Source: Cymodocea nodosa | Lineage: Eukaryota; Streptophyta; Magnoliopsida; Alismatales; Cymodoceaceae | DNA length: 64,000 bases | NCBI GenBank assembly: GCA_036874045.1 | Contig: CM072335.1 | Location: forward strand, 21,273,501 to 21,337,500 | Reading direction: 5' to 3' | Part shown: positions 1 through 64,000 of the stretch, piece after piece | How the letters are laid out: each line of letters opens with the position of its first letter | Position numbering within the stretch: position 1 is the stretch's first letter | Translations under genes and position numbers: made by a program | Notes under the pieces: model-generated | Seen by the model: the letters and a program-made list of their open reading frames with translations, nothing else | What the model was told of the DNA's origin: nothing | Databases searched by the model: none

Positions 1-760
1 AATATGTCGAGAGATAGGGAAGTTTGGGATAAGTATGATAGACTTGAACGAAGTTTAGAACAAAACCTAGATAAATTGGAACAATACATATATTATCAAC
101 AAAAAGTCAACCAAATAAACTATAAGGAAAATTATTCAGAACCTAAAATAGATATCATTTAAGAAACTAAGAAAATCATAATGAAAATTGATCAAAAACT
201 GAATGCAATGATATTAGATGATCTGGGAAAAAGCTAAATGCATTGGATGAATTTACAATGAAATTACAAGTCATGCAAGATAAAAATGAGAATACAAATG
301 ATAATCCAAATGTTAAAAGTGTGCATAATTTACAAAACATAAAGATAAACGAAATGAAATAGGAATTGAGAAATGTAATTCAACTAAAGAATATATGGAA
401 ACAATAAAAGATCAAGATCATATGAAAGAAACAATAATACAAGAACATTGTGAAATTACGAAAAATATGGAGGATGTTTATGTAACATTAAGATCTGAAA
501 CTTATGTGCCACCAAGAATTCAAAAAGAAAACAAGGTGAAGCTAAGTAAGAACAATTTTCAAAATGGAAATGAACACATAATACCTAAAAACATAGAAAT
601 CGATGAAGAAAAATCTGAATTTGAAAATGAAATTGTAAATGACCAAAAGATAGAAATGGATAGAAAAGAATTTGAAGTTAATCATGGACAAGGAAAACAA
701 GCTTTTAAATCACAATCATTAGTGCCCTATCTTGAAAGATTAAAATAAAGATTTCCTAAA
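1..760 (+). pseudogene. Gag/nucleocapsid-to-pol linker, decayed
   Basis: Hydrophilic Lys/Glu/Asn-rich region before the protease. Its start (RDREVWDKYDRLERSLEQN) matches the end of the zinc-knuckle ORF of the full-length Athila element (DTEVWDSYDRLEHSIEQN, minus strand near 30850). The longest open piece, 395-748, ends in LVPYLERLK, which matches LAPCLERLQ in the other copy just before the protease. Several stops look like CAA to TAA or TGG to TAG changes. The zinc knuckle itself would lie left of the window. Confidence 0.75.
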
Positions 761-831
761 AAATAAGAAAAAATTTGACAAATTTTTGAAAAGTATAAGT
801 TAACATTCCTTTATTTGATTTATTATAGAAA

Positions 832-1590
832 ATGTCACCTTGTGCTAAATTTCTTAACTATTGGGTACTAAGAAAAGAGAGCGAAAATTGTTAAGAAAAG
901 TCTTTTTAGCAGAACAAAGTAGTTCTCTATTTCTACTACAAAATCCTAAAAATTTATTTGATCTAGGAACCCCTGTTATGTCATGCACAGTAGGTAATAG
1001 AACTTTGGAAAGAACCTTAAGAGATCTAAGTGCAGGTATAAATGTTATGCCTAGTGATATATTTGTATCCCTAAGATTAGAATGCTTAAACCCTACTAGT
1101 ACTGTCATTCAATTAGTAGATAGAAGTATAAGATACCCTAGAGAAAAAATAGAAGATGTCCTAATTAAAGTGAAAAACTTCATCTATCCTATTGATATTG
1201 TCGTTTTGGATTCCCAACAAATTAAACATCAAAATCATGATACATCTTTAATTTTGGGAAGACAATTTCTAGCAACTTCGGGGGCTATTATAAATTATAA
1301 AAATTGAATGATGAAATTAGCATATGGTGATGAGGATACTCAACTAAATATTTTCAAATTAGAAGGGGATGAGGAGTTAGAAATGTCCTTACATACTATA
1401 AACTTTCTAGAGGATGAAAGAGACATGTTAGAAGATATGATTCAAGAAGAATTAAATAGACAATTAGATACTTAAAATCTAGAAGAAAATGAAAATATAG
1501 ACAAAGGCTTAAACACGGAAGTAGAAGGAGACCAAGAAGAATTTAATATTGAAGATGAAAATGTTAAATTAAGAGTTCTAACTTCTAATG
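832..1590 (+). pseudogene. Retropepsin-like aspartic protease, decayed
   Basis: Athila-type protease that would cleave the Gag-Pol polyprotein. The start MSPCAKFL aligns with MPPCAKFLKDW of the second copy (30142, minus). The best open piece is 861-1307; a one-base frame change separates it from the start. The active-site region reads ERTLRDLSAGINVMP, where this lineage normally has DLGAS, and the same DLSAG occurs in the second copy. The flap and C-terminal block (SLILGRQFLATSGAIINYKN) is typical. An acidic linker to the RT follows, with a TAA at about 1474. Confidence 0.8.
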
Positions 1591-1625
1591 GTCAACACCT
1601 AGATTTAAAACCATTACTTCCTAAA

Positions 1626-3080
1626 TTGATCTATAAATTTCTAGAAGAAGAACAAACTTGTCCAATAATTGTAGCATTAGATTCAAAGGAAGATCAAATA
1701 TCTAAATTAAAAGATATAGTAAACAAATATAAAGAAGCAATAGGTTGGACTATGGCTAACATAAAAGGGTTAAGTTCAATTATATGCAGTCATCATATAT
1801 ATTTAGAAGAAAATGTTAAACTAGTTAAAATTCCTCAAAGAAGATTAAATCCAAACCTTAAAGAAGTAGTTAAGACGGAAATTATGAAATGGTTAGATAA
1901 TGACATAATATATCTAATTCTAATAGCTCATGGGTTAGTACAATCCATGTAGTTCCTAAGAAATCAAAGTTAACTATTACTAGAAATGAAAGTTAAGACT
2001 TGATACCCACTAGAATTCAATCAGACTAGAGAGTGTGTATAGATTATAGGAAATTGAATGTTGTGACTAGGAAAGATCATTTTCCCTTGCCTTTTATAGA
2101 TCAAATGTTAAAAAAATTAGTAGGGCAAGAGTATTTTTGTTTCCTAGATGGGTATTCAAGATATAACCAAGTTCTAATAGCATTAGAGAATCAAAAGAAG
2201 ACAACCTTCACATGTCCTAATGGAACTTATGCTTTTAAAAGGATGTCATTTGGATTATGTAATACACTAACCACTTTTTAAAGGTGTATGCAAGGTATTT
2301 TGACTAGAATGATTGAAGATTTTTTGGAAATATTTATAGATGATTTTATAGTATATGGAACTTCATTTGAAGTATGTTTAAACAATTTAGATTGAGTATT
2401 AAAATGTTTTGTAGAAAAGAATCTAGTTCTAAATTGGAAAAAATGTCACTTCATGGTGAAACAAGGAATAGTCTTGAGACATGTTGTTTTAATAAAAAGA
2501 CTAGAGGTAACATAAGCTAAGATAAAAGTAATTTCTAATCTACCAGAACCTAACTAATAAAAGATATTAGATCATTTCTAAGTCATGTAGGATTTTATAG
2601 GAGATTTATTAAAGATTTTAGCAAAATAGCTAGACCTTTAACTAATTTATTAAAAGATATTTCATTTAACTTTGATAGAAATTGCAAAGAAGCCTTCTTT
2701 AAGCTTAAAACTAGCTTAATTACAACTCCTATAATACAAGCACCTAATTGGAGCTATCCATTTGAGTTAATGTGTGATGCATTTAATTTTGCTGTAAGAG
2801 TTGTGCTAGGGTAGAAGATAGAAAAATCTCCTAGAGTGATTCATTATACGAGCAAAACTCTAAATGATGCTTAAATTAATTACACAACTACTGAAAAGGA
2901 ATTATTAATTGTTGTATTTGCCTTAGAGAAATTTAGATCATACTTAATAGGAAGTAAATTAATAGTATACATGGATCATTTAGTTTTAAAGCATTTAATA
3001 GTAAAGAAAGAAACTAAGCCTAAACTGGTCAGGTAGATATTATTACTACAAGAGTTTGATTTAAAAATTAAAGAAAAAAA
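1626..3080 (+). pseudogene. Ty3/gypsy reverse transcriptase and RNase H, decayed
   Basis: RT followed by RNase H of the Athila type. Visible pieces are 1626-1952 (N-terminal thumb/linker), 2033-2281 (fingers/palm with FPLPFIDQML and the FTCPNGTYAFKRM block), the catalytic region near 2330-2345 (IDDFIVYG for the usual F/Y-x-DD), the connection (SHVGFYRRFIKDFSK near 2580) and RNase H from about 2770 ([28 protein letters not shown]). At least ten stops or frameshifts interrupt it. Near 3035 an RH residue normally Trp is TAG, and the second copy shares this stop. Confidence 0.88.
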
Positions 3081-4238
3081 AGGATGTGAGAATGTAGGCA
3101 CAAATCATTTGTCAAGGTTACAAATAGAAAAATCAAACATTGATATTAAAGATCATTTTCTTAACGAACAATTAATGACAATAGAAGCAATGCCTTGGTA
3201 TGCAAACATAGTTAATTATTTAGTTACAAGTTTAACACCTAAGGATTGGAATAGACAGGATAAGAAATTGTTCTTTTCAGGAGTGAAATATTACTATTGG
3301 GAAGACCCTTACTTATTTAAGAAATATCTTAATTTAGTCATAAGGAGGTGTGTCCCAGAAATTAAATATCATAGCATATTATCCTTCTATCATGACTAAG
3401 TATGTGGTGGACATTTTGGTTCAAGAAAAACTATGGCCAAAATTTTATAATGTGGATTTTATTGGCCAACATTATTTAAGGATGCTTACAAATAATGTTT
3501 AGGTTATTTAAGATGTCAACAAATAAGAAGGATGTCAAAGAGGAACATGATGCCTCTGAATCCTATTGTTAAAGACGAGATCTTTGATGTATGGGGAATT
3601 GATTTTATGGGTTCATTTCCTATGTCTAATTAGTTTAATCATATATTGTTCAATATGGATTATGTATTTAAATAGATACAAACTATTCCTACAAAAACTA
3701 ATGACAACAAAGTGGTAATACATTTTATAAAAAGTAATATAATTGCTAGATTTGGAGTACCTAAAGCTATTATTAGTGATAAATGAACTCATTTTTGTAA
3801 TAGAAGTTTCGAAGCTTTAATGAAAAAATATGGAGTAAATCACAAAATTACAACTTCATATCATCTTCAAACAAGTGGACAAGTAGAAAGTGAAACAAAC
3901 ATATTAAATTAATTTTAGAGAAAGTAGTAAATCCTACTAGGAGAGATTGAGCTAATAAACTAATAGATGTACTATGGGCTTATAGAACAATTTATAAAAC
4001 AAGCCTAGGTATGTCACCTTTTAAGATAGTAAATAGGGAAAGTTGTCGCTTACCTGTTAAATTAGAACATAAAGGTTATTGGACATTAAAAATTTTAAAT
4101 ACTAATTTAAATCAAGTTGCTGAAAATAGAAAGATACAATTAATTGAGTTAAAAAAATTTAGAAATGAAGCTTATTCGAGAATAGTAAGGGAAAAAGAAA
4201 AGATGAAGTTATGGCATGACAAGAAAATTATTCCAAAT
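3081..4238 (+). pseudogene. Ty3/gypsy integrase, decayed and truncated
   Basis: RNase H tail plus integrase. 3109-3399 covers the linker (NYLVTSLTPKDWNRQDKK) and the region before the HHCC zinc finger. The core follows at about 3545-3960, with WGIDFMG, an IISDK block (the residue after it is a stop) and [14 protein letters not shown] remains ([10 protein letters not shown]). 4011-4238 matches the C-terminal part (MSPFKIVNRESCRLPVKLEHKGYW, split here as MSPFKIV and CRLPVKLEHKGYW). The frame leaves Athila homology at KIIP, within the microhomology TTCCAAA shared with the adjoining copia sequence. Confidence 0.85.
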
Positions 4239-4870
4239 AAGTCCATATGTACTAATTCTAGGAGTCTCTTATTGGATACTTGATTAACTGATTTAAAAGA
4301 AGTTTTATGTTGTTTACCTAATTCACATGCATCACAAACATGATCTTTTGAAAATTTTAATTTAGGTAAACCCTTAATAAGTTCATGCTTTGCTAATTTC
4401 TGTAATACTTTCTTATTAACATGTCCTAACCTTCTATGCCATAGCCATGCATCTTTAGACTTAGCAATTAAACATGACTTTTTATCTAGAGCACTAGAAG
4501 GTAATTTCAGGATAGTTACTGATCCTTCTCTCTTTGCCTTAAATTTAACAGAATTAGAATAATTATCAATAATAAGACATTTATTATTTTCAAAAATAAC
4601 TTTATATCCTGTCTTGTAATTGATTTACACTAATAATATTAAAACTCAAGTTATCAACTAATAGAACATCTGAAATAAATATAGTCAATAACTCTAACCT
4701 TACTAACACCAAGAATTTCACTTTGCTCTAAATTTCTAAATGTAACAGTTCCTTGTCTACACTCCTGAATATCTTCAAGCAATTCTTTTCTACTTGTCAT
4801 ATGACTTGAGACTCCACTATCTATCACCCATTTTGACTTTATCACTTATAGAAAAGGTAAAATCATATTT
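4238..4870 (-). pseudogene. Copia protease and GAG-pre-integrase, decayed
   Basis: 4845-4654 encodes the copia protease entry block WVIDSGVSSHMTSRKELLED, with the catalytic DSG intact (D-S-G at residues 9-11 of that piece), then FRNLEQSEILGVSKVRV. Further down, one frame gives the GAG-pre-integrase signature (DHVCDACELGK near 4345-4310) and the integrase entry (LLELVHMDLFG near 4250). Homology stops there at the junction with the Athila fragment. Frames change several times, so no protein is made. Confidence 0.82.
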
Positions 4871-4899
4871 CTTGGAGCCTAGATCTATTTAGGTCTAAA

Positions 4900-6835
4900 A
4901 ACGTCAGAAGAACTACAAACTGAAATAATATTGCTACCCTTAGGAACCCATTTCTAAATAGTTTTAATCTTTTTCTTTCAAATTAATTTTGGTTCTAGGT
5001 TACTAAAACTATTTTTCCTTTTATAATGAGTCTTAAACATATTATTTATATTATTAGGGTCATTTAACTGTTTCTTATAATTTTTATAATAATTGGAATA
5101 ATTAAAACTTCTATTTTTAGACTTACCATAAGAACTAAACTTCCTAAAATTATAAAATTTCTTTTTAGATTTATAATTATTCATTTTAGCATTATTAGAT
5201 CTAACAAATTTGGTCTTTGTATTTTCAATACTTCTAGCATGAGGATTAAAACCTAATCTAGTTTTATTTTTAACAAGAAACTGAGATCTTTGTATTTTAT
5301 CTAGTGTTGCCTTTCCAATTACTTATTTTATCATATTTTTATTAGCATTAACTAATTTTTCCTCAAGATTTTTATTTTCTGATTTTAGATTTACAATTTC
5401 AGATGTGGCTTCCTCATATAATCTAGAAATTAAATCTAACTTAGAAGAAAACTTTTCAACATCTACAAATAACTCAATAATAAAAACATTCAGATTTTCA
5501 TTTTCAAAAACTTGTTTCTTTAATTCCAGATTAACTTATGAGATTGATCATGTAGAGATTTATTTAATTCTTCTAAATTAGAAATCTGAGATTTATAAGA
5601 TTTTTCTTCTAATTTTATCTTTTGAAATTTTGAAGCTAATCTATTATATTCATAAAGAAGTCTAATATCTACATTATCATCAGAAATATCTTCCTCATGA
5701 TTAGAAAATTTTACCTCAGACGTAAATACCATGAAAGCTACATTAGCAAGATTAGCTAATTCTATATCTAAGTCTGAGCTTGAGCTTGAGATGAAAGAAT
5801 TTGATATTTCACCATCATTTGAAGAGCTCTCATCATCAAATGTTACTTGCAAAGCCTTCTTAAATCTTTTCTTTGCATAATCAAACTTAGACTTGGATTT
5901 ACTCTTCTTTTCCTTAAACTTCTTATCAGATTTCTTTTCCTCTTTTAACCTTAAGGGATAATTAAATCTGAAGTATCCTTGTTTATTATAGTAATAACAA
6001 ATGGGAACTTCAACTTTTTCCTTTCTTGAAGATCCAATTTTCTTCAAGTCTTTTCTTTTTCTCTAAGCTTTCTTGAATTTTCTAGCTAAAAGAACAATAT
6101 CTGAATCAGAATTTGAATTACTTTCTGTATTAGAAGATACCTGGAATGTAATCTCTTTCTTCTTTTGATTCTTTTCCCTAGGGACATGTTTAGCTTTAAG
6201 TTTAACCTCAAAAGCAGAGAGGTTTCCAATTAGTTCGCCCATGGTATATGTTGATAGATCCTTTGCTTTTTCAATTGCTGTTGTTTTTCATTTCCACTCT
6301 GAAGTCAAGGATCTCAAAATTTTCCTCGCAAGATATTCTCTTTCACATTCTTTACCAAGTGTTCTTAAACCATTAACTATGGTAAGGAATCTAGTAAACA
6401 TATCAAAAATAGTTTCATTCTCATGCATTGTAAATAGTTCATACTGATGTACAAGCAAATTTATTTTGGATTCCTTAACTTGATTTGTTCCCTCATTTGT
6501 GATTTCTAAAGCATGTCATATTTCAAATGTAGACGTATATGTTGAAACTTTATTAAACTACTCATATGATAATACATAAAATAGAATATTCATGTCTTTA
6601 ATATTTAATTATTGTAGTTTATTTTCTTTGTCTGTCTAAAGATTATATGGCCTATTTAATTTAGGAACTTTTTCAATAAATACATTTCATAGTTCAAAAT
6701 CTATTGACTAGATGAAAATAGTCATTCTCTATTTCCAATAAGTGTACTTTGTTCCATTGAACAAAGGTGGCCTGTGAAAACTATCCTTCACTTCCAAAAC
6801 TAGCTATTTTTAATCTTAAAAAAATCTAGATTTAA
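4900..6835 (-). pseudogene. Copia Gag with degenerate zinc knuckle
   Basis: Starts near 6810 with the gag signature RPPLFNGTKYTYWK. The piece 6047-5520 holds the nucleocapsid box CYYYNKQGYFRFNYP at about 5999-5955. A CCHC knuckle (C-x2-C-x4-H-x4-C) is expected, but positions 2, 3 and 4 read Tyr, Tyr and Tyr; at least the Cys changes fit G-to-A transitions. A Lys/Ser-rich linker, an acidic patch (DDESSSNDGE) and a coiled-coil-like tail follow. 5184-4978 (MNNYKSKKKFYNFRKF) is the basic tail before the protease. Confidence 0.8.
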
Positions 6836-6866
6836 AATGCCTTTCCTAGCAAAAAAATGATCTACC

Positions 6867-6884
6867 AACTTGACTTTGATACCA
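6867..6884 (-). other. Primer-binding site, tRNA-iMet type
   Basis: On the minus strand the sequence two bases after the LTR reads TGGTATCAAAGTCAAGTT. This matches the complement of initiator tRNA-Met 3' ends used by plant Ty1/copia elements (TGGTATCAGAGC...), with only G-to-A and C-to-T differences. It fixes the LTR/internal boundary at 6887. Confidence 0.85.
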
Positions 6885-6886
6885 CT

Positions 6887-8633
6887 TGCTAGGAAAGATT
6901 TATACTTAAGAGGGGGGTGAATTAAGTATATTGCAGATTTTGTAGTATTTTTGGACCCTTTTTAAATCTAGTAAATGTTAAAATTAAACAGAGATTAAAT
7001 CACATGGACAATTTATAGTAGTTTTCCTCAATTAGGGTACGTCCACTCCTTGAGTCCCTACTCAAGAATTCACTATCTTCAAGAGTTTTTGGTTCACTTA
7101 AAACCCAGTATACTACAACTTTACTCAAAGCAAATTCAACTTGACAAGGCACCAATCCTTTGTCAAGTTCTCCCTCTAATTGTACGAACTCTCGTATAGT
7201 TATTGTGCTAACTATACAAACCCTCATATAGCTATCTGCACAACTTTACGGACTCCCATAAAGTTATACTAAACTCTTATGAAAGAACACCTTTCAGAGT
7301 TTTTTCACAACATCCCTTATGGATAGGTTCTCTTTTTCAATTTATGATGTAATGCAAAGAGAAATTAATCATGAAAGCATAAACATAATAAAAACTTTAC
7401 TCTTCTAGATACGACAACACTTAAATCTTTAGGTGATATCTTTGTTGCTGTGGAGTTCCTTTAGATGACTTTCAACTCTCATTCTCTAAGTATTTTCAAG
7501 ACTTCTAAGAGTTTTCTCTCTAAAGTTACTATTGAAAGAAACTCACTTCTAATTTAGATTTTACTCAATTTATATTACTTGAGAAACTCTAATTGATTAC
7601 ACACGATCCTACATACATGTTCTTTCTCTTTTAAATTTCCTACAACTACTTACTACGTAAATAGTAGAAAAATAACTAGTTCATGGAGTTAGTGAAATTC
7701 AACGGACTTACTCTATAAACTTAACTGTAATTCATTGGACCTACCTTGTTGACTTAACTATAACTCAACGGACTTACTTCGTTGAGTTAAGCTTTACTCA
7801 ATGGACCTATTCAATTTCTAGATTTTTTTGAACTACGATCTTTAATCTTGACTTTGTTAAATTTATCTCTAATTGTCATCTGTAAATATTTGACCCAGTC
7901 TTTAGAAATATGGTAGAACATGTGTGAGTACTTGTATACCACGTGTCATCTGCAAAATAAATAATCTTGCAACAAACTTTGATTAAATATAAAAATATAA
8001 CAGTTACATAAAATCATCAAAGTAATAACATTACGACCTTTCATAAAGTTATGCCTATAACTTTATGAGCTTATGCATAGTAGAACATTACAAACATCTG
8101 TAAACTTATCCCCTTAACTTTACAAACTCTTATAAGTTGACACATGTAAAGCACAATTGTTTGTCTTTGACAAACTACATATATTAGACTTATAACTTTA
8201 CGAACTCCTTAATAGATAACCTTATGGAGGTCTGTCAAGTTATCTTTATAACTTTATGAATTTTATATATCATAAGTTTATGAAGATCCATAATGTTAAA
8301 GTCATAACTTTATGAGTTTAAGATTCATAACTTATATATATGTATATATGCAACTCCATAACTTTATGAATGTCTGTAAAGTTATCCTTATAACTTTACG
8401 AGTCTCTATAAAATTATATAATTACATAAATTTTAAAGTTTTAAACCAGTGTTATAAAACAAATAAGTTTACGATTGTATGTAAATTTAACTATATAACT
8501 TTTATGACAATTTATAAACTTATAGACTTGATACTATTTTGAAGTTCATCATTTTTACATAACTGAAGTATAAATCATTTTGTCAATCATCAAAATATAA
8601 GCATATCAATAGATAAGAACATTATCCCTAACA
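6887..8633 (-). repeat. LTR of copia element C (5' LTR of the minus-strand element)
   Basis: 1747 bp. On the minus strand it starts TGTTAGGGATAATG and ends CCTAGCA. Near its 3' end is the C-rich tract (CACCCCCCTCTTAAG) also seen in LTR families A and B. It is packed with palindromes: AACTCAACGGAC/GTTGAGTT-type at 7762-7788, and perfect ones at 8042-8067 (CATAAAGTTAT gcct ATAACTTTATG) and 8376-8399 (GTAAAGTTAT cctt ATAACTTTAC). A CACGTG lies at 7940-7945. Short ORFs here (such as 7227-7000 minus and 8312-8542 plus) are by-products of the repeats. Confidence 0.85.
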
Positions 8634-10080
8634 CCTAGTCATAATTCCTTTTCCTTTGCCTTCCATTAATGGATAGTGAGCTAAAGCATTAGAAAAATTT
8701 CAATAAATTCATCTAAACCATCCAAAAAAATTATAGAAGGATTGCTTAATGTATCCAAAAGTACTCTCACCCAATTAATATAATCAAAATCTTATCTCTA
8801 CTATTTGTTCTTCTAAGCATGGACAATGTTTTAAACTAGCTCTTCCCCTATTTTTAATAAAGATGTGCAAGGCTACTAAAGATATACATTAATATATTTT
8901 TTTAGTAAAAAAATAGAAAGAAATATGCAAGTTCCACCTATATTTTTGCATATAATTTCGTAGAAATAGGTGAAAATAATTTTAAAGAAACAAAAATAGG
9001 TAGATATTAGAAAATACTCAAATACTAAAAATTTTATATTTTTCTTTTTTTTAATTTTTGTTTTTAAATTTAATCCAACAAGATAATATTTGATTTTCCA
9101 ATATATTGATCTTTTATTGGTCTTCATTATAAGTTGGAATATTTGATATTTACTTAATGTTTAAACTTAGTCCTATTTTCACATCACATTTCAAGAAAAG
9201 TTATTTCATTGATATTATATATAAGTGAAAATAATTACTCACCAAAAATTTCAAATCCACCTTTAGCACCTACTATAGAGTTACTAATTATATATATATT
9301 TATTAAGTAAATAATAAACATTACACTAATACTTTAAGTAACTATTCTTGTATTTTTAGGCTTTCTTGCATACTCATAAATGAATTATAATTTAGTGGAT
9401 TACAAACTAGTTGGTCTTAGGTCATTAGGTGTTAAAACATACCTATAGACTTAATCATTCAAGTACACATGACCACAATGCAAGAGATACTTCTCAACTA
9501 CTTTCCTATATTATTATACTTTCTTAATTATCTTGTAACAATCTTTGAGCCAATGACTCCTAGACTCGATGATCTTAGGGCATTAAGTGTTAAAACACTC
9601 CTTAGGGCTTAATTGCTTAAATAACTAAGACCATAATGATAGGAATTTATTTTATCACCATTCAAACATAAAAGAAATTATATATTTGATGCTCTAATTG
9701 TGAGCATTTTTTTTGCAAACAAATATTATAAGATAGATAACGGTCAAGTATATTGGTTTCTCATTATTTTTGGATCAGAATCAATTGTGTAAGTGAAATA
9801 ACGTAGGAATTAAACTTCCTTGAAGATGTAGTTGGTTTATAGATTTATCATCTTCTAATTAAACTTCCATAAAACTTTTCCTTCTATAAGTTTAGACTTC
9901 TAATTAATTTCATGTAGTCCATCTATTATTCAACTATTTTTAGTTAATTTGTATGATTATTAAATTATACTTGAATAATTTAATCTTAATTAATCAACTA
10001 AGTATATTGATCTTAACTTATAATTTTTTATCATCAAAATTAAATTTTAATAATCCTAACATATAGTGATACCATTGGAT
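8634..10080. other. AT-rich non-coding stretch with a degenerate direct repeat
   Basis: No gene seen. About 9411-9480 and 9566-9640 are diverged copies of one ~70-bp unit (both contain a 'ggtcttaggtcatta / gatcttagggcatta' core followed by 'gtgttaaaaca' and 'cttaat..tt.aa'). The ORF at 9127-8876 (minus) is low-complexity Phe/Ile/Lys translation and is not supported. Confidence 0.5.
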
Positions 10081-10650
10081 ATTTCTTATTCTCTTATCCG
10101 CGCAGACACTACCCTAATACTTCAACGTTATCATTGGCACAATCGTGCGATGCTTTGTCTTCACATGTGATTGAGCGAGCCTGTAACGCTTGTCTCGATG
10201 GTGTGACAATTGACCTTTAGTAAATAGTCAGTCAAACGGTCGCATGTGACATCTCGCCTCCATGTGCAGTTGGATGAACATATGAGGACTGATCTTAACA
10301 AGTGGTTAGCCAGACAAACGCGTGAAAAATCATTCCCCATAGCGGTGCGACAATCAGTCCTAACAATTAGTCGGATGTTGGCAGTTGGATATCCAATACG
10401 ATGGATGGTGGTGGTGTGTGACGATAGTGCATGGTTATGCCTGTCGGATGCCTACCGGAGAAGACAAACGGACGTACAAGAAAAAGAGGAAAAAATAAAA
10501 TGAAATATAAAAAAAGAAAAGAAAAAAAAGATTAGGCTTAATCCATCTAGATTACCAGTCAAGTTCAAAAAAATAAATCAATAATGAAAGATAAAGGATT
10601 CAGCCCATCTAGACTACTAGCCCAGCCCAGTCTATGGAAATAAAAAAGGA
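10081..10650. other. Moderately GC-rich stretch, no supported gene
   Basis: Composition shifts here from the AT-rich surroundings (for example 10087-10450), which suggests an old insertion or promoter-like DNA. The 85-residue ORF 10246-10503 starts MTSRLHVQLDEHM and resembles no family I recognise. A 'ccatctaga.tac.ag' phrase occurs twice (near 10543 and 10607), hinting at a short direct repeat ahead of the tandem array. Confidence 0.35.
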
Positions 10651-10965
10651 TACCAAAACCATCCATTTAATTCCTTTAAATGATCAAAACACCCTTATAA
10701 GCATCCTCAGATTACCAAAATGCCCTTCAAGGCTTTTAGATTACCAAAACCACCTTTATGTGGTCTTGAACTATCGAAATGCCCTTATAGACTCTCAAAT
10801 TACCAAAATTCCCTTAAAGCTTTGGAGGTTATCAAAATCACCCTCAATTGATACTGAATTGCCAAAATACCCATGAGGATTCTTGAATGACGAAAATACG
10901 TTTATGCGCTCTCAAATTGTTCGAACATCCTTAATGCATGTCTTAAATGACTAAAATACCCTTAC
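10651..10965. repeat. Degenerate tandem repeat, ~30-bp unit, about 11 copies
   Basis: Units built on 'taccaaaatgcccttata' recur at about 10651, 10681, 10714, 10742, 10773, 10801, 10829, 10860, 10889, 10918 and 10949. Spacing is 28-33 bp and divergence is considerable. The 80-residue ORF across it (10634-10876) translates the repeats (LPKCPSRLLDYQNHL and similar) and is not a gene. Arrays of this 'ACCAAAAT(G/A)CCC' type occur in some plant LTRs or 5' leaders; that link is from memory. Confidence 0.8.
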
Positions 10966-11344
10966 ATATGTTAAAAATTACTCTTAAATATGAACTTAAA
11001 CTATTTAACCTTTATTTAGATACAACAAATAAATACCTAAGTTATTAAAAATATCTATTACTCTTGGATAAGAACTTAAATTGTCGGAATACTCTCTATA
11101 ATGATGATGAAAACTACTGGAAATGTCAAACGCTTTTGAAATGAGTACAAAAATGTAATACATGAAATCACTGGTTGTTTTTTGAGAGGTAATGTATATT
11201 ACCAAATACTTGTAAAACATGCCGTTAATTATGTTGCTAAATTTACACATCATCCCACCTCTCTTCATTTACAACGAGCCTAGTGCATTCTTTGTTATCT
11301 TAAAGGTATGATTCACCATGGTCTATTTTTTTAAATTTTCAGCA
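10966..11344. other. Non-coding stretch
   Basis: AT-rich sequence between the tandem repeat and the copia relic. The minus-strand ORF 11268-11005 has no recognisable motif. Nothing else is supported. Confidence 0.4.
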
Positions 11345-11843
11345 TCTTCAATTCTTTGACTTAAAATATACTGTGATGCCGACAACACCGGTGATCACCA
11401 AATTCGACGTTCACTTACTTGTGGTTGCATATACGTCAATCAATGATCATCCCATTTCCTGCATATCCAAGAAATAATCTACTATAGTTTGATTTAGCAC
11501 CACAGTCGAATATCGAGCCTTTACTGGTATTACAACTGAATTACGTTGGATCCAGTATCTTCTCGAAGAACTCCATCAGTATATTCCACACTGCCTCACA
11601 GTGTTTACAGACAACTACTCTATGTTGTTTCTAATTCACAATCTAATGTTCTATGCGCACACACACCATATCGAGATTGAATAATGTTAGAAACTACTAC
11701 AGCAACTAGCATTTCAACTTCTTCATGTCTCTTCCCCATAGCAAATCGTTGACAATTTCACCAAGCCGCTAACGACCGATCAGCATCAATGGTTTGTTTC
11801 CAAGTTCAATCTCCAGCCAGCTGCGTCTCACATGTGTGGGGCG
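11345..11843 (+). pseudogene. Ty1/copia RNase H relic
   Basis: Reading across frames gives the copia RNase H series in order: YCDADNTGDHQIRRSLTCG (for YCDADWAGD..TRRSTTG), NHPISCISKK, STTVEYRAF (for STEAEYRA), TELRWIQYLLEEL, VFTDNYSMLFLIHN, HTHHIEIE, QIVDNFTKPLTTDQHQWF and a C-terminal SKFNLQP. At least two frameshifts and three stops separate them. No SIRE feature is visible, and wording and LTR start suggest a Bianca/Retrofit-like lineage, uncertainly. A polypurine tract (gtgtggggcg) follows at 11834-11843. Confidence 0.82.
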
Positions 11844-11950
11844 TGTTGAGACAATTACTTCTGTTAGCTTGTATTTTTCTTTCTTTTTAGTTTGTTGTGG
11901 CTGTTATCGTCTCATCTATACAAATGTACCCATTATCAATGAAATGAATT
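11844..11950 (+). repeat. Truncated LTR start of the copia relic
   Basis: Starts TGTTGAGACAATTACTTC right after the polypurine tract, as expected for a 3' LTR, and runs through a T-rich stretch to about 'caatgaaatgaatta'. The right end is not defined; the exon-like sequence that follows may have replaced the rest. Confidence 0.55.
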
Positions 11951-12466
11951 AGGCGGAGATTTGCCGTCTCAGAGCTCTCGGCATCACAGCCTCTCCCATT
12001 CTCCACCAATTTCTTCGGTAACCCCTCGCAGATCAAAAAGACCTTGCGGCAAGTGGCCAAACAGATCATCTTTCGACCTCGCCATCTTCCACACCTTCCC
12101 AGCCTTTTATTTGAGTCACCGAAACATTACACACCTTTGGTACAGTCAAGTGAGGAACGATAATTGAACAACAAAAAATTTCTTCTCGATCAGGAAGGAG
12201 TACCCCCTAACGTGAAGAACGTGTCGGCCCAAGCTTACGCGTTCAAGTCCATGGCTGCCGTGTTCAACGTCGGGAAGGAGGGCCACCCTAGCTTTGTGGA
12301 TGATGTTTATTGTATACCAAACATGATAATGTTACTCGTGTCGGCTTCTGGTCTGGTCGATCCTCTCACGGTGGTGAATGACTTGCTTGCGTTCCTTGGC
12401 ATGGGGATGTACTCATTTGGGTTCCCTCAAATTTTTACCCTTTTGGAAATTGGACGTAAATTATAA
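11946..12466 (+). pseudogene. Exon-like coding remnant of an unidentified plant protein
   Basis: One frame stays open from 11946 to 12466 except for a TAA at 12161-12163. The first part reads FAVSELSASQPLPFSTNFFG then IKKTLRQVAKQIIFRPR, like a chloroplast-protein N-terminus. The second contains KFLLDQEGVPPNVKNVSAQ, then AYAFKSMAAVFNVGKEGHPS, and ends in a hydrophobic segment with LVDPLTVVNDLLAFLGMG and YSFGFPQIF. Codon use and GC content exceed the flanks, which argues for a real exon, alive or dead. I do not recognise the family. It follows directly on an LTR stub, so it may be displaced or truncated. Confidence 0.4.
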
Positions 12467-14382
12467 GGTATTATTGAATATAGTAACTATTCAGTAATGA
12501 ATAACATAGGCGTCTATCTAAGATCAATTTGTCAAACATATGTATCATCATGGTTACATCACCTCTAAATTTGAACAATTTGATCAATCCAGTTTACGCT
12601 GCAATTTATTAAATGACGATGCCACCACGGATTTAGAAATAAAAATGGTAATCTTCTCATATATGATATGGGAACTGGGGGTTTCCAAATCATTGGTTCC
12701 AAGAAACGTAAGTTACAAGAGGAATACATATTTGAATATCAGTAGAGATACAAATTAAGGGCTTGAAGTGTTTATCCGACTCGTTTCCAGTTTGAGTTTT
12801 CCATGGCGAGTGAAGGCCCTTCATTGAAAATACCACGAGAACCCTAAAGATTAATTAGAAGAAATGGATTCTTGGAACAGCAACAGTAGACAATAAAATC
12901 CGATCTATCTCCCCCACCGAGCAATTTGAATGTGGAAAATAAAGCAACATAAAGAAATACGAATACAAGATCAGTGTGATCATATATAGATAATACATGA
13001 TGTCACGACAAATTTTCAAAATTGGAATGGAGAATATAGTGGATGAAAATGATACCAAAGTCAATTGACCACACGTTGCGGCTCGATGGGCATTATCGTC
13101 TTTTCGTATCGAATTCGTACTCAATGCAAAAATTTGATTCCTCCGTAGATATGAGAAGGAATTTTATTCTCGCGCTTTCAAAGGGAATTTGGATATTACC
13201 GTCATCATGCACATCAGTTGTCACCATCGTTACTATTGTCGTCATTGGCCACTACCGCAGGCTTTGTCGGCCGCCATCATTTGGCCACTACCGTCACTTT
13301 ACACCTCCACCACCATTGTCGTCCACCATCTCCACCACCACCACTATCATGCTAAAATTAAAATCTATCATGATATGTAATAACGATGATGATTTTCTCT
13401 TCGTACACATATTTACAATTTCATAAGGTACATTTATAGTAACTGATCTAATTTTTCTTTATTGAATCCTAGGATAAACATGTAAATTCTTAAGAGTGCT
13501 CGTATATACTAACACAAGCACTTACATTAAGTTTTCACTCATTTGATATAATGTGACACATAGAATGCATGTAATATTTTTGGTAGGGTTTGGTTGTAAC
13601 ATGAAATTTAAGATTTTTGTCCGAAATCGGCATGATCCATTAACATGCTTAGTCAAGTGTAAAGCAGCTAACGCAACGTTCTTTTTCCAAATTGTTTGCA
13701 TTTGAAAATGCGCGTGGAGAGATCTACACTATAATTGATTTTTCTTTTTTTATTATAAGATTCTAAAAAGTCATGTATTCGATGGAGTAGACAACAGAAC
13801 ATTTTCAACGTCTTGCGTCGAGCGTCTTCTTTCCGTGCAACCCACACCCACCCATTAACCAAACACAAACCTCCAGGACAGAAATGCTCTTCACTCCGTG
13901 CTGAATCCGTGGTCCGCACGCACGGTTGCTTCCACTTGATTTTTTTTCTGCCTACAGGTGAGAGAATCCGATTTTGAGGATTTGGTCTGCATTCAAATTG
14001 GAGTCTTTCCAAATTGATCTTAATTCATAATGATTACCATTCTTTGTTTCCCAAGGAAGTTTCCATCGTCAAGAAACCTTTAATTTCCCTTACTCGTCAA
14101 AGGGAAAGTAATTGTTTCCTTCACCTTTTCTTCATCTTTCTTCTTCACATCTCTCGTCATTTCTTCTGGACCACAAGGCTTAAGGAAAAAAAAAATCGTC
14201 TATTCTTCACTTTAGCTAAAGGCAAAAGGATTTTGATCAAAGACAAAGGAATATTCCTCTTAACTTAAGGATTGTCTTTTGTAATGATATTTTGGTTGTT
14301 ACATGCTCTGTAGAAGAAAATAAGAAGAAAATAAAATACAATTAAAAGAGAATTCTTGTGATTTTTAAATAAACTTAGTTAC
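12467..14382. other. Intergenic stretch, no supported gene
   Basis: Mixed sequence. 13185-13350 is rich in CAC/CCA/GTC triplets and gives repetitive His/Pro-rich ORFs (13043-13426 and 13189-13380) that I do not accept as genes. The minus-strand ORF 14012-13668 and plus-strand ORF 14014-14268 show no motif. The GC-richer piece 13790-13990 may be promoter or exon debris. Confidence 0.4.
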
Positions 14383-15480
14383 TGTTAGAAATTTTATTTT
14401 AATAAGAATATTTTATTAAGTCTAAATAAATTTAAATATACAGTTTTATCTTAATTGCATAGTTAGATGTTAATAAAGTTTTGAAAAGTTGTATAGTTAT
14501 AGTTAACATTTTGAGTTAATCGAAGAGTTATGTTAAAATCTCATGTGTTTAGAGTTATCTACACATGTATTTTTAACGTTTTAAGTTTTTACGTATTTTC
14601 TATGTACATATAGTAAAGAAAAGTTGAAAAGTTAGATAATTATTCGAGTTTTACGCATGTATTGATAACTATTTGAGTTTTATAAAGTGATTAACGAAGA
14701 GTTAAATTTTTATATTATAATCATGTATTTTGTAGATGGAAAATTTGAAAAGTTACAAATAAGTATTTGCATTTTTACAAGTATTTCGAGTAAAAAACAA
14801 CTTAGAAGATAAATTCTATAATTCTTTAAAAAGAGTATTTTCAATGAACCTATGACAATGGAACATGGAAATTCAAAAAGGAAGTGGAAAAAGTGGATAA
14901 TTCAAATTTGAAATAGTACGTGAGATCATGAATTATTGATTAAGTGAATGAACATGTTAAAGATGAAACTTTAGTTCTATCACTATAAACAAAAGGTATG
15001 AGCTACACTTCATTCATCCCAAAAATCATACAAAAAGATAATCCATGTACCAAATATAGTAATCCCAACTGAGAGAAAGAGATATCCAACCTATATAGAG
15101 AAATACCAACAAATATAAGAAAAGTGCTATCTCGAAGAAAGTCTTAGAAATTTGAAGAAAGAAGTAATGAGATATAGAAGTAAAGCAAAAGACAAGAAGA
15201 ATTAGAAGTCATGTGCAAAAGCTTAGGTTTAATTATTCAATTCAATCAAGGTTAGAATAAGGTAGATTCTATTTTAAAGTATCAATTTGTATTCGGAAAA
15301 GTTTTGTATTAGAATTGACAAATAGGGAATTGTACTTAAGTTTTTGTAAATCCTTATGTTATAAATAAAAGTTTTTTATTTACAAAAATTATGAGTGTTT
15401 TGTACTCTTGTCTTATCTGCTAGATTTAAATATTCTAGAGACATAATTCACCCCTCTCTTGTGATATTTACGGTCCTATA
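14383..15480 (+). repeat. 5' LTR of copia element B
   Basis: About 1.1 kb, beginning TGTTAGAA and ending TCCTATA (decayed from TCCTACA-type), with the family-wide C-rich motif 'ttcacccctctcttg' at 15448-15462. Its U3 holds repeats of the AACT/AGTT type ('agttatctaca', 'cgaagagttat', 'cgagttttacg'). There is no TATA box I would defend. Confidence 0.8.
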
Positions 15481-15482
15481 AT

Positions 15483-15494
15483 TAGTATTAGAGC
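15483..15494 (+). other. Primer-binding site of copia B, decayed
   Basis: 'tagtattagagc' immediately after the LTR differs from TGGTATCAGAGC (tRNA-iMet complement) by two transitions (G to A, C to T). It marks the 5' LTR boundary. Confidence 0.7.
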
Positions 15495-15552
15495 ATATAG
15501 GAATTAGTTTTACCATTTATAGTTAGGATCAATTATTCATTTTCTATTTAAA

Positions 15553-16164
15553 ATGATTAGTATTTCAAATAATGAAATCTTATTAATGATTGAAGGATAG
15601 AATACTACATGTCCTCCTATGTTTGAAGGTAACAACTATGACTACTAGAAATATAAGATGCAACTATTCTTTTAGTCAATCGATTTTAAAATGTAGCACA
15701 TAATTAACAATCTTATAGTGTTAGTTATGTCTCCATATGATATATGGACTTTTGATGAAAATAAGTGAATAATACTAAATACTAAGAGATTAAACATCTT
15801 ATTTTGTGCTTTATCTCTCAATTTAATAAAGTATCTGCATATCAAACTACACATAAGGTATGACCTGTATTAGAAATTACTAATGAAGGTATTAACTAAG
15901 TTAAAGAATTTAAAATCAACATGTTAGTACATAAATATGAGTTGTTTAAAATACATGAAAATGAATGTATCCCTGATATGTTTTCTCATTTTCTTGAGAT
16001 TGTAAATTCATTAAAATCATTAGGCAAGAAATATGAGAAAAAAGACTTAGTTAGAAACATCCTTAGATTTTTAACTAAGATTTGGAAAGAAGTATAAATG
16101 TGTACACTTTTATTGAAGAGTCCAAAAGACATCTATTGAAGAGTCCAAAAATTTAAATGTGTAC
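15553..16164 (+). pseudogene. Copia B Gag, N-terminal part
   Basis: Begins ATG ATT AGT at 15553 (MISISNNEILLMIEG). After a stop it continues with the copia gag block PPMFEGNNYDY, where the usual Trp codon is TAG, then KYKMQLFF. Other blocks, such as DIWTFDENK and KYEKKDLVRNILRFLTK, follow the usual UBN2-type gag order. The reading frame breaks repeatedly and then stops at the Athila insertion (16165). Confidence 0.78.
16160..16164. other. Target-site duplication TGTAC, left copy
   Basis: TGTAC directly precedes the LTR start TGTTTGGG. The same five bases follow the right LTR at 33389-33393, and copia gag continues on both sides. A 5-bp duplication is normal for Ty3/gypsy integrases. Confidence 0.93.
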
Positions 16165-18370
16165 TGTTTGGGTTTTCCCAGCACTACACTAGAAAAGCTT
16201 GGATTTGTTACTTCTATTTTTACTTAGTTAATTTATCTTTATGTCTATTCTTTCTTTTAAAAGTAAATAAACAACCTTTAATACAATTTAGATATTAATT
16301 CCAATTTGTACTTTAACTACAAGTGCACAGTGTCTATTGTATTAGTGTGCAAGTACAGGTCGATCCCACAGGAAATTGCTGACGAACTTGAGAACTGTTT
16401 GCTTGTTAAAAATCAAATTTATATATTCAATAAGCTCCCCGTTGAATTACAACCAACTCAACGGACTAAGTTCGTTGAGTTATGGATAACTCAACGGACT
16501 AACCTCGTGGACTTAAGTTAACTCCACAAGCCTGTCTTTTCTTTTTAATACTGCTATTTACAAAGGAATTCGGACAACTATTGGGTGATTCCATAGATTG
16601 TAAATAACATCAATTAAGCTCTTTAATGTTAGTTAACATTGGATTTATCATTGAGCAATACTAACATTCAGATAATTCAAATAGTAACCATTAAAATCTT
16701 TGAGTCTTTTGAACGAACCAATTTCAGTAAACTGTAATACTAAAATAAACATAAAACAATTACAACACTAACAAAGATAACATTAATCACAATACAACAC
16801 AAACAATACAACACTCAAATACAACATACAAACATAGATAAATTGTTTTTGGTATTTTTGTTTTAATATGAACATGGAAATGGGCGAAAGGTGAAATGTA
16901 AAGTAATCTCACTTGATAGTAAATACTTCCGATGCTACTTGCAATGCGATTACACTACTAAAAATTAAACCACTTACAATTCTGTCTCCTCTCCCTATAG
17001 AATTGCGAGTCTAGAATTGCAAGATGATCTCCTCTTCAGCATACAGGCATCAACCCGAAGCCAATGCTAAAAGCTTTACGATCTCCTGAAATATGAGTCG
17101 TCACTTGGTGAAAATGGTTTCCCTTCCCGCGACGTGATCACTCCTCACAATGGTTGTCAGGCACTATGTTTGGCTCGGAATCAACTCGACATCAGGCAAG
17201 TATCTTCACAGACCTCTGATGGTTGGTGATTATGGTGTGGTGATGGTGATGATGATGGTTGGTGTGGTACTTTAGAGAATTGTGATGTCGATCCTCCTCT
17301 GCACACACTGTCCACCCATCGATCACACACTTCTTCTTTTTTTCTTCTTTTCTTTTATATTTCTTCAGTAGTAACTGCTTTTGCTTGAATGGTCGGTTGG
17401 ATTTCCTTCATTCATATCAACGGCGATGCTTTCTTCTCCCTATGCGATTGAATTCCTGCGTGATACATGCAAAAGTGGTTTTTCTCTTCCAACTATCTAT
17501 TTCTGCAACTGCTACAGTGGCATATTAGAAAATATATAGTCCGTGGAGTTACAGATAACTCAACGGACTTTCTTCGTTGATTTAATTATAAAACACGTGC
17601 ATAAATTTAACTATCCGATGCTTAGGTGCATTTCGGATACTTATAAACTTAACTATCTGATGCTTAGGTGCATTTCGGATAGTTACAGCTAACTCACCGA
17701 TATATAACTTAAGTAAATCTACCAGATTTCGACACGTGTCAGCAGTAGTTTAATCATAAAATAACATTTCGGAGAATTACAGGTCTAACTATCCGATGCT
17801 TAATGCATTTTAGATAGTTATAGCTAACTCACTGAAAATCCACTTAAGTCACTTTCCCAGAACATGACACGTGTCCTCAGCTATTTTCTAAATAAAAAGA
17901 GATTTCGGAGAGTTACAAGGATAACTATCCGATGCCCAACTGCAATTTCGGATAGTTATAGATAACTCACCGAAAGTTCACTTAAGTCATTCATTATGGT
18001 TTCGACATGTGTACTTCAGGAAATAATAAAATATTCTCTCAAAACATAACTGCTCGGTAATTTAAACATAACTATCTGATACATATTCAGTCTGTTAAAA
18101 ATAACTATCTAAATTTGTTCGGTATGTTAAACATAACTGTCCGAAATATCAGAAAAGTCGGATACTTAAGAATTTCACAGCCTGCAACTTATCGATAGTT
18201 CATAAATGTACTAAATTAACATTAATTCCCCCACATTAATCAAATTCTTCAATTAAAGCATATAATAGTGCAATTGTAACATAATGGCTTAATTCTTATA
18301 TGATAAGCTAAATATTATGCAATTAACCATCATTTAACCCTTAATAATATGCACTTTTTCATTCTAAACA
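16165..18370 (-). repeat. 3' LTR of the Athila element (left)
   Basis: 2206 bp, plus-strand ends TGTTTGGG...CTAAACA. It is ~70 bp longer than its partner, mainly from an extra GGT/GAT-rich run near 17228-17264 and a TTCGGTATGTTAAACATAACT-type duplication near 18117. It contains the shared hairpin at 16455-16481 (arms AACTCAACGGAC and GTTCGTTGAGTT), several AACTATCCGA...TCGGATAGTT palindromes (17609-17684, about 17791, about 17926) and CACGTG at 17594, 17733 and 17868. Confidence 0.92.
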
Positions 18371-18380
18371 CTTCCCCCAT
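18371..18380 (-). other. Polypurine tract next to the Athila 3' LTR
   Basis: Minus strand reads ATGGGGGAAG immediately before TGTTTAG, the expected plus-strand primer site. The sequence behind it ('tacctaaattttgctagtcccttagcaa') recurs in diverged form behind a second purine tract at 19664-19673. Confidence 0.88.
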
Positions 18381-18499
18381 ACCTAAATTTTGCTAGTCCC
18401 TTAGCAAACTAAGATCTAATTAATTGGTCTTTAAAAGTGCTAGAATTAATTCTTCCCCTTTTATTTTTCTTCTATTTAGCGTAAAAATATATTCTGTAT

Positions 18500-19520
18500 G
18501 TTTCAGTAATCAACCTGCAAATATACTTAGAATATATGTAAATTACATACCAAGTATATCATCATCATATAGGTGTAAATTATATTATCGTTTGTTCTTC
18601 TTTTCATCATCTGTCATCTTGAATTTTCCAATAAGATTTCAAGAAGAAATTTCAACAACATACGAATCAGAGTACAATCTAATTCAATCTAATTAAGACA
18701 AGTAGAATAAAGAATTGTATCTCCATTAAACAACTTCAAAAGTCAATTCCAGATTCATATTTCAGCAATTCTAGATAACAGAAAATATACTCGATTCATA
18801 AGATATCTGTATTTCACAAAACACTTGTATCTTTTCAGAACAGTATATGTATATTTTTTTTTTTCGTACTTTAAAAGTTAATTTGACAAGCTCGAATCAT
18901 ACAAGAGCTTTCTAATGTACCTATGTAACGAGCTTTCAGTCAACAATCCTAGATTTGATCAGGATCTTAGGTTGCCAGATTTTAAGAGTCTTTTTTCAGG
19001 TCAACAATCCTTACATACCTATCTGCTCAAGTACAAAAGGCTTGTGATCAAACAAGTCAATAAACTCTCAAAATTTTCCTTTTTTCTTTTTCTTTCAAAC
19101 TACAACCACAAAATAAAACATTAATCACATACTATATATGTATGTATTTCATTAATACAGATGTAGTAAAACGCCAATCTCATATAGTCTTGCTTCTATC
19201 AGTTACTGAAAATATGAATCCATAACAATAAGCTCATACTTTTTCTGTAGTTTAATAAGATCTACACAAATCATTCTACAAGTTCAATCAGTCAAATTAA
19301 ATGTATCTTTAATCATATGTGTTTCATTTAATCTAGAATTCACATCTCAGCTCTTTCAGGACTTCAGATAATTTATTGATTTTTTTTCATTAAGCATTTT
19401 GATTTCATTTTAAAATCGTGAAACTATTAAACTCATGAAATTCAGAAAAACATAAGATACTATATCTAGATTTGCATAAATAGTAAATTCAATAGCATCT
19501 TATATAGTCTTCTAAATATA
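18500..19520 (-). other. Non-coding module shared with copia family A
   Basis: About 1 kb with clear similarity to 57460-58450 (plus) and 39715-40715 (minus), where it follows copia pol. Strongest block: 'acaagagctttctaatgtac' near 18902 and 40106, with the reverse complement near 58030-58055. Next to it is 'gagctttcagtcaacaatc' (18929 here, 40137 in copia A). On the element strand it starts with a stem-loop (TAGCATCTT complement/AAGATACTA, 19454-19501) and ends with the acceptor-like AAGTATATTTGCAGG near 18515. Here it sits directly before the PPT and 3' LTR. No conserved long ORF; ORFs 18424-18696 and 18915-19124 on the other strand are not supported. Confidence 0.82.
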
Positions 19521-20118
19521 ACAGTCAAGCAGTTTATAAAAATTTTACAGTCTCATTTATTGGATAGTTATAGCAAGTTTATAAAAATTTTCAATTTCCA
19601 CAACTTTGCAGTACCATTTTAATTTCTTTAATTAACAAACTTATATGGCTATTACTTCAATTACCTCCCCCCCATACCAACATTTTGCATTGTCCTCAAT
19701 GTAAAAAGATTTCACAATAAGTATAGTAATTGTAGCAAGCATGAATACAGTTTTGCTTGATTTAAAATTAAGGATGAGTAATTAGTTACATACCTTGTTT
19801 CATTTGTATCTCCTTCTACATATTCTGATTTTTTATTCTGAAAAACTTTTCATTCATAGATAAAAGCAAAATATAAAAAAAAAAACATTTAATAGATATT
19901 AATAAATTAGTGTCTTGTGTGGAACCTAGGCTCCTATGCCTTTGGTGGCTCACAAGCGAGCCAGTTGGTTTCCCAGAACAAATACCAACAAACTGGATTG
20001 ATATTTTGTTTTTTTTTTCTTTTATAAAATAAAAATGAAAACTATAAAAAAAATTTTCTCTTTTTTTTTTTTAACAATAAATGTAGAATACACACAACAT
20101 TAAACACAAAATCACAAC
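19521..20118 (-). other. Spacer with a second polypurine-tract-like sequence
   Basis: At 19664-19673 the minus strand reads GGGGGGGAGG. The sequence behind it ('cataccaacattttgcattgtcctcaatg') is a diverged copy of that behind the 18371 PPT. A short GC-richer island at 19915-19990 with 'ggctcacaagcgagccag' forms a small palindrome. No gene seen. Confidence 0.6.
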
Positions 20119-21256
20119 TTAAGAACATGATTGAAAAGTAGAAACAAATGGAATAAATGTATCAGTCCAAGCAAACTTTTTAGGCATAGTTCTTCTTGCT
20201 ATTAATTCTATTTTAATACAATTCTTGTTCCTTCTTAATTTGTAAACATGTAATATATTATAAATTCCAAATACAAGTGTATTACCATTAATGATATGTA
20301 ATGCAGAAAGGGATCCTTTTTGGTTCTAGGGTAATGTAGCAGTTTCTATTTCTACATCTATTTCAATATATTCCTCTTCCCACTTCCATTAATTTATGTC
20401 TTCCATAATCCATATTTGAAATTTCATCAGTTCATCCTACCATCTTATCAGACATAAAGTAGGAGCATCTTTTTCATTATACCACATTCCTATTTGAATT
20501 TCATTAAATTCTGTAGATGGTGGTTTAGCTATTTCACTCGGTACAGGTAAAATTTCATATATTCATCATAGCTGTCTATGCTCACTATGTATAAATCAGA
20601 TCCATATGCTAATGATATCTTCGTGACTAGATATATATATCCATCAAGTATGACATGTGTTTGGTTAATTAATGATTTCTGTCCTAGATATATCATAATA
20701 TTTTCATTTCAAGATCTGTTTAGAAAATTATACACTTAAGCGTAAATCTTCACCCCAATTTCCTATAGGTCTCCAATAATATAATTTTTCAGGAATTGCA
20801 GAATTTTTATCAGAAAATATTAAAGCTGACCCACAATTTATAGTTGGTGCTTCAAATCTATTAGGTCTTCCTATATTCCATTCTTCTCCTGTTATAGGAT
20901 TTCTTATCAAAATATCAGGTAATAATAAACTTGCTTACCTTGGTCTCGTCTTGTATATGATTTAATTCTTCATCTATCCCCATAATATGATTTATTCCTT
21001 CTAATGCATTGGGTGAAATTCCAGTAGTTTCTTCCATAGCCAGATATTCATGGGTATTTGAACTATGATTAAATGACCTCCATATGAATCCATCTCTAAT
21101 CTTAGTCATTTTTGCAGCTTGTAGTCTTTGAAAATATTTTTCTTCAATATAGTCTTTAATTTCCTTTGATACACAACACAGCCTGCACAGATCTTTAGCT
21201 GACAAGTTACTTAATACTTCCCTTAGTGCATCCAATGGTAATTGCATCAATTCCAT
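20119..21256 (-). pseudogene. Intronless F-box protein with FBA domain, carried by the Athila element
   Basis: F-box proteins bind SKP1 and supply substrates to SCF ubiquitin ligases. The start at 21256 gives MELMQLPLDALREVLSNLSA then KDLCRLCCVSKEI, a good F-box (residues ~5-45). The F-box-associated domain follows, in shifted frames: ILIRNPITGEEW (~20905), GNWGEDLRLSV (~20750), LDGYIYLVTKISLAYGSDLY (~20620), IQIGMWYNEKDAPTLCLIRW (~20490), DELMKFQIWIMEDIN (~20435), and ALHIINGNTLVFGIYN near 20280; the stop is at 20119. About 379 codons is normal for the family. Two or more frameshifts and three stops (two where Trp/Glu-type codons are expected) break it. It has no introns and shares the element's strand, between gag core and 3' LTR, which suggests capture as cDNA or RNA. 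Confidence 0.85.
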
Positions 21257-21445
21257 TTGTCAATTCTGTAAAACACAAATAAAAATTTAGCAGAGACAAA
21301 AATTAACATGATACTGCACACCCTCGTGGAGTTAAGGAATAACTCAACGAACTAAGTTCGTTGAGTTAAAAATTAACTCTACGATACTATAAAAAAAACA
21401 AAAAAAACATATATACATACAGATAGTTGCTTTAGATATGCTGCT

Positions 21446-22786
21446 TCATTCAGCTGCCCTCCTAGAAGAGGTATAAATTTCATTAACCGTTCTATTGACA
21501 GGATTAGGTATAGCTTGTATTGGCAATCCTCCAATAGGTCTAACTTCCATTAGTTCCTTCTGTCTAAGTGATATATTTCTATTCTGATTTTGAATTGCAA
21601 CATTTCCAAATATAAATTCTAGACGATTGTTTACTTGGATTATCTTTTCTAATTTCTCTATTCTAGCTCCTTATTCAATTAATACTTCATAACTTATGTT
21701 CTTCTCATTTATATTTTCTCCTCCTTGGAAATTGTTATTTCTCCAAGATAAATTTGGGTGATTTCTCCAATTAGGATGATAAGAATTTCCCAAGTTATCT
21801 CTCTGGTTTCTAGCATAAATAATATCTAAGTCATTTATGTTTGCATTCTTTTCTGCTAGCTTTTGATTTAATGATAACTCTTCTATTTTCTTTGTTAATT
21901 TATTTAATTTCACCTCAAGCAAAGTATTGGAATCTATTTCATGCATTCCTCTTGGCAATTTTCTTTTATCTGCAATAGCTTTAGCTGAATTTTCCCACTA
22001 TGTAGTTTTTTTTGCAAAATTCTCTAAATATGCCCATGCTTCTTCACTACATAATTTTAAAAATCCATTTTGACAAGTAGATTCTAATAAAGATTTCGTT
22101 AAAACATCTATGCCTTCATAAATTATCCCTATTAGTTGTGCTCTACTCATTGCATGATGTGGACATTGAGTCAGTAAATCTTTAAATCTTTCAAAATATT
22201 TCCAGAATGATTCACCCTGTTTTTGGCTACACATTAATATTTCTGTCTTCTTTTTAATCGTTTGATGTGTTGGATAATATTTTTTCAGAAAAACAGAGTA
22301 AAATTCAGTCTATGTAGAAATTGAATTAGGTGATAGAGTATATAACCATCTCTTAGTTGTGTCTTTTAAAGAAAAAGGGATATATCTAAGTTTAATAGCA
22401 TCTATCCTCATGTTCGGCATTTTCATCATTTGACAAACTTCGTTAAATTCTTTAAGGAAATAATAGGCATCCTCTCTTTCTAATCCATGAAAATGTGGTA
22501 ATTGACTAATATAATTAGATTTCAGTTCAAACCTATCTCCCTCAAAGTTTGGTAATCAAATACATGAAGGTTCATCAACTAATTCAGGTTACAGAATCTC
22601 TCCTAATGGTTTTTCTACTGGAGCAGCCATCTCTACGTTCTCTTTTAAAGAAAGGTTAGCTACACCCTAAAGAATTTCGTTAAAGTTCAGTTCAAATTTT
22701 TTTTTAGTACTCCTCTGCAATGAAAATTCCTAGGTAGGTGTTCTTACTAATTGTTTAGTGCTTAGAGAACGAGTCCATGTGCTCAT
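21446..22786 (-). pseudogene. Athila Gag core (capsid-like), displaced downstream of pol, no zinc knuckle
   Basis: Starts MSTWTRSLSTKQLV at 22786. Visible blocks: PLGEIL, the gag entry LPHFHGLEREDAYYFLKEF (near 22500), LRYIPFSLKDTTKRWLYTL (~22385), SFWKYFERFKDLLTQCPHH (~22205), then LESTCQNGFLKLCSEEAWAY. The tail has LTKKIEELSLNQ and YHPNWRNHPNLSW (~21770). This is the Retrotrans_gag architecture of Athila Gag, but no CCHC box lies between the coiled-coil-like part and the NPxWRNHPNxSW-type tail. The knuckle is encoded 8 kb upstream, before the protease. Several stops (mostly at Trp or Gln positions) interrupt it. Confidence 0.85.
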
Positions 22787-23730
22787 AAATAAATAGCAGA
22801 AGATTAATTACATACCAGTCTAAAGCTTTTCATTCTATAAATATTTGTTGTCGGATGAAGTTGAATCAGCTACTTTTCCTTCCAGTTCCTCCAAAGCATT
22901 CTCCATTCTTTTAAAAGTGCTGGTAACTCGTAAATAACATTCTGTTTTATATATATACTACGCATCCATAAAGTGAATAAATCTCATTGCAAGAACGTGG
23001 CTTGCAACATGCATCGTGGTTCTTATTTATATGGGTACGTGTACCACTACTAATTTCAAATTTTGGTAACCGCTAAACCGACGAAGTTTCATTCGTGGTT
23101 AAAAGAATAACCGTTCTGCTTAATCCACGAACTAACCTCGTTGAGTTACAGAAAACTCAACAAAATACAGTCGGTTATTGTTGCTAACTCCACGGACTAA
23201 CTTCGTTGAGTTACAGATAACTCAACGGAGTGACTTTATATTATATTACTGACCTCGTGGAGTTACGGTTAACTCAACGGACTTACTTCGTTGAGTTAAC
23301 ACTTAGCAACATCTAAGTTTTACTCTCGTAAGTTCCTCTCTGTTCTTTTTTTTTTCATTCTGCTAATTGTAATAAAGTTAAATCTATGTCATTAATGCAT
23401 CATTCTAATTAAAATACGTTTAAATCTGAACATTATATAAAGATTTAACTTGCAGGTCATTTTATGTTATGCAGAATTTACATTTTACCTTATAACATGC
23501 AGAAATTTTTAAGCAGTTATCCTGTCATTTAGCAAATTGTAAATCTGTTACATATTCATTTATAAAGTTTCACAAATTACACAATATTCAATAAATTCCA
23601 TTCATTTCACATCCAAAACACGTATGAAAATTGCATCTGAAAAATTTACATTCATTAATATGAATCAATTACATTAAAAGTACATCATACAATTTTATAC
23701 AATTTTACACAAGTAGACGAACAATACAAT
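22787..23730 (-). other. Internal spacer of the Athila element with hairpin repeats
   Basis: No ORF. At 23130-23312 there are five or so alternating 'cgttgagtta' and 'aactcaacgga' blocks, the same hairpin family as in the LTRs, flanked by 'cctcgtggagtta' variants. The sequence between gag and the accessory ORF resembles LTR U3 more than coding DNA, so it may derive from an LTR. Confidence 0.6.
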
Positions 23731-25933
23731 TTAATCTCTATGCCTAAGTTCATCTACTTCCTTCTAGAGTTTTTCTAATTGAAGCTCTAATTAATTAATC
23801 CTCTCTACTACTCGTATAATTCCTCTAAAAGGTACAGCTAGTTCTGCAACTACAAAATTTCTGTATTCTTTCACTGAAATGGTTCTTGCTCTGATCCTTT
23901 TTTATGTCCATTTAGTGAAATCAATACAGTCCACTATCAGTAGTGGAATCAAATCTCCATAAAATAATTTCTTCTTCATTGTTTTCAGCTTGGAGATAAA
24001 AACTACAAACCAATTTATTTGGATCTTATTTACAACTGCATATGTAGTTCATTTGACAAATTGACTTAACTCTATGTCATGGCCCTGTCGTTGATAAACA
24101 TTCTTAATCAGAATGTTAGCTACCATGTGTGCTTTACCATTTAAATGTTTCAATCTGTTTAATAATGGCACACTAGGATTGATAGCTAAACAATCCTTAA
24201 TTTGTTGTTCAGTCCATTCAACTACAGTTGTATCTTCCAAAATTTTTGGTCCTTCATTCTTTAAACCAAAAATGTTGTGGAGACGCTCTAGTGTTATCTA
24301 TACATTAGCTTCCTCCACCTTCGAAATTAATCCTCCTCTTTCTCTCAAATTAGCATAGAAACAAGGCACTAAATTCTCATATACTACATGCCCTCTTTCT
24401 TGAGATATAAATTGCAGTAGACCTTAGAATTCAAATAATTCTTTGATTTCTTGCATTCCATCCTAATTTACTGGTCTACTGTAAATAATATCATAACCCC
24501 TTATTTCTTGATATTTAGTGTAAGCTTCCTGACTACAAAAATGTACTTCATTTAAAATTATTGTTTCAGTCGGGTCAAGAAGGTGACTTTGTTGCTCTAG
24601 AGGGGTTTGCTCTTGCTCTTGCTCTTCCTCTTCTATAGGCTGCATTTGAATATTTTCTACAAATTCCTGAATTTCTGTTTCTGTTTGTGGTGGTAAGCCG
24701 GTAGAACTCTCCACTCTGTCTTGAATTCTCTTCATACATTGCTAAATAGTTTCTTGTTCTTCAATGGAATTTGTGAAATTATTTTTGTCCAAATGGCTTC
24801 TTTCAACCTCTTCATTTTCTGCTCTTTCTTTTTCCTCCTAACTACCAATCTATTATGTTACTGTTCTTTCTGATTCTGTAACAGATTGGGATGGAGTCAC
24901 GGGCAATTCAGTTTCTGCCCTATTTTCTGTTTCTTCTTGTACAGGCTGCAGACTAATTTCAGCCTCATTTTTTTCTTTTCTTTGCTCCTCCTGCTCCTCC
25001 TCAAAATTGGATAGCAGGTCAATAAAAATCTGCTCCACAGGCCTTGTAAAAATTGGTACTTCAGATTTAATTTCCTCATATTCAGGCACTTTTTCTTTTC
25101 CTTTCTTTTTCTGATTAGTTGTGCATGTTCTTCCTCTTCATCTTCTGAAATTAAATCTACAAAAATAGGCTCTACAGTTCTTCGAGCCACAAGTATTGGC
25201 TCTTCTTGTTTAACTTTTCCTATAATTACTGGTCTCAAAGAACTAGCTTTATCTCCTTTTGCAACAGGTTTGGCAGCAGTTCTGGTAGTAGCTTCATGAT
25301 GTTATTCCAATTTGATTTTATATTAGGCTTTCAACTTTTCTGCAACCCTCTTTTATAAAGTGCATCAAACACTAGGTGTGCTTTGGCCACTGCCAAATCT
25401 TCTAATTCTCCTTGCTTCTTCTCAACTTGAACCAGTTCTGCAAATTCTCTTATCTCTTCTTCAGTCAAAGGCCCCATCATTTCTGCTCGTGCCAACGGCT
25501 TAAATGGTGGAACTGAAGGTCCAGGCTACTGCTCCTCAGGAACAGGTCTTTCAGTAGTCAGCTCCTCTTCTCCTTCAGTTGCCTCTTGTTGTTCCTGCCG
25601 CCATATTTCCCAACATCCTCGACCAGCAATGCATTTCTTAAACCACAATCTGGCTTTATGTTGAATTAGCTCTAGTGCTACTTCATTGTTTGGCCGGATT
25701 TTTCTTTCTTTGCTAACTGCAATTTCAGTTGCTACTCTGATTCGTGTCTCTATTATATGGGGTATTTGTATACTACAATCTACTAATATTTTTCTTAATC
25801 TAAAAAGTTCAGATTCTACCTTCTATAACTCTTTTTCTCTCATTGTATTTCTGATCTTCTACCTTGTGTGTCATTCTTCAGATTCCTTCAAAAACTGTGC
25901 AGTGTCCATTGCCTCTTCCTAGAATTTAGGCAT
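23731..25933 (-). pseudogene. Accessory ORF of the Athila element (homologous to the copia accessory ORF)
   Basis: Lies in the position of env-like ORFs, after integrase. Blocks in order: KARLWFKKCIAGRG (~25655), a long acidic Glu/Gln-rich middle (25238-24463), YTKYQEIRGYDIIYSRPVN (~24515), MQEIKELFEF then GLLQFIS (~24450), NLVPCFYANL (~24375), IFGLKNEG (~24265), MVANILIKNVYQRQGHDIEL (24125-24066), NKIQIN and KKLFYGDLIPLLI (~23960). These align with the copia versions (RDLFEFQGLIKFLP, FIANILHANLFQRVGHNLEV, SKLFYGDAVCRLI). No signal peptide or membrane segment, so it is not an envelope. Function unknown; the C-terminal part recalls the plant 'putative plant transposon protein' domain, from memory only. 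Multiple stops. Confidence 0.78.
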
Positions 25934-26688
25934 CATCTTCCTCATCGTGGAGTTACACAATAGCACAGAATCGCTCTGATTTCTACTATTCTAGATTCTA
26001 AATGATTTGCCGGATAATGCCCCCAAAACCTTAGGTTTTAGTTTAAATAAGCCTGAAGTTTAGGCAGGTAATCGGGTCATTTCCTAAACCAACTAGTACT
26101 ATTATATTTGAGGCTTAGCTATAGTACTTCGTTGAGTTAACTCAAGACTCAACGGAGTAAGCTTGTTGAGTTAAACGTAACTCAACGGACTCCCCGTACA
26201 AGCAAATATAATAATAAAAATATTACAAAGAATAGTTTTTCTATTTTTTTATCGGTTTAACCGATACTATGTTTCGGTCAGACCTAAATATTTTTTATTA
26301 TTTATTTTTTTTATTTTTCTTTCGATTGAACCGATACTATGTTTCGGTAAAACTAACATTTTTTTTCTGAAAATTAATATACAATTTTTATATTCCGGTC
26401 ATACCAATGGATCTAGTCGGTTGAACCGCAATGATTTTTATGTTTTATATATATTTTTAATATTTTTTTTTTATATATATATAAACATAAAAACTGATTT
26501 CTCACTAAGTAAAGCTCGAGTAGTCCTCTACTCTGACTTCTTCTATAATTCCAAAGGAGCTTTTTGGTGCTTTCAGAATAGGTTTAAGTCTTTGTCCATT
26601 TACTTTAAATATATTCTGATTTTTAGGATTTTCAATTTTAATAACTCCATAAGGATAAACATTTCGAACTATGTAAGATCCTGCCCAT
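25934..26688 (-). other. Spacer between integrase and accessory ORF with short inverted repeats
   Basis: 26128-26195 holds the shared hairpin family ('cgttgagtt', 'aactcaacgga'). 26252-26278, 26332-26348 and 26416-26428 each carry CGGTTTAACCG-like palindromes, two followed by 'atactatgtttcggt'. The ORF 26421-26711 on the plus strand is AT-rich low complexity. No gene here. Confidence 0.65.
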
Positions 26689-27590
26689 CTAGATTTCGTT
26701 ATGGAGTCTAACCATATAAAGATATACTTCTTGTTCTATTTCAAAGCTTTTTGGAATAATTTTTCTATCATGCCAAAATTTAATTTTTTCTTTTTCTCTT
26801 ACAGTCTTCGAATAAGCTTCATTTCTAAATTCTTCTAATTCAATTAATTGCATTTTTCTATTTTCAGCAGCTTGATTTAAATTAGTGTTTAGAGTTTTTA
26901 ATGCCCAATAAGCTTTATGTTCTATTTCAACAGGTAAATGACAACTTTTTCCATATACTAGCCTAAAAGGTGACATACCTAAGCTCGTTTTATAAGTAGT
27001 TCTATAAGCCCAAAGTGCATCTATCAATCTATTAGCCCAATATGTTCTAGTAGGATTTACTACTTTTTCCAAGATTAATTTAATTTGTTTGTTTGTACTT
27101 TCTACTTGTCCACTTGTTTGCGGATGATATGATGTTGCAATTTTGTGGTCTACTCCACATTTCTTCATTAAGACTTCAAAACTTCTATTAGAGAAATGAG
27201 TTCCTCTATCACTGATAATAGCTTTAGGTATTCCAAATCTAGCAAATATATTTGTTCTTATAAATTGAATTACCACTTTGTTGTCATTAGTTTTTGTAGG
27301 AATAGCTTCTATCCATTTTGATACATAATCCACCCCCAACAATATGTAATTAAATTGATTAGACATAGGAAATGGACCCATAAAATCTATTCCCCACACA
27401 TCAAAGATTTCAACCTCAACAATAGGATTAAGAGGCATCATATTCCTCTTTGATATTCTTCCTATTTGTTAACATCGTAAACAACTTAAACAATATTTAT
27501 GAGCATCTTTGAATAGTGTTGGCCAATAAAACCCACATTGCAGAATTTTTGCACCAGTTTTCCCTGAACCAAAATGCCCTCCATAAGCTT
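26689..27590 (-). pseudogene. Athila integrase
   Basis: DNA-joining enzyme of the element. The largest open piece starts at 27441 ([20 protein letters not shown]) and is 250 residues long. It holds the catalytic D (WGIDFMG), the second D ([11 protein letters not shown]) and the E region ([16 protein letters not shown]), plus the C-terminal part [20 protein letters not shown] and [10 protein letters not shown]. Upstream in broken frames are remains of the zinc-binding H-H-C-C region (HDQAYGGHFGSGKT, CLSCLRC, near 27600-27460). The core motifs are intact but the frame is not continuous with RNase H. Confidence 0.9.
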
Positions 27591-29352
27591 GGTCATGTCA
27601 GAAAGACAATATGCTCGAATATTCAGTTTCTGGAACACACCTCCTTAAAACCAGATCAGGACATTTCTTAAATAAGTATGAGTCTTCCCAATAGTAATAT
27701 TTTACTTTTAAGAAAAACAATTTCTTATCTTGTCTATTCCAATCCTTAGGTGTTAAACCAGTAACTAAGTAATTAACTATGTCTGCATACCAAGACATTG
27801 TGTTGATGGTCATTAATTGTTCATTAGGAAAATTATCCTTAATTTCAATATTTGATTTTTCTATTTGTAATCTTGATAAATGATCTGCTACTACATTCTC
27901 ACAACCTTTTTTATCTTTAATTTCTAGATCAAATTCTTGCAATAATAATATCTATCGGATCAATCTAGGTTTAATTTCTTTTTTCTTTATTAGATGTTTT
28001 AGAGCTGAATGATCCGTGTATACTATTACTTTAGCTCCAATTAGATATGATCTAAACTTTTCTAAAGCAAACACAATAGCTAATAATTCTTTTTCAGTAG
28101 TTGTGTAATTAGCTTGAGCATCATTTAAGGTTTTGCTTGCATAATGAATCACTCTAGGAGATTTTTCTATCTTCTGTCCTAACACTACTCCTACAGCAAA
28201 ATCAAAAGCATCACACATTAACTCAAATGGATGGTTTCAATCAGGTGCTTGAATTATAGGAGTTGAAATTAAGCTAGTCTTATGTCTGAAAAATGCTTCC
28301 TTGCAATTTTTATCAAAGTTAAATGGAACATCTTTTAATAGATTAGTTAAATGTCTAGGTATCTTGCTAAAGTCTTTAATAAATCTTCTATAAAAACCAG
28401 CATGTCCTAGAAATGATCTAATATCTTTTACTAATTTAGGTTCTGGTAGATTAGAAATTACTTCTATTTTAGCTTTATCTACTTCCAAGCCTTTTTTAGA
28501 AACAACATGCCCTAAGACTATTCCTTGTTTAACCATGAAGTGACATTTTTCCCAATTTAAAACCAGATTTTTTTCCATACAGCGTTTTAATATTTGGTCT
28601 AAATTGCTTAAACACACTTCATATGAGTTTCCATATACAGTAAAATCATCCACAAATATTTCTAAAAAATCTTCAGTCATTCCAGTAAATATGCCCTGCA
28701 CACACTTTTGAAAGGTAGTTGGCGCATTGCATAATCCGAATGGCATTCTTTTAAAAGCATAAGTTCCATTAGGACAAGTGAAAGTTGTTTTCTCTTGATC
28801 ATCTAATGCTACTGGAATTTGATTATACCCTAAATACCTGTTTAGGAAACAAAAATATTCTTGCCCTGCTAATCTTTCCAGCATTTGATCTATAAAAGGT
28901 AAGGGAAAATGATCTTTCCTCGTCACAGCATTCAGCTTCCTATAGTCTATACATACTCTCCAGCCTGATTGAATTCTAGTAGGTATCAAGTCTTGACTTT
29001 CATTCCTAATAACTATTAATCCTGATTTCTTGGGAACTACATGGATTGGACTAACCCACGAGCTATCAGAAATCGGATAAATTATATCATTATCTAACCA
29101 TTTAACTATTTCCTTCCTAACTACTTCTTTAAGGTTTGGATTTAATCTCCTCTCAGGAATTCTAATAGGTTTAGCATTCTCTTCTAAATATATGTGGTGA
29201 CAACATAAAGTTGAACTTAACCCTTTTATATCAGTCATATTCCATCCTATTACTTCTTTATAACTTTTTACTACATCTTTTAATTTAGCTATTTGATCCT
29301 CTTTTAAATCTGAAGTAATACTGATTGGACAAGTTCGTTTATCTTCCAAAAA
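27591..29352 (-). pseudogene. Athila reverse transcriptase and RNase H
   Basis: 29349-28237 is an unusually long open piece (370 residues) with RT motifs in order: FPLPFIDQMLERLAGQEYF, FTCPNGTYAFKRMPFGLCNA, catalytic FVDDFTVYG, NLVLNWEKCHFMVKQGIVLG, and SFLGHAGFYRRFIKDFSK. A TGA (28234-28236 region) separates it from RNase H (28218-27952: [47 protein letters not shown]). A TAG at the position of a usual Trp precedes 27942-27598, the RNase H tail and linker with ENVVADHLSRL. A better preserved homologue of 1626-3399. Confidence 0.92.
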
Positions 29353-29629
29353 TATATAGGTTAATTCAAGAGGTAAAGGTTTTAAGTCTAAATGCTGCCC
29401 ATCAGAAGCTAGAGCTCCTAATTGAACATCATCATTTTTTAAATTAATTTCTTCCCGATCTCCTTCTATATTTATGCTTTTACTTTTCTTTTAAAATTTC
29501 AGAATTGATTTGCCTATTTAATTCTTCTTGAATCACATCATCTAACATATCTCCTTCATCTTCTAAAAAGTCTATGGTATGTAAGGACATTTCTAACTCC
29601 TCAAACTTTTCTAGTTTGAAAATATTTAA
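29353..29629 (-). pseudogene. Protease-RT linker, frameshifted
   Basis: Acidic spacer of Pol. In broken frames it shows EKFEELEMSLHTIDFLEDEG and EELNRQI, as in the first Athila copy (1355-1470). The A/T run near 29490 is where the frame is lost. Confidence 0.65.
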
Positions 29630-30142
29630 TTAAGTATCCTCATTACCATATGCTAACTTCATTACTCCATTTTTACAATTTATAACAGCCCCTGATGTTG
29701 CTAAAAATGGCCTTCCCAAAATTAAAGATGTATCACTATTTTTATGCTTAATTTGGTGGGAATCCAAAATTACAATATCAATGGGATATATAAAATTTTT
29801 TATTTTAATTAAGACATCCTCTATTTTTCCGCTAGGGTATCTTATACTTCTATCAGCTAATTGAATAACTATACTAGTAGGAATTAAGCCTTCTAATTCT
29901 AAGGATGCAAATATATCACTTGGTATAACATTTATACCTGCACTTAAGTCTATTAAGGTTCTTTCTAGAATGGTATTTCCTATGGTGCATGATATAACAG
30001 AGATTCCAGGATCAGATAACTTTTTAGGAATTTGTGGCAAAAATAGGGAACTACTTTGCTCAGCTAAAAAGACCTTTCTAAGAACTTTTCGCTCTCTTTT
30101 CTTAGTACACCAATCCTTCAGAAATTTAGCACAAGGTGGCAT
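29630..30142 (-). pseudogene. Athila retropepsin-like protease
   Basis: Open for 170 residues from MPPCAKFLKDWCTKKRERK. The active-site region reads ERTLIDLSAGINVIP in place of the lineage's usual DLGAS, a change it shares with the copy at 832-1590. Later blocks are IQLADRSIRYPSGKIEDVL, VILDSHQIKH and LILGRPFLATSGAVI. It stops at GNEDT where the linker begins. The overlapping plus-strand ORF 29970-30293 is an antisense shadow. Confidence 0.85.
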
Positions 30143-31216
30143 TTTCTACAATAGATCTAACAAAGGAATGTTAACTTGTACTTTTTCAAAAATTTCTCTG
30201 ATTTTTTCTTATTTTTCAGGAATTGTTTGTTGTAATCTTTCAAGACAGGGTGCTAAAGATTTTGATTTCAATGACTCTTTTTCTTTCAGTTGATTTGTTT
30301 GATCATTTTTAGCTTCATTCGCAGATTTAGAATGTTCTTCAGTGATTTCTAGATTTTAAGCTATTACATTTTCATTATCATTTTGATTTTTACTCTTATC
30401 CACCTTCATATCATTTTCATTTTGAGTTCTTGGTGGTATATCAGTTCTAGATCTTAATGTTACACATACATCTTCCAGATTTTCGTTACTTTCATGATGT
30501 TTTTGTATATCATTTTCATGATTATGATCTTCAATTATTTTTAGTTTTAAAGTGCATTCTTTAAATTCTCTTGCATTAGTATTTTCTGTTTGCTGTATAT
30601 TTTACAAATTATGCAGGTTTATAACATTATAATTTTCATTGTCCTGTTGCATAAATTGTATTTTCATTGCATTTTCGTCTAATGCTTTTAATTTTGTTTT
30701 CAAATCATCTAATTTCATTGCATTCAATTTTTGACCAATTTTCTTTATGTTTTTTTCAGTTTCATAAATTATATCCTATTTAGGTTCTTAATATGCTTCC
30801 TTATAGTTTAATTGGTTGACTTCTTATTGTTGACACATAGAGTATTCTAGTTTGTCCAGATTTTGCTCTATACTATGCTCTAGTCTGTCATAGCTATCCC
30901 AAACTTCAGTGTCTCTCATCATATTACACATTCTATACTGACCATCAGTTGGGTAAACAATAGGATTCTCATACTCGGCTCTATTATATTGAGGATAATT
31001 CATTTGTTGTTCATGGAATCTAACCATCTGTAAACGTCTCAGTTTCAAATAATTAGAAATGTCGTGCCCTTCAGAATTACAAAATTCACATATGCTAATT
31101 ATAGGTTTCAGAAATCTTTGAGCATAAGCATATGCCATATTCTCAATTATAGAAGAAAACACACAACTCTGGCTATTAAAATGAAATAGCTCTAACAGTT
31201 GCTTATATCTATTCAA
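30143..31216 (-). pseudogene. Nucleocapsid (zinc-knuckle) ORF and linker to protease
   Basis: The first ORF after the PBS. Only ~45 residues precede a zinc-knuckle-like box CEFCNSEGHDISNY (C-x2-C-x4-H-x4-Y; the last Cys is Tyr). It continues PQYNRAEYENPIVYPTDGQY and VWDSYDRLEHSIEQNLDKL to a stop at 30824, then a decayed Lys/Glu/Asn-rich linker matching 1-760, ending LAPCLERLQ before the protease. The capsid-like gag core expected in front of the knuckle is absent here and lies at 22786-21446. Confidence 0.8.
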
Positions 31217-31226
31217 TTCAATTCAA

Positions 31227-31245
31227 TTCCCCAACAACGGCGCCA
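31227..31245 (-). other. Primer-binding site, tRNA-Asp type
   Basis: Minus strand reads TGGCGCCGTTGTTGGGGAA seven bases after the LTR. It matches the TGGCGCCGTTGCCGGGGA site typical of Athila/Tat elements, apart from C-to-T changes. Confidence 0.9.
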
Positions 31246-31252
31246 TAAAACT

Positions 31253-33388
31253 TGTTTGGGTTTTCCCAACACTACACTAGAAAAATTTGGATTTGTTACT
31301 TTTGTTTTTACTTAGTTAATTTATCTTTATGCCTATTCTTTCTTTTAGAAGTAAACAAACAACCTTTAATACAATTTAGATATTAATTCTAATTTGTACT
31401 TTAACTGCAAGTGCACAGTGTCTATTGTATCAGTGTGCAAGTACAAGTCGATCCCACGAGGAATTGCTGACGAACTTGAGAACTGTTTGCTTGTTAAAAA
31501 TCAAATTTATATATTCAATAAGCTCTCCGTTGAATTACAACTAACTCAACGGACTAAGTTCGTTAAGTTATGGATAACTCAACAGACTAACCTCATGGAC
31601 TTAAGTTAACTCCACGAGCCTGTCTTTTCTTTTTAATACTGCTATTTACAAAGGAATTCAGACAACTATTAGGCGATTCCATAGATTATAAATAACATCA
31701 ATTAAGCTCTTTAATGTTAGTTAACATTGGATTTATCATTGAGCAATACTAACATTCAGATAATTCAAACATTAACCATTAAAATCTTTGAGTCTTTTGA
31801 ACGAACCAATTTCAGTAAATTGTAATACTAAAATAAACATAAAACAATCACAACACTAACAAAGATAACATTAATCACGATACAACACAAACAATATAAC
31901 ACTCAAATACAACATACAAACATAGATAAATTGTTTTTGGTATTTTTGTTTTAATATGAACATGGAAATGGGCGAAAGGTAAAATGTAAAGTAATCTCAC
32001 CTAACAGTAAATACTTCCGACACTAATTGCAACACGATTACACCATTGAAAATTAAACCACTTACAATTCTGTCTCCTCTCCCTATGGAATCGTGAGTCC
32101 AGAATTGCAAGATGATCTCCTCTTCAGCATACAGGCATCAACTCGAAGCCAAGACTAAAAGCTTTACGATCTCCTGAAATATGAGTCGGCGCTTGGTGAA
32201 AATGGCTTCCCTTCCCGCAACGTGATCACTCCTCACAGTGGTTATTAGGCACTGTGTTTGGCTTGGAATCGACCCGACATCAGGCAAGTATCTTCACAGA
32301 CCTCCGATGGTTGGTGTGGTACTTTAGAGAATTACGACGCCGATCCTCCTCTACACACACTATCCGCCCATCGATCACACACTTTTTTTCTTCTTCTTTT
32401 CTTTTATATTTCTTCAGTAGTAACTGCTTCTGCTTGAATGGTCAATTGGATTTCCTTCATTCATATCAACGACGATGCTTTCTTCTCCCTACGTGATTGA
32501 ATTCCTACGTGATACGTGCAAATGTGGTTTTTCTCTTCCAACTGTCTATTCCTGCAACCGCTACAGTGGCATATTAGAAAATATATAATCTGTGGAGTTA
32601 CAGATAACTCAACGGACTTTCTTCGTTGATTTAACTATAAAACACATGCATAAATTTAACTATCCGATGCTTAAGTGCATTTCAGATACTTATAAACTTA
32701 ATTATTCAATGCTTAGGTGCATTTCGGATAGTTACAGCTAACTCACCGATATATAACTTAAGTAAATCTACCAGATCTCAACATGTGTCAGTAGTAGTTT
32801 AATCATAAAATAATATTTCAGAGAGTTACAGGTCTAACTATCCGATGCTCAGATGCATTTCGGATAGTTACAGCTAACTCACCGAAAATCCACTTAAGTC
32901 ACTTTCCTAGAACATGACACGTGTCCTCAACTATTTTCTAAATAAAAAGAGATTTTGGAGAGTTACAGGGATAACTACCTGATGCCCAACTACAATTTCA
33001 GATAGTTATAGATAACTCACCGAAAGTTCACTTAAGTCATTCATTATGATTTCGACACGTGTACTTCAGGAAATAATAAAATATTCTCTCAAAATATAAT
33101 TGTTCGGTAATTTAAACATAACTATCCGATACATATTCAGTATGTTAAACATAACTATCTGAAATATCAGAAAATTCGGATACTTAAGAATTTCACAGCC
33201 TACAACTTACCGACAGTTCATAAATGTACTAAATTAACATTAATTCCCTCACATTAAGCAAATTCTTCAATTAAAGCATATAACAGTGCAATTATAACAT
33301 AATGGCTTAATTCTTATATGATAAGCTAAATATTATGCAATTAACCATCATTTAACCATTAATAATATGCACTTTTTCATTCTAAACA
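31253..33388 (-). repeat. 5' LTR of the Athila element (right)
   Basis: 2136 bp with plus-strand ends TGTTTGGG...CTAAACA. Over the first ~390 bp I count a little over 20 differences from the left LTR, all transitions. Hairpin at 31542-31570 (one arm changed to GTTCGTTAAGTT), AACTATCCGA palindromes at about 32658, 32836 and 33120, and G-box-like sites partly decayed to CATG forms. ORFs 31394-31609 and 32254-32496 fall within it and are not genes. Confidence 0.92.
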
Positions 33389-33393
33389 TGTAC
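33389..33393. other. Target-site duplication TGTAC, right copy
   Basis: TGTAC follows CTAAACA at the end of the Athila 5' LTR and repeats 16160-16164; copia B gag resumes here (TACACTTTGGATGATC). Confidence 0.93.
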
Positions 33394-34857
33394 ACTTTGG
33401 ATGATCTTATAGGAAATTTTATAACCTATGACGTATAATACTTAGAGTCAAAAAGGAAGAATCCTAGAAGAGATTTAACTTTTGAAGTTGATAGAGACTC
33501 AAAAGTTATTAGTGATTTTAACATAGATTTACTTTTGTTGACCAGAAAATTTCAAAATTTGTTAAAGAATTGTAGGAACTTCAGGTTAACAAAGATATTT
33601 AGAGATGTGGAGAAGAAGTCATTTTAAAAGGATAAAATCATATGCTACAAGTGCAACAAGCTGGATCACTTTCAAACTCATTACCCTCTCAACAAGAATA
33701 AAAAGAAAAAGAGCTTTAAAATAGATAAGAACAAAAAGTTCAAAAAGAGAAGAGTACTAAAGGTGACATGGGATGACTCTTTTTCTTCACAAGGTAAAGA
33801 AAAGAAGGATTCAACATCAGAAAGTGAATCATTTTCAAGTTCAAATTCAAAGAAAGAAAATTTAGCAAATATATGCTTTATGGAAAATTCCAGTGAGGTA
33901 TCTTTGATCTTGATGTTAGTTATGAAAAATTTGATAGACTACTTATTAAATATAATAAACTAGCTAAAAAGTACAAAAGATCAAAATTAGAAGTTAAGAA
34001 TACTAGGAAATTACTAGATGAATCTGTAAATAAAATTGATTTTCTAAATTCTACATTGAATAAATTTAAGGAAGAAATTAGAAGCATACACAAGACATTT
34101 TAAAGTTTAAAATAATTGAAAAAGACTTGCATGCTAATTGTGAAAATTTAGTTACTAATAAGAAGAAAATGATTTCTGAAGTTGAAAAATTAAACTTGAC
34201 TATTATAGATTTAAATTCTAAAATTAACATATTGAAACTTAAGGTATGTGATTAGAAAGCCACCTTAAGTAAATGGAATAATAGTCAAACTATAACAAAT
34301 AAACTTAGTAGCAAAATATCAAATGTAGAAAAACATAGTATTAGATTATACGATGTATCTTTTGAAAATTATGTATTACATGATAGTACTTCTAAGAATA
34401 ATGTTTTTATTTCAAGTACTAAGGATAAGAAGAAAAAAAATTGTCCCTTGTATAGTTAGGTAAGGAGATAAATATGTGTAGGTAGATAAATTAACAAAGA
34501 AAAATCACAACACATAAATAATGACACAAGATCTTAAAGCCATAAAAGAAATTTTCAAAAGAATCAAGCTAAGTTCTTTGGAAATTGTAGTTTAAATATC
34601 TTTGATTAGTTTTATTTAAATCTGGATAATATCACTTATTGGAACATTCCTGTTAAAAATCAGAAATTAAATAAAATGGTAAATAAAAATTTCAACTCTA
34701 CAAGACATGGAAATAATTTTTTTGATGATTATAATGATAAGTTAAATAAACGTAGAAATAGTTATTAGAAAAAAAAAGGTTGAAATAAAAAATTATTGGT
34801 TTTAAGCTTATTTCTCCCTCTAACATTCTTCGACTTACTTAGGAATGAGTTCCAAGA
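33389..34857 (+). pseudogene. Copia element B, right part: Gag C-terminus with zinc knuckle
   Basis: Continuation of the gag split at 16164 (YTLDDLIGNF, then SKRKNPRRDLTFEV). A CCHC-type knuckle CYKCNKLDHFQTHYP at 33648-33692 has its last Cys as Tyr. It is followed by a Lys-rich run, an acidic Ser-rich part (SESESFSSSNSKKEN) in 33763-33963, and a coiled-coil-like stretch with stops. Homology ends at 34857 against the family-A LTR in opposite orientation; protease and the rest of pol are missing. Confidence 0.8.
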
Positions 34858-36461
34858 TGTAGGATCGAATGACTACATAAGAGGGAGGTGAATTGTGTTT
34901 TTCAACATTTTCATTTATAATTGAAACTTCAAAATCAAAAACAAGTCGAGACACTATTTTAATCAAATCATTTTATTCAAGGTTTCAATTACAATATACA
35001 ATTCAATTCTCCTTAGGAATTGTAGATGCAATTATATAATGATACCATGTTTCATCTATTCAATTTCATAACTACAAACAGAGAAAACTAATTTGTAGAA
35101 TTTAAAACATTTCTCCCTATTTAAGATTTTTCTTCTTCTTCTGCAATTCTTTAGTGACAAATATCTGACTTTCTCTTCTTCACCGAATTTGCTTTCTTTT
35201 GATTCTTCAAATCTTCAATGACATATATCTAAATTTCTCTTATTCACTGAATTTTCTTCTATTTGAGAGCTTTTCCTTGGAGAGGTATTTTGATCCCTAA
35301 AAATATATTTCGTTTAATGTATAGGGATAATTGATCAACGAGAATTCTATGCCTTTTATACTGTATCTTCATTTTATACATACCCTCCATGTTTAATCAC
35401 TATCAATTTTCCACTCTTCACGTCTTCTTTTTTTCCTTCATCGAAATACACACATTCTGACCCATGTTTTCCTTTCGAATTTTCTTTAATCATCAGTCCT
35501 AGATCTCTAAAAAATTTCCTGCAAAATAAACTTTCTCATCCATAATTTTCTATCACGCATAATAACAAGTCATGTTAATGTTAACTAAATGAGTAAAACA
35601 AGTAGATTTATAACTTAATGTATCTAACTTAACAAGTTCATCATGTGCCATATCACATGACAAGTACTATAGCTAACTCAATGAACTAAGTCTGTGGTGT
35701 TACGCTAATTCAACGAATTAGTAAAAATGTCTTTCGAAAGGTTAAATGCTAACTCATCGAAAATAGTTTGAGTTTCGGATAATTACGGTTGTAAGTCTCC
35801 GAAAATCTTGATAACTCATCGATCTAGTAATAATAAATGTTTTTACAATAAGGTATTTACCACGTGCAAGAATAATAACTTTAAGTTTATAACGCTAACC
35901 TAATGCATTACCTTAGTGTTCAATATAGCAACTTAATGTGTTTAATTATGTTAACTTAACAAGTTAAATATATGCAACTCATGTGATACAACATTCGTAA
36001 ACTTTAATTTCACCACATGCATAATACTAACTTAACAAGTTAGTCTCTTCTTTTTAACCTTTTGCTCACTAACTTAACGAGTTCTCATGTGACCTATTTT
36101 AACCTTTAAGCTTATAATTCAATGAGTTCTCATGTGACCTTTATACAAATAACACACTAACTCAATGAGTTATCTTAACATACATTGTATATGATATAGA
36201 AAATATAACTTTAAAACATATCATGCTTTACAATAAAAACACACGTTAACTTAACATTTAGTTAAATGAAAAGTTAGTATAACTTAACGACTAGTTATTT
36301 AACTTATTATAATCTTAGATCCATTACAGACAAGTATTTATATCAGTAAGCCTTTTCTATATTAATTGATATTCTTAATTTACTTTCACAAACATTAGTA
36401 ATTGGGTAAATATAATGATTACATTCGTTTAGTACACATCATCAAAACAAAATGCTCAACA
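34858..36461 (-). repeat. 3' LTR of copia element A (minus)
   Basis: 1604 bp. On the plus strand it runs TGTAGGATCG... to ...GCTCAACA, followed by a polypurine tract. Partner in family: 61708-63424. Five CACGTG sites of that copy are CATGTG or CACATG here (35654, 35980, 36014, 36086, 36131), each by one CpG transition; one CACGTG remains at 35871-35876. Confidence 0.88.
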
Positions 36462-36477
36462 ATCTCCCCCTTTTTGA
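36462..36477 (-). other. Polypurine tract of copia A (minus)
   Basis: Minus strand AAAAAGGGGGAGAT precedes TGTTGAGC. The same sequence is at 61693-61707. Two more 'ctccccctttt' tracts occur at 36666-36676 and 36706-36716, matching the tandem purine tracts of other SIRE-like 3' regions. Confidence 0.85.
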
Positions 36478-36909
36478 TGATAACAAAATCATATTAAATC
36501 AATTATAAAATATGTTTAACTCAATGAAGCACCTCTATTGGGTTAAGTTTTAATTCAACAAACAAGTTTGTTGACTTAAGTTCACTTAAGGTTATATCTG
36601 TTGTTTGTGTAAAAAACATCTCTTAGAAGTAAAACTTTCAGAAAAATTTCAACAATTACATAATCATCTCCCCCTTTTTAATATATGCATTTAAACTCAT
36701 AATCATCTCCCCCTTTTTGTCATTAATCAAAAAGATCATTACACAGTATAAAAATCGAGAGACAAGTATGCACAACTAAACTTTCTATAAACATTAATAA
36801 GAATGAAAACACATTTACAGTAAAATGTATTGTTCAAATAGTCAAACAATAAATACAAACATTATATTTTGTATTCAAACATCAAATAAATAGACAAATG
36901 ATAATACAT

Positions 36910-39185
36910 TTATTTATTCCTCCTAATGATATCACTAATAGCATTACAAATTTTATCTCCTAAATGCCTAATATCATTTCTGATGTCATTCAGCACTACA
37001 TCTAAGTTAGGAGGTAGCTCTAGTTGTTGTTGTACTTGATCTGAATAGTTCTACTATTGTTGTTGTTTTGTAAGGTTAGGTTGTTGTTGTTGCTATTATT
37101 GGGTTTGCTGGTATTTTTGCAAATCTTTGACACTGAATGCTCTCATGCCTTTAGTTTTAGAGGGCTAGTCAGATAAATTCAATTGGCTTGCAAGAATTTG
37201 ACATACAGCATCACTAAAAAATAACTTTAAACTTATATGGTGTAGTTGATATATGAAAACATCAAACCAATTTATTTGAATTCTGTTTAGTATGTTATAA
37301 GTTGCATATAAGCAACTTCTGCTTACTTCTAGATTATGTTCGACTCTTTAAAATAAATTTGCATGCAAAATATTTGCAATAAACCTAGCTTTTGTATTCA
37401 AATTTTCCATTAATCTCATTTCAGTATATACACTTGGAATCTGTGATAAAGATTGAATGTCCCATTATAGTTGTGTAACAATGTCAAATCTGTTTGTAAC
37501 AACAACACCTTCATTCCTTAATCCCAAAACTTCCAAAATCAATTTAGGAGATAAAATAAACTCCTATTGAGTTATTTGAGTTGTCAATAGATTTTCATTA
37601 TATACCAGATTGCTGTAAAAAGTTACAATAAGCTCTTTATATTGCTTCTATTTTGTTCCAACTGGTAAGAATTGCATTAAGCCTTAAAACTCAAATAAAT
37701 CCTTTATTTCCAGTAAACTTCTAAATTTTATTGGTCGAGCATGTAGAATTTGACAAGAAATCAAACTATTGTATTTTGCAATGCTTCCTTAGATCTAAAA
37801 TATATTGAATTGCCTTGAATGTTTAGTATTCTATACTTAGAAGGTGATACCTGAAGCCTTGATTTAGAATTTAAGTCTCCTTCAAGAATCTCTTCTTTAA
37901 AATGAATGTCATTGTGTTCCTCTGCTAAAATATTTTCTTGAAGTTGCTTAGGTAAGCTTGATTATCTAGCTTCAACAATGTAAGGAACATTTGCAATATC
38001 TGCAACATCCATAAGTTCAGTTTCTATAGAACGTTCAGAGTGCAATTCTTCCACAAATTCAATAGCTAGTGTATCTATCTATAATTCTTCATTTTCCTCA
38101 ACAGATATTTCCATTTCAACATGCTGTGAATTCTCAAACTTTGGTTTTATAGATTCTGAAAAAGGCTGATCAACGTTAAGCTCTTCTAGAGTCTTATCTT
38201 TTTCAATAGTTGCTACTCTAGACAATCTAGCCTTTGAACTAGTTATTGCTTCAATATTTTCAAGCACATCGGCAATAACTTATTCAATGTCATCTACCTG
38301 ATGCTCTGATTGTTCAATTACCTTATCATCAAGGCTTGAAACTATAGAAAAACTTGAACTAATTTGTTGCTTTGAGTGCTTTTCAAGTTTTCTAGAAAAA
38401 GATAACAAAGTTTCATCATCATCATCAGTTTCAGTGTATTTTGAACTAATGACCTTGTCAGATGCATTGAAAGGCACAATGTCTAGACATACATTGCCCT
38501 TTGGAAATAAATCCTCATTTGATTTTTCTTTTTCAACAAATTTTGTTTCCTTAGAAACAATTTCTTTTTGCTTTATTTTTTTAACTCTTTGTGTCTTGTA
38601 ACAAGTCAGATGTTCTTCCTGTTGAATTATTGCTGTTTTCTTATGCATTTATTTCAAAAAAGTTTGCTATTTCAATTCTTTGAAAGCACTCTCAATAGTT
38701 ATAGCTTTACGAAGACTTTCAACTATTTCTTTATCTACAACAATATTTGTTTGTTTTTCCTTTAAAAATAAAGGTGTAGGTATTGCAGATTCATGTTCTT
38801 CTTCAAATGTTGTAAGTTGTGTTCCGTTGATAGGTGTTTGAGGAATTCTATTTGATGAACCTACTCTTTTTTCCAGGTATTTAGCATATTGTTCCAAAAA
38901 TGCTATTTCAGCACATTTCATACGATACTCTTTATCAAATTTACTTCTAATACCCATGTATTGTATATTGTCAGTAGTATTTTTAAGTTCTTGCCAAACT
39001 TCATCAAGTATTTCTTCAGAAAAGAAATAGTCACTATATATTTGAGCTAACATTTTGTCTACTTGAAAAATCTTCTTAAACCATGTACGTGGAACTTCAT
39101 CTACATCTATTTCTTTGCCTTTTGCATTTCCTCTACCTCTTCCTTTTCCTTTGCCACGCCCTTTGTAGAACTTTGAATACATCAT
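36910..39185 (-). pseudogene. Accessory ORF of copia A (minus)
   Basis: Starts MMYSKFYKGRGKGKGRGRGN, a basic Gly/Lys/Arg-rich head (possible nuclear localisation or nucleic-acid binding). It continues PRTWFKKIFQVDKMLAQIYS, MGIRSKFDKEYRMKCAEIAF, EQYAKYLEKR, an acidic Ser/Glu-rich middle with several stops (39185-38079), FLPVGTK and ELIVTFYSNL, LGLRNEGVVVTNRFD (~37510), ARFIANILHANLF (~37380), NRIQINWFDVF, a Gln-rich stretch and the end LNDIRNDIRHLGDKICNAIS. Homologous over its whole length to 58967-61212. Its location after pol is that of env-like ORFs, but it has no membrane segments. Function unknown. Confidence 0.82.
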
Positions 39186-39714
39186 TGCAGGTGATTATAG
39201 GAACAAGTGGGAAAAATTTTCAAAAAGATGTTATGAGATAACCTAAGTTCTTGTGTAATAAGTGTTTAAATAAGGTTTCAGTAGAATAACTTAACGAGTC
39301 TATTAGTCGGGTTTTGGTTTTACATGAATATTGAATAAAATTTATTCAATTGAGGTACCCAAAAAAATTTAAGCATAACTCGTAGAGTTACCTAACCTAA
39401 CGAGTAAAACACTATCTAGAGGTAGTTTTACATGTTACCTTACATAACATAATGTCTAATTAGTATACTTAACTAAAAATCAAGTTTCAGATGTTTTCAA
39501 TTGAAGGCTTCCAAAAACAACATACAAGCTAAAAGTAACTTATATAAACATTATCTTGAGAACATTGTAAACTATTCTAATATTCTTTTTATGAACCTAA
39601 AATAGTTTGTTTGTTTGTTAAATTGTTTCATCAAGATCCTAAGAGGACTAAACTTAGATTAACTAAGGTTTATATTCTGAATGATATTAATCTATTTTGG
39701 ACATTGTAATTCCT

Positions 39715-40715
39715 CCTCCTACAAATATACTTCAAATATATTCAATAACATACAAAATATAATTATATAAAATAGGTGTTAATTGTAACTATACTTTAAA
39801 TTTTTCTTTTTAGAAAATTTTCGTTATCCTAAATTCATCAAGAATGATTTCTAGAATCAACTCCAACTATATATGAATCAAAACATAACTTTAAACTTAA
39901 TATGATTAACACAAGGAGAATAAAGAAATGTATATTAAATAAACAATTTCAAAAGTACTAGTTTAGATTCAACAAGTTAGTAGTCATATTGGTAGAAACT
40001 ATATTTGATTCAAAGATATTTGTATTTAATGAAACAACTTTTATCTTTTCAAAATAGTAAATGTTGATAATTTTCTTTAAAAGTTAGTTTGAAAAACTTG
40101 AATCATACAAGAGCTTTCTAATGTACCCGTGTAATGAGCTTTCAGTCAACAATCTTAAGTCTAATCAAGAACTTAGATTGCTAGATTTAAAGAATCCTTT
40201 TTTAGGACAACAATCCTTATAAACTTATCTACTCAAGTATAAGAGGCTTGTGATCAAACTAATCAATAAACTCTCAAAGATTTTCACTTTGTAAGCACTT
40301 TTTATTTTAAGCACAATATATATGTATTTCATTAATACAAATGCAATAAAACACAAGTCTCATACAATTTTTACTTCTCTGATTTTACTAAAAATATGAA
40401 TCAATTTCAATAAGCTCATACATTTGATCAGTAGTTTAATATGATTTACATATAAATTATTCTACAAGTTTAATCAAACAAGTCAAACTCATTTTTGATC
40501 ATATGCACTTTCATTGATCCAAAGAAAACACTTAATCAACATTTCAGGATTTTAGAGGAATTTAATGTTTTTCATTGACATTTCCACCTAAAATTTTAAA
40601 AACCATTAAACTTAGAAAAATAAGTAAAATCAATAAGATACTACTATAATTTTATCGTAAATACATAGTATCTTATACAATAGTTTGATATTACTTAGAT
40701 ATTTATGATAAGTAT
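39715..40715 (-). other. Non-coding module between pol and accessory ORF (copia A, minus)
   Basis: Diverged copy of 57460-58450 and of 18500-19520 in the Athila element. It includes the block 'acaagagctttctaatgtac' (40106-40125) and 'gagctttcagtcaacaatc' at 40137. On the element strand it begins with a stem-loop (arms 40635-40643 and 40666-40674, AAGATACTA/TAGTATCTT) and ends with an acceptor-like TATATTTGTAGG at 39719-39730. No coding potential. Confidence 0.82.
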
Positions 40716-40761
40716 TATCTATGAGGTAAACAACATTATCAACAATATTTATCTTTTGTGG

Positions 40762-42044
40762 AGTTTAAGCATTTTACACATCGCATAGCCTACAAATACC
40801 TAAATTTAATCTTATATAGCAGAAAGTATTTTCATTTAAAGGTTTTGTAAATATATTAGCTAATTGATTTTTACTAGACACAAATCTTAATTTAATTTTT
40901 CCTTTAATTATGTTATCTCTTAGAAAGTGATGTCTAATCTCTATATGTTTTGCTCAAGAATGTAATACAAAATTTTTAGAAAGATTTATTGCAGAACTAC
41001 TATCATAATAAATCTCAGTTGTATCATAAGATAATCTAAAATCTTCTAAAGTTTGCCTTATCCATAGAATCTAAGTGTAACACAATGTAGCAGTAACATA
41101 TTCAGCTTCAATGGTTGAAATTACTACACAATTTTGCTTTTTACTAAACCCTGACACCAAATTATTTCCCAATAATTGACATGTGCCACTAGTACTCTTT
41201 CTATTAGATTTAGATCTTATGTAATCAACATCAGTATATCTTATAAGATCTATTGAACTATCCTTAAAATAATAAAGTCTGAAATTTTTAGTTCCTTATA
41301 TATATCTAAATATTCTTTTAACAACAATTGAGTGTGATTTTTTAGGAATAGATTGAAATCTAGTATAAGCACACATCAAACATAATATCAGATTTACTAG
41401 TTGTCAAATAAAGTAAAGAACCAATCATACTTCTCTATTTTCTTTGATCTATTGATTTTCCTATGTCATCAATATCTAACTTTAAAGAAGTACATATAGG
41501 AGTTCCTTAAATCTTTATATCATTAGAATTAAATTTCTTAAGCATTTCAACTACATATTTTTCCTGATTTAAAAATATACCTTTATCCATTTGCTTAATT
41601 TGAAGTCTTAGAAAATATGAAAGTTCTCCTATCATACTCATTTCAAGCTGACTGGTCATCTCTTCAAAAAATATTTTTATCAGTTTATCAGAAGTTGCTC
41701 CAAAGATTATATCATCCACATATATTTGAACAACAATCTGATCTTTATCATCTTTCTTGATAAAAAGAGTATGATCTACTTTTCCCATGACATATCCTTG
41801 TTCTACAAGAAAAGTAGATAATCTTTCATACCACGATCTAGGTGCTTGCTTCAAACCATATAAGGCTTTCTTCAATTTATACATAGTTAGGATTATTAAT
41901 ATCTTCAAATCCAAGTCGTTATTTCACATAAACTTCTTCATTAATTAAACCATTTAGAAATGCACTTTTTACATCCATTTGATATAGTTTAAAATCCATA
42001 TAGCAAGCATAGGCCAATAATATTCTAATACTTTCTAACCTAGT
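40762..42044 (-). pseudogene. Copia A RT (truncated) and RNase H
   Basis: The best open piece, 41914-41507, carries YKLKKALYGLKQAPRSWYER, the catalytic YVDDIIFGATSDKL and YFLRLQIKQMDKGIFLNQE. Further on, broken frames show RNase H remains (YRSMIGSLLYLTTSKSDIMF, DSSST-type and the end region near 40775). The N-terminal part of RT ends at 42044 where 'ctttctaaccta' meets the copia B2 LTR; the plus-strand copy continues from there. Confidence 0.88.
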
Positions 42045-43286
42045 TGTAGGATCGTTGTATCATAAGAGGGGGTGAATTGTGTCTTTAGTAATTAAAATAC
42101 TAGTAGATAAAACAAGAGCACAAAACACTCGTAAATGAAATTCTATTCTTTATAAACTTTAAAGACAGAATTTACAATATCTTTTCAACTCAATTCCCTT
42201 CTTAACGGTTTTGATACAGTAATGTCCGATATATAATTCAAATAGAAAAATGAAGTTCTTATTCAAAACTAATTTCAAATTATATAAAACCTAATCTTTA
42301 TGCACAAAGCTCATTTCCTTCTTTTTGCTCAGCTTCTATATCTCTTTTTTTCTAGTTGTCGAATTTCTAGACTTCTTACGTTTGCTGTTCCTTTTCCAAA
42401 ATTGTTTGGAATTTCGAACTTCTTTTGATGTTGGAGAATTTTTCTAGATATGAATATTTAAACTTAACTTTTCAGTTAGAGATCCGGATTGAATATTCAA
42501 ACTTTTCTAGATATTGAATATTCAAACTTGGTTTTTGAGATTGGGATCCTTATTTTGTAATATAGCTTGTACTCTCTATTAGTAGTCAAACTATGTCTTC
42601 ATGTTCAACATGTTCATCCACTTAATCCATAATCCACGTACTAATTTTTTCTTTAATCCAAATTACTATCTTTTTGAATTTCCACTTTCTCCATTATCAT
42701 TTTGAATTTCCACGATCTCCACTCGTAGATTCACCGAAACTTTATCTTCCTAGAGTCTTGTAGAATATCTTCTAACTCTTTGATTTAGTCAAACACTTAT
42801 CCTTTAAGTCCTGTAAAAACTCGAATACTTATCTATAACTCTTCAAGTTTTTGCACCTACAAAACACGTGACTAAACATAGCAAACTTATCTGTTCGTTA
42901 GTCATTTTATAAAACTCGAAGACTTATCTATCCATGCGTATAAAAACTCGAATAGTTATCTAACTATTCGATTTTCATTACCGAATGCATATGGAGAATG
43001 TGACAACTTAAAACATTAAAAACACACGTGTAGATAACTTAACTATACGAGTTTTTAACATAAACTATTCGACAAAAACGAAACGTTAACTATCTGAAAG
43101 TTTAACTATCGAAAATCTAACTCTTCGAAAACTTTAACTATCCGAAAGTTAACTATCTGAAATAAAAATGAAACTTTTTGATAACCTGTTAACATTTAAT
43201 TATGTGACAATTATACTTAGAGAATATTATTTAGACTTATTTAAAAACTTTAATAAAGCATGTATCATTAAAACAAAATTCCTAAC
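42045..43286 (-). repeat. 3' LTR of copia B2
   Basis: 1242 bp, plus strand TGTAGGATCG...CCTAACA. Contains 'cataagagggggtgaattgtg', the complement of the C-rich motif near LTR 3' ends. A perfect palindrome CGAATAGTTA tc TAACTATTCG lies at 42949-42970, further AACTATCCG/AACTCTTCG-type repeats at 43030-43165, and CACGTG at 42865 and 43025. Confidence 0.85.
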
Positions 43287-43300
43287 AATCTCCCCGTTTT
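43287..43300 (-). other. Polypurine tract of copia B2
   Basis: Minus strand AAAAACGGGGAGAT directly before TGTTAGG; a second tract (complement of 'tctccccctttttgg') lies at 43339-43353. Confidence 0.8.
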
Positions 43301-43613
43301 TGATGATGTCAAAACCTAATAAGTTAAATAATCTATCTTCTCCCCCTTTTTGGCATTATAAAAAAGTAAATAATCTATCTTCAACCTCTTTAGTAATTAA
43401 GTCATTTAAATGTAAGGAAGAAAAACCTTGCTAAGTATACATGAATCAAAAAGATATTTTTAAACATGCATAACTTTAGTGGATTAAGCATAAACTGTTT
43501 AAACATAAACTGTGAAAAATAATCACATGAGCATTAAGTGCAGTAAACAATTTACATAATATTTTTGGTAACAAATTACAATAAATAAATCATGTAATAC
43601 ATAATTTGTATAA

Positions 43614-45843
43614 TCACAAGTCTCTTTGTCTTCGAAAAATACTAGTCAGAATATCTGAAATTTGCCTTGCAATTTCTATACTTACTTTGTTTATCTGATC
43701 AATTACTACTTGATCTAAATCATTTTGTGAAACTTGTGATGGTTGTTATAAAAATTCAATATGTATGTCTGTATTTATACCTATATGTGTATCTGTATGT
43801 ATACTTGTATTTATATCTATATGTTGCTGTTGTTCTGAAAATTGTGTTGATTATTATTATTACTGTTGTGACTGAGTTTGTCAATCTTATTATTGTTGTT
43901 GTTGACGAGTTATAGGTGTATCTGCTTCCTAGTATTTTTGTAGTTCATTTGCAGAGAAAGATCTTGACTTTAATCTTTTCTATGACCAAGATGTAATATC
44001 TATTTGACTTGCCACAATTCTCAAAATCGTATCACCATAAAATAATTTACTCTACAAATGTAAGATATGAGAAACAAAAATATCATACCAGTTCACCTGT
44101 ATATGGTTAATTAATGCATATGTGGCATAAAGACAACATTTGCCAACTTCTACACTATGACCAAACCTCTAAAAGAATGAAGCATGCAGTATTTTTGCAA
44201 TAAAACGTGCTTGGCCATTTAAATCATTTAGTAATCTCATTGGATTGCTGGCAGTTGGATCTTGGGCTAAACTTTTAATGTCTCATCCCAATTGATAAAC
44301 CTATTTTCTTTTTGATAATTTAACTCCTTCATTTTTCAGACCAAGTACTTGATAAAGTAAATCTGGAGTTAAATATATGTCGTAGTCTTGTATATTGGAG
44401 ACATGAATACCTTCTTCCACTATTAAGTTTGAGTAAAAACAACTTATAAGTTCTGGTATAACAAGATGGCCTAGCTGTTGTGGAAGAAGAGTCAGCAAGC
44501 CTTGAAATTTAAACATTTCTCGTATATGTGTCATCCCTTTAAACTTAACTGGTATTGAATATAAAACTGTAAAAGTTTTATATGTCTGAAATTTTTGATA
44601 ACAGGAACTATTTCTGAACCATAATAATGTATGTTCGTCTAAATTCTATTTAGGATTAGGTATTTTCCTATCATGATGTTCTGATCTAAGACTTGTTTCA
44701 ACATTATCAATAGTATCTAAATTTTCAAATCTTTCAGAACTAGTGGAATTTTCATCAAAGCTAGTATAAATGTCTGAAATATTTGGTATTGTTGTATCAA
44801 TAATCTACTGAAATTCCTCTATTTGATCTGCTTGAAACATATTAGTAGCAATAGTCTTTGTATTAATCTGTCTATCAGCAACATTTATGTCTATGATTGA
44901 TCTATACAACAACTGTCTCTGTAGGAAAGAATGTTCTATAATAGATTCATTCTATATTTCTGAAATTTCTATACTTGAGACATTGGTAGTGTTATATTCT
45001 ATTTGTAACTATATAGTTTGTTGATTATATACATTTATCAACAAATATACTATATACTGTAACAGACATAACCACATGTATAAACTGTAGTATAAGCAAC
45101 TATACCAAAAATCAAAAGTTTTTATCCAATACAGTAAGAGGAAGAATATTTGTACATTCCTCTTTAGATGAAATATTTTCAACATTCATAAACTCGATAT
45201 CTATGTCATCAAAAATATCATCAAAATTGATATCATCTGTATATGTATCATTAAAATTTCCTATATATTCTCTTTCCATAGGAAAAGAATGTGTGTTTGC
45301 AGTATGATGTGAAAAACTATCTATTGTATGAAAAGAAATATTATGCACTAATGTGACACAATACCTTAGAGTGTATGCGTGCAATCCGATATTTGTCACA
45401 TCTGCTGGGATTCTTGACACAAAAGTCTGTCCAGTTTCTGCAATGGAACATAGTTTTCCATTTTTCAATGATTCTTCTCTTTGTTGCAATATGCCTTGTA
45501 CACCTACAGTCAATCCAAAATATTCTAATGTCTTCTTCTTTTTCCGACTATATGTTTGTAGTGTTTCTAGTTGTTCAGGAGATTCTAAAATTTTCTTAAT
45601 TTCTCTTGTTAAAGGCACTTGTGGTCTTGATGGTCCTTCACCATGATGCCTAGGTTGTAATAATGGAATATAGAGTTTTAAGCTCTTAACCTCTGTCATT
45701 TTTAGTTGATAAACTTTTTGTTCTTCACTTCGAAGACCCATTTTCCAAACGGTAGTTTTCTATTCATCAATAAATTGTTGAATGTCATTTAAAATAGTCA
45801 GGGGAAAATAATGTTAGCAATACAAAGATTCTAATTCCCTGTT
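43614..45843 (-). pseudogene. Accessory ORF of copia B2, N-terminus missing
   Basis: Blocks match the A-family ORF: MGLRSEEQKVYQLKMTEVKS (45741; A has MGIRSKFDKEYRMKCAEIAF), REMFKFQGLLTLLPQ with ELISCFYSNLI (44525-44420), LTPDLLYQVLGLKNEGVKL (~44370), ARFIAKILHASFF (~44200), NHIQVNWYDIF, SKLFYGDTILRIVASQ (~44050), and the end QISDILTSIFRRQRDL before TGA at 43614. Near 43757-43825 a tandem repeat adds alternating Ile/His/Asp/Asn/Thr residues (HIDINTSIHTDTHIGI), then a Gln run. Interrupted by stops. The first ~60 residues are replaced at 45843 by duplicated LTR sequence. Function unknown. Confidence 0.75.
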
Positions 45844-46021
45844 GACAATTATACTTAAAGAATATTATTTAAACTTATTTAAAAACTTTAATAAAACATA
45901 TATCATCGAAACAAAATTCCTAACAATCTCTCCATTTTTGATGATGTCAAAACCTAATAAGTCAAATAATCTATCTTTTCTCCCTTTTTTGGTGTTATAA
46001 AAAAGTAAATAATCTATCTTC
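45844..46021 (-). repeat. Duplicate of the B2 LTR start, PPT and flank
   Basis: About 178 bp matching 43206-43383 at close to 90%: LTR start, PPT ('ctaacaatctctccatttttgatgatgtc'-like), and the second tract. It lies in the same orientation, beyond the broken N-terminus of the accessory ORF, and ends at 'ctatcttcatgtgagc' where retroelement sequence stops. The ORF 46062-45865 is an artefact of this segment. Confidence 0.8.
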
Positions 46022-48590
46022 ATGTGAGCTTGCCGCAACCTGAGAAACTTTTGGATTTTCAATTAATGTAATTTTATATTTTTTTCATTTCATTATTCTT
46101 ATGTATATTTTTTAATAGTAAATAATGTCACAATAGTATATTAGTATAAGATAAATTATCTAGTTGTAAACTTGTAATGTAATTATCTTTTGAATTATAT
46201 ATATATATATTTCAAATTTCCATAACCTATCTGCTAATGTGAATGCCAAGGGTTGATTGGTTGGTAGAATGGTCAACCATTCATATGCAAATTGCAATGT
46301 GCTAACTACGGACGATGCGAAAATTGCTAAAATTGTCCATTGTGTGGTTCGTGTGCGAAAGTCGGACTACCGAAACTCAAATAGTTAGACAGTGCCCACC
46401 ATGCTAGTGTGACCTCACTCCTAAGAGCAAGCGAGCATCTAAGTCACTCGGGCGATCAGCCTAGTTCGTCCTCATTGCAAACCATAGTGGCAAATGATGA
46501 CGAAACCAAAGAAGAGGACTTTCAAGAAGTCCGTCTAGCTCTCCAATGGCCCACTCCATTTCAACTCAGCCCCTAGGTTCCAGTAGTCCGTCCAATGGCT
46601 TGCCAACGCCAGCCTCCCTCCAAGCTTTCGGCCTCCGACAGTCCCACCTCCCTCCCTTTGACGGCCCCTAGCAGTTGGGCCTTGGCTCCCTTGTGGCTCG
46701 CCTACCTAGTTGCTACCTATGCATTCTCCCATAGCTAGGTTGGTCCTTCGGCCTAGCAGGAAGGCTCACAAGCCACGACTTGTAGTATGATCAACTATGT
46801 CATTAATCGACAGAATACACATGGGTTTATGCCAATAGGTTGTGCTTGAGTTGCATCTATGACCCGTCATACTGGTCTGGCTTGGCACAAATAATGATTG
46901 AGCTGACAGCTATTCGGCATAATTTGTTGACAACTTTGAGCGTTAACAAAGACCTTATGTTTAATGTATAATAGTTAGAATATTAGTGAAAAAGAAAAAT
47001 GAGGATACCTTGTCATGTCCTCAATGAAAATAGTGAGGATCGGAGTTGTCTTCGTTGTAATGTTCTTACGAAACTTTGCGAGGATATATGCATAGCCCTT
47101 GCAAAGCGTCATCGTAAATTTGTCTTTTCATGTAGTGGATTGTTTTTATTTCCCTAAGATTACTTGACGAATTAATGGTAATTATCTGACAGATTGTTGT
47201 AGTTTAAGTAGATTCATTAGGTTTGTTTTCTTAGAAATAAATTTAATTAATAATTATCATTTTATTTTAGAATTTAAATTTGTCTCATTCTCTCTTATGC
47301 ATGCGTGTCTACAAGACTAGCATATTATACATGCATATATACTATATGCTTTAGTCTTGTCTTTTATTTCTCTAAAGTGGAATTATTCCAATAGTCAACA
47401 GACTACCATGATCACTCCCTAACATCATCCACCACACTAACAATGGAAAAATGAGTTAATCTTTAGCCTATTACGATGGAAGGAACGAATCTTTTTCATT
47501 GATAATATTGCATGATTTTTTCATGATAATATTGCATGATTTTTGCATTCATTATGATTTGAATTTTGGTGCAAACTACAGGTATTATCATCCTTGGTCT
47601 ATAAACTTGTTTCAGTTCATCGCCAACATGACTCTTGACAACATCATTTACCACGCCAATAATATAATGACAATATTGACTCTAATAACTTAGTTAATCA
47701 ACTATAAAAATTCAAAAATCCGTATCCTCACACTTTTTGTCATCAATAGTACCATATATCGTCATATGAAATAATCAATAATACTCTCGCGTGAATGTGA
47801 AGTTGATTCGTAATAACGATATCTGTAGTCTTTTTTAAGATTCTGAATGTAAAGAATACAAAAACACTATCAATATAAACAAAATTAGCAATTTCACAAA
47901 CTACTATATATCATCTTATTTTGTTAACCCCATTAATTTCTTAGCTAAGAAAGCAATGTGAACCAGAAGAAGGCCAAATGATTCCATTGACTAAGTGGAA
48001 AGCGAATGCACCATTTTCCTTATATGTCGTGACAAGAAAGTCTTTTGCGCACATATTTTGCTGTGTGTGTGTGTGTGTGAAAGATGATGATAATCCACTA
48101 TTGTCACACCAACCCCTAGCAAAAATGGCTTCTGATTGTCCCACCTAATCGCAAAGTTCTAATACAGTTTTTTTAAAATGCATTATATGTGATGACAATG
48201 TTGACATTAATTTATGTTTTCTCAGTTATCTTCATTAGTTTTTGTTTCGAAGCTTCTATACTTAACATGTTAATTGTACGTTGGTTGTTCAGTTGTTTTC
48301 ACCAGTCATTTCTTGTGAAATTTTTTATTTTTGATAATAAGTAAAGAATTTTATCATATATTAAGTTCCTTCTCTACAATACGAGATTTTTTAAACCTTA
48401 TCATAAGCTAATCTTTCTAATATCGTGGAATCTCATGTTGTTTGAAGATCCACACATTTATGTGTGTTCCTTGGTATTGTTCTAGAGATTAACAAAGAAA
48501 GCACTCCTTGGTAAGATTAGACCAAGAATTCCTTTACCATTTTCTTCAACAATAGGACCTTTTTTGTTTATTTACACGGGGACATTCTTT
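46022..48590. other. Intergenic region upstream of CCR
   Basis: No supported gene. 46240-46900 is GC-rich and Pro-codon rich in translation ('cctccctccaagctttcggcctccgac' style) without any continuous ORF or motif I know. 46195-46210 is a short (TA)n run and 48063-48080 a (TG)n run. 'tgataatattgcatgatttttcat' is duplicated at 47496-47540. The ORFs 47499-47693 and 48144-47941 are not supported. Confidence 0.45.
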
Positions 48591-48615
48591 CCCAACCACT
48601 TACATCTCTACTCCC

Positions 48616-48622
48616 ACCTACC
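48616..48622 (+). promoter_or_regulatory. AC element (ACCTACC), candidate lignin MYB site
   Basis: ACCTACC lies 285 bp before the CCR start codon; 'cccaacca' is 20 bp further upstream (48591-48598). AC-rich elements of this form are bound by secondary-wall MYB factors in phenylpropanoid promoters, including CCR. The motif is exact; its use here is inferred from the gene downstream. Confidence 0.6.
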
Positions 48623-48709
48623 TGTGTTTGATCTGATATTTTCTGCCTTCCTGCACATGTTCGAATGAAGTCCTCCTGCTACCAGTTAATGAGAAACACG
48701 GTCAAGATG

Positions 48710-48781
48710 GTTAGTTTCCTTTTTGACATTTTTTAATTGATGAACGATGCACACAAATTAACCATGAATTAATTTTTGCAG
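48710..48781 (+). other. Possible intron in the CCR 5' leader
   Basis: 'aagatg|gttagtttcc' resembles a 5' splice site and 'aatttttgcag|atc' a 3' splice site, 72 bp apart. Either way, ATGs at 48667 and 48690 lie upstream of the CCR start and would act as upstream ORFs if included in the mRNA. Short for a plant intron, and transcript evidence is lacking. Confidence 0.3.
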
Positions 48782-48906
48782 ATCTTCACCATACCAACTA
48801 CTAACTCCTCCTATAAGAAGACCACAGCAAATAGCATCGTCCCAAATCATCCACTCTTCTCCACCGGCCTCTTCTTCTTTGTGTGCGACAAGTACTGCTG
48901 TATAAG

Positions 48907-50920
48907 ATGCCATTGGATATCAACGGCTACGCTGTCGCGGGTAGCCAAGCGGTCTGTGTCACCGGCGCCGGTGGTTTCATCGCCTCATGGCTGGTGAAGC
49001 TCCTCCTTGAGAAAGGCTACACCGTCATGGGAACGGTCAGGAATCCGGGTAGTCTAAATTAAGTCTTTTCTTCTCTTCAGTACCTTTTGCATTAATTCAC
49101 TGTCGTCTAACGTACGTTTATAACGATGCAAATTCTTATTATATCATTCACGTATATAAGAGGATCCAAAGAACAAGCATTTGAAAGAACTAGAAGGAGC
49201 AAAGGAGAGGCTCCTCCTTTGCAAAGCCGACCTCCTCGAAGTCGACAGCCTCTATGGCGCAATGGCCGGCTGCCGTGGTGTTTTCCACACCGCTTCCCCT
49301 GTTACAGAAGACCCGGTGAGTTACTAGCATGCACGCACCGCCTTCCTTGCTAATCTTTCGGGGCAAGATCAATAATTCTAAACCTGCGTACGAGTATGTA
49401 ATTTAATTACTTGTTCTTGTAGGAGAGCATGCTTGAACCAGCAATCCAAGGCACGAAGAATGTGATAATGGCAGCGGTAAAGGTTGGCGTCCACCGTGCG
49501 GTGTTCACCTCTTCCATTGGAGCCGTGCACATGGACCCCAACAGAAACCCAGAGCAAGAAGTAGACGAATCATGTTGGAGTGACCTAGACTACTGCAAGG
49601 ATAGTGGAAACTGGTATAAATCTTATTATATATAAAATAAAAAATACCATTACAAAAATGATCTAATATCTTCGTTAGAAAATCTCTCCTATATATATAT
49701 ATGACGATTTATGTATGACGATTGGGAATATTTGATTTCCTGCGGGCATTTGTATTCCTTTTTTAAAATTTTGAACAGGTACTGCTACGGGAAGACGGTG
49801 GCAGAGCTAGTGGCGTGGGAAGTGGCGAGGGAGCACGGGCTGGACCTCGTCGTGGTGAACCCCGTCCTGGTGATCGGACCGCTCCTCCAGCCGACGGTGA
49901 ACGCCAGCACCATTCACATACTCAAGTACCTCAACGGCGCCGTCAAGACTTTCGCCAACTCCGTCCAGGCCTACGTCCATGTCCAAGACGTGGCCAGGGC
50001 TCACGTCGCCGTTTACGAGCGTCCCGCCGCCTCCGGACGGTATATTTGCGCCGAGAGCATGCTTCATCGAGGAGAGGTTGTTGAAATCCTCCGGACGCTC
50101 TTCCCACAGTACCCCATCCCCACTAGGTACGTACAAGTTAAAAGGAAAAATATTATGTCTTCGTTAAAGATAAGATATTTTTACTTCAAATAATTTTCAA
50201 ATGCAAAAACCATTAAAGTCAAGAAAAATGTAACCACAGGTTCTTTTTTTTCTACATTTGTGGATATTTTCCTTTCAAATTTCACGCTTTCTGGTAGAAA
50301 ATAAGGCGAAAATAATTTAGGAAGAGACTTTTTCGAAAGGCCCACAAAGATGTATTCATCTAGAAAGAAAAGAAAAATAAATAAAATAAACTACCACGCA
50401 GAAAAATACTAAAACATAGAAAAATGGAAGAACAAATAAGGATCAAAATTAATATAGCTGGCAACTGAAAATTCACCTGATAATATACCATTAATATTGT
50501 TTATGCAATTATATTCGATCATGTTCTTGGTTCGATGGCTTAATCCTTCAAGAAATTTCCTTAGTCCATCTCACTTTTTCTGCACATGCATCCCATGTTT
50601 GTTTTCGTTATTGGTAATATTTTTGTTTGAATTTAAAATAAAAATTTCCTTTTTTTCATAATTCTTAAAAGATATATTAAACGAAAATCCAACTACTTTA
50701 TTTGTGTTAGATCTCACATCGATCCCATGTCTTCTGAAGGTGCAAGGATGAGTTGAACCCATGGGTGAAGCCCTACAAGCTGTCAAACAGGAAGCTCAAG
50801 GACGACATGGGGCTGACCTTGACGCCGGTGAAGGAAGTTCTCTACGAGGCCGTCAAGAGCCTTCAAGACAACGGCCACCTTCCTCTCTTAGCTTCTGTTG
50901 ATCATCGTGCTGACGCCTGA
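48907..50920 (+). CDS. CCR: Cinnamoyl-CoA reductase, five exons, 338 aa
   Basis: Reduces feruloyl-CoA and related hydroxycinnamoyl-CoAs to aldehydes with NADPH, the first committed step of monolignol synthesis (cytosol). Exons: 48907-49048, 49161-49315, 49423-49613, 49779-50126, 50740-50920; all introns are GT-AG and the joined frame has 339 codons with stop. Rossmann motif [20 protein letters not shown] at residues 18-37; RNPEDPK keeps the R(x)5K NADP signature; the Ser region is FTSSIGAV; the family signature NWYCYGK (catalytic Tyr/Lys) spans the exon 3/4 junction. [16 protein letters not shown] and HRGEVVEIL match substrate-site regions of true CCRs. Length and 5-exon layout are typical. 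One oddity is Met in [10 protein letters not shown] where CCRs usually have Arg or Lys. No disabling change seen; probably functional. Minor uncertainty: start codon. Confidence 0.95.
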
Positions 50921-51189
50921 CCGGACAACCCTGGCACATAAGATCTTGCTCGTTGCATGCTGCCACGATCATCGCGTTCCTGGTCCTAACAAAGGAAGTC
51001 CTTCTGCAAGATATAAACTACTGCGCATTGAAATTATCTAATTTATGTACGTATATGTACTTTCTTAGCACCTACATATATCTTTCCATCATGTATTATT
51101 TTAGTTGAGTGTGATAGAGTGTTAAGGACGTTAATTTGTTTGTGCTTTGTATGAATGTGTTCAACTATCTATGTTTTGCACATATCACT

Positions 51190-51226
51190 GAGAGAGAGTG
51201 TGTGTGTAGAGAGAGAGAGAGAGAGG
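51190..51226. repeat. Compound GA/TG microsatellite
   Basis: (GA)4 - (TG)5 - (AG)9 run 270 bp after the CCR stop codon. A likely length polymorphism between individuals. Confidence 0.9.
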
Positions 51227-51236
51227 AATGGCGTTC

Positions 51237-51416
51237 TTAGGTTTCATTTAGTTGATCATAATCTTAAATTAAATTATAATAATTTGTGAATTAGATATAT
51301 ATTGATTATAAAATTATAATGATAAAGACTTAAATATTGTATTTTAATTGAGAAATATGATTCAATTATATTACATTATAATACACATGAATTACGGATA
51401 ATCAAATATGTCCTTA
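51237..51416. mobile_element. Possible Tourist-like MITE
   Basis: TTA at 51237-51239 and TTA at 51414-51416 flank 174 bp of AT-rich DNA. Its ends (GGTTTCATTTAGTTGATC inward from the left, GGACATATTTGATTATCC from the right on the other strand) form an imperfect inverted repeat with about two thirds matching, mostly transitions. TTA duplications are the PIF/Harbinger pattern. Not proven. Confidence 0.4.
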
Positions 51417-52042
51417 ATGATAAATGATTTCGAGCCCTTGTAGTGTATAGATTATCATGTAAGCGTGAGCTAAGAGTGGGTATGTTTTAGATTAGTTTGT
51501 TTTGATTCGAAAACTATATATTAATTCAACTATGAAAATTGGTTATAACGTTTTTGAACCAAGACGAACTATTTCATTCAATTGAGACTAACTACACCAA
51601 GCCATTCAAAATTAGTCCTCTTTAACTTATGACTTAGGTTGTTCATAATTAAAACACTGCAATTATTTAACATATGAAATGTATGAGATATGTAAGTTTC
51701 CTTAGAACATTTCAAACTCATAGGAAAAAAACAGAAGACTAGGTTGGTTGCTAAGGATTTGACTTTTTTAATTCTTTAGTCATGTTATCAAGCCTACTAC
51801 CATTCATGCCGTGCGTATTAAGTGTTTTCTATTTACGAAAGATACGAGACCTTTGCGTTATACTAAAATTAAGATTATCATTTTATAATAAAATTATGTT
51901 AAATAATTTTATATTCTATTCATATCTACATCATATTAATGTTTTATTATATTATTAGTATTAATAATGTAGAAATAATTGAATTATATAAAAATAATAA
52001 ATAAATAAGTATATTATGTTGAATTTCAAACAAACCTTTCTA

Positions 52043-52805
52043 GTTTGACTCATAGGCACGATACTAGAACGCTTGCACTCTCAACCTTACCAAATCTATA
52101 AAGAGAAGAGAAGAGAAGAGAAGAGAAGAAAATCACACTCACAAGAACATAGGAATGTACATGGTTCAACAAGCAACCTATGTCCACTGGAGTTTAATGT
52201 TTTCCATGAGTTTTGGCACAATCGACTATATGTCTTACAATCTCATCAAGACTTATATACTACCCAAAACCTAGGGTTAATAGACCTTAATTACAATAGA
52301 ACCATTTAATCAGTATAGGAACCCTCCGAAAAAGCCTCATCTTCAAAGCCTTTCAACAAAACTTTTCAAAAATTACAGCATTTTCGAAACCTTTCGATCT
52401 TAACTCTTTAAAGAAACACTTTCTGCACCTATCAAAGCTATCAGGTACTTTATCTAGGTCTTTTGGTGAAACTCTCTAAAAGAGTAAGTATTTTGGAAGG
52501 TTTAAATTGAAACCTTCCAAATGCTTTTTAAGTTCTTTACGAATTGACACCTTCCATTTTAAACTATCTAAATCACTCCAAGTCTTTACATACTTTCAGG
52601 CATAACATTCCAAAGACACCCAAATCTACTTTAACTCCATTTCGAAATGTTTCGATCGAAACCTTCTAAAAACTCTTGTCATTCAGAAGGTCTAGACTGA
52701 AACCTTTTGAAAGCACATATCTGTCAAAACGTTTAAGTTGAAATCTTCTGATAGGTGGTGGTGCATCTTGTGGCATACTCCACACCTATACCACTTAACT
52801 CAACA
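52043..52805 (-). repeat. Probable LTR of the Tork-like copia fragment
   Basis: The 3' boundary with the PPT at 52805 is clear (minus strand ...AAAGATTG|TTGAGTTAAG). The far end at 52043 (…GAGTCA) is a guess. It contains an AGAAG pentamer run at 52096-52130 and several 'cttccaaaa/ttttggaag' type inverted pieces (for example 52494-52522). Confidence 0.5.
52096..52130. repeat. Pentanucleotide repeat (AGAAG)n
   Basis: About six copies of AGAAG/GAGAA in tandem. It gives the short ORF at 52073-52309 its KEKRREEKRR start, which is not a gene. Confidence 0.85.
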
Positions 52806-52829
52806 ATCTTTCACTTAGAGTCTAACACT

Positions 52830-53872
52830 AGGATCAAGTGAATTCTATACTCTTGGCTCATAATTTGTCATGCAACTACAGCTCAAAAAATATCACACCA
52901 TGTCCCCTTTTTATCAGTTATCTAGGAGACCAACTAAGGCCATACACAACCTTAATTTCTATAGATTTAGAACTTTGGTTAACATATCTGCAGTATTTTT
53001 AGTGTCAACAAACTTCTACAGATCTAACATGTTCTCCTCTATCTCTTTCCTTATGAAATAAAACCTCATTCTCATATGTTTGGACCTTAAATGAAATTTA
53101 GGGTTTTCAACTAGGTAGATAGCACTTTGATTGTCATAGAATAGAATGCTTCTTTTCTATCTGTGCCCTAATTCAGTTAGAATATTTTCTAACCAGATTC
53201 TCTCCTTAGTTGCTTCTACAACTACAACATATTCAGCTTCTATAGTTGAGAGTGCAATAATACTTTGTAGCTTGGACCTCCAACTAGTTGCAATACTTCT
53301 TATGCAAAATACATAACTTAAAGTACTTCTACTTTTGTCCACCTCTCCTCTTAGATCAGTATCACAGTAACCAATCAATTCAATTGAACCTTTCTTAAAG
53401 CTCAAATCAATGTCTAGGGAATATTTAAGATATCTAAGTATCCACATTACAATAAACCAATGCTCAGCTCCTAGATTCGCCATGTGTCTGCGAACAACTC
53501 CCACTACATGGGATATATCTAGTTTAGTACATATCATGGCATACATAAGACTTCCTACTACTGAAGCATATGGAATCTTGGACATTTCAGTCCTTTCTTT
53601 TTCAGTCCTAGGAGACTGATCTTTGGACAACTTGAAGTGAACTCCTAGAGGTAATTCAGTCTTCCTTTCCTTTAAGATGTTGAATCTTCTAAGTACCTTT
53701 TCTAAGTACTTCTTTTGATTTAGTCTTAGTGTACCAGCCATTTTATCTTGGATGATTCTCATGCCCAAGATTTGTTTGACTTCTCCCAAGTTCTTCATGT
53801 CAAATTCTTTTGATAGTTGTCTCTTTAATTGCTTAATCTGTTCCATATTTGAATAAGCAATCAATATGGAAA
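52830..53872 (-). pseudogene. Copia RT C-terminus and RNase H
   Basis: Open from 53864 to 53157 (235 residues): AYSNMEQIKQLKRQLSKEFD, LGMRIIQDK, LNQKKYLEKVLRRFN, YASVVGSLMYAMICTKLDIS, and RNase H with IGYCDTDLRGEVDKSRST, WRSKLQSIIALSTIEAEYV and ERIWLENILTELG. Further on, interrupted frames show LFYDNQSAIYL, HLRSKHMRMRFYFIR and NTADMLTKVL. The catalytic YVDD lies just beyond the break at 53872. Better preserved than the other elements, so perhaps younger. Confidence 0.88.
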
Positions 53873-55558
53873 ATTTTTGTATTAGACCAATTACTCATTC
53901 TACATGTGATAAATCTGAAAATTTTTGTGCGGAAAAAGATTTTGTATGCATTGAAAATTCAAATACAAGTACAAAATCTTGGAATGAACTTACTGAAATG
54001 TATGAGCATGACTAAAATAAATTAACATCTAATAAAAATCGGTTTGGTCTTGGTTATACTACATCTAAAAACAAAAAGAATAATTATAAAAGCAATAATG
54101 CTATATGTGAGTATGAAGCTAATGATAAATCAATAGTACTTACAACTAATAAGAATATAAATGATAATGTTAAACTATTTTTAAACAAAAAGAAGAAATA
54201 TGCATTTAATGAACTTGGTCCTCTACAACATTGAGTACCAAGAAAAAGTTTTTTGTAATTTGTGTTGCAAGAGGAAACAACATTAAAATGGATCTTGGAC
54301 AGTGGAGCGTCAAGTCACATGACCGAACAGAAAAGTCTACTACAAAATTTTACAAATACCATGAAAGGAAGTGTAACATTTGGAAACAAAAGCAAAGATA
54401 AAATCATAGGTATGGGCAATGTTTAAATAACTCCAACTTGTGTTATTTTGAATGTACAATATGTAGAAAACCTAGGATTTAATTTGCTGAGTGTCATAAA
54501 ACTAACTGAAAATGGATATTATGTAGTGTTTGAAGATAATGTATGCAAAATAATTGATAAAAATATAGATGAAATTAAGTTTATTGCTAAAAGAAAAGGT
54601 TCTGTATGTATTTTATCTTTACCTTCTAGTGTAGTTGATTTAAATTCATGTTTGCTAGCTGAAACTAGTGATGCATATCTGTGGCATAGAAGGATTGGGC
54701 ATATAAATATGAAACTATTACATAAACTATTAAAAAAACATTTAGTGAGAGGTTTACCAAAGATTAAATACTCAAAGGACTTTATGTGTGATGCATGTGA
54801 TTTAGGTAAACTTCATAAAAACTCTTTTAAATCCAAAACTGATATTTCAAGCAAGAGAGTCTTAGAACTTATAGATATAGATCTATTTGGACCAACAAGG
54901 ATCATGAGTCTTGGTGGTAAACGGTATGTATTTGTTTTAGTAGATGACTTCTCTAGATACACTTGGGTATATTTTCTAGCATCTAAGACAGAAGTTTTTG
55001 AAATGTTTAAAATGTTTTACAATTTTGTTCAAAATGAATAGTGTCTCTATTCAAAAACTAAGGAGTGATCATGGAACTGAATTTGATAATGATCAAATGG
55101 ATAATTATTGTAATGAGCAAGGCATTGATCACAGATTTTCTTTTCCAAGAACACCGTGTCAAAATGGTGTTGTTGAGAGAAAGAATAGATCACTTCAAGA
55201 AATGGCCAAAACTATGTTGAATGAACATAAGTTACCTCAAAATCTTTGGGCTGAAGTAGTAAATACAGCTTGTTATGTTATTAACAGAAGTCATTTAAGA
55301 CCTCATGCTAATAAAACTCCTTTTGAAATTATGTTTAATAGGGTTCCAAAAATTTCTTATATGAAACCATTTGGCTGCAAGTGTTTTATTCTTAATACTA
55401 AAGATAAAATGGATAAATTTCAAGCCAAATCGGATGAAGGAATTTTTGTAGGTTACTCTACTAGAAGTAAAGCCTATAGAATATATAACAAGACTTCTAG
55501 GACTATTGAAGAAACCCTCCATGTAAGCTTCAATGAAAATTCTTTTAGAGAATCTTAA
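53873..55558 (+). pseudogene. Copia A2 Gag tail, protease and integrase
   Basis: Gag tail (CDKSENFCAEKDFVCIENSN, then NRFGLGYTTSKNKKNN) to ~54235. Protease entry LKWILDSGASSHMTEQKSLL at 54285-54345 keeps catalytic DSG. After a TAA at 54424, 54448-55041 covers GAG-pre-integrase (LWHRRIGHINMKLLHKL, FMCDACDLGK: the HHCC site) and the first catalytic Asp (LIDIDLFGP). A one-base frame change near 55035 leads to 54998-55558 with the second Asp (RSDHGTEFDN) and the Glu (CQNGVVERKNRSLQEMAKTM). The D-D-E triad is intact. Cleavage and strand transfer would need the frame to be whole, so it is dead as it stands. Confidence 0.92.
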
Positions 55559-57374
55559 TCTAAAGCTGATAATGATGATATGATTAATTTTCCAAAAGAG
55601 TTAGAGATCAATAGAGAGATTGAAGATTTATCTGAGAAAATCAAAAATATGAACTTAAATAATCAAACTGATGATGAAAGTGATGTACTTTCAGATGTTG
55701 ATGAGAGTATTGAGGACAATCAGAGAAATTGGCATTATTCTTCATCACATCCCATCACTCAAGTCATTGGTAATATTAATGAGGGAGTTAAAACTAGAGC
55801 TTCAGTAAATTTAAATAGTATGTGTATGTTTGTTTCTTTGGTGGAACCAAGGAATATACAAGAAACATTATCTGATGAAAATTGGATAGTGGCAATGCAA
55901 GAAGAACTAAATCAATTCATTAGAAATGATGTATGGGAATTAGTCTCTCCATCAGAAAATCAGTCCATTATAGGTACAAAGTGGATCTTTAGAAACAAAA
56001 CTAACGAAACTGGTCAAGTTATAAGGAATAAAACTAGATTAGTTGCACAAGGGTATACATAGGAAGAAGGATTAGATTATGATGAAACATTTGCTCTTGT
56101 GGTTAGGTTAGAAAGTATTAGAATATTATTGGCCTATGCTTGTTATATGGATTTTAAATTATATCAAATGGATGTAAAGAGTGCATTTCTAAATGGTTTA
56201 ATTAATGAAGAAGTCTATGTAAAACAACCACCTGGATTTGAAGATATTAAAAATCCTGGCTTTGTGTATAAATTGAAGAAAGCCTTATATGGTTTGAAGC
56301 AAGCACCTAGATCATGGTATGAAAGATTGTCTACTTTTTTAATAGAAAAAGGCTATATCATGGGAAAAGTGGATCATACTCTATTTATTAAGAGAGATGG
56401 TAAAAATCAGATTGTTGTTCAAATATACGTGGATGATATAATCTTTGGAGCAACCTCTGATAAGTTGATAAAAATATTCTCTGAAGAGATGACTAATTAG
56501 TTTGAAATGAGTATGATAGGAGAACTTTCATATTTTCTAGGACTTCAAATTAAGCAAATGGATAAAGGAATATTTTTAAATCAGGAAAAATATGTAGATG
56601 AAATGCTTAAGAAATTTAATTTTAATGATACAAGGATTCGAGAAACTCCTATGAGTACTTCTTTAAAGTTAGATATTGATGACATAGGAAAATCTATAGA
56701 TCAAAGAAAATACAGAAGTATGATTGGTTCTTTACTTTATTTGACTACTAGTAGACCTGATATTATGTTTGCTATGTGTGTTTGTGCTAGATTTCAATCT
56801 AATCCTAAAGAATCACACTTAATTGCAGTTAAAAGAATATTTAGATATATACAAGGAACTAAAAATTTTGGACTGTATTATTCTAAGGATAGTTCAATAG
56901 ATCTTATAGGATATACTGATGTTGATTATGCAAGATCTAAATCTGATAAAAAGAGTACTAGTGGCACATGTCAATTATTGGGAAATAATTTAGTGTCATG
57001 GTTTAGTAAAAAGCAAAACTGTGTAGTACTTTCTACTACAGAAGCTGAATATGTTGCTATTGCACTATGTTGCACTCAGATTCTGTGGATAAGGCAAACT
57101 TTAGAAGATTTTGGATTATCTTATGATACAACTGAGATTTATTGTGACAGTAGTTCTACAATAAATCTTTCCAAAAATCCTGTATTACATTCAAGAGCAA
57201 AGCATATAGAGGTTAGACATCATTTTCTAAGAGAACGTAATTAAAGGAAAAATTAAATTAGAATTTGTGTCTAGTAAAAATCAATTAGCTGATATATTTA
57301 CAAAACCTCTAGATGAAAATACATTCTACAACATTAGATTAAATTTAGGTATTTGTAGGCTATGTGATGTGTAA
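55559..57374 (+). pseudogene. Copia A2 reverse transcriptase and RNase H
   Basis: After a TAA at 55557 the pol linker (55580-56062) contains EIEDLSEKIKNMNL and the RT entry WIVAMQEELNQFIRNDVWEL, KWIFRNKTNE. A TAG at 56060 (likely former Gln or Trp) precedes 56099-56500 with YQMDVKSAFLNGLINEEVYV, ALYGLKQAPRSWYER and YVDDIIFG (Y at 56426). Another TAG at 56498, then 56507-57244 with YFLGLQIKQMDKGIFLNQEK, YRSMIGSLLYLTTSRPDIMF, the RNase H blocks LIGYTDVDYA, VVLSTTEAEYVA and RAKHIEVRHHFLRE. A 2-base deletion near 57237 shifts the end (ADIFTKPLDENTF...LGICRLCDV, stop 57372-57374). Confidence 0.93.
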
Positions 57375-57459
57375 AATGCTTAAACTCCACATAAAAAGAT
57401 AAATATTATTGATGATGTTGTTCACCTCATAATTATTATATACTTATCATAAATATCTA

Positions 57460-58450
57460 AAGTAATATCTAAACTACTACTTAAGATACTATGTATTTAT
57501 TGTAAAATCATAGTAGTATCTTATTGATTTTAAGTAGTTTATCAATTTTAATGGTTTTTATGATTTTAAGTGGAAGTGTAAATGAAAAACATTAAATACT
57601 TCTGACATTTTGAAATTTTGATTAAATGTTTTTCTTTGAATCAAGGAAAATGCATATGATCATGCATAAATTTGACTTAATTGATTAAACTTGTAGAATA
57701 AGTTATATGTAACTCATCTTAAACTGCTAATCAAAAGTATAAGCTTATTGAAACTGATTTATATTCTCAATACAAGCATAGAAGTAAAAATTGTATGAGA
57801 TTTGTGTTTTATTGCATCTGTATTAATGGAATACATATATACTGTGCTTAAAATGAAAAGTTCTTACAAAGTGAAAATCATTGAGAGTTTATTGATCGGT
57901 TTGATCACAAGACTTTTGTACTTGAGTAGATAGGTATGTAAGGATTGTTGTCTTGAAAAAGGATTCTTTAAATCTAGCAACCTAAGGTCTTGATCAGATC
58001 TGGGATTGTTGACTGAAAGCTCATTACACAGGTACATTAGAAAGCTCTTGTATGATTTAAGCTTTTCAAACTAACTTTTAAAGAAAATTATCAATATTTA
58101 CTATTTTGAAAAAAAAAAAATTTGTTTCATTAATTACAGATATCTTTGAATCACATATAGTTTCTATAAATATGACTACTGATTTATTGAATCAACATTA
58201 GTACTTTTGAAAACGTTTATTTGAGATACATTCTTTTATTCTCCTTGAATTAATCATATTGGGTTCAAAGTTGTGTTTTGATTCATATATAGTAGGAATT
58301 GATTCTAGAAATCATTTTTGATGATGTCAGAATAACGGAAGTCTCTAAAACGAAAATTTAAAAATATAGTTAAACTTAACATCTATTGTCACTACAAGTA
58401 TATTTTGTATTTTGATTGAATATATTTGAAGTATATTTGTAGGGGGGGGA
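57460..58450 (+). other. Non-coding module between pol and accessory ORF (copia A2)
   Basis: Starts with a perfect stem (AAGATACTA 57483-57491, TAGTATCTT 57514-57522). In the middle is the block 'ggattgttgactgaaagctc' (58003-58022) with 'acattagaaagctcttgta' at 58033-58051. It ends with 'aagtatatttgtag|g' (AG 58441-58442), which could be the 3' splice site for a subgenomic mRNA of the accessory ORF. Counterparts: 39715-40715 (minus) and, in the Ty3 element, 18500-19520. No ORF. Confidence 0.82.
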
Positions 58451-58966
58451 TTAACAATGTTGAAAAATAGATTAATATAATTCAGAATACAAATTTTGGT
58501 TAATCTGAATTAATGTCCTCTTAAAATCTTGATGAAATAATTTAAAAAGACAAACAAACTATTTTAGATTCAAAGGACAAAAATGTTTGAATAATTTACA
58601 ATGTTCTCAAGATAATGTTAAGTTTAGCATGTGTGTTGTTTTCGAAACGTTTCAGTTGGAAGCATCCGAAAATTATTTTAAGTGTACTAACTAGACGTTA
58701 TGTTAGATAAGGTAACGTGTAAAACTGCCTCTAGACAACGTTTTACTCGTTAGGTTAGTTATCTCAACGAGTTCTACTTGAATATTTCGGGTACCTTAAT
58801 TGAATAAACTTTATTCAATATTTATTTAATATCTAAACCTGACTTCTCTTCACGTTGAGTTATTCACCTAAAACCCTATTTAAACACTTATTACACGGGC
58901 ACTTAGGTTATTTGTAAACTTTGTCAAGAAAATCTTTCCCGCTTATTGTTGTTACAACCTGCGACG
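58451..58966 (+). other. Leader of the accessory ORF
   Basis: Non-coding stretch before the accessory start codon, similar in part to 39186-39700 (reverse). It includes 'tttcggatgc'-type and 'ctcgttaggttagttatctcaacgagtt' pieces (58745-58772), a hairpin with arms of the AACTCG.../...CGAGTT class also present in the LTR. Confidence 0.5.
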
Positions 58967-61212
58967 ATGGTCTCCAAGTTCTACAAAGGTCATGGCAAAG
59001 GAAAATGCAAAGGCAAAGGAGATGCAAAAGGAAAAGAAATAGAGAATGATGAAGTTCCACACACTTGGTTCAAGAAAATATTTCAAGTGGACAAAAGGTT
59101 AGTAGAAATTTATAGTGAATATTTCTTTCCTGAAGGTATACTGAATGAAGTTAGACAAGAACTTCAACATACTGATGCAAATATTACATACATGGGTATT
59201 CATAGTAAATTTGATAGAGAATACAGAATGAAATGTGCTGAGATTGCATTTCTCGAGCAGTATGCAAAATATTTGGAAAAGGTGTAGGTACTTCAACTAG
59301 AACTCCTCAAATACCAATAAACGGTAGTAGACTACATGAATCAGCTATCCCTACTCCTTTATATTCAAAACAAGTAGAATGAAATATTGCTATAGACAAA
59401 ACAAAACTTGACAGTCTTCGAAATGTCGTAGCAATTGAGAGTGCCTTAGAAGAATTAAAGCAGAAAACTTTTATGGAGCAATTTGAAAAGAAAACAGCAA
59501 TACTTGAACAGGAGAAACAGAAATGTTATAGAAGAAGAAAAGTCAAAAAAATTATGTCTAAGGAAACAAAGTCTATTGGAAAAGGAAAATCAGATGAAAA
59601 TTTATTTCCAAAGGACAATATGTGTCTAGCCATTGTACCTTATTGTGCATTTGATAAACTCATCAGTTCTGAACACACTGAAACTAATGAAGATAATGAG
59701 ACTTTATTTTCCCTTGCTAGAAAGCTTGAGAAGAAATACAAGTCAAATATGAGCTCAAGTTTTTCTATTAGTACAAGTCCTGATGATGTAGAAATTGACA
59801 ACTCAGATCATTAGACACCTAACATTGAACAAGTTATTGCAGATATAATTGACAATGTTGAGGTAGTAACTAGTTCACAGGCTGAATTGTCTAGAGTAGT
59901 AGATATTGAAAATGTTAAGACTCCAAAAGACCTAAAAGTTAACCAGCCTTCTATAGAATCTATAGAAGCTGAGTCAGAGAATTCACAACATGAATCAATG
60001 GAAATATCTGTTGAACAAAATGAACAATTACAGACAGATACACCGACTGTAGAATTTATGGAAACATTGAACTCTGATCATTCTATAGAGACTAAACAAA
60101 TGAATGTTGAGCATATTGAAGATGTTCCTAACACTGTTGAAGCTAAAGAATCAAGCTTACCTAAGCAGCTTCAAGATAATATTTTGGAAGAGGAACAACA
60201 TGACATTCATTTTGAAGAAGAGGTTCCTGAAAATGAATTAAACTCTAAATCACGGCTTCAGGTATCACCTTCTTTGTGTATAGTATTACAAATTCAAGGT
60301 AATGCAATTTATTTTAGATCTGAAGAAGCATTGCAGAAATACAATAATCTAATTACATGTCAGATTCTGCATGCTCGTCTAATAAAGTTCAAAAATTTGA
60401 TGGAAATAAGAGATCTATTTGAGTTTCAAGGCCTCATTAAATTCTTGCCAGTAGGAACGAAATGGAAGCAATACACAGAGCTTATTGCAGCTTTTTATAG
60501 CAATCTAGTCAAGAATGGAAATTTTCTGAAAACTCAAATAAATCAATAGGAGTTTATATTGTCTCCTGAGTTAATTTTTGAAGTTTTAGGATTAAAGAAT
60601 GAAGGTGTTGTTATTACAAACAGATTTGACATGATTAGATAACTGGAATGGAACATTTAGTCTTTATCAAAAATTCCAGATGTATATTTTGAAATGAGAT
60701 TAATGGAAAATCTAAATGTAGAGGCAAGGTTTATTGCAAATATATTACATGCAAATTTATTTCAGAGAGTTGGACACAATTTAGAAGTCAGTAGAAGCTA
60801 TTTATATGCAACTTATGGCCTGCTGAATAGAATTCAAATCAATAGGTTTGATGTTTTCACTTCTCAACTACAACATATGAGTTCAAAGTTATTTTATGGT
60901 GATGCTGTATGTAGACTCATTGCAAGCCAATTGAATTTATCCGACTGGCCCTCTAAAACTAAAGGCATGAGAGCATTTAGTGTCAAAGATTTGCAAAAAT
61001 TTCAGGCTATGCATAACCTTCAACGACAACAACAACAACAACCTGATTATACAAACCATATACAACAACAAAGTTATTCAACTCAAGTAGAACAGCAAAC
61101 CCAACTACCTCCTGACTTAGATGTAGTGCTTAACGACATCAGAAATGATATTAGGCATCTAGGAGATAAAATATGTAATGCTATAAGTGATATACTTAGG
61201 AGGGCTCGATAA
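58967..61212 (+). pseudogene. Accessory ORF of copia A2 (best preserved copy)
   Basis: Start ATG at 58967 (MVSKFYKGHGKGKCKGKGD), aligned with the second ATG of the minus copy. Order: basic Gly/Lys head; VPHTWFKKIFQVDKRLVEIY and MGIHSKFDREYRMKCAEIAF (to ~59290); a one-base change; an acidic coiled-coil-like middle (59473-60240); YFRSEEALQKYNNLITCQIL; RDLFEFQGLIKFLPVGTKW (~60405); ELIAAFYSNLVKNG; LGLKNEGVVITNRFD (~60590); ARFIANILHANLFQRVGHNL (60722-60780); NRIQINRFDVFTSQLQHM, SKLFYGDAVCRLIASQLNL; Gln-rich RQQQQQP; and the end LNDIRNDIRHLGDKICNAIS. About 748 codons with 4-5 breaks. No signal peptide or membrane helix. Function unknown. Confidence 0.85.
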
Positions 61213-61692
61213 TTATTTTTGTTTGTTTCTGAATACAAAATGTAATGTTTGTATTGCTTGTTTGATTCATTGAACAATACATTTTTCTGTGAATGTGTTC
61301 AATTATTATTCTTGTTTACAGAAATCGTTGTTGTAAATATATCTCTTACTATATATATATATTCTCTGTAATTATCTTTTTGATTAATGACAAAAAGGGG
61401 GAGAAATATTATAAAAAGATGATTATGATCTTAATTGCATATATTATAAAGGGAGATGATATTTAAATGGTTATTGTAATCTAACAGATGATAATTAGAA
61501 AACTAATACATATATAATTATTGACATCTGAGAGTTTTAGTTTTGAGAGGTAAAATTTACACAAACAATAGAAATAAGCTTAAGTGAACTTAAGTCAATA
61601 AACTTGTTTGTTGAATTAAAAGTTAACCCAACGAAGGTGCTTTGTTGAGATAAACATATTTCATAATTGATTTAATATGGTTTTGTCATCAT
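61213..61692 (+). other. 3' untranslated part of copia A2 with repeated purine tracts
   Basis: Non-coding. 'acaaaaagggggagaaat' (61389-61406), 'ataaagggagatga' (61446-61459) and the PPT proper (61693-61707) form a series of three purine tracts, as in the minus copy. 61595-61650 carries the 'gttaacccaacgaaggtgctttgttga' hairpin variant. Confidence 0.65.
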
Positions 61693-61707
61693 AAAAAAGG
61701 GGGAGAT
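61693..61707 (+). other. Polypurine tract of copia A2
   Basis: 'aaaaaagggggagat' directly before TGTTGAG, the expected primer for plus-strand DNA synthesis. Confidence 0.88.
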
Positions 61708-63424
61708 TGTTGAGTATTTTGTTTTGATGATGTGTGCTAAATGAAAATAATCATATTTGCTCAATTACTATTGCTTGTGAAAAGAAATTAAAATCATCAA
61801 TTAATACAGAAAAAGCTTACTGACATAAATACTTGTCTGTATTGTATCTGAAGTTAATAACTAGTCGTTTCGTTGCATTAATTTCTCATTTAACTAAACG
61901 TTAAGTTAACGTGTGTTTTTATTGAAAAGCATAATATGTTTTAAAGTTATATCTTCTGTATCATGAACAGTGCACGTTTAGACAACTCGTTAAGTTATAG
62001 TTTTGTTTGTATAGAGGTCACGTGAGAACTCGTTAAGTTAGAGGCTTAAAGGTTAAAATTGATCACGTGAGAACTCGTTAAGTTAGTGAGTAAAAGAAGA
62101 GACGAACTCGTTAAGTTAGTGTTATACACGTGGTGAAATTATAAGTTACGAATGTTGTATTGTATCACGTGAGGTGCACATGTTTAACTTGTTAAGTTAA
62201 CATAACTAAACGCGTTGAGTTGCTATATTGAACACTAAGGCAACGCGTTAGGTTAGCGTTATAAACTTAAGTTGTTATTTTTGCACGTAGTAAAATTCTT
62301 ATTATAAAAATATTTATTTATTACTGAATCGGTGAGTTAAAGTTTTTTTAGAGACTTACAGTCTTAACTATCCGAAAGGTAACTTAAGTCATGCTTTCAA
62401 GTCTTGACACATGTCTCACTAGTTTTATGGTGAAAAAGAGTTTTTCGGAGACTTACAACCGTAACTATCTGAAACTTAAACTGTTTTCGGTGAGTTATTG
62501 TTTAACCTTCCGAAAGAAAGGTTAAGCTGGTTCGGTGAGTTAGCTACAATACTTGTCACGTGAAATGGCACATGAGGAACTCGTTAAGTTAGAAACGTTA
62601 AGTTATATATACTTGTGTTACTCATTTAGTTAACATTAAAGTAACGACTTCTTATTACATTTGATGGAAATTTTCTTTTGGACGAGAAAGTTTATTTTGC
62701 AGGAAATTTTTCAAAGATCCAGGACTGATGATTAAAGAAAATTTGAAATATAAGTGTGGGTCAGAACGTGTGTGTTTTGATGAAGGAAAAAGAAAAGATG
62801 TGGAGAATTGGAAAACTAGTAGTGATTAAACGTGAAGGATATGCATGAAATGAAGATACAGTATAAAAGGCATAGAATTCTCGTTAATCAAACAATCTTT
62901 GCACACAAAAAGAAAAATCTTTTCGAGGGTCAAACTATCCTTGCACACCAAAAGAAAAATCTTTTTCAAGGATCAATAACACCTCTTCGGGGAAAATCAC
63001 TCAGGTGGAAGAAAACTCAGTGAAGCAAAAAAAGGTATTATTTATCTCACTGAAGATTTAAAGTATTAGAAGAAAGCAAATTCAGTGAAGCAGAGAAAGA
63101 CAAGATATACGTCACTAAAGAATTGTTGAAGAAGAAAAAGAAGAAGAAAGATCTCAAACAGGGATAAAAATTTTAAATTCCGTAAATTAGTTTTCTCTGT
63201 TTGTAGTTATGAAATTGTTTAAATGATACATGGTATCGAGATATAATTGCATCTACAATTTCTGAGAAGAATTGAATTGTATATTGTAATTGAAACCTTG
63301 AATAAAAATGATTTTATGAAAACAATGTCTCAACTTGTTTTTGAGTTTTAAAGTTTCAATTATATTTCAGAAAATATTGAAAAACACAATTCACCCCCCT
63401 CTTGTGTAGCCATACGATCCTACA
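61708..63424 (+). repeat. 3' LTR of copia A2
   Basis: 1717 bp, TGTTGAGTATTTTG...CGATCCTACA, with 'tcacccccctcttgtg' near the end. U3 (61970-62590) combines five CACGTG sites with repeated AACTCGTTAAGTT palindromes and AACTATCCGAAAG/TTTCGGTGAGTT-type pieces. A possible leader near the end has AG-rich runs (63125-63150). ORF 62832-63023 is a by-product of two tandem copies of 'aaagaaaaatctttt' with flanks. Confidence 0.9.
62019..62590 (+). promoter_or_regulatory. G-box and palindrome array in the copia A2 LTR
   Basis: CACGTG at 62019, 62064, 62127, 62166 and 62557. The palindromic AACTCGTTAAGTT lies at 62027, 62072 and 62104, with a similar site at 62578. CACGTG is the core of bZIP/bHLH (including ABA-response) sites in plants; five in ~545 bp are far more than chance. 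Regulation by stress or light is an inference. Confidence 0.65.
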
Positions 63425-64000
63425 TATATATCTGACTTTCTCTTCTTCACTAAATTTTCTTCTATTTGAGAGCTTTTCCTTGGAGAGGTGTTTTGATCCT
63501 TGAAAATATATTTCATTTGGTGTGTAGGGATAATTGATCAACGAGAATGCTATCTTTTATATTGTATCTTCATTTTATGCATATCCTTCATGTTTAACCA
63601 CAATTAGTTTTCCACTCTTCCCATCTTCTCTTTTTCCTTCATCGAAATACACACATTCTAACCCACATTTTCCTCTTTGAATTTTCTTTAATCATCAATC
63701 CTAGTTCTCTAAAAAATTTCCTACAAAATAAACTTTCTCATCCAAAAAGTTTTCCATCAAGTGTAATAACAAGTTGTTGTGTTAATGTTAACTAAACGAG
63801 TAAATCAAGTAGATTTATAACTTAACGTATCTTACTTAACGAATTCATCATGTGTCAAATCACGTGACATATATTGTAGCTAACTTAACAAACTAAGTCT
63901 GTGGTGTTACGCTAATTCAACGAACAAACTTCGTGGTATTACAGTTAACTCAATAAACTAACTCTATTGTATTACTAATAACTCAACGAACCAGTAATAA
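63425..64000 (-). repeat. Family-A LTR fragment in opposite orientation
   Basis: Matches 35215-35760 of the minus-strand LTR ('gagagcttttccttggagag' at 63468 and 35265, then 'gggataattgatcaacgaga'), so it is an LTR interior in minus orientation. It follows the plus LTR without a gap; the join contains 'acatatat' common to both. It runs off the window. Ends with 'cttcgtggtattacagttaactcaa' type repeats. Confidence 0.85.

What the first reader, a model, noticed from the sequence alone, without database searches (positions are those of the whole stretch)
23731..25933. One accessory ORF carried by both Ty1/copia and Ty3/Athila elements
The downstream ORF of the Athila element and the downstream ORFs of three copia copies (36910-39185, 43614-45843, 58967-61212) share, in the same order: a WFKK head motif, an acidic middle, an E(L/M)F(E/K)FxGLL/I block, an FYxNL block, GLKNEGV, the (F/V)I/VANIL...GH(N/D)(L/I)E block, NxIQ(I/V)N and KLFYGD. 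Pol genes of the two superfamilies are unrelated at this level, so the ORF must have moved between them, or both captured the same host gene. It sits where env-like genes sit but has no signal peptide or membrane helix, so it is probably a nuclear or particle-associated factor. It could be a shared helper protein.
Basis: partly seen in the sequence, partly recalled or inferred. Interest (0 to 1): 0.86.

Follow-up and report, generated by a model that had tools for sequence, protein, structure and literature searches.

The report
Accessory gene shared by unrelated retrotransposons
Two unrelated classes of plant jumping genes in this genome carry, behind their copying machinery, accessory genes built around the same protein domain, so the poorly understood "envelope-like" genes of both classes may come from one family of traded spare parts rather than being true viral envelopes.

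Summary
The minus-strand ORF of the Athila element and the 3' ORFs of the three copia copies share one ~210-residue domain: an unbroken copia piece matches the window Athila ORF over all 213 residues (32%, E=1.5e-35), and Pfam PF20167 independently finds both kinds. Only this C-terminal domain is shared; N-terminal halves do not cross-match, so the WFKK head is not supported. The copias carry the Sirevirus polypurine octamer. A nested copia insertion is excluded. The domain is under purifying selection in both (dN/dS 0.17 and 0.26); the sharing is old. Among seven Athila elements the ORF's synonymous divergence is about 2-7 times that of its flanks, with separate bootstrap intervals in 20 of 21 pairs, which fits cassette exchange. 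A ~1-kb non-coding segment is 71-78% identical in DNA between the superfamilies. PF20167 in Athila is in print (PMC11728184); sharing with Sirevirus was not found in ten searches of openly licensed papers. Function is inferred: an intracellular, probably nuclear helper, not an envelope.

The parts
16160..33393 (-). Athila (Ty3) element carrying the ORF, bounded by 5-bp target-site duplications GTACA
   Evidence: LTRs 33388-31253 and 18370-16165, 90.8% identical; GTACA next to both outer ends; PBS-like TGGCGCCGTTGTTGGGGA; PPT-like TATGGGGGAAG
31253..33388 (-). Athila 5' LTR
16165..18370 (-). Athila 3' LTR
26692..31222 (-). Athila ORF1 region: zinc-knuckle-like piece (by eye), protease, RT (PF00078, E=8e-28), RNase H, integrase
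   Evidence: RT by Pfam, protease by Pfam in the locus copy L026 (below its cut-off); RNase H and integrase named by recall
23731..25933 (-). Athila accessory ORF (the finding), broken by many stops and frameshifts
23854..24489 (-). PF20167-like domain of the Athila accessory ORF
   Evidence: E=1.5e-35 to the copia domain over 213 aa
24958..25271 (-). two tandem SUMO-interaction-like motifs, each after a K-x-E site, in the acidic N-terminal part
   Evidence: the reading of the motif is recalled, not a tool hit
36913..39185 (-). copia1 (Sirevirus) 3' accessory ORF; domain 37749-37111
43617..45846 (-). copia2 3' accessory ORF; domain 44567-43932; no pol beside it, so its place in Sirevirus rests on the octamer and on ORF similarity
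58967..61209 (+). copia3 (Sirevirus) 3' accessory ORF; domain 60364-61002
36464..36714 (-). three AGGGGGAG Sirevirus-type polypurine octamers behind the copia1 ORF
43340..43347 (-). AGGGGGAG octamer behind the copia2 ORF
61396..61705 (+). two AGGGGGAG octamers behind the copia3 ORF
18514..19504 (-). segment X, Athila copy: non-coding, between the F-box ORF and the 3' PPT
39718..40677 (-). segment X, copia1 copy, between pol and the accessory ORF (72% identical to the Athila copy)
57653..58321 (+). segment X, copia3 copy, between pol and the accessory ORF (73%)
21446..22910 (-). capsid-type gag ORF (PF03732, E=8.5e-13) lying downstream of pol and of the accessory ORF
20918..21271 (-). F-box ORF of the element, N-terminal part (PF00646, E=9.7e-11)

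Best explanation
Shown: the 3' accessory ORFs of this Athila family and of two Sirevirus-like (Ty1/copia) families end in one homologous, selectively constrained domain, a distant branch of PF20167 (Transposase_32), fused to N-terminal halves that do not match between the superfamilies. Inferred: the domain passed between the superfamilies long ago, by template switching or recombination between elements sharing a cell, and remains a mobile cassette, since in Athila elements it is far more diverged than the genes around it. Inferred, weaker: the protein is an intracellular, mostly nuclear helper. The conserved C-terminal domain would bind something common to both element types (element RNP or cDNA, or a shared host protein), the variable N-terminal half would face the host (SUMO-interaction-like motifs in Athila, a Lys/Arg/Gly-rich basic tail in copia), and it would act in silencing defence or nuclear delivery rather than membrane fusion.
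For: Homology: (213 of 213 residues, E=1.5e-35); PF20167 finds both kinds (copia piece E=3.6e-4, Athila piece E=2.6e-5; genome scan); a profile of the joint alignment against 5.77 billion proteins gave three hits at E<=1 from 1382 candidates, and the two besides the near-identical P0001 are P0002 and P0003 (E 0.32 and 0.41, not significant alone), both already labelled PF20167. Position: Athila integrase on the same strand upstream in 7 of 9 fetched Athila-type loci and in the window; copia RT on the same strand upstream in 4 of 5 ORFs of the copia1/3 kind whose N-terminal part was found. Constraint: dN/dS 0.17 (12 Athila copies) and 0.26 (7 copia copies) against 0.38 (6) and 0.48 (3) for RT; frame control 0.16 / 0.52 / 1.02. 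Cassette: ORF dS above flanks with separate bootstrap intervals in 20 of 21 pairs; fourfold-site transversions 0.14-0.27 against 0.025-0.083 in flanks. DNA shared between superfamilies: segment X. Not membrane-like: highest 19-residue mean hydropathy 1.44 over 13 pieces.
Against: Both kinds are below the PF20167 cut-off. No usable structure: pLDDT 47 and 44; best PDB sequence match E=0.26. The tree does not settle direction: with the long third row included, the Athila rows form one side of a branch in only 17% of bootstrap trees, so transfer either way, or two captures from one pool, stays open. The copia2 kind had no pol beside it in 0 of 2 copies seen (window, L017). In copia the raised synonymous divergence is weak at fourfold transversions (domain 0.076, middle 0.058, RT 0.068; N-terminal part 0.132). 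Nuclear role and SUMO reading rest on motif recall; no such motif was noticed by eye in the copia ORFs. One genome only.
Confidence: 0.7

Rival explanations
1. Both superfamilies captured the domain independently from host genes of the PF20167 family.
For: Long branch between the two kinds; N-terminal halves do not match; a third, more distant PF20167 copy exists at C7:15000938.
Against: None of the 14 PF20167 hits (31 candidates scored) was recognised as a free host gene: 11 Athila-type, 2 copia-type, and the third type has weak RT-like matches about 2.4-3 kb upstream. Both kinds sit in the same place and sense, and segment X shows shared DNA between the two superfamilies.
Confidence: 0.22
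2. The Athila ORF is a copia fragment inserted into one Athila copy.
For: Copia pieces are nested near several Athila loci.
Against: The ORF recurs behind Athila integrase in 7 of 9 fetched loci, is on average 32% identical to the copia1/3 kind while those copies are on average 80% alike, and has its own N-terminal half that recurs in Athila copies.
Confidence: 0.01
3. It is a real envelope-type (membrane fusion) protein, as the name env-like suggests.
For: Position between pol and 3' LTR; Sirevirus and Athila ORFs have been called env-like, and transmembrane and coiled-coil domains have been reported for Sirevirus ones (PMC2829016, PMC3414828, passages).
Against: No membrane-like segment in 13 pieces examined (hydropathy only); highly charged; PF20167-related.
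Confidence: 0.04
4. The excess synonymous divergence of the accessory ORF is not cassette exchange but a raised mutation rate or selection to change nucleotide sequence (for example to escape homology-dependent silencing).
For: Third-position GC is higher in the ORF (0.25-0.30) than in pol and gag (0.20-0.21; F-box 0.24); copia shows a milder excess even between young copies.
Against: Transversions at fourfold sites are raised about 1.7 to 11 fold over the flanks in Athila, so C-to-T decay is not the cause.
Confidence: 0.25
5. Segment X is a third-party repeat or captured host piece that entered both superfamilies separately.
For: X is non-coding and very abundant (5479 first-look candidates, 40 scored, contexts not surveyed).
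Against: X lies at a fixed place in each family: before the 3' LTR in the window and in 6 copies at 5 fetched Athila loci, and between pol and the ORF in the 3 copia copies seen.
Confidence: 0.3

Closest known systems
PF20167 Transposase_32, 'Putative plant transposon protein'; Athila 3' aORF of sunflower (PMC11728184, abstract and passages read)
   Same: Athila lineage, sense-strand ORF between pol and 3' LTR, PF20167 match, predicted nuclear there; that paper calls PF20167 related to PF03078 (Athila ORF-1)
   Different: Here the same domain is also in Sirevirus-like (copia) ORFs; scores are below the Pfam cut-off; the Athila element also has a 3' capsid gag and an F-box ORF
SIRE eORF-3'F / Sirevirus env-like gene (PMC6317226, PMC3414828, PMC2829016, passages read)
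   Same: Copia elements with AGGGGGAG octamers and a sense ORF downstream of pol
   Different: Neumann et al. 2019 found eORF-3'F in 74% of SIRE elements, in 19 groups with little or no mutual similarity, and left the origin open; here two copia families share a domain with each other and with Athila
ORF3s shared between retroelement classes in bdelloid rotifers (PMC5408684, abstract and passages read)
   Same: Accessory ORFs traded between unrelated retroelements as modules
   Different: Animal elements, enzymatic ORF3s (GDSL esterase, DEDDy exonuclease); here a plant domain of unknown biochemistry shared by Ty1/copia and Ty3/gypsy
MtRetro3 / ToRTL1 / SIRE1 env-like proteins (PMC4093653, passages read)
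   Same: Similarity among copia env-like proteins
   Different: No link to a Ty3 ORF was reported in the passages read; [quoted passage not shown]

Membership tests
PF20167 (Transposase_32) | Pfam score at or above the curated cut-off of 45 bits | tested here: not met
   copia piece 20.9 bits, Athila piece 24.6 bits; only the third-type piece L009 reaches 45.5
PF20167 (Transposase_32) | Significant match over most of the profile | tested here: met
   E=3.6e-4 over profile 16-146/177 (copia) and 2.6e-5 over 15-139/177 (Athila); the two further hits bear PF20167
Sirevirus (SIRE lineage of Ty1/copia) | AGGGGGAG polypurine octamers, clustered behind the env-like gene | tested here: met
   6 of 6 octamers in the window lie on the sense strand just 3' of the three copia ORFs; 0.33 expected, 0 of 100 shuffles reach 6
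Sirevirus (SIRE lineage of Ty1/copia) | RT placement in the SIRE clade | not tested
   No reference RT set was at hand; pol only shown to be copia type (RVT_2 weak at 29.4 bits, gag_pre-integrs 60 bits)
Athila lineage of Ty3 | Ty3-type RT and tRNA-Asp-type primer-binding site | tested here: inconclusive
   RVT_1 E=8e-28 and PBS-like TGGCGCCGTTGTTGGGGA (its assignment to tRNA-Asp is recalled); lineage not placed in a tree
Athila lineage of Ty3 | gag capsid domain between 5' LTR and protease | tested here: not met
   the 5' ORF starts at a zinc-knuckle-like piece; the PF03732 capsid lies downstream of the accessory ORF
Retroviral envelope | Signal peptide and membrane-spanning helix | tested here: not met
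   hydropathy only, on pieces; no dedicated predictor was available, so a weak test
Retroviral envelope | Membrane fusion activity | not testable with these tools
   bench work

The most novel reading that the evidence does not exclude
Sireviruses and Athila elements of one plant genome form a trading network: they share an ancient accessory-protein domain that still moves between Athila elements as a cassette, and, much later, a ~1-kb non-coding segment (possibly a structured RNA signal with splice-site-like ends). The env-like genes of both superfamilies would then be one family of host-facing nuclear helpers, which would recast the plant endogenous-retrovirus idea.
Probability: 0.35. Interest if true: 0.8.

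Novelty: new variant of a known kind. Interest (0 to 1): 0.6.

Why it matters
The origin and role of env-like ORFs in plant retrotransposons have long been open. A published survey found the SIRE ORFs split into 19 mutually dissimilar groups (PMC6317226, passages), and a Sirevirus database paper states the origin is unknown (PMC3414828, passages). A domain common to Sirevirus-like and Athila ORFs gives a concrete, testable homology, argues against an envelope function, and suggests that unrelated retrotransposon superfamilies of plants trade genes. The Athila family described here also has a capsid gag placed behind pol and an F-box gene.

Tried and rejected
Rejected: chance similarity (E=1.5e-35 over the whole domain); a nested copia insertion; WFKK head homology. 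C-to-T decay as the cause of the synonymous excess was rejected for Athila.

Led nowhere: protein searches with single pieces (one near-identical hit; none); structures of pLDDT 47 and 44, so no fold search was run; PDB sequence search (best E 0.26); NCBIfam (nothing for the domain pieces); Rfam (none; one hit, E=0.66, far below its gathering score). The RNA fold of the X core is only suggestive: one strand folds at z=-2.2, 5 of 200 shuffles as low; RNAalifold gives -37.5 against -25.3 +/- 3.6 in column shuffles, 0 of 200 as low, but only 1 of 69 pairs has a two-sided change and 16 of 69 are broken in at least one sequence. A repeat alignment of the X core was badly framed and not used. A paper search for gag behind pol found nothing (narrow phrase). 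PMC155253 is not held.

Full report
What the window is. The window lies at C1:21273501-21337500 of a 374.6-Mb assembly of 28 contigs, a plant by its contents. The ORF of the finding belongs to an Athila-like element on the minus strand, bounded by LTRs 33388-31253 and 18370-16165 (90.8% identical), with GTACA at both outer ends, a primer-binding-like sequence behind the 5' LTR and a purine tract before the 3' LTR.

The shared domain. Within the window alone, a piece of the Athila ORF and a piece of the copia3 ORF match at E=4e-6. A copia copy elsewhere supplies one unbroken 213-residue piece spanning the domain (L018:5394-6032). It matches the window Athila ORF (24489-23854) over 213 of 213 residues at 32.4%, E=1.5e-35; window copia2 at 44.6%; the third kind L009 at 29.5%, E=4e-14; and 9 of 9 fetched Athila-type loci, best E per locus 2.4e-8 or lower, some split at tile edges. 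Four smaller stretches fetched later gave two more Athila-type and two more copia-type copies. PF20167 scores the copia piece at E=3.6e-4, an Athila piece at 2.6e-5 and the third kind at 1e-11; only the last passes the curated cut-off. The genome scan with PF20167 gave 14 matches from 31 scored candidates: 11 Athila-type, 2 copia-type, 1 third kind. A joint profile against 5.77 billion proteins found three hits at E<=1: P0001, and P0002 and P0003 at E 0.32 and 0.41, both pre-labelled PF20167. Those two E-values alone are not significant; that both bear the expected label is the evidence.

What is not shared. N-terminal pieces of the Athila and copia ORFs find only their own kind at E<=1e-4; the copia1/3 and copia2 kinds match each other weakly there (30% and 28%, E=2e-8 and 2e-5). 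The WFKK motif is therefore not supported as a common feature.

Who carries it. Copia3's pol is of Ty1/copia type by gag_pre-integrs and a weak RVT_2 match, and copia1's pol is about 82-88% identical to it in protein pieces. The octamer AGGGGGAG, described as the Sirevirus polypurine tract and clustered behind the env gene (PMC2829016, passages), occurs six times in the window, all on the sense strand just behind the three copia ORFs; 0.33 expected, 0 of 100 shuffles reach six. Copia RT lies upstream on the same strand in 4 of 5 ORFs of the copia1/3 kind whose N-terminal part was found (window copia1 and copia3, L018, L029); the fifth (C15) has an oppositely oriented copia pol of another family upstream. 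Neither of the 2 copia2-type copies seen (window, L017) has a copia pol beside it, so that kind is placed with copia by its octamer and its ORF. Athila integrase lies upstream on the same strand in 7 of 9 fetched Athila-type loci and in the window; the two others, both on C15, are rearranged or truncated.

History. A tree of 20 domain rows (matches under 130 columns dropped) puts the copia1/3 and copia2 kinds in one clade (99/100) on a branch of 1.22; mean identities are 32% Athila to copia1/3, 36.5% Athila to copia2, 45% between the copia kinds. Whether the copia clade sits beside or inside the Athila rows is not resolved: the very long third row attaches among them and the Athila rows form one side of a branch in 17% of bootstrap trees. 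The sharing is old, and no recent transfer of the ORF between the superfamilies is seen.

Selection. Domain dN/dS (Nei-Gojobori, own script) is 0.17 over 12 Athila copies and 0.26 over 7 copia copies, against 0.38 (6 copies) and 0.48 (3 copies) for the RT pieces (matches of at least 55% identity and 60% coverage). Reading the Athila domain in the two wrong frames gives 0.52 and 1.02. The acidic middle is less constrained (0.41 Athila, 0.77 copia). The protein was kept by selection while the elements spread. The genome scan with the copia piece scored 150 of 11620 first-look candidates; the listed ones are 91% identical or more and several have open frames of 704-776 residues with no stop in the match.

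Cassette behaviour. In seven Athila elements (window, C7, C3, C19, two on C5, C16) mean dS is 0.21 for integrase, 0.30 for RT (6 pairs), 0.26 for RNase H (10 pairs), 0.25-0.35 for gag and 0.35 for F-box (15 pairs each), but 0.86 for the domain, 0.76 for the acidic middle and 1.53 for the N-terminal part (21 pairs each, some saturated). The pooled ORF exceeds the pooled flanks with separate bootstrap intervals in 20 of 21 pairs; the exception is C7 with one of the C5 elements (0.28 against 0.21). In the 6 pairs with C16 only pol serves as flank. Fourfold transversions are 0.14-0.27 in the ORF against 0.044, 0.083 and 0.025 in pol, gag and F-box. Non-coding yardsticks against the window copy (LTR pieces mostly 70-89% identical, X 77-86%) are nearer to the flanks than to the ORF. 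I read this as exchange of divergent ORF cassettes between similar backbones; raised rates are the rival. In copia dS is also higher in the ORF, but fourfold transversions are clearly raised only in the N-terminal part (0.132; middle 0.058, domain 0.076; RT 0.068), so no cassette claim is made there.

Segment X. A ~1-kb non-coding segment before the Athila 3' LTR (19504-18514) is 71-73% identical to the stretch between pol and the ORF in copia1, copia3 and L018, in the same orientation; copia1 against the other Athila copies gives 74-78%. It contains AG-GTATGTAAG in 6 of 9 copies and ends in TTTGCAG or TTTGTAG in 6 of 7 Athila copies. The two superfamilies thus share DNA that is far less diverged than the ORF domain, passed directly or through a third source.

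How it may work. Steps shown: homology, constraint, position, absence of a strongly hydrophobic segment in the pieces examined. Steps inferred: nuclear helper role. In the Athila ORF's N-terminal region, motifs of the form EPIFVDLIS followed by acidic residues, often after K-x-E, occur twice in 10 of 11 copies and once in the eleventh, some of them degenerate; from recalled knowledge these resemble SUMO-interaction motifs and SUMO sites. The copia1/3 ORFs begin with a Lys/Arg/Gly-rich basic stretch. These parts differ while the C-terminal domain is common, which fits an adaptor. I put the adaptor role at about 0.4 and the homology itself near certainty.

Known and new. PF20167 in an Athila 3' ORF is published for sunflower (PMC11728184, abstract and passages). 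SIRE eORF-3'F proteins are described as 19 dissimilar groups with open origin (PMC6317226, passages). Accessory ORFs shared by unrelated retroelements are known in rotifers (PMC5408684, abstract and passages). A shared domain between Sirevirus and Athila ORFs was not found in ten paper searches, which cover only openly licensed papers; the older Athila and SIRE1 papers themselves could not be read.

Noticed in passing
21446-22910 (-) and 20918-21271 (-); also C7, C3, C19 and two C5 loci: This Athila family has its capsid gag (PF03732) downstream of pol and of the accessory ORF, followed by an F-box ORF. The order ORF-gag-F-box recurs in 5 of 9 fetched Athila-type loci, and the C7 locus has paired LTRs (89% identical) with the same full order; its target-site duplication was not clear.
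   Followed up: partly
L026:6020-8476: An 819-residue open 5' ORF of this family begins at a zinc-knuckle-like piece (by eye) and runs into protease and RT (Pfam), with no capsid upstream, so gag looks split in two.
   Followed up: partly
20100-21271 (-); genome-wide: The F-box ORF is a high-copy element gene: 150 scored of 5228 candidates, at least 85% identical in the list, some frames of 398-416 residues with no stop in the match; dN/dS 0.38 over 7 copies.
   Followed up: partly
spacers near 26130-26190, 23140-23300, 21340-21370; LTRs; 7761-7789: The motif GTTGAGTTA, often as a palindrome with TAACTCAAC, occurs 21 times in the window (0.83 expected) and sits in the spacer before the accessory ORF, before gag and before the F-box ORF. 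Possibly regulatory.
   Followed up: partly
18495-18520 (-), 21270-21330 (-), 22820-22840 (-): Splice-site-like sequences conserved between copies: GTATGT inside the gag 5' part (9 of 9), ATACAG or TTACAG before the F-box ATG (6 of 7), TTTGCAG or TTTGTAG at the end of X (6 of 7) (matches over 80 bases only).
   Followed up: partly
18860-19090 (-): The core of segment X folds better than column shuffles (0 of 200 as low) but lacks real covariation.
   Followed up: partly
L009:9406-9951: A third kind of PF20167 protein (45.5 bits) with weak RT-like matches upstream; its element type was not worked out.
   Followed up: partly
43205-43383 and 45843-46022: A 180-bp direct repeat (92%) flanks the copia2 ORF, with no pol between.
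   Followed up: no
48773-50190 (+): A GC-richer stretch whose translation looks like a reductase of the NAD(P)-epimerase kind (by eye); not searched.
   Followed up: no
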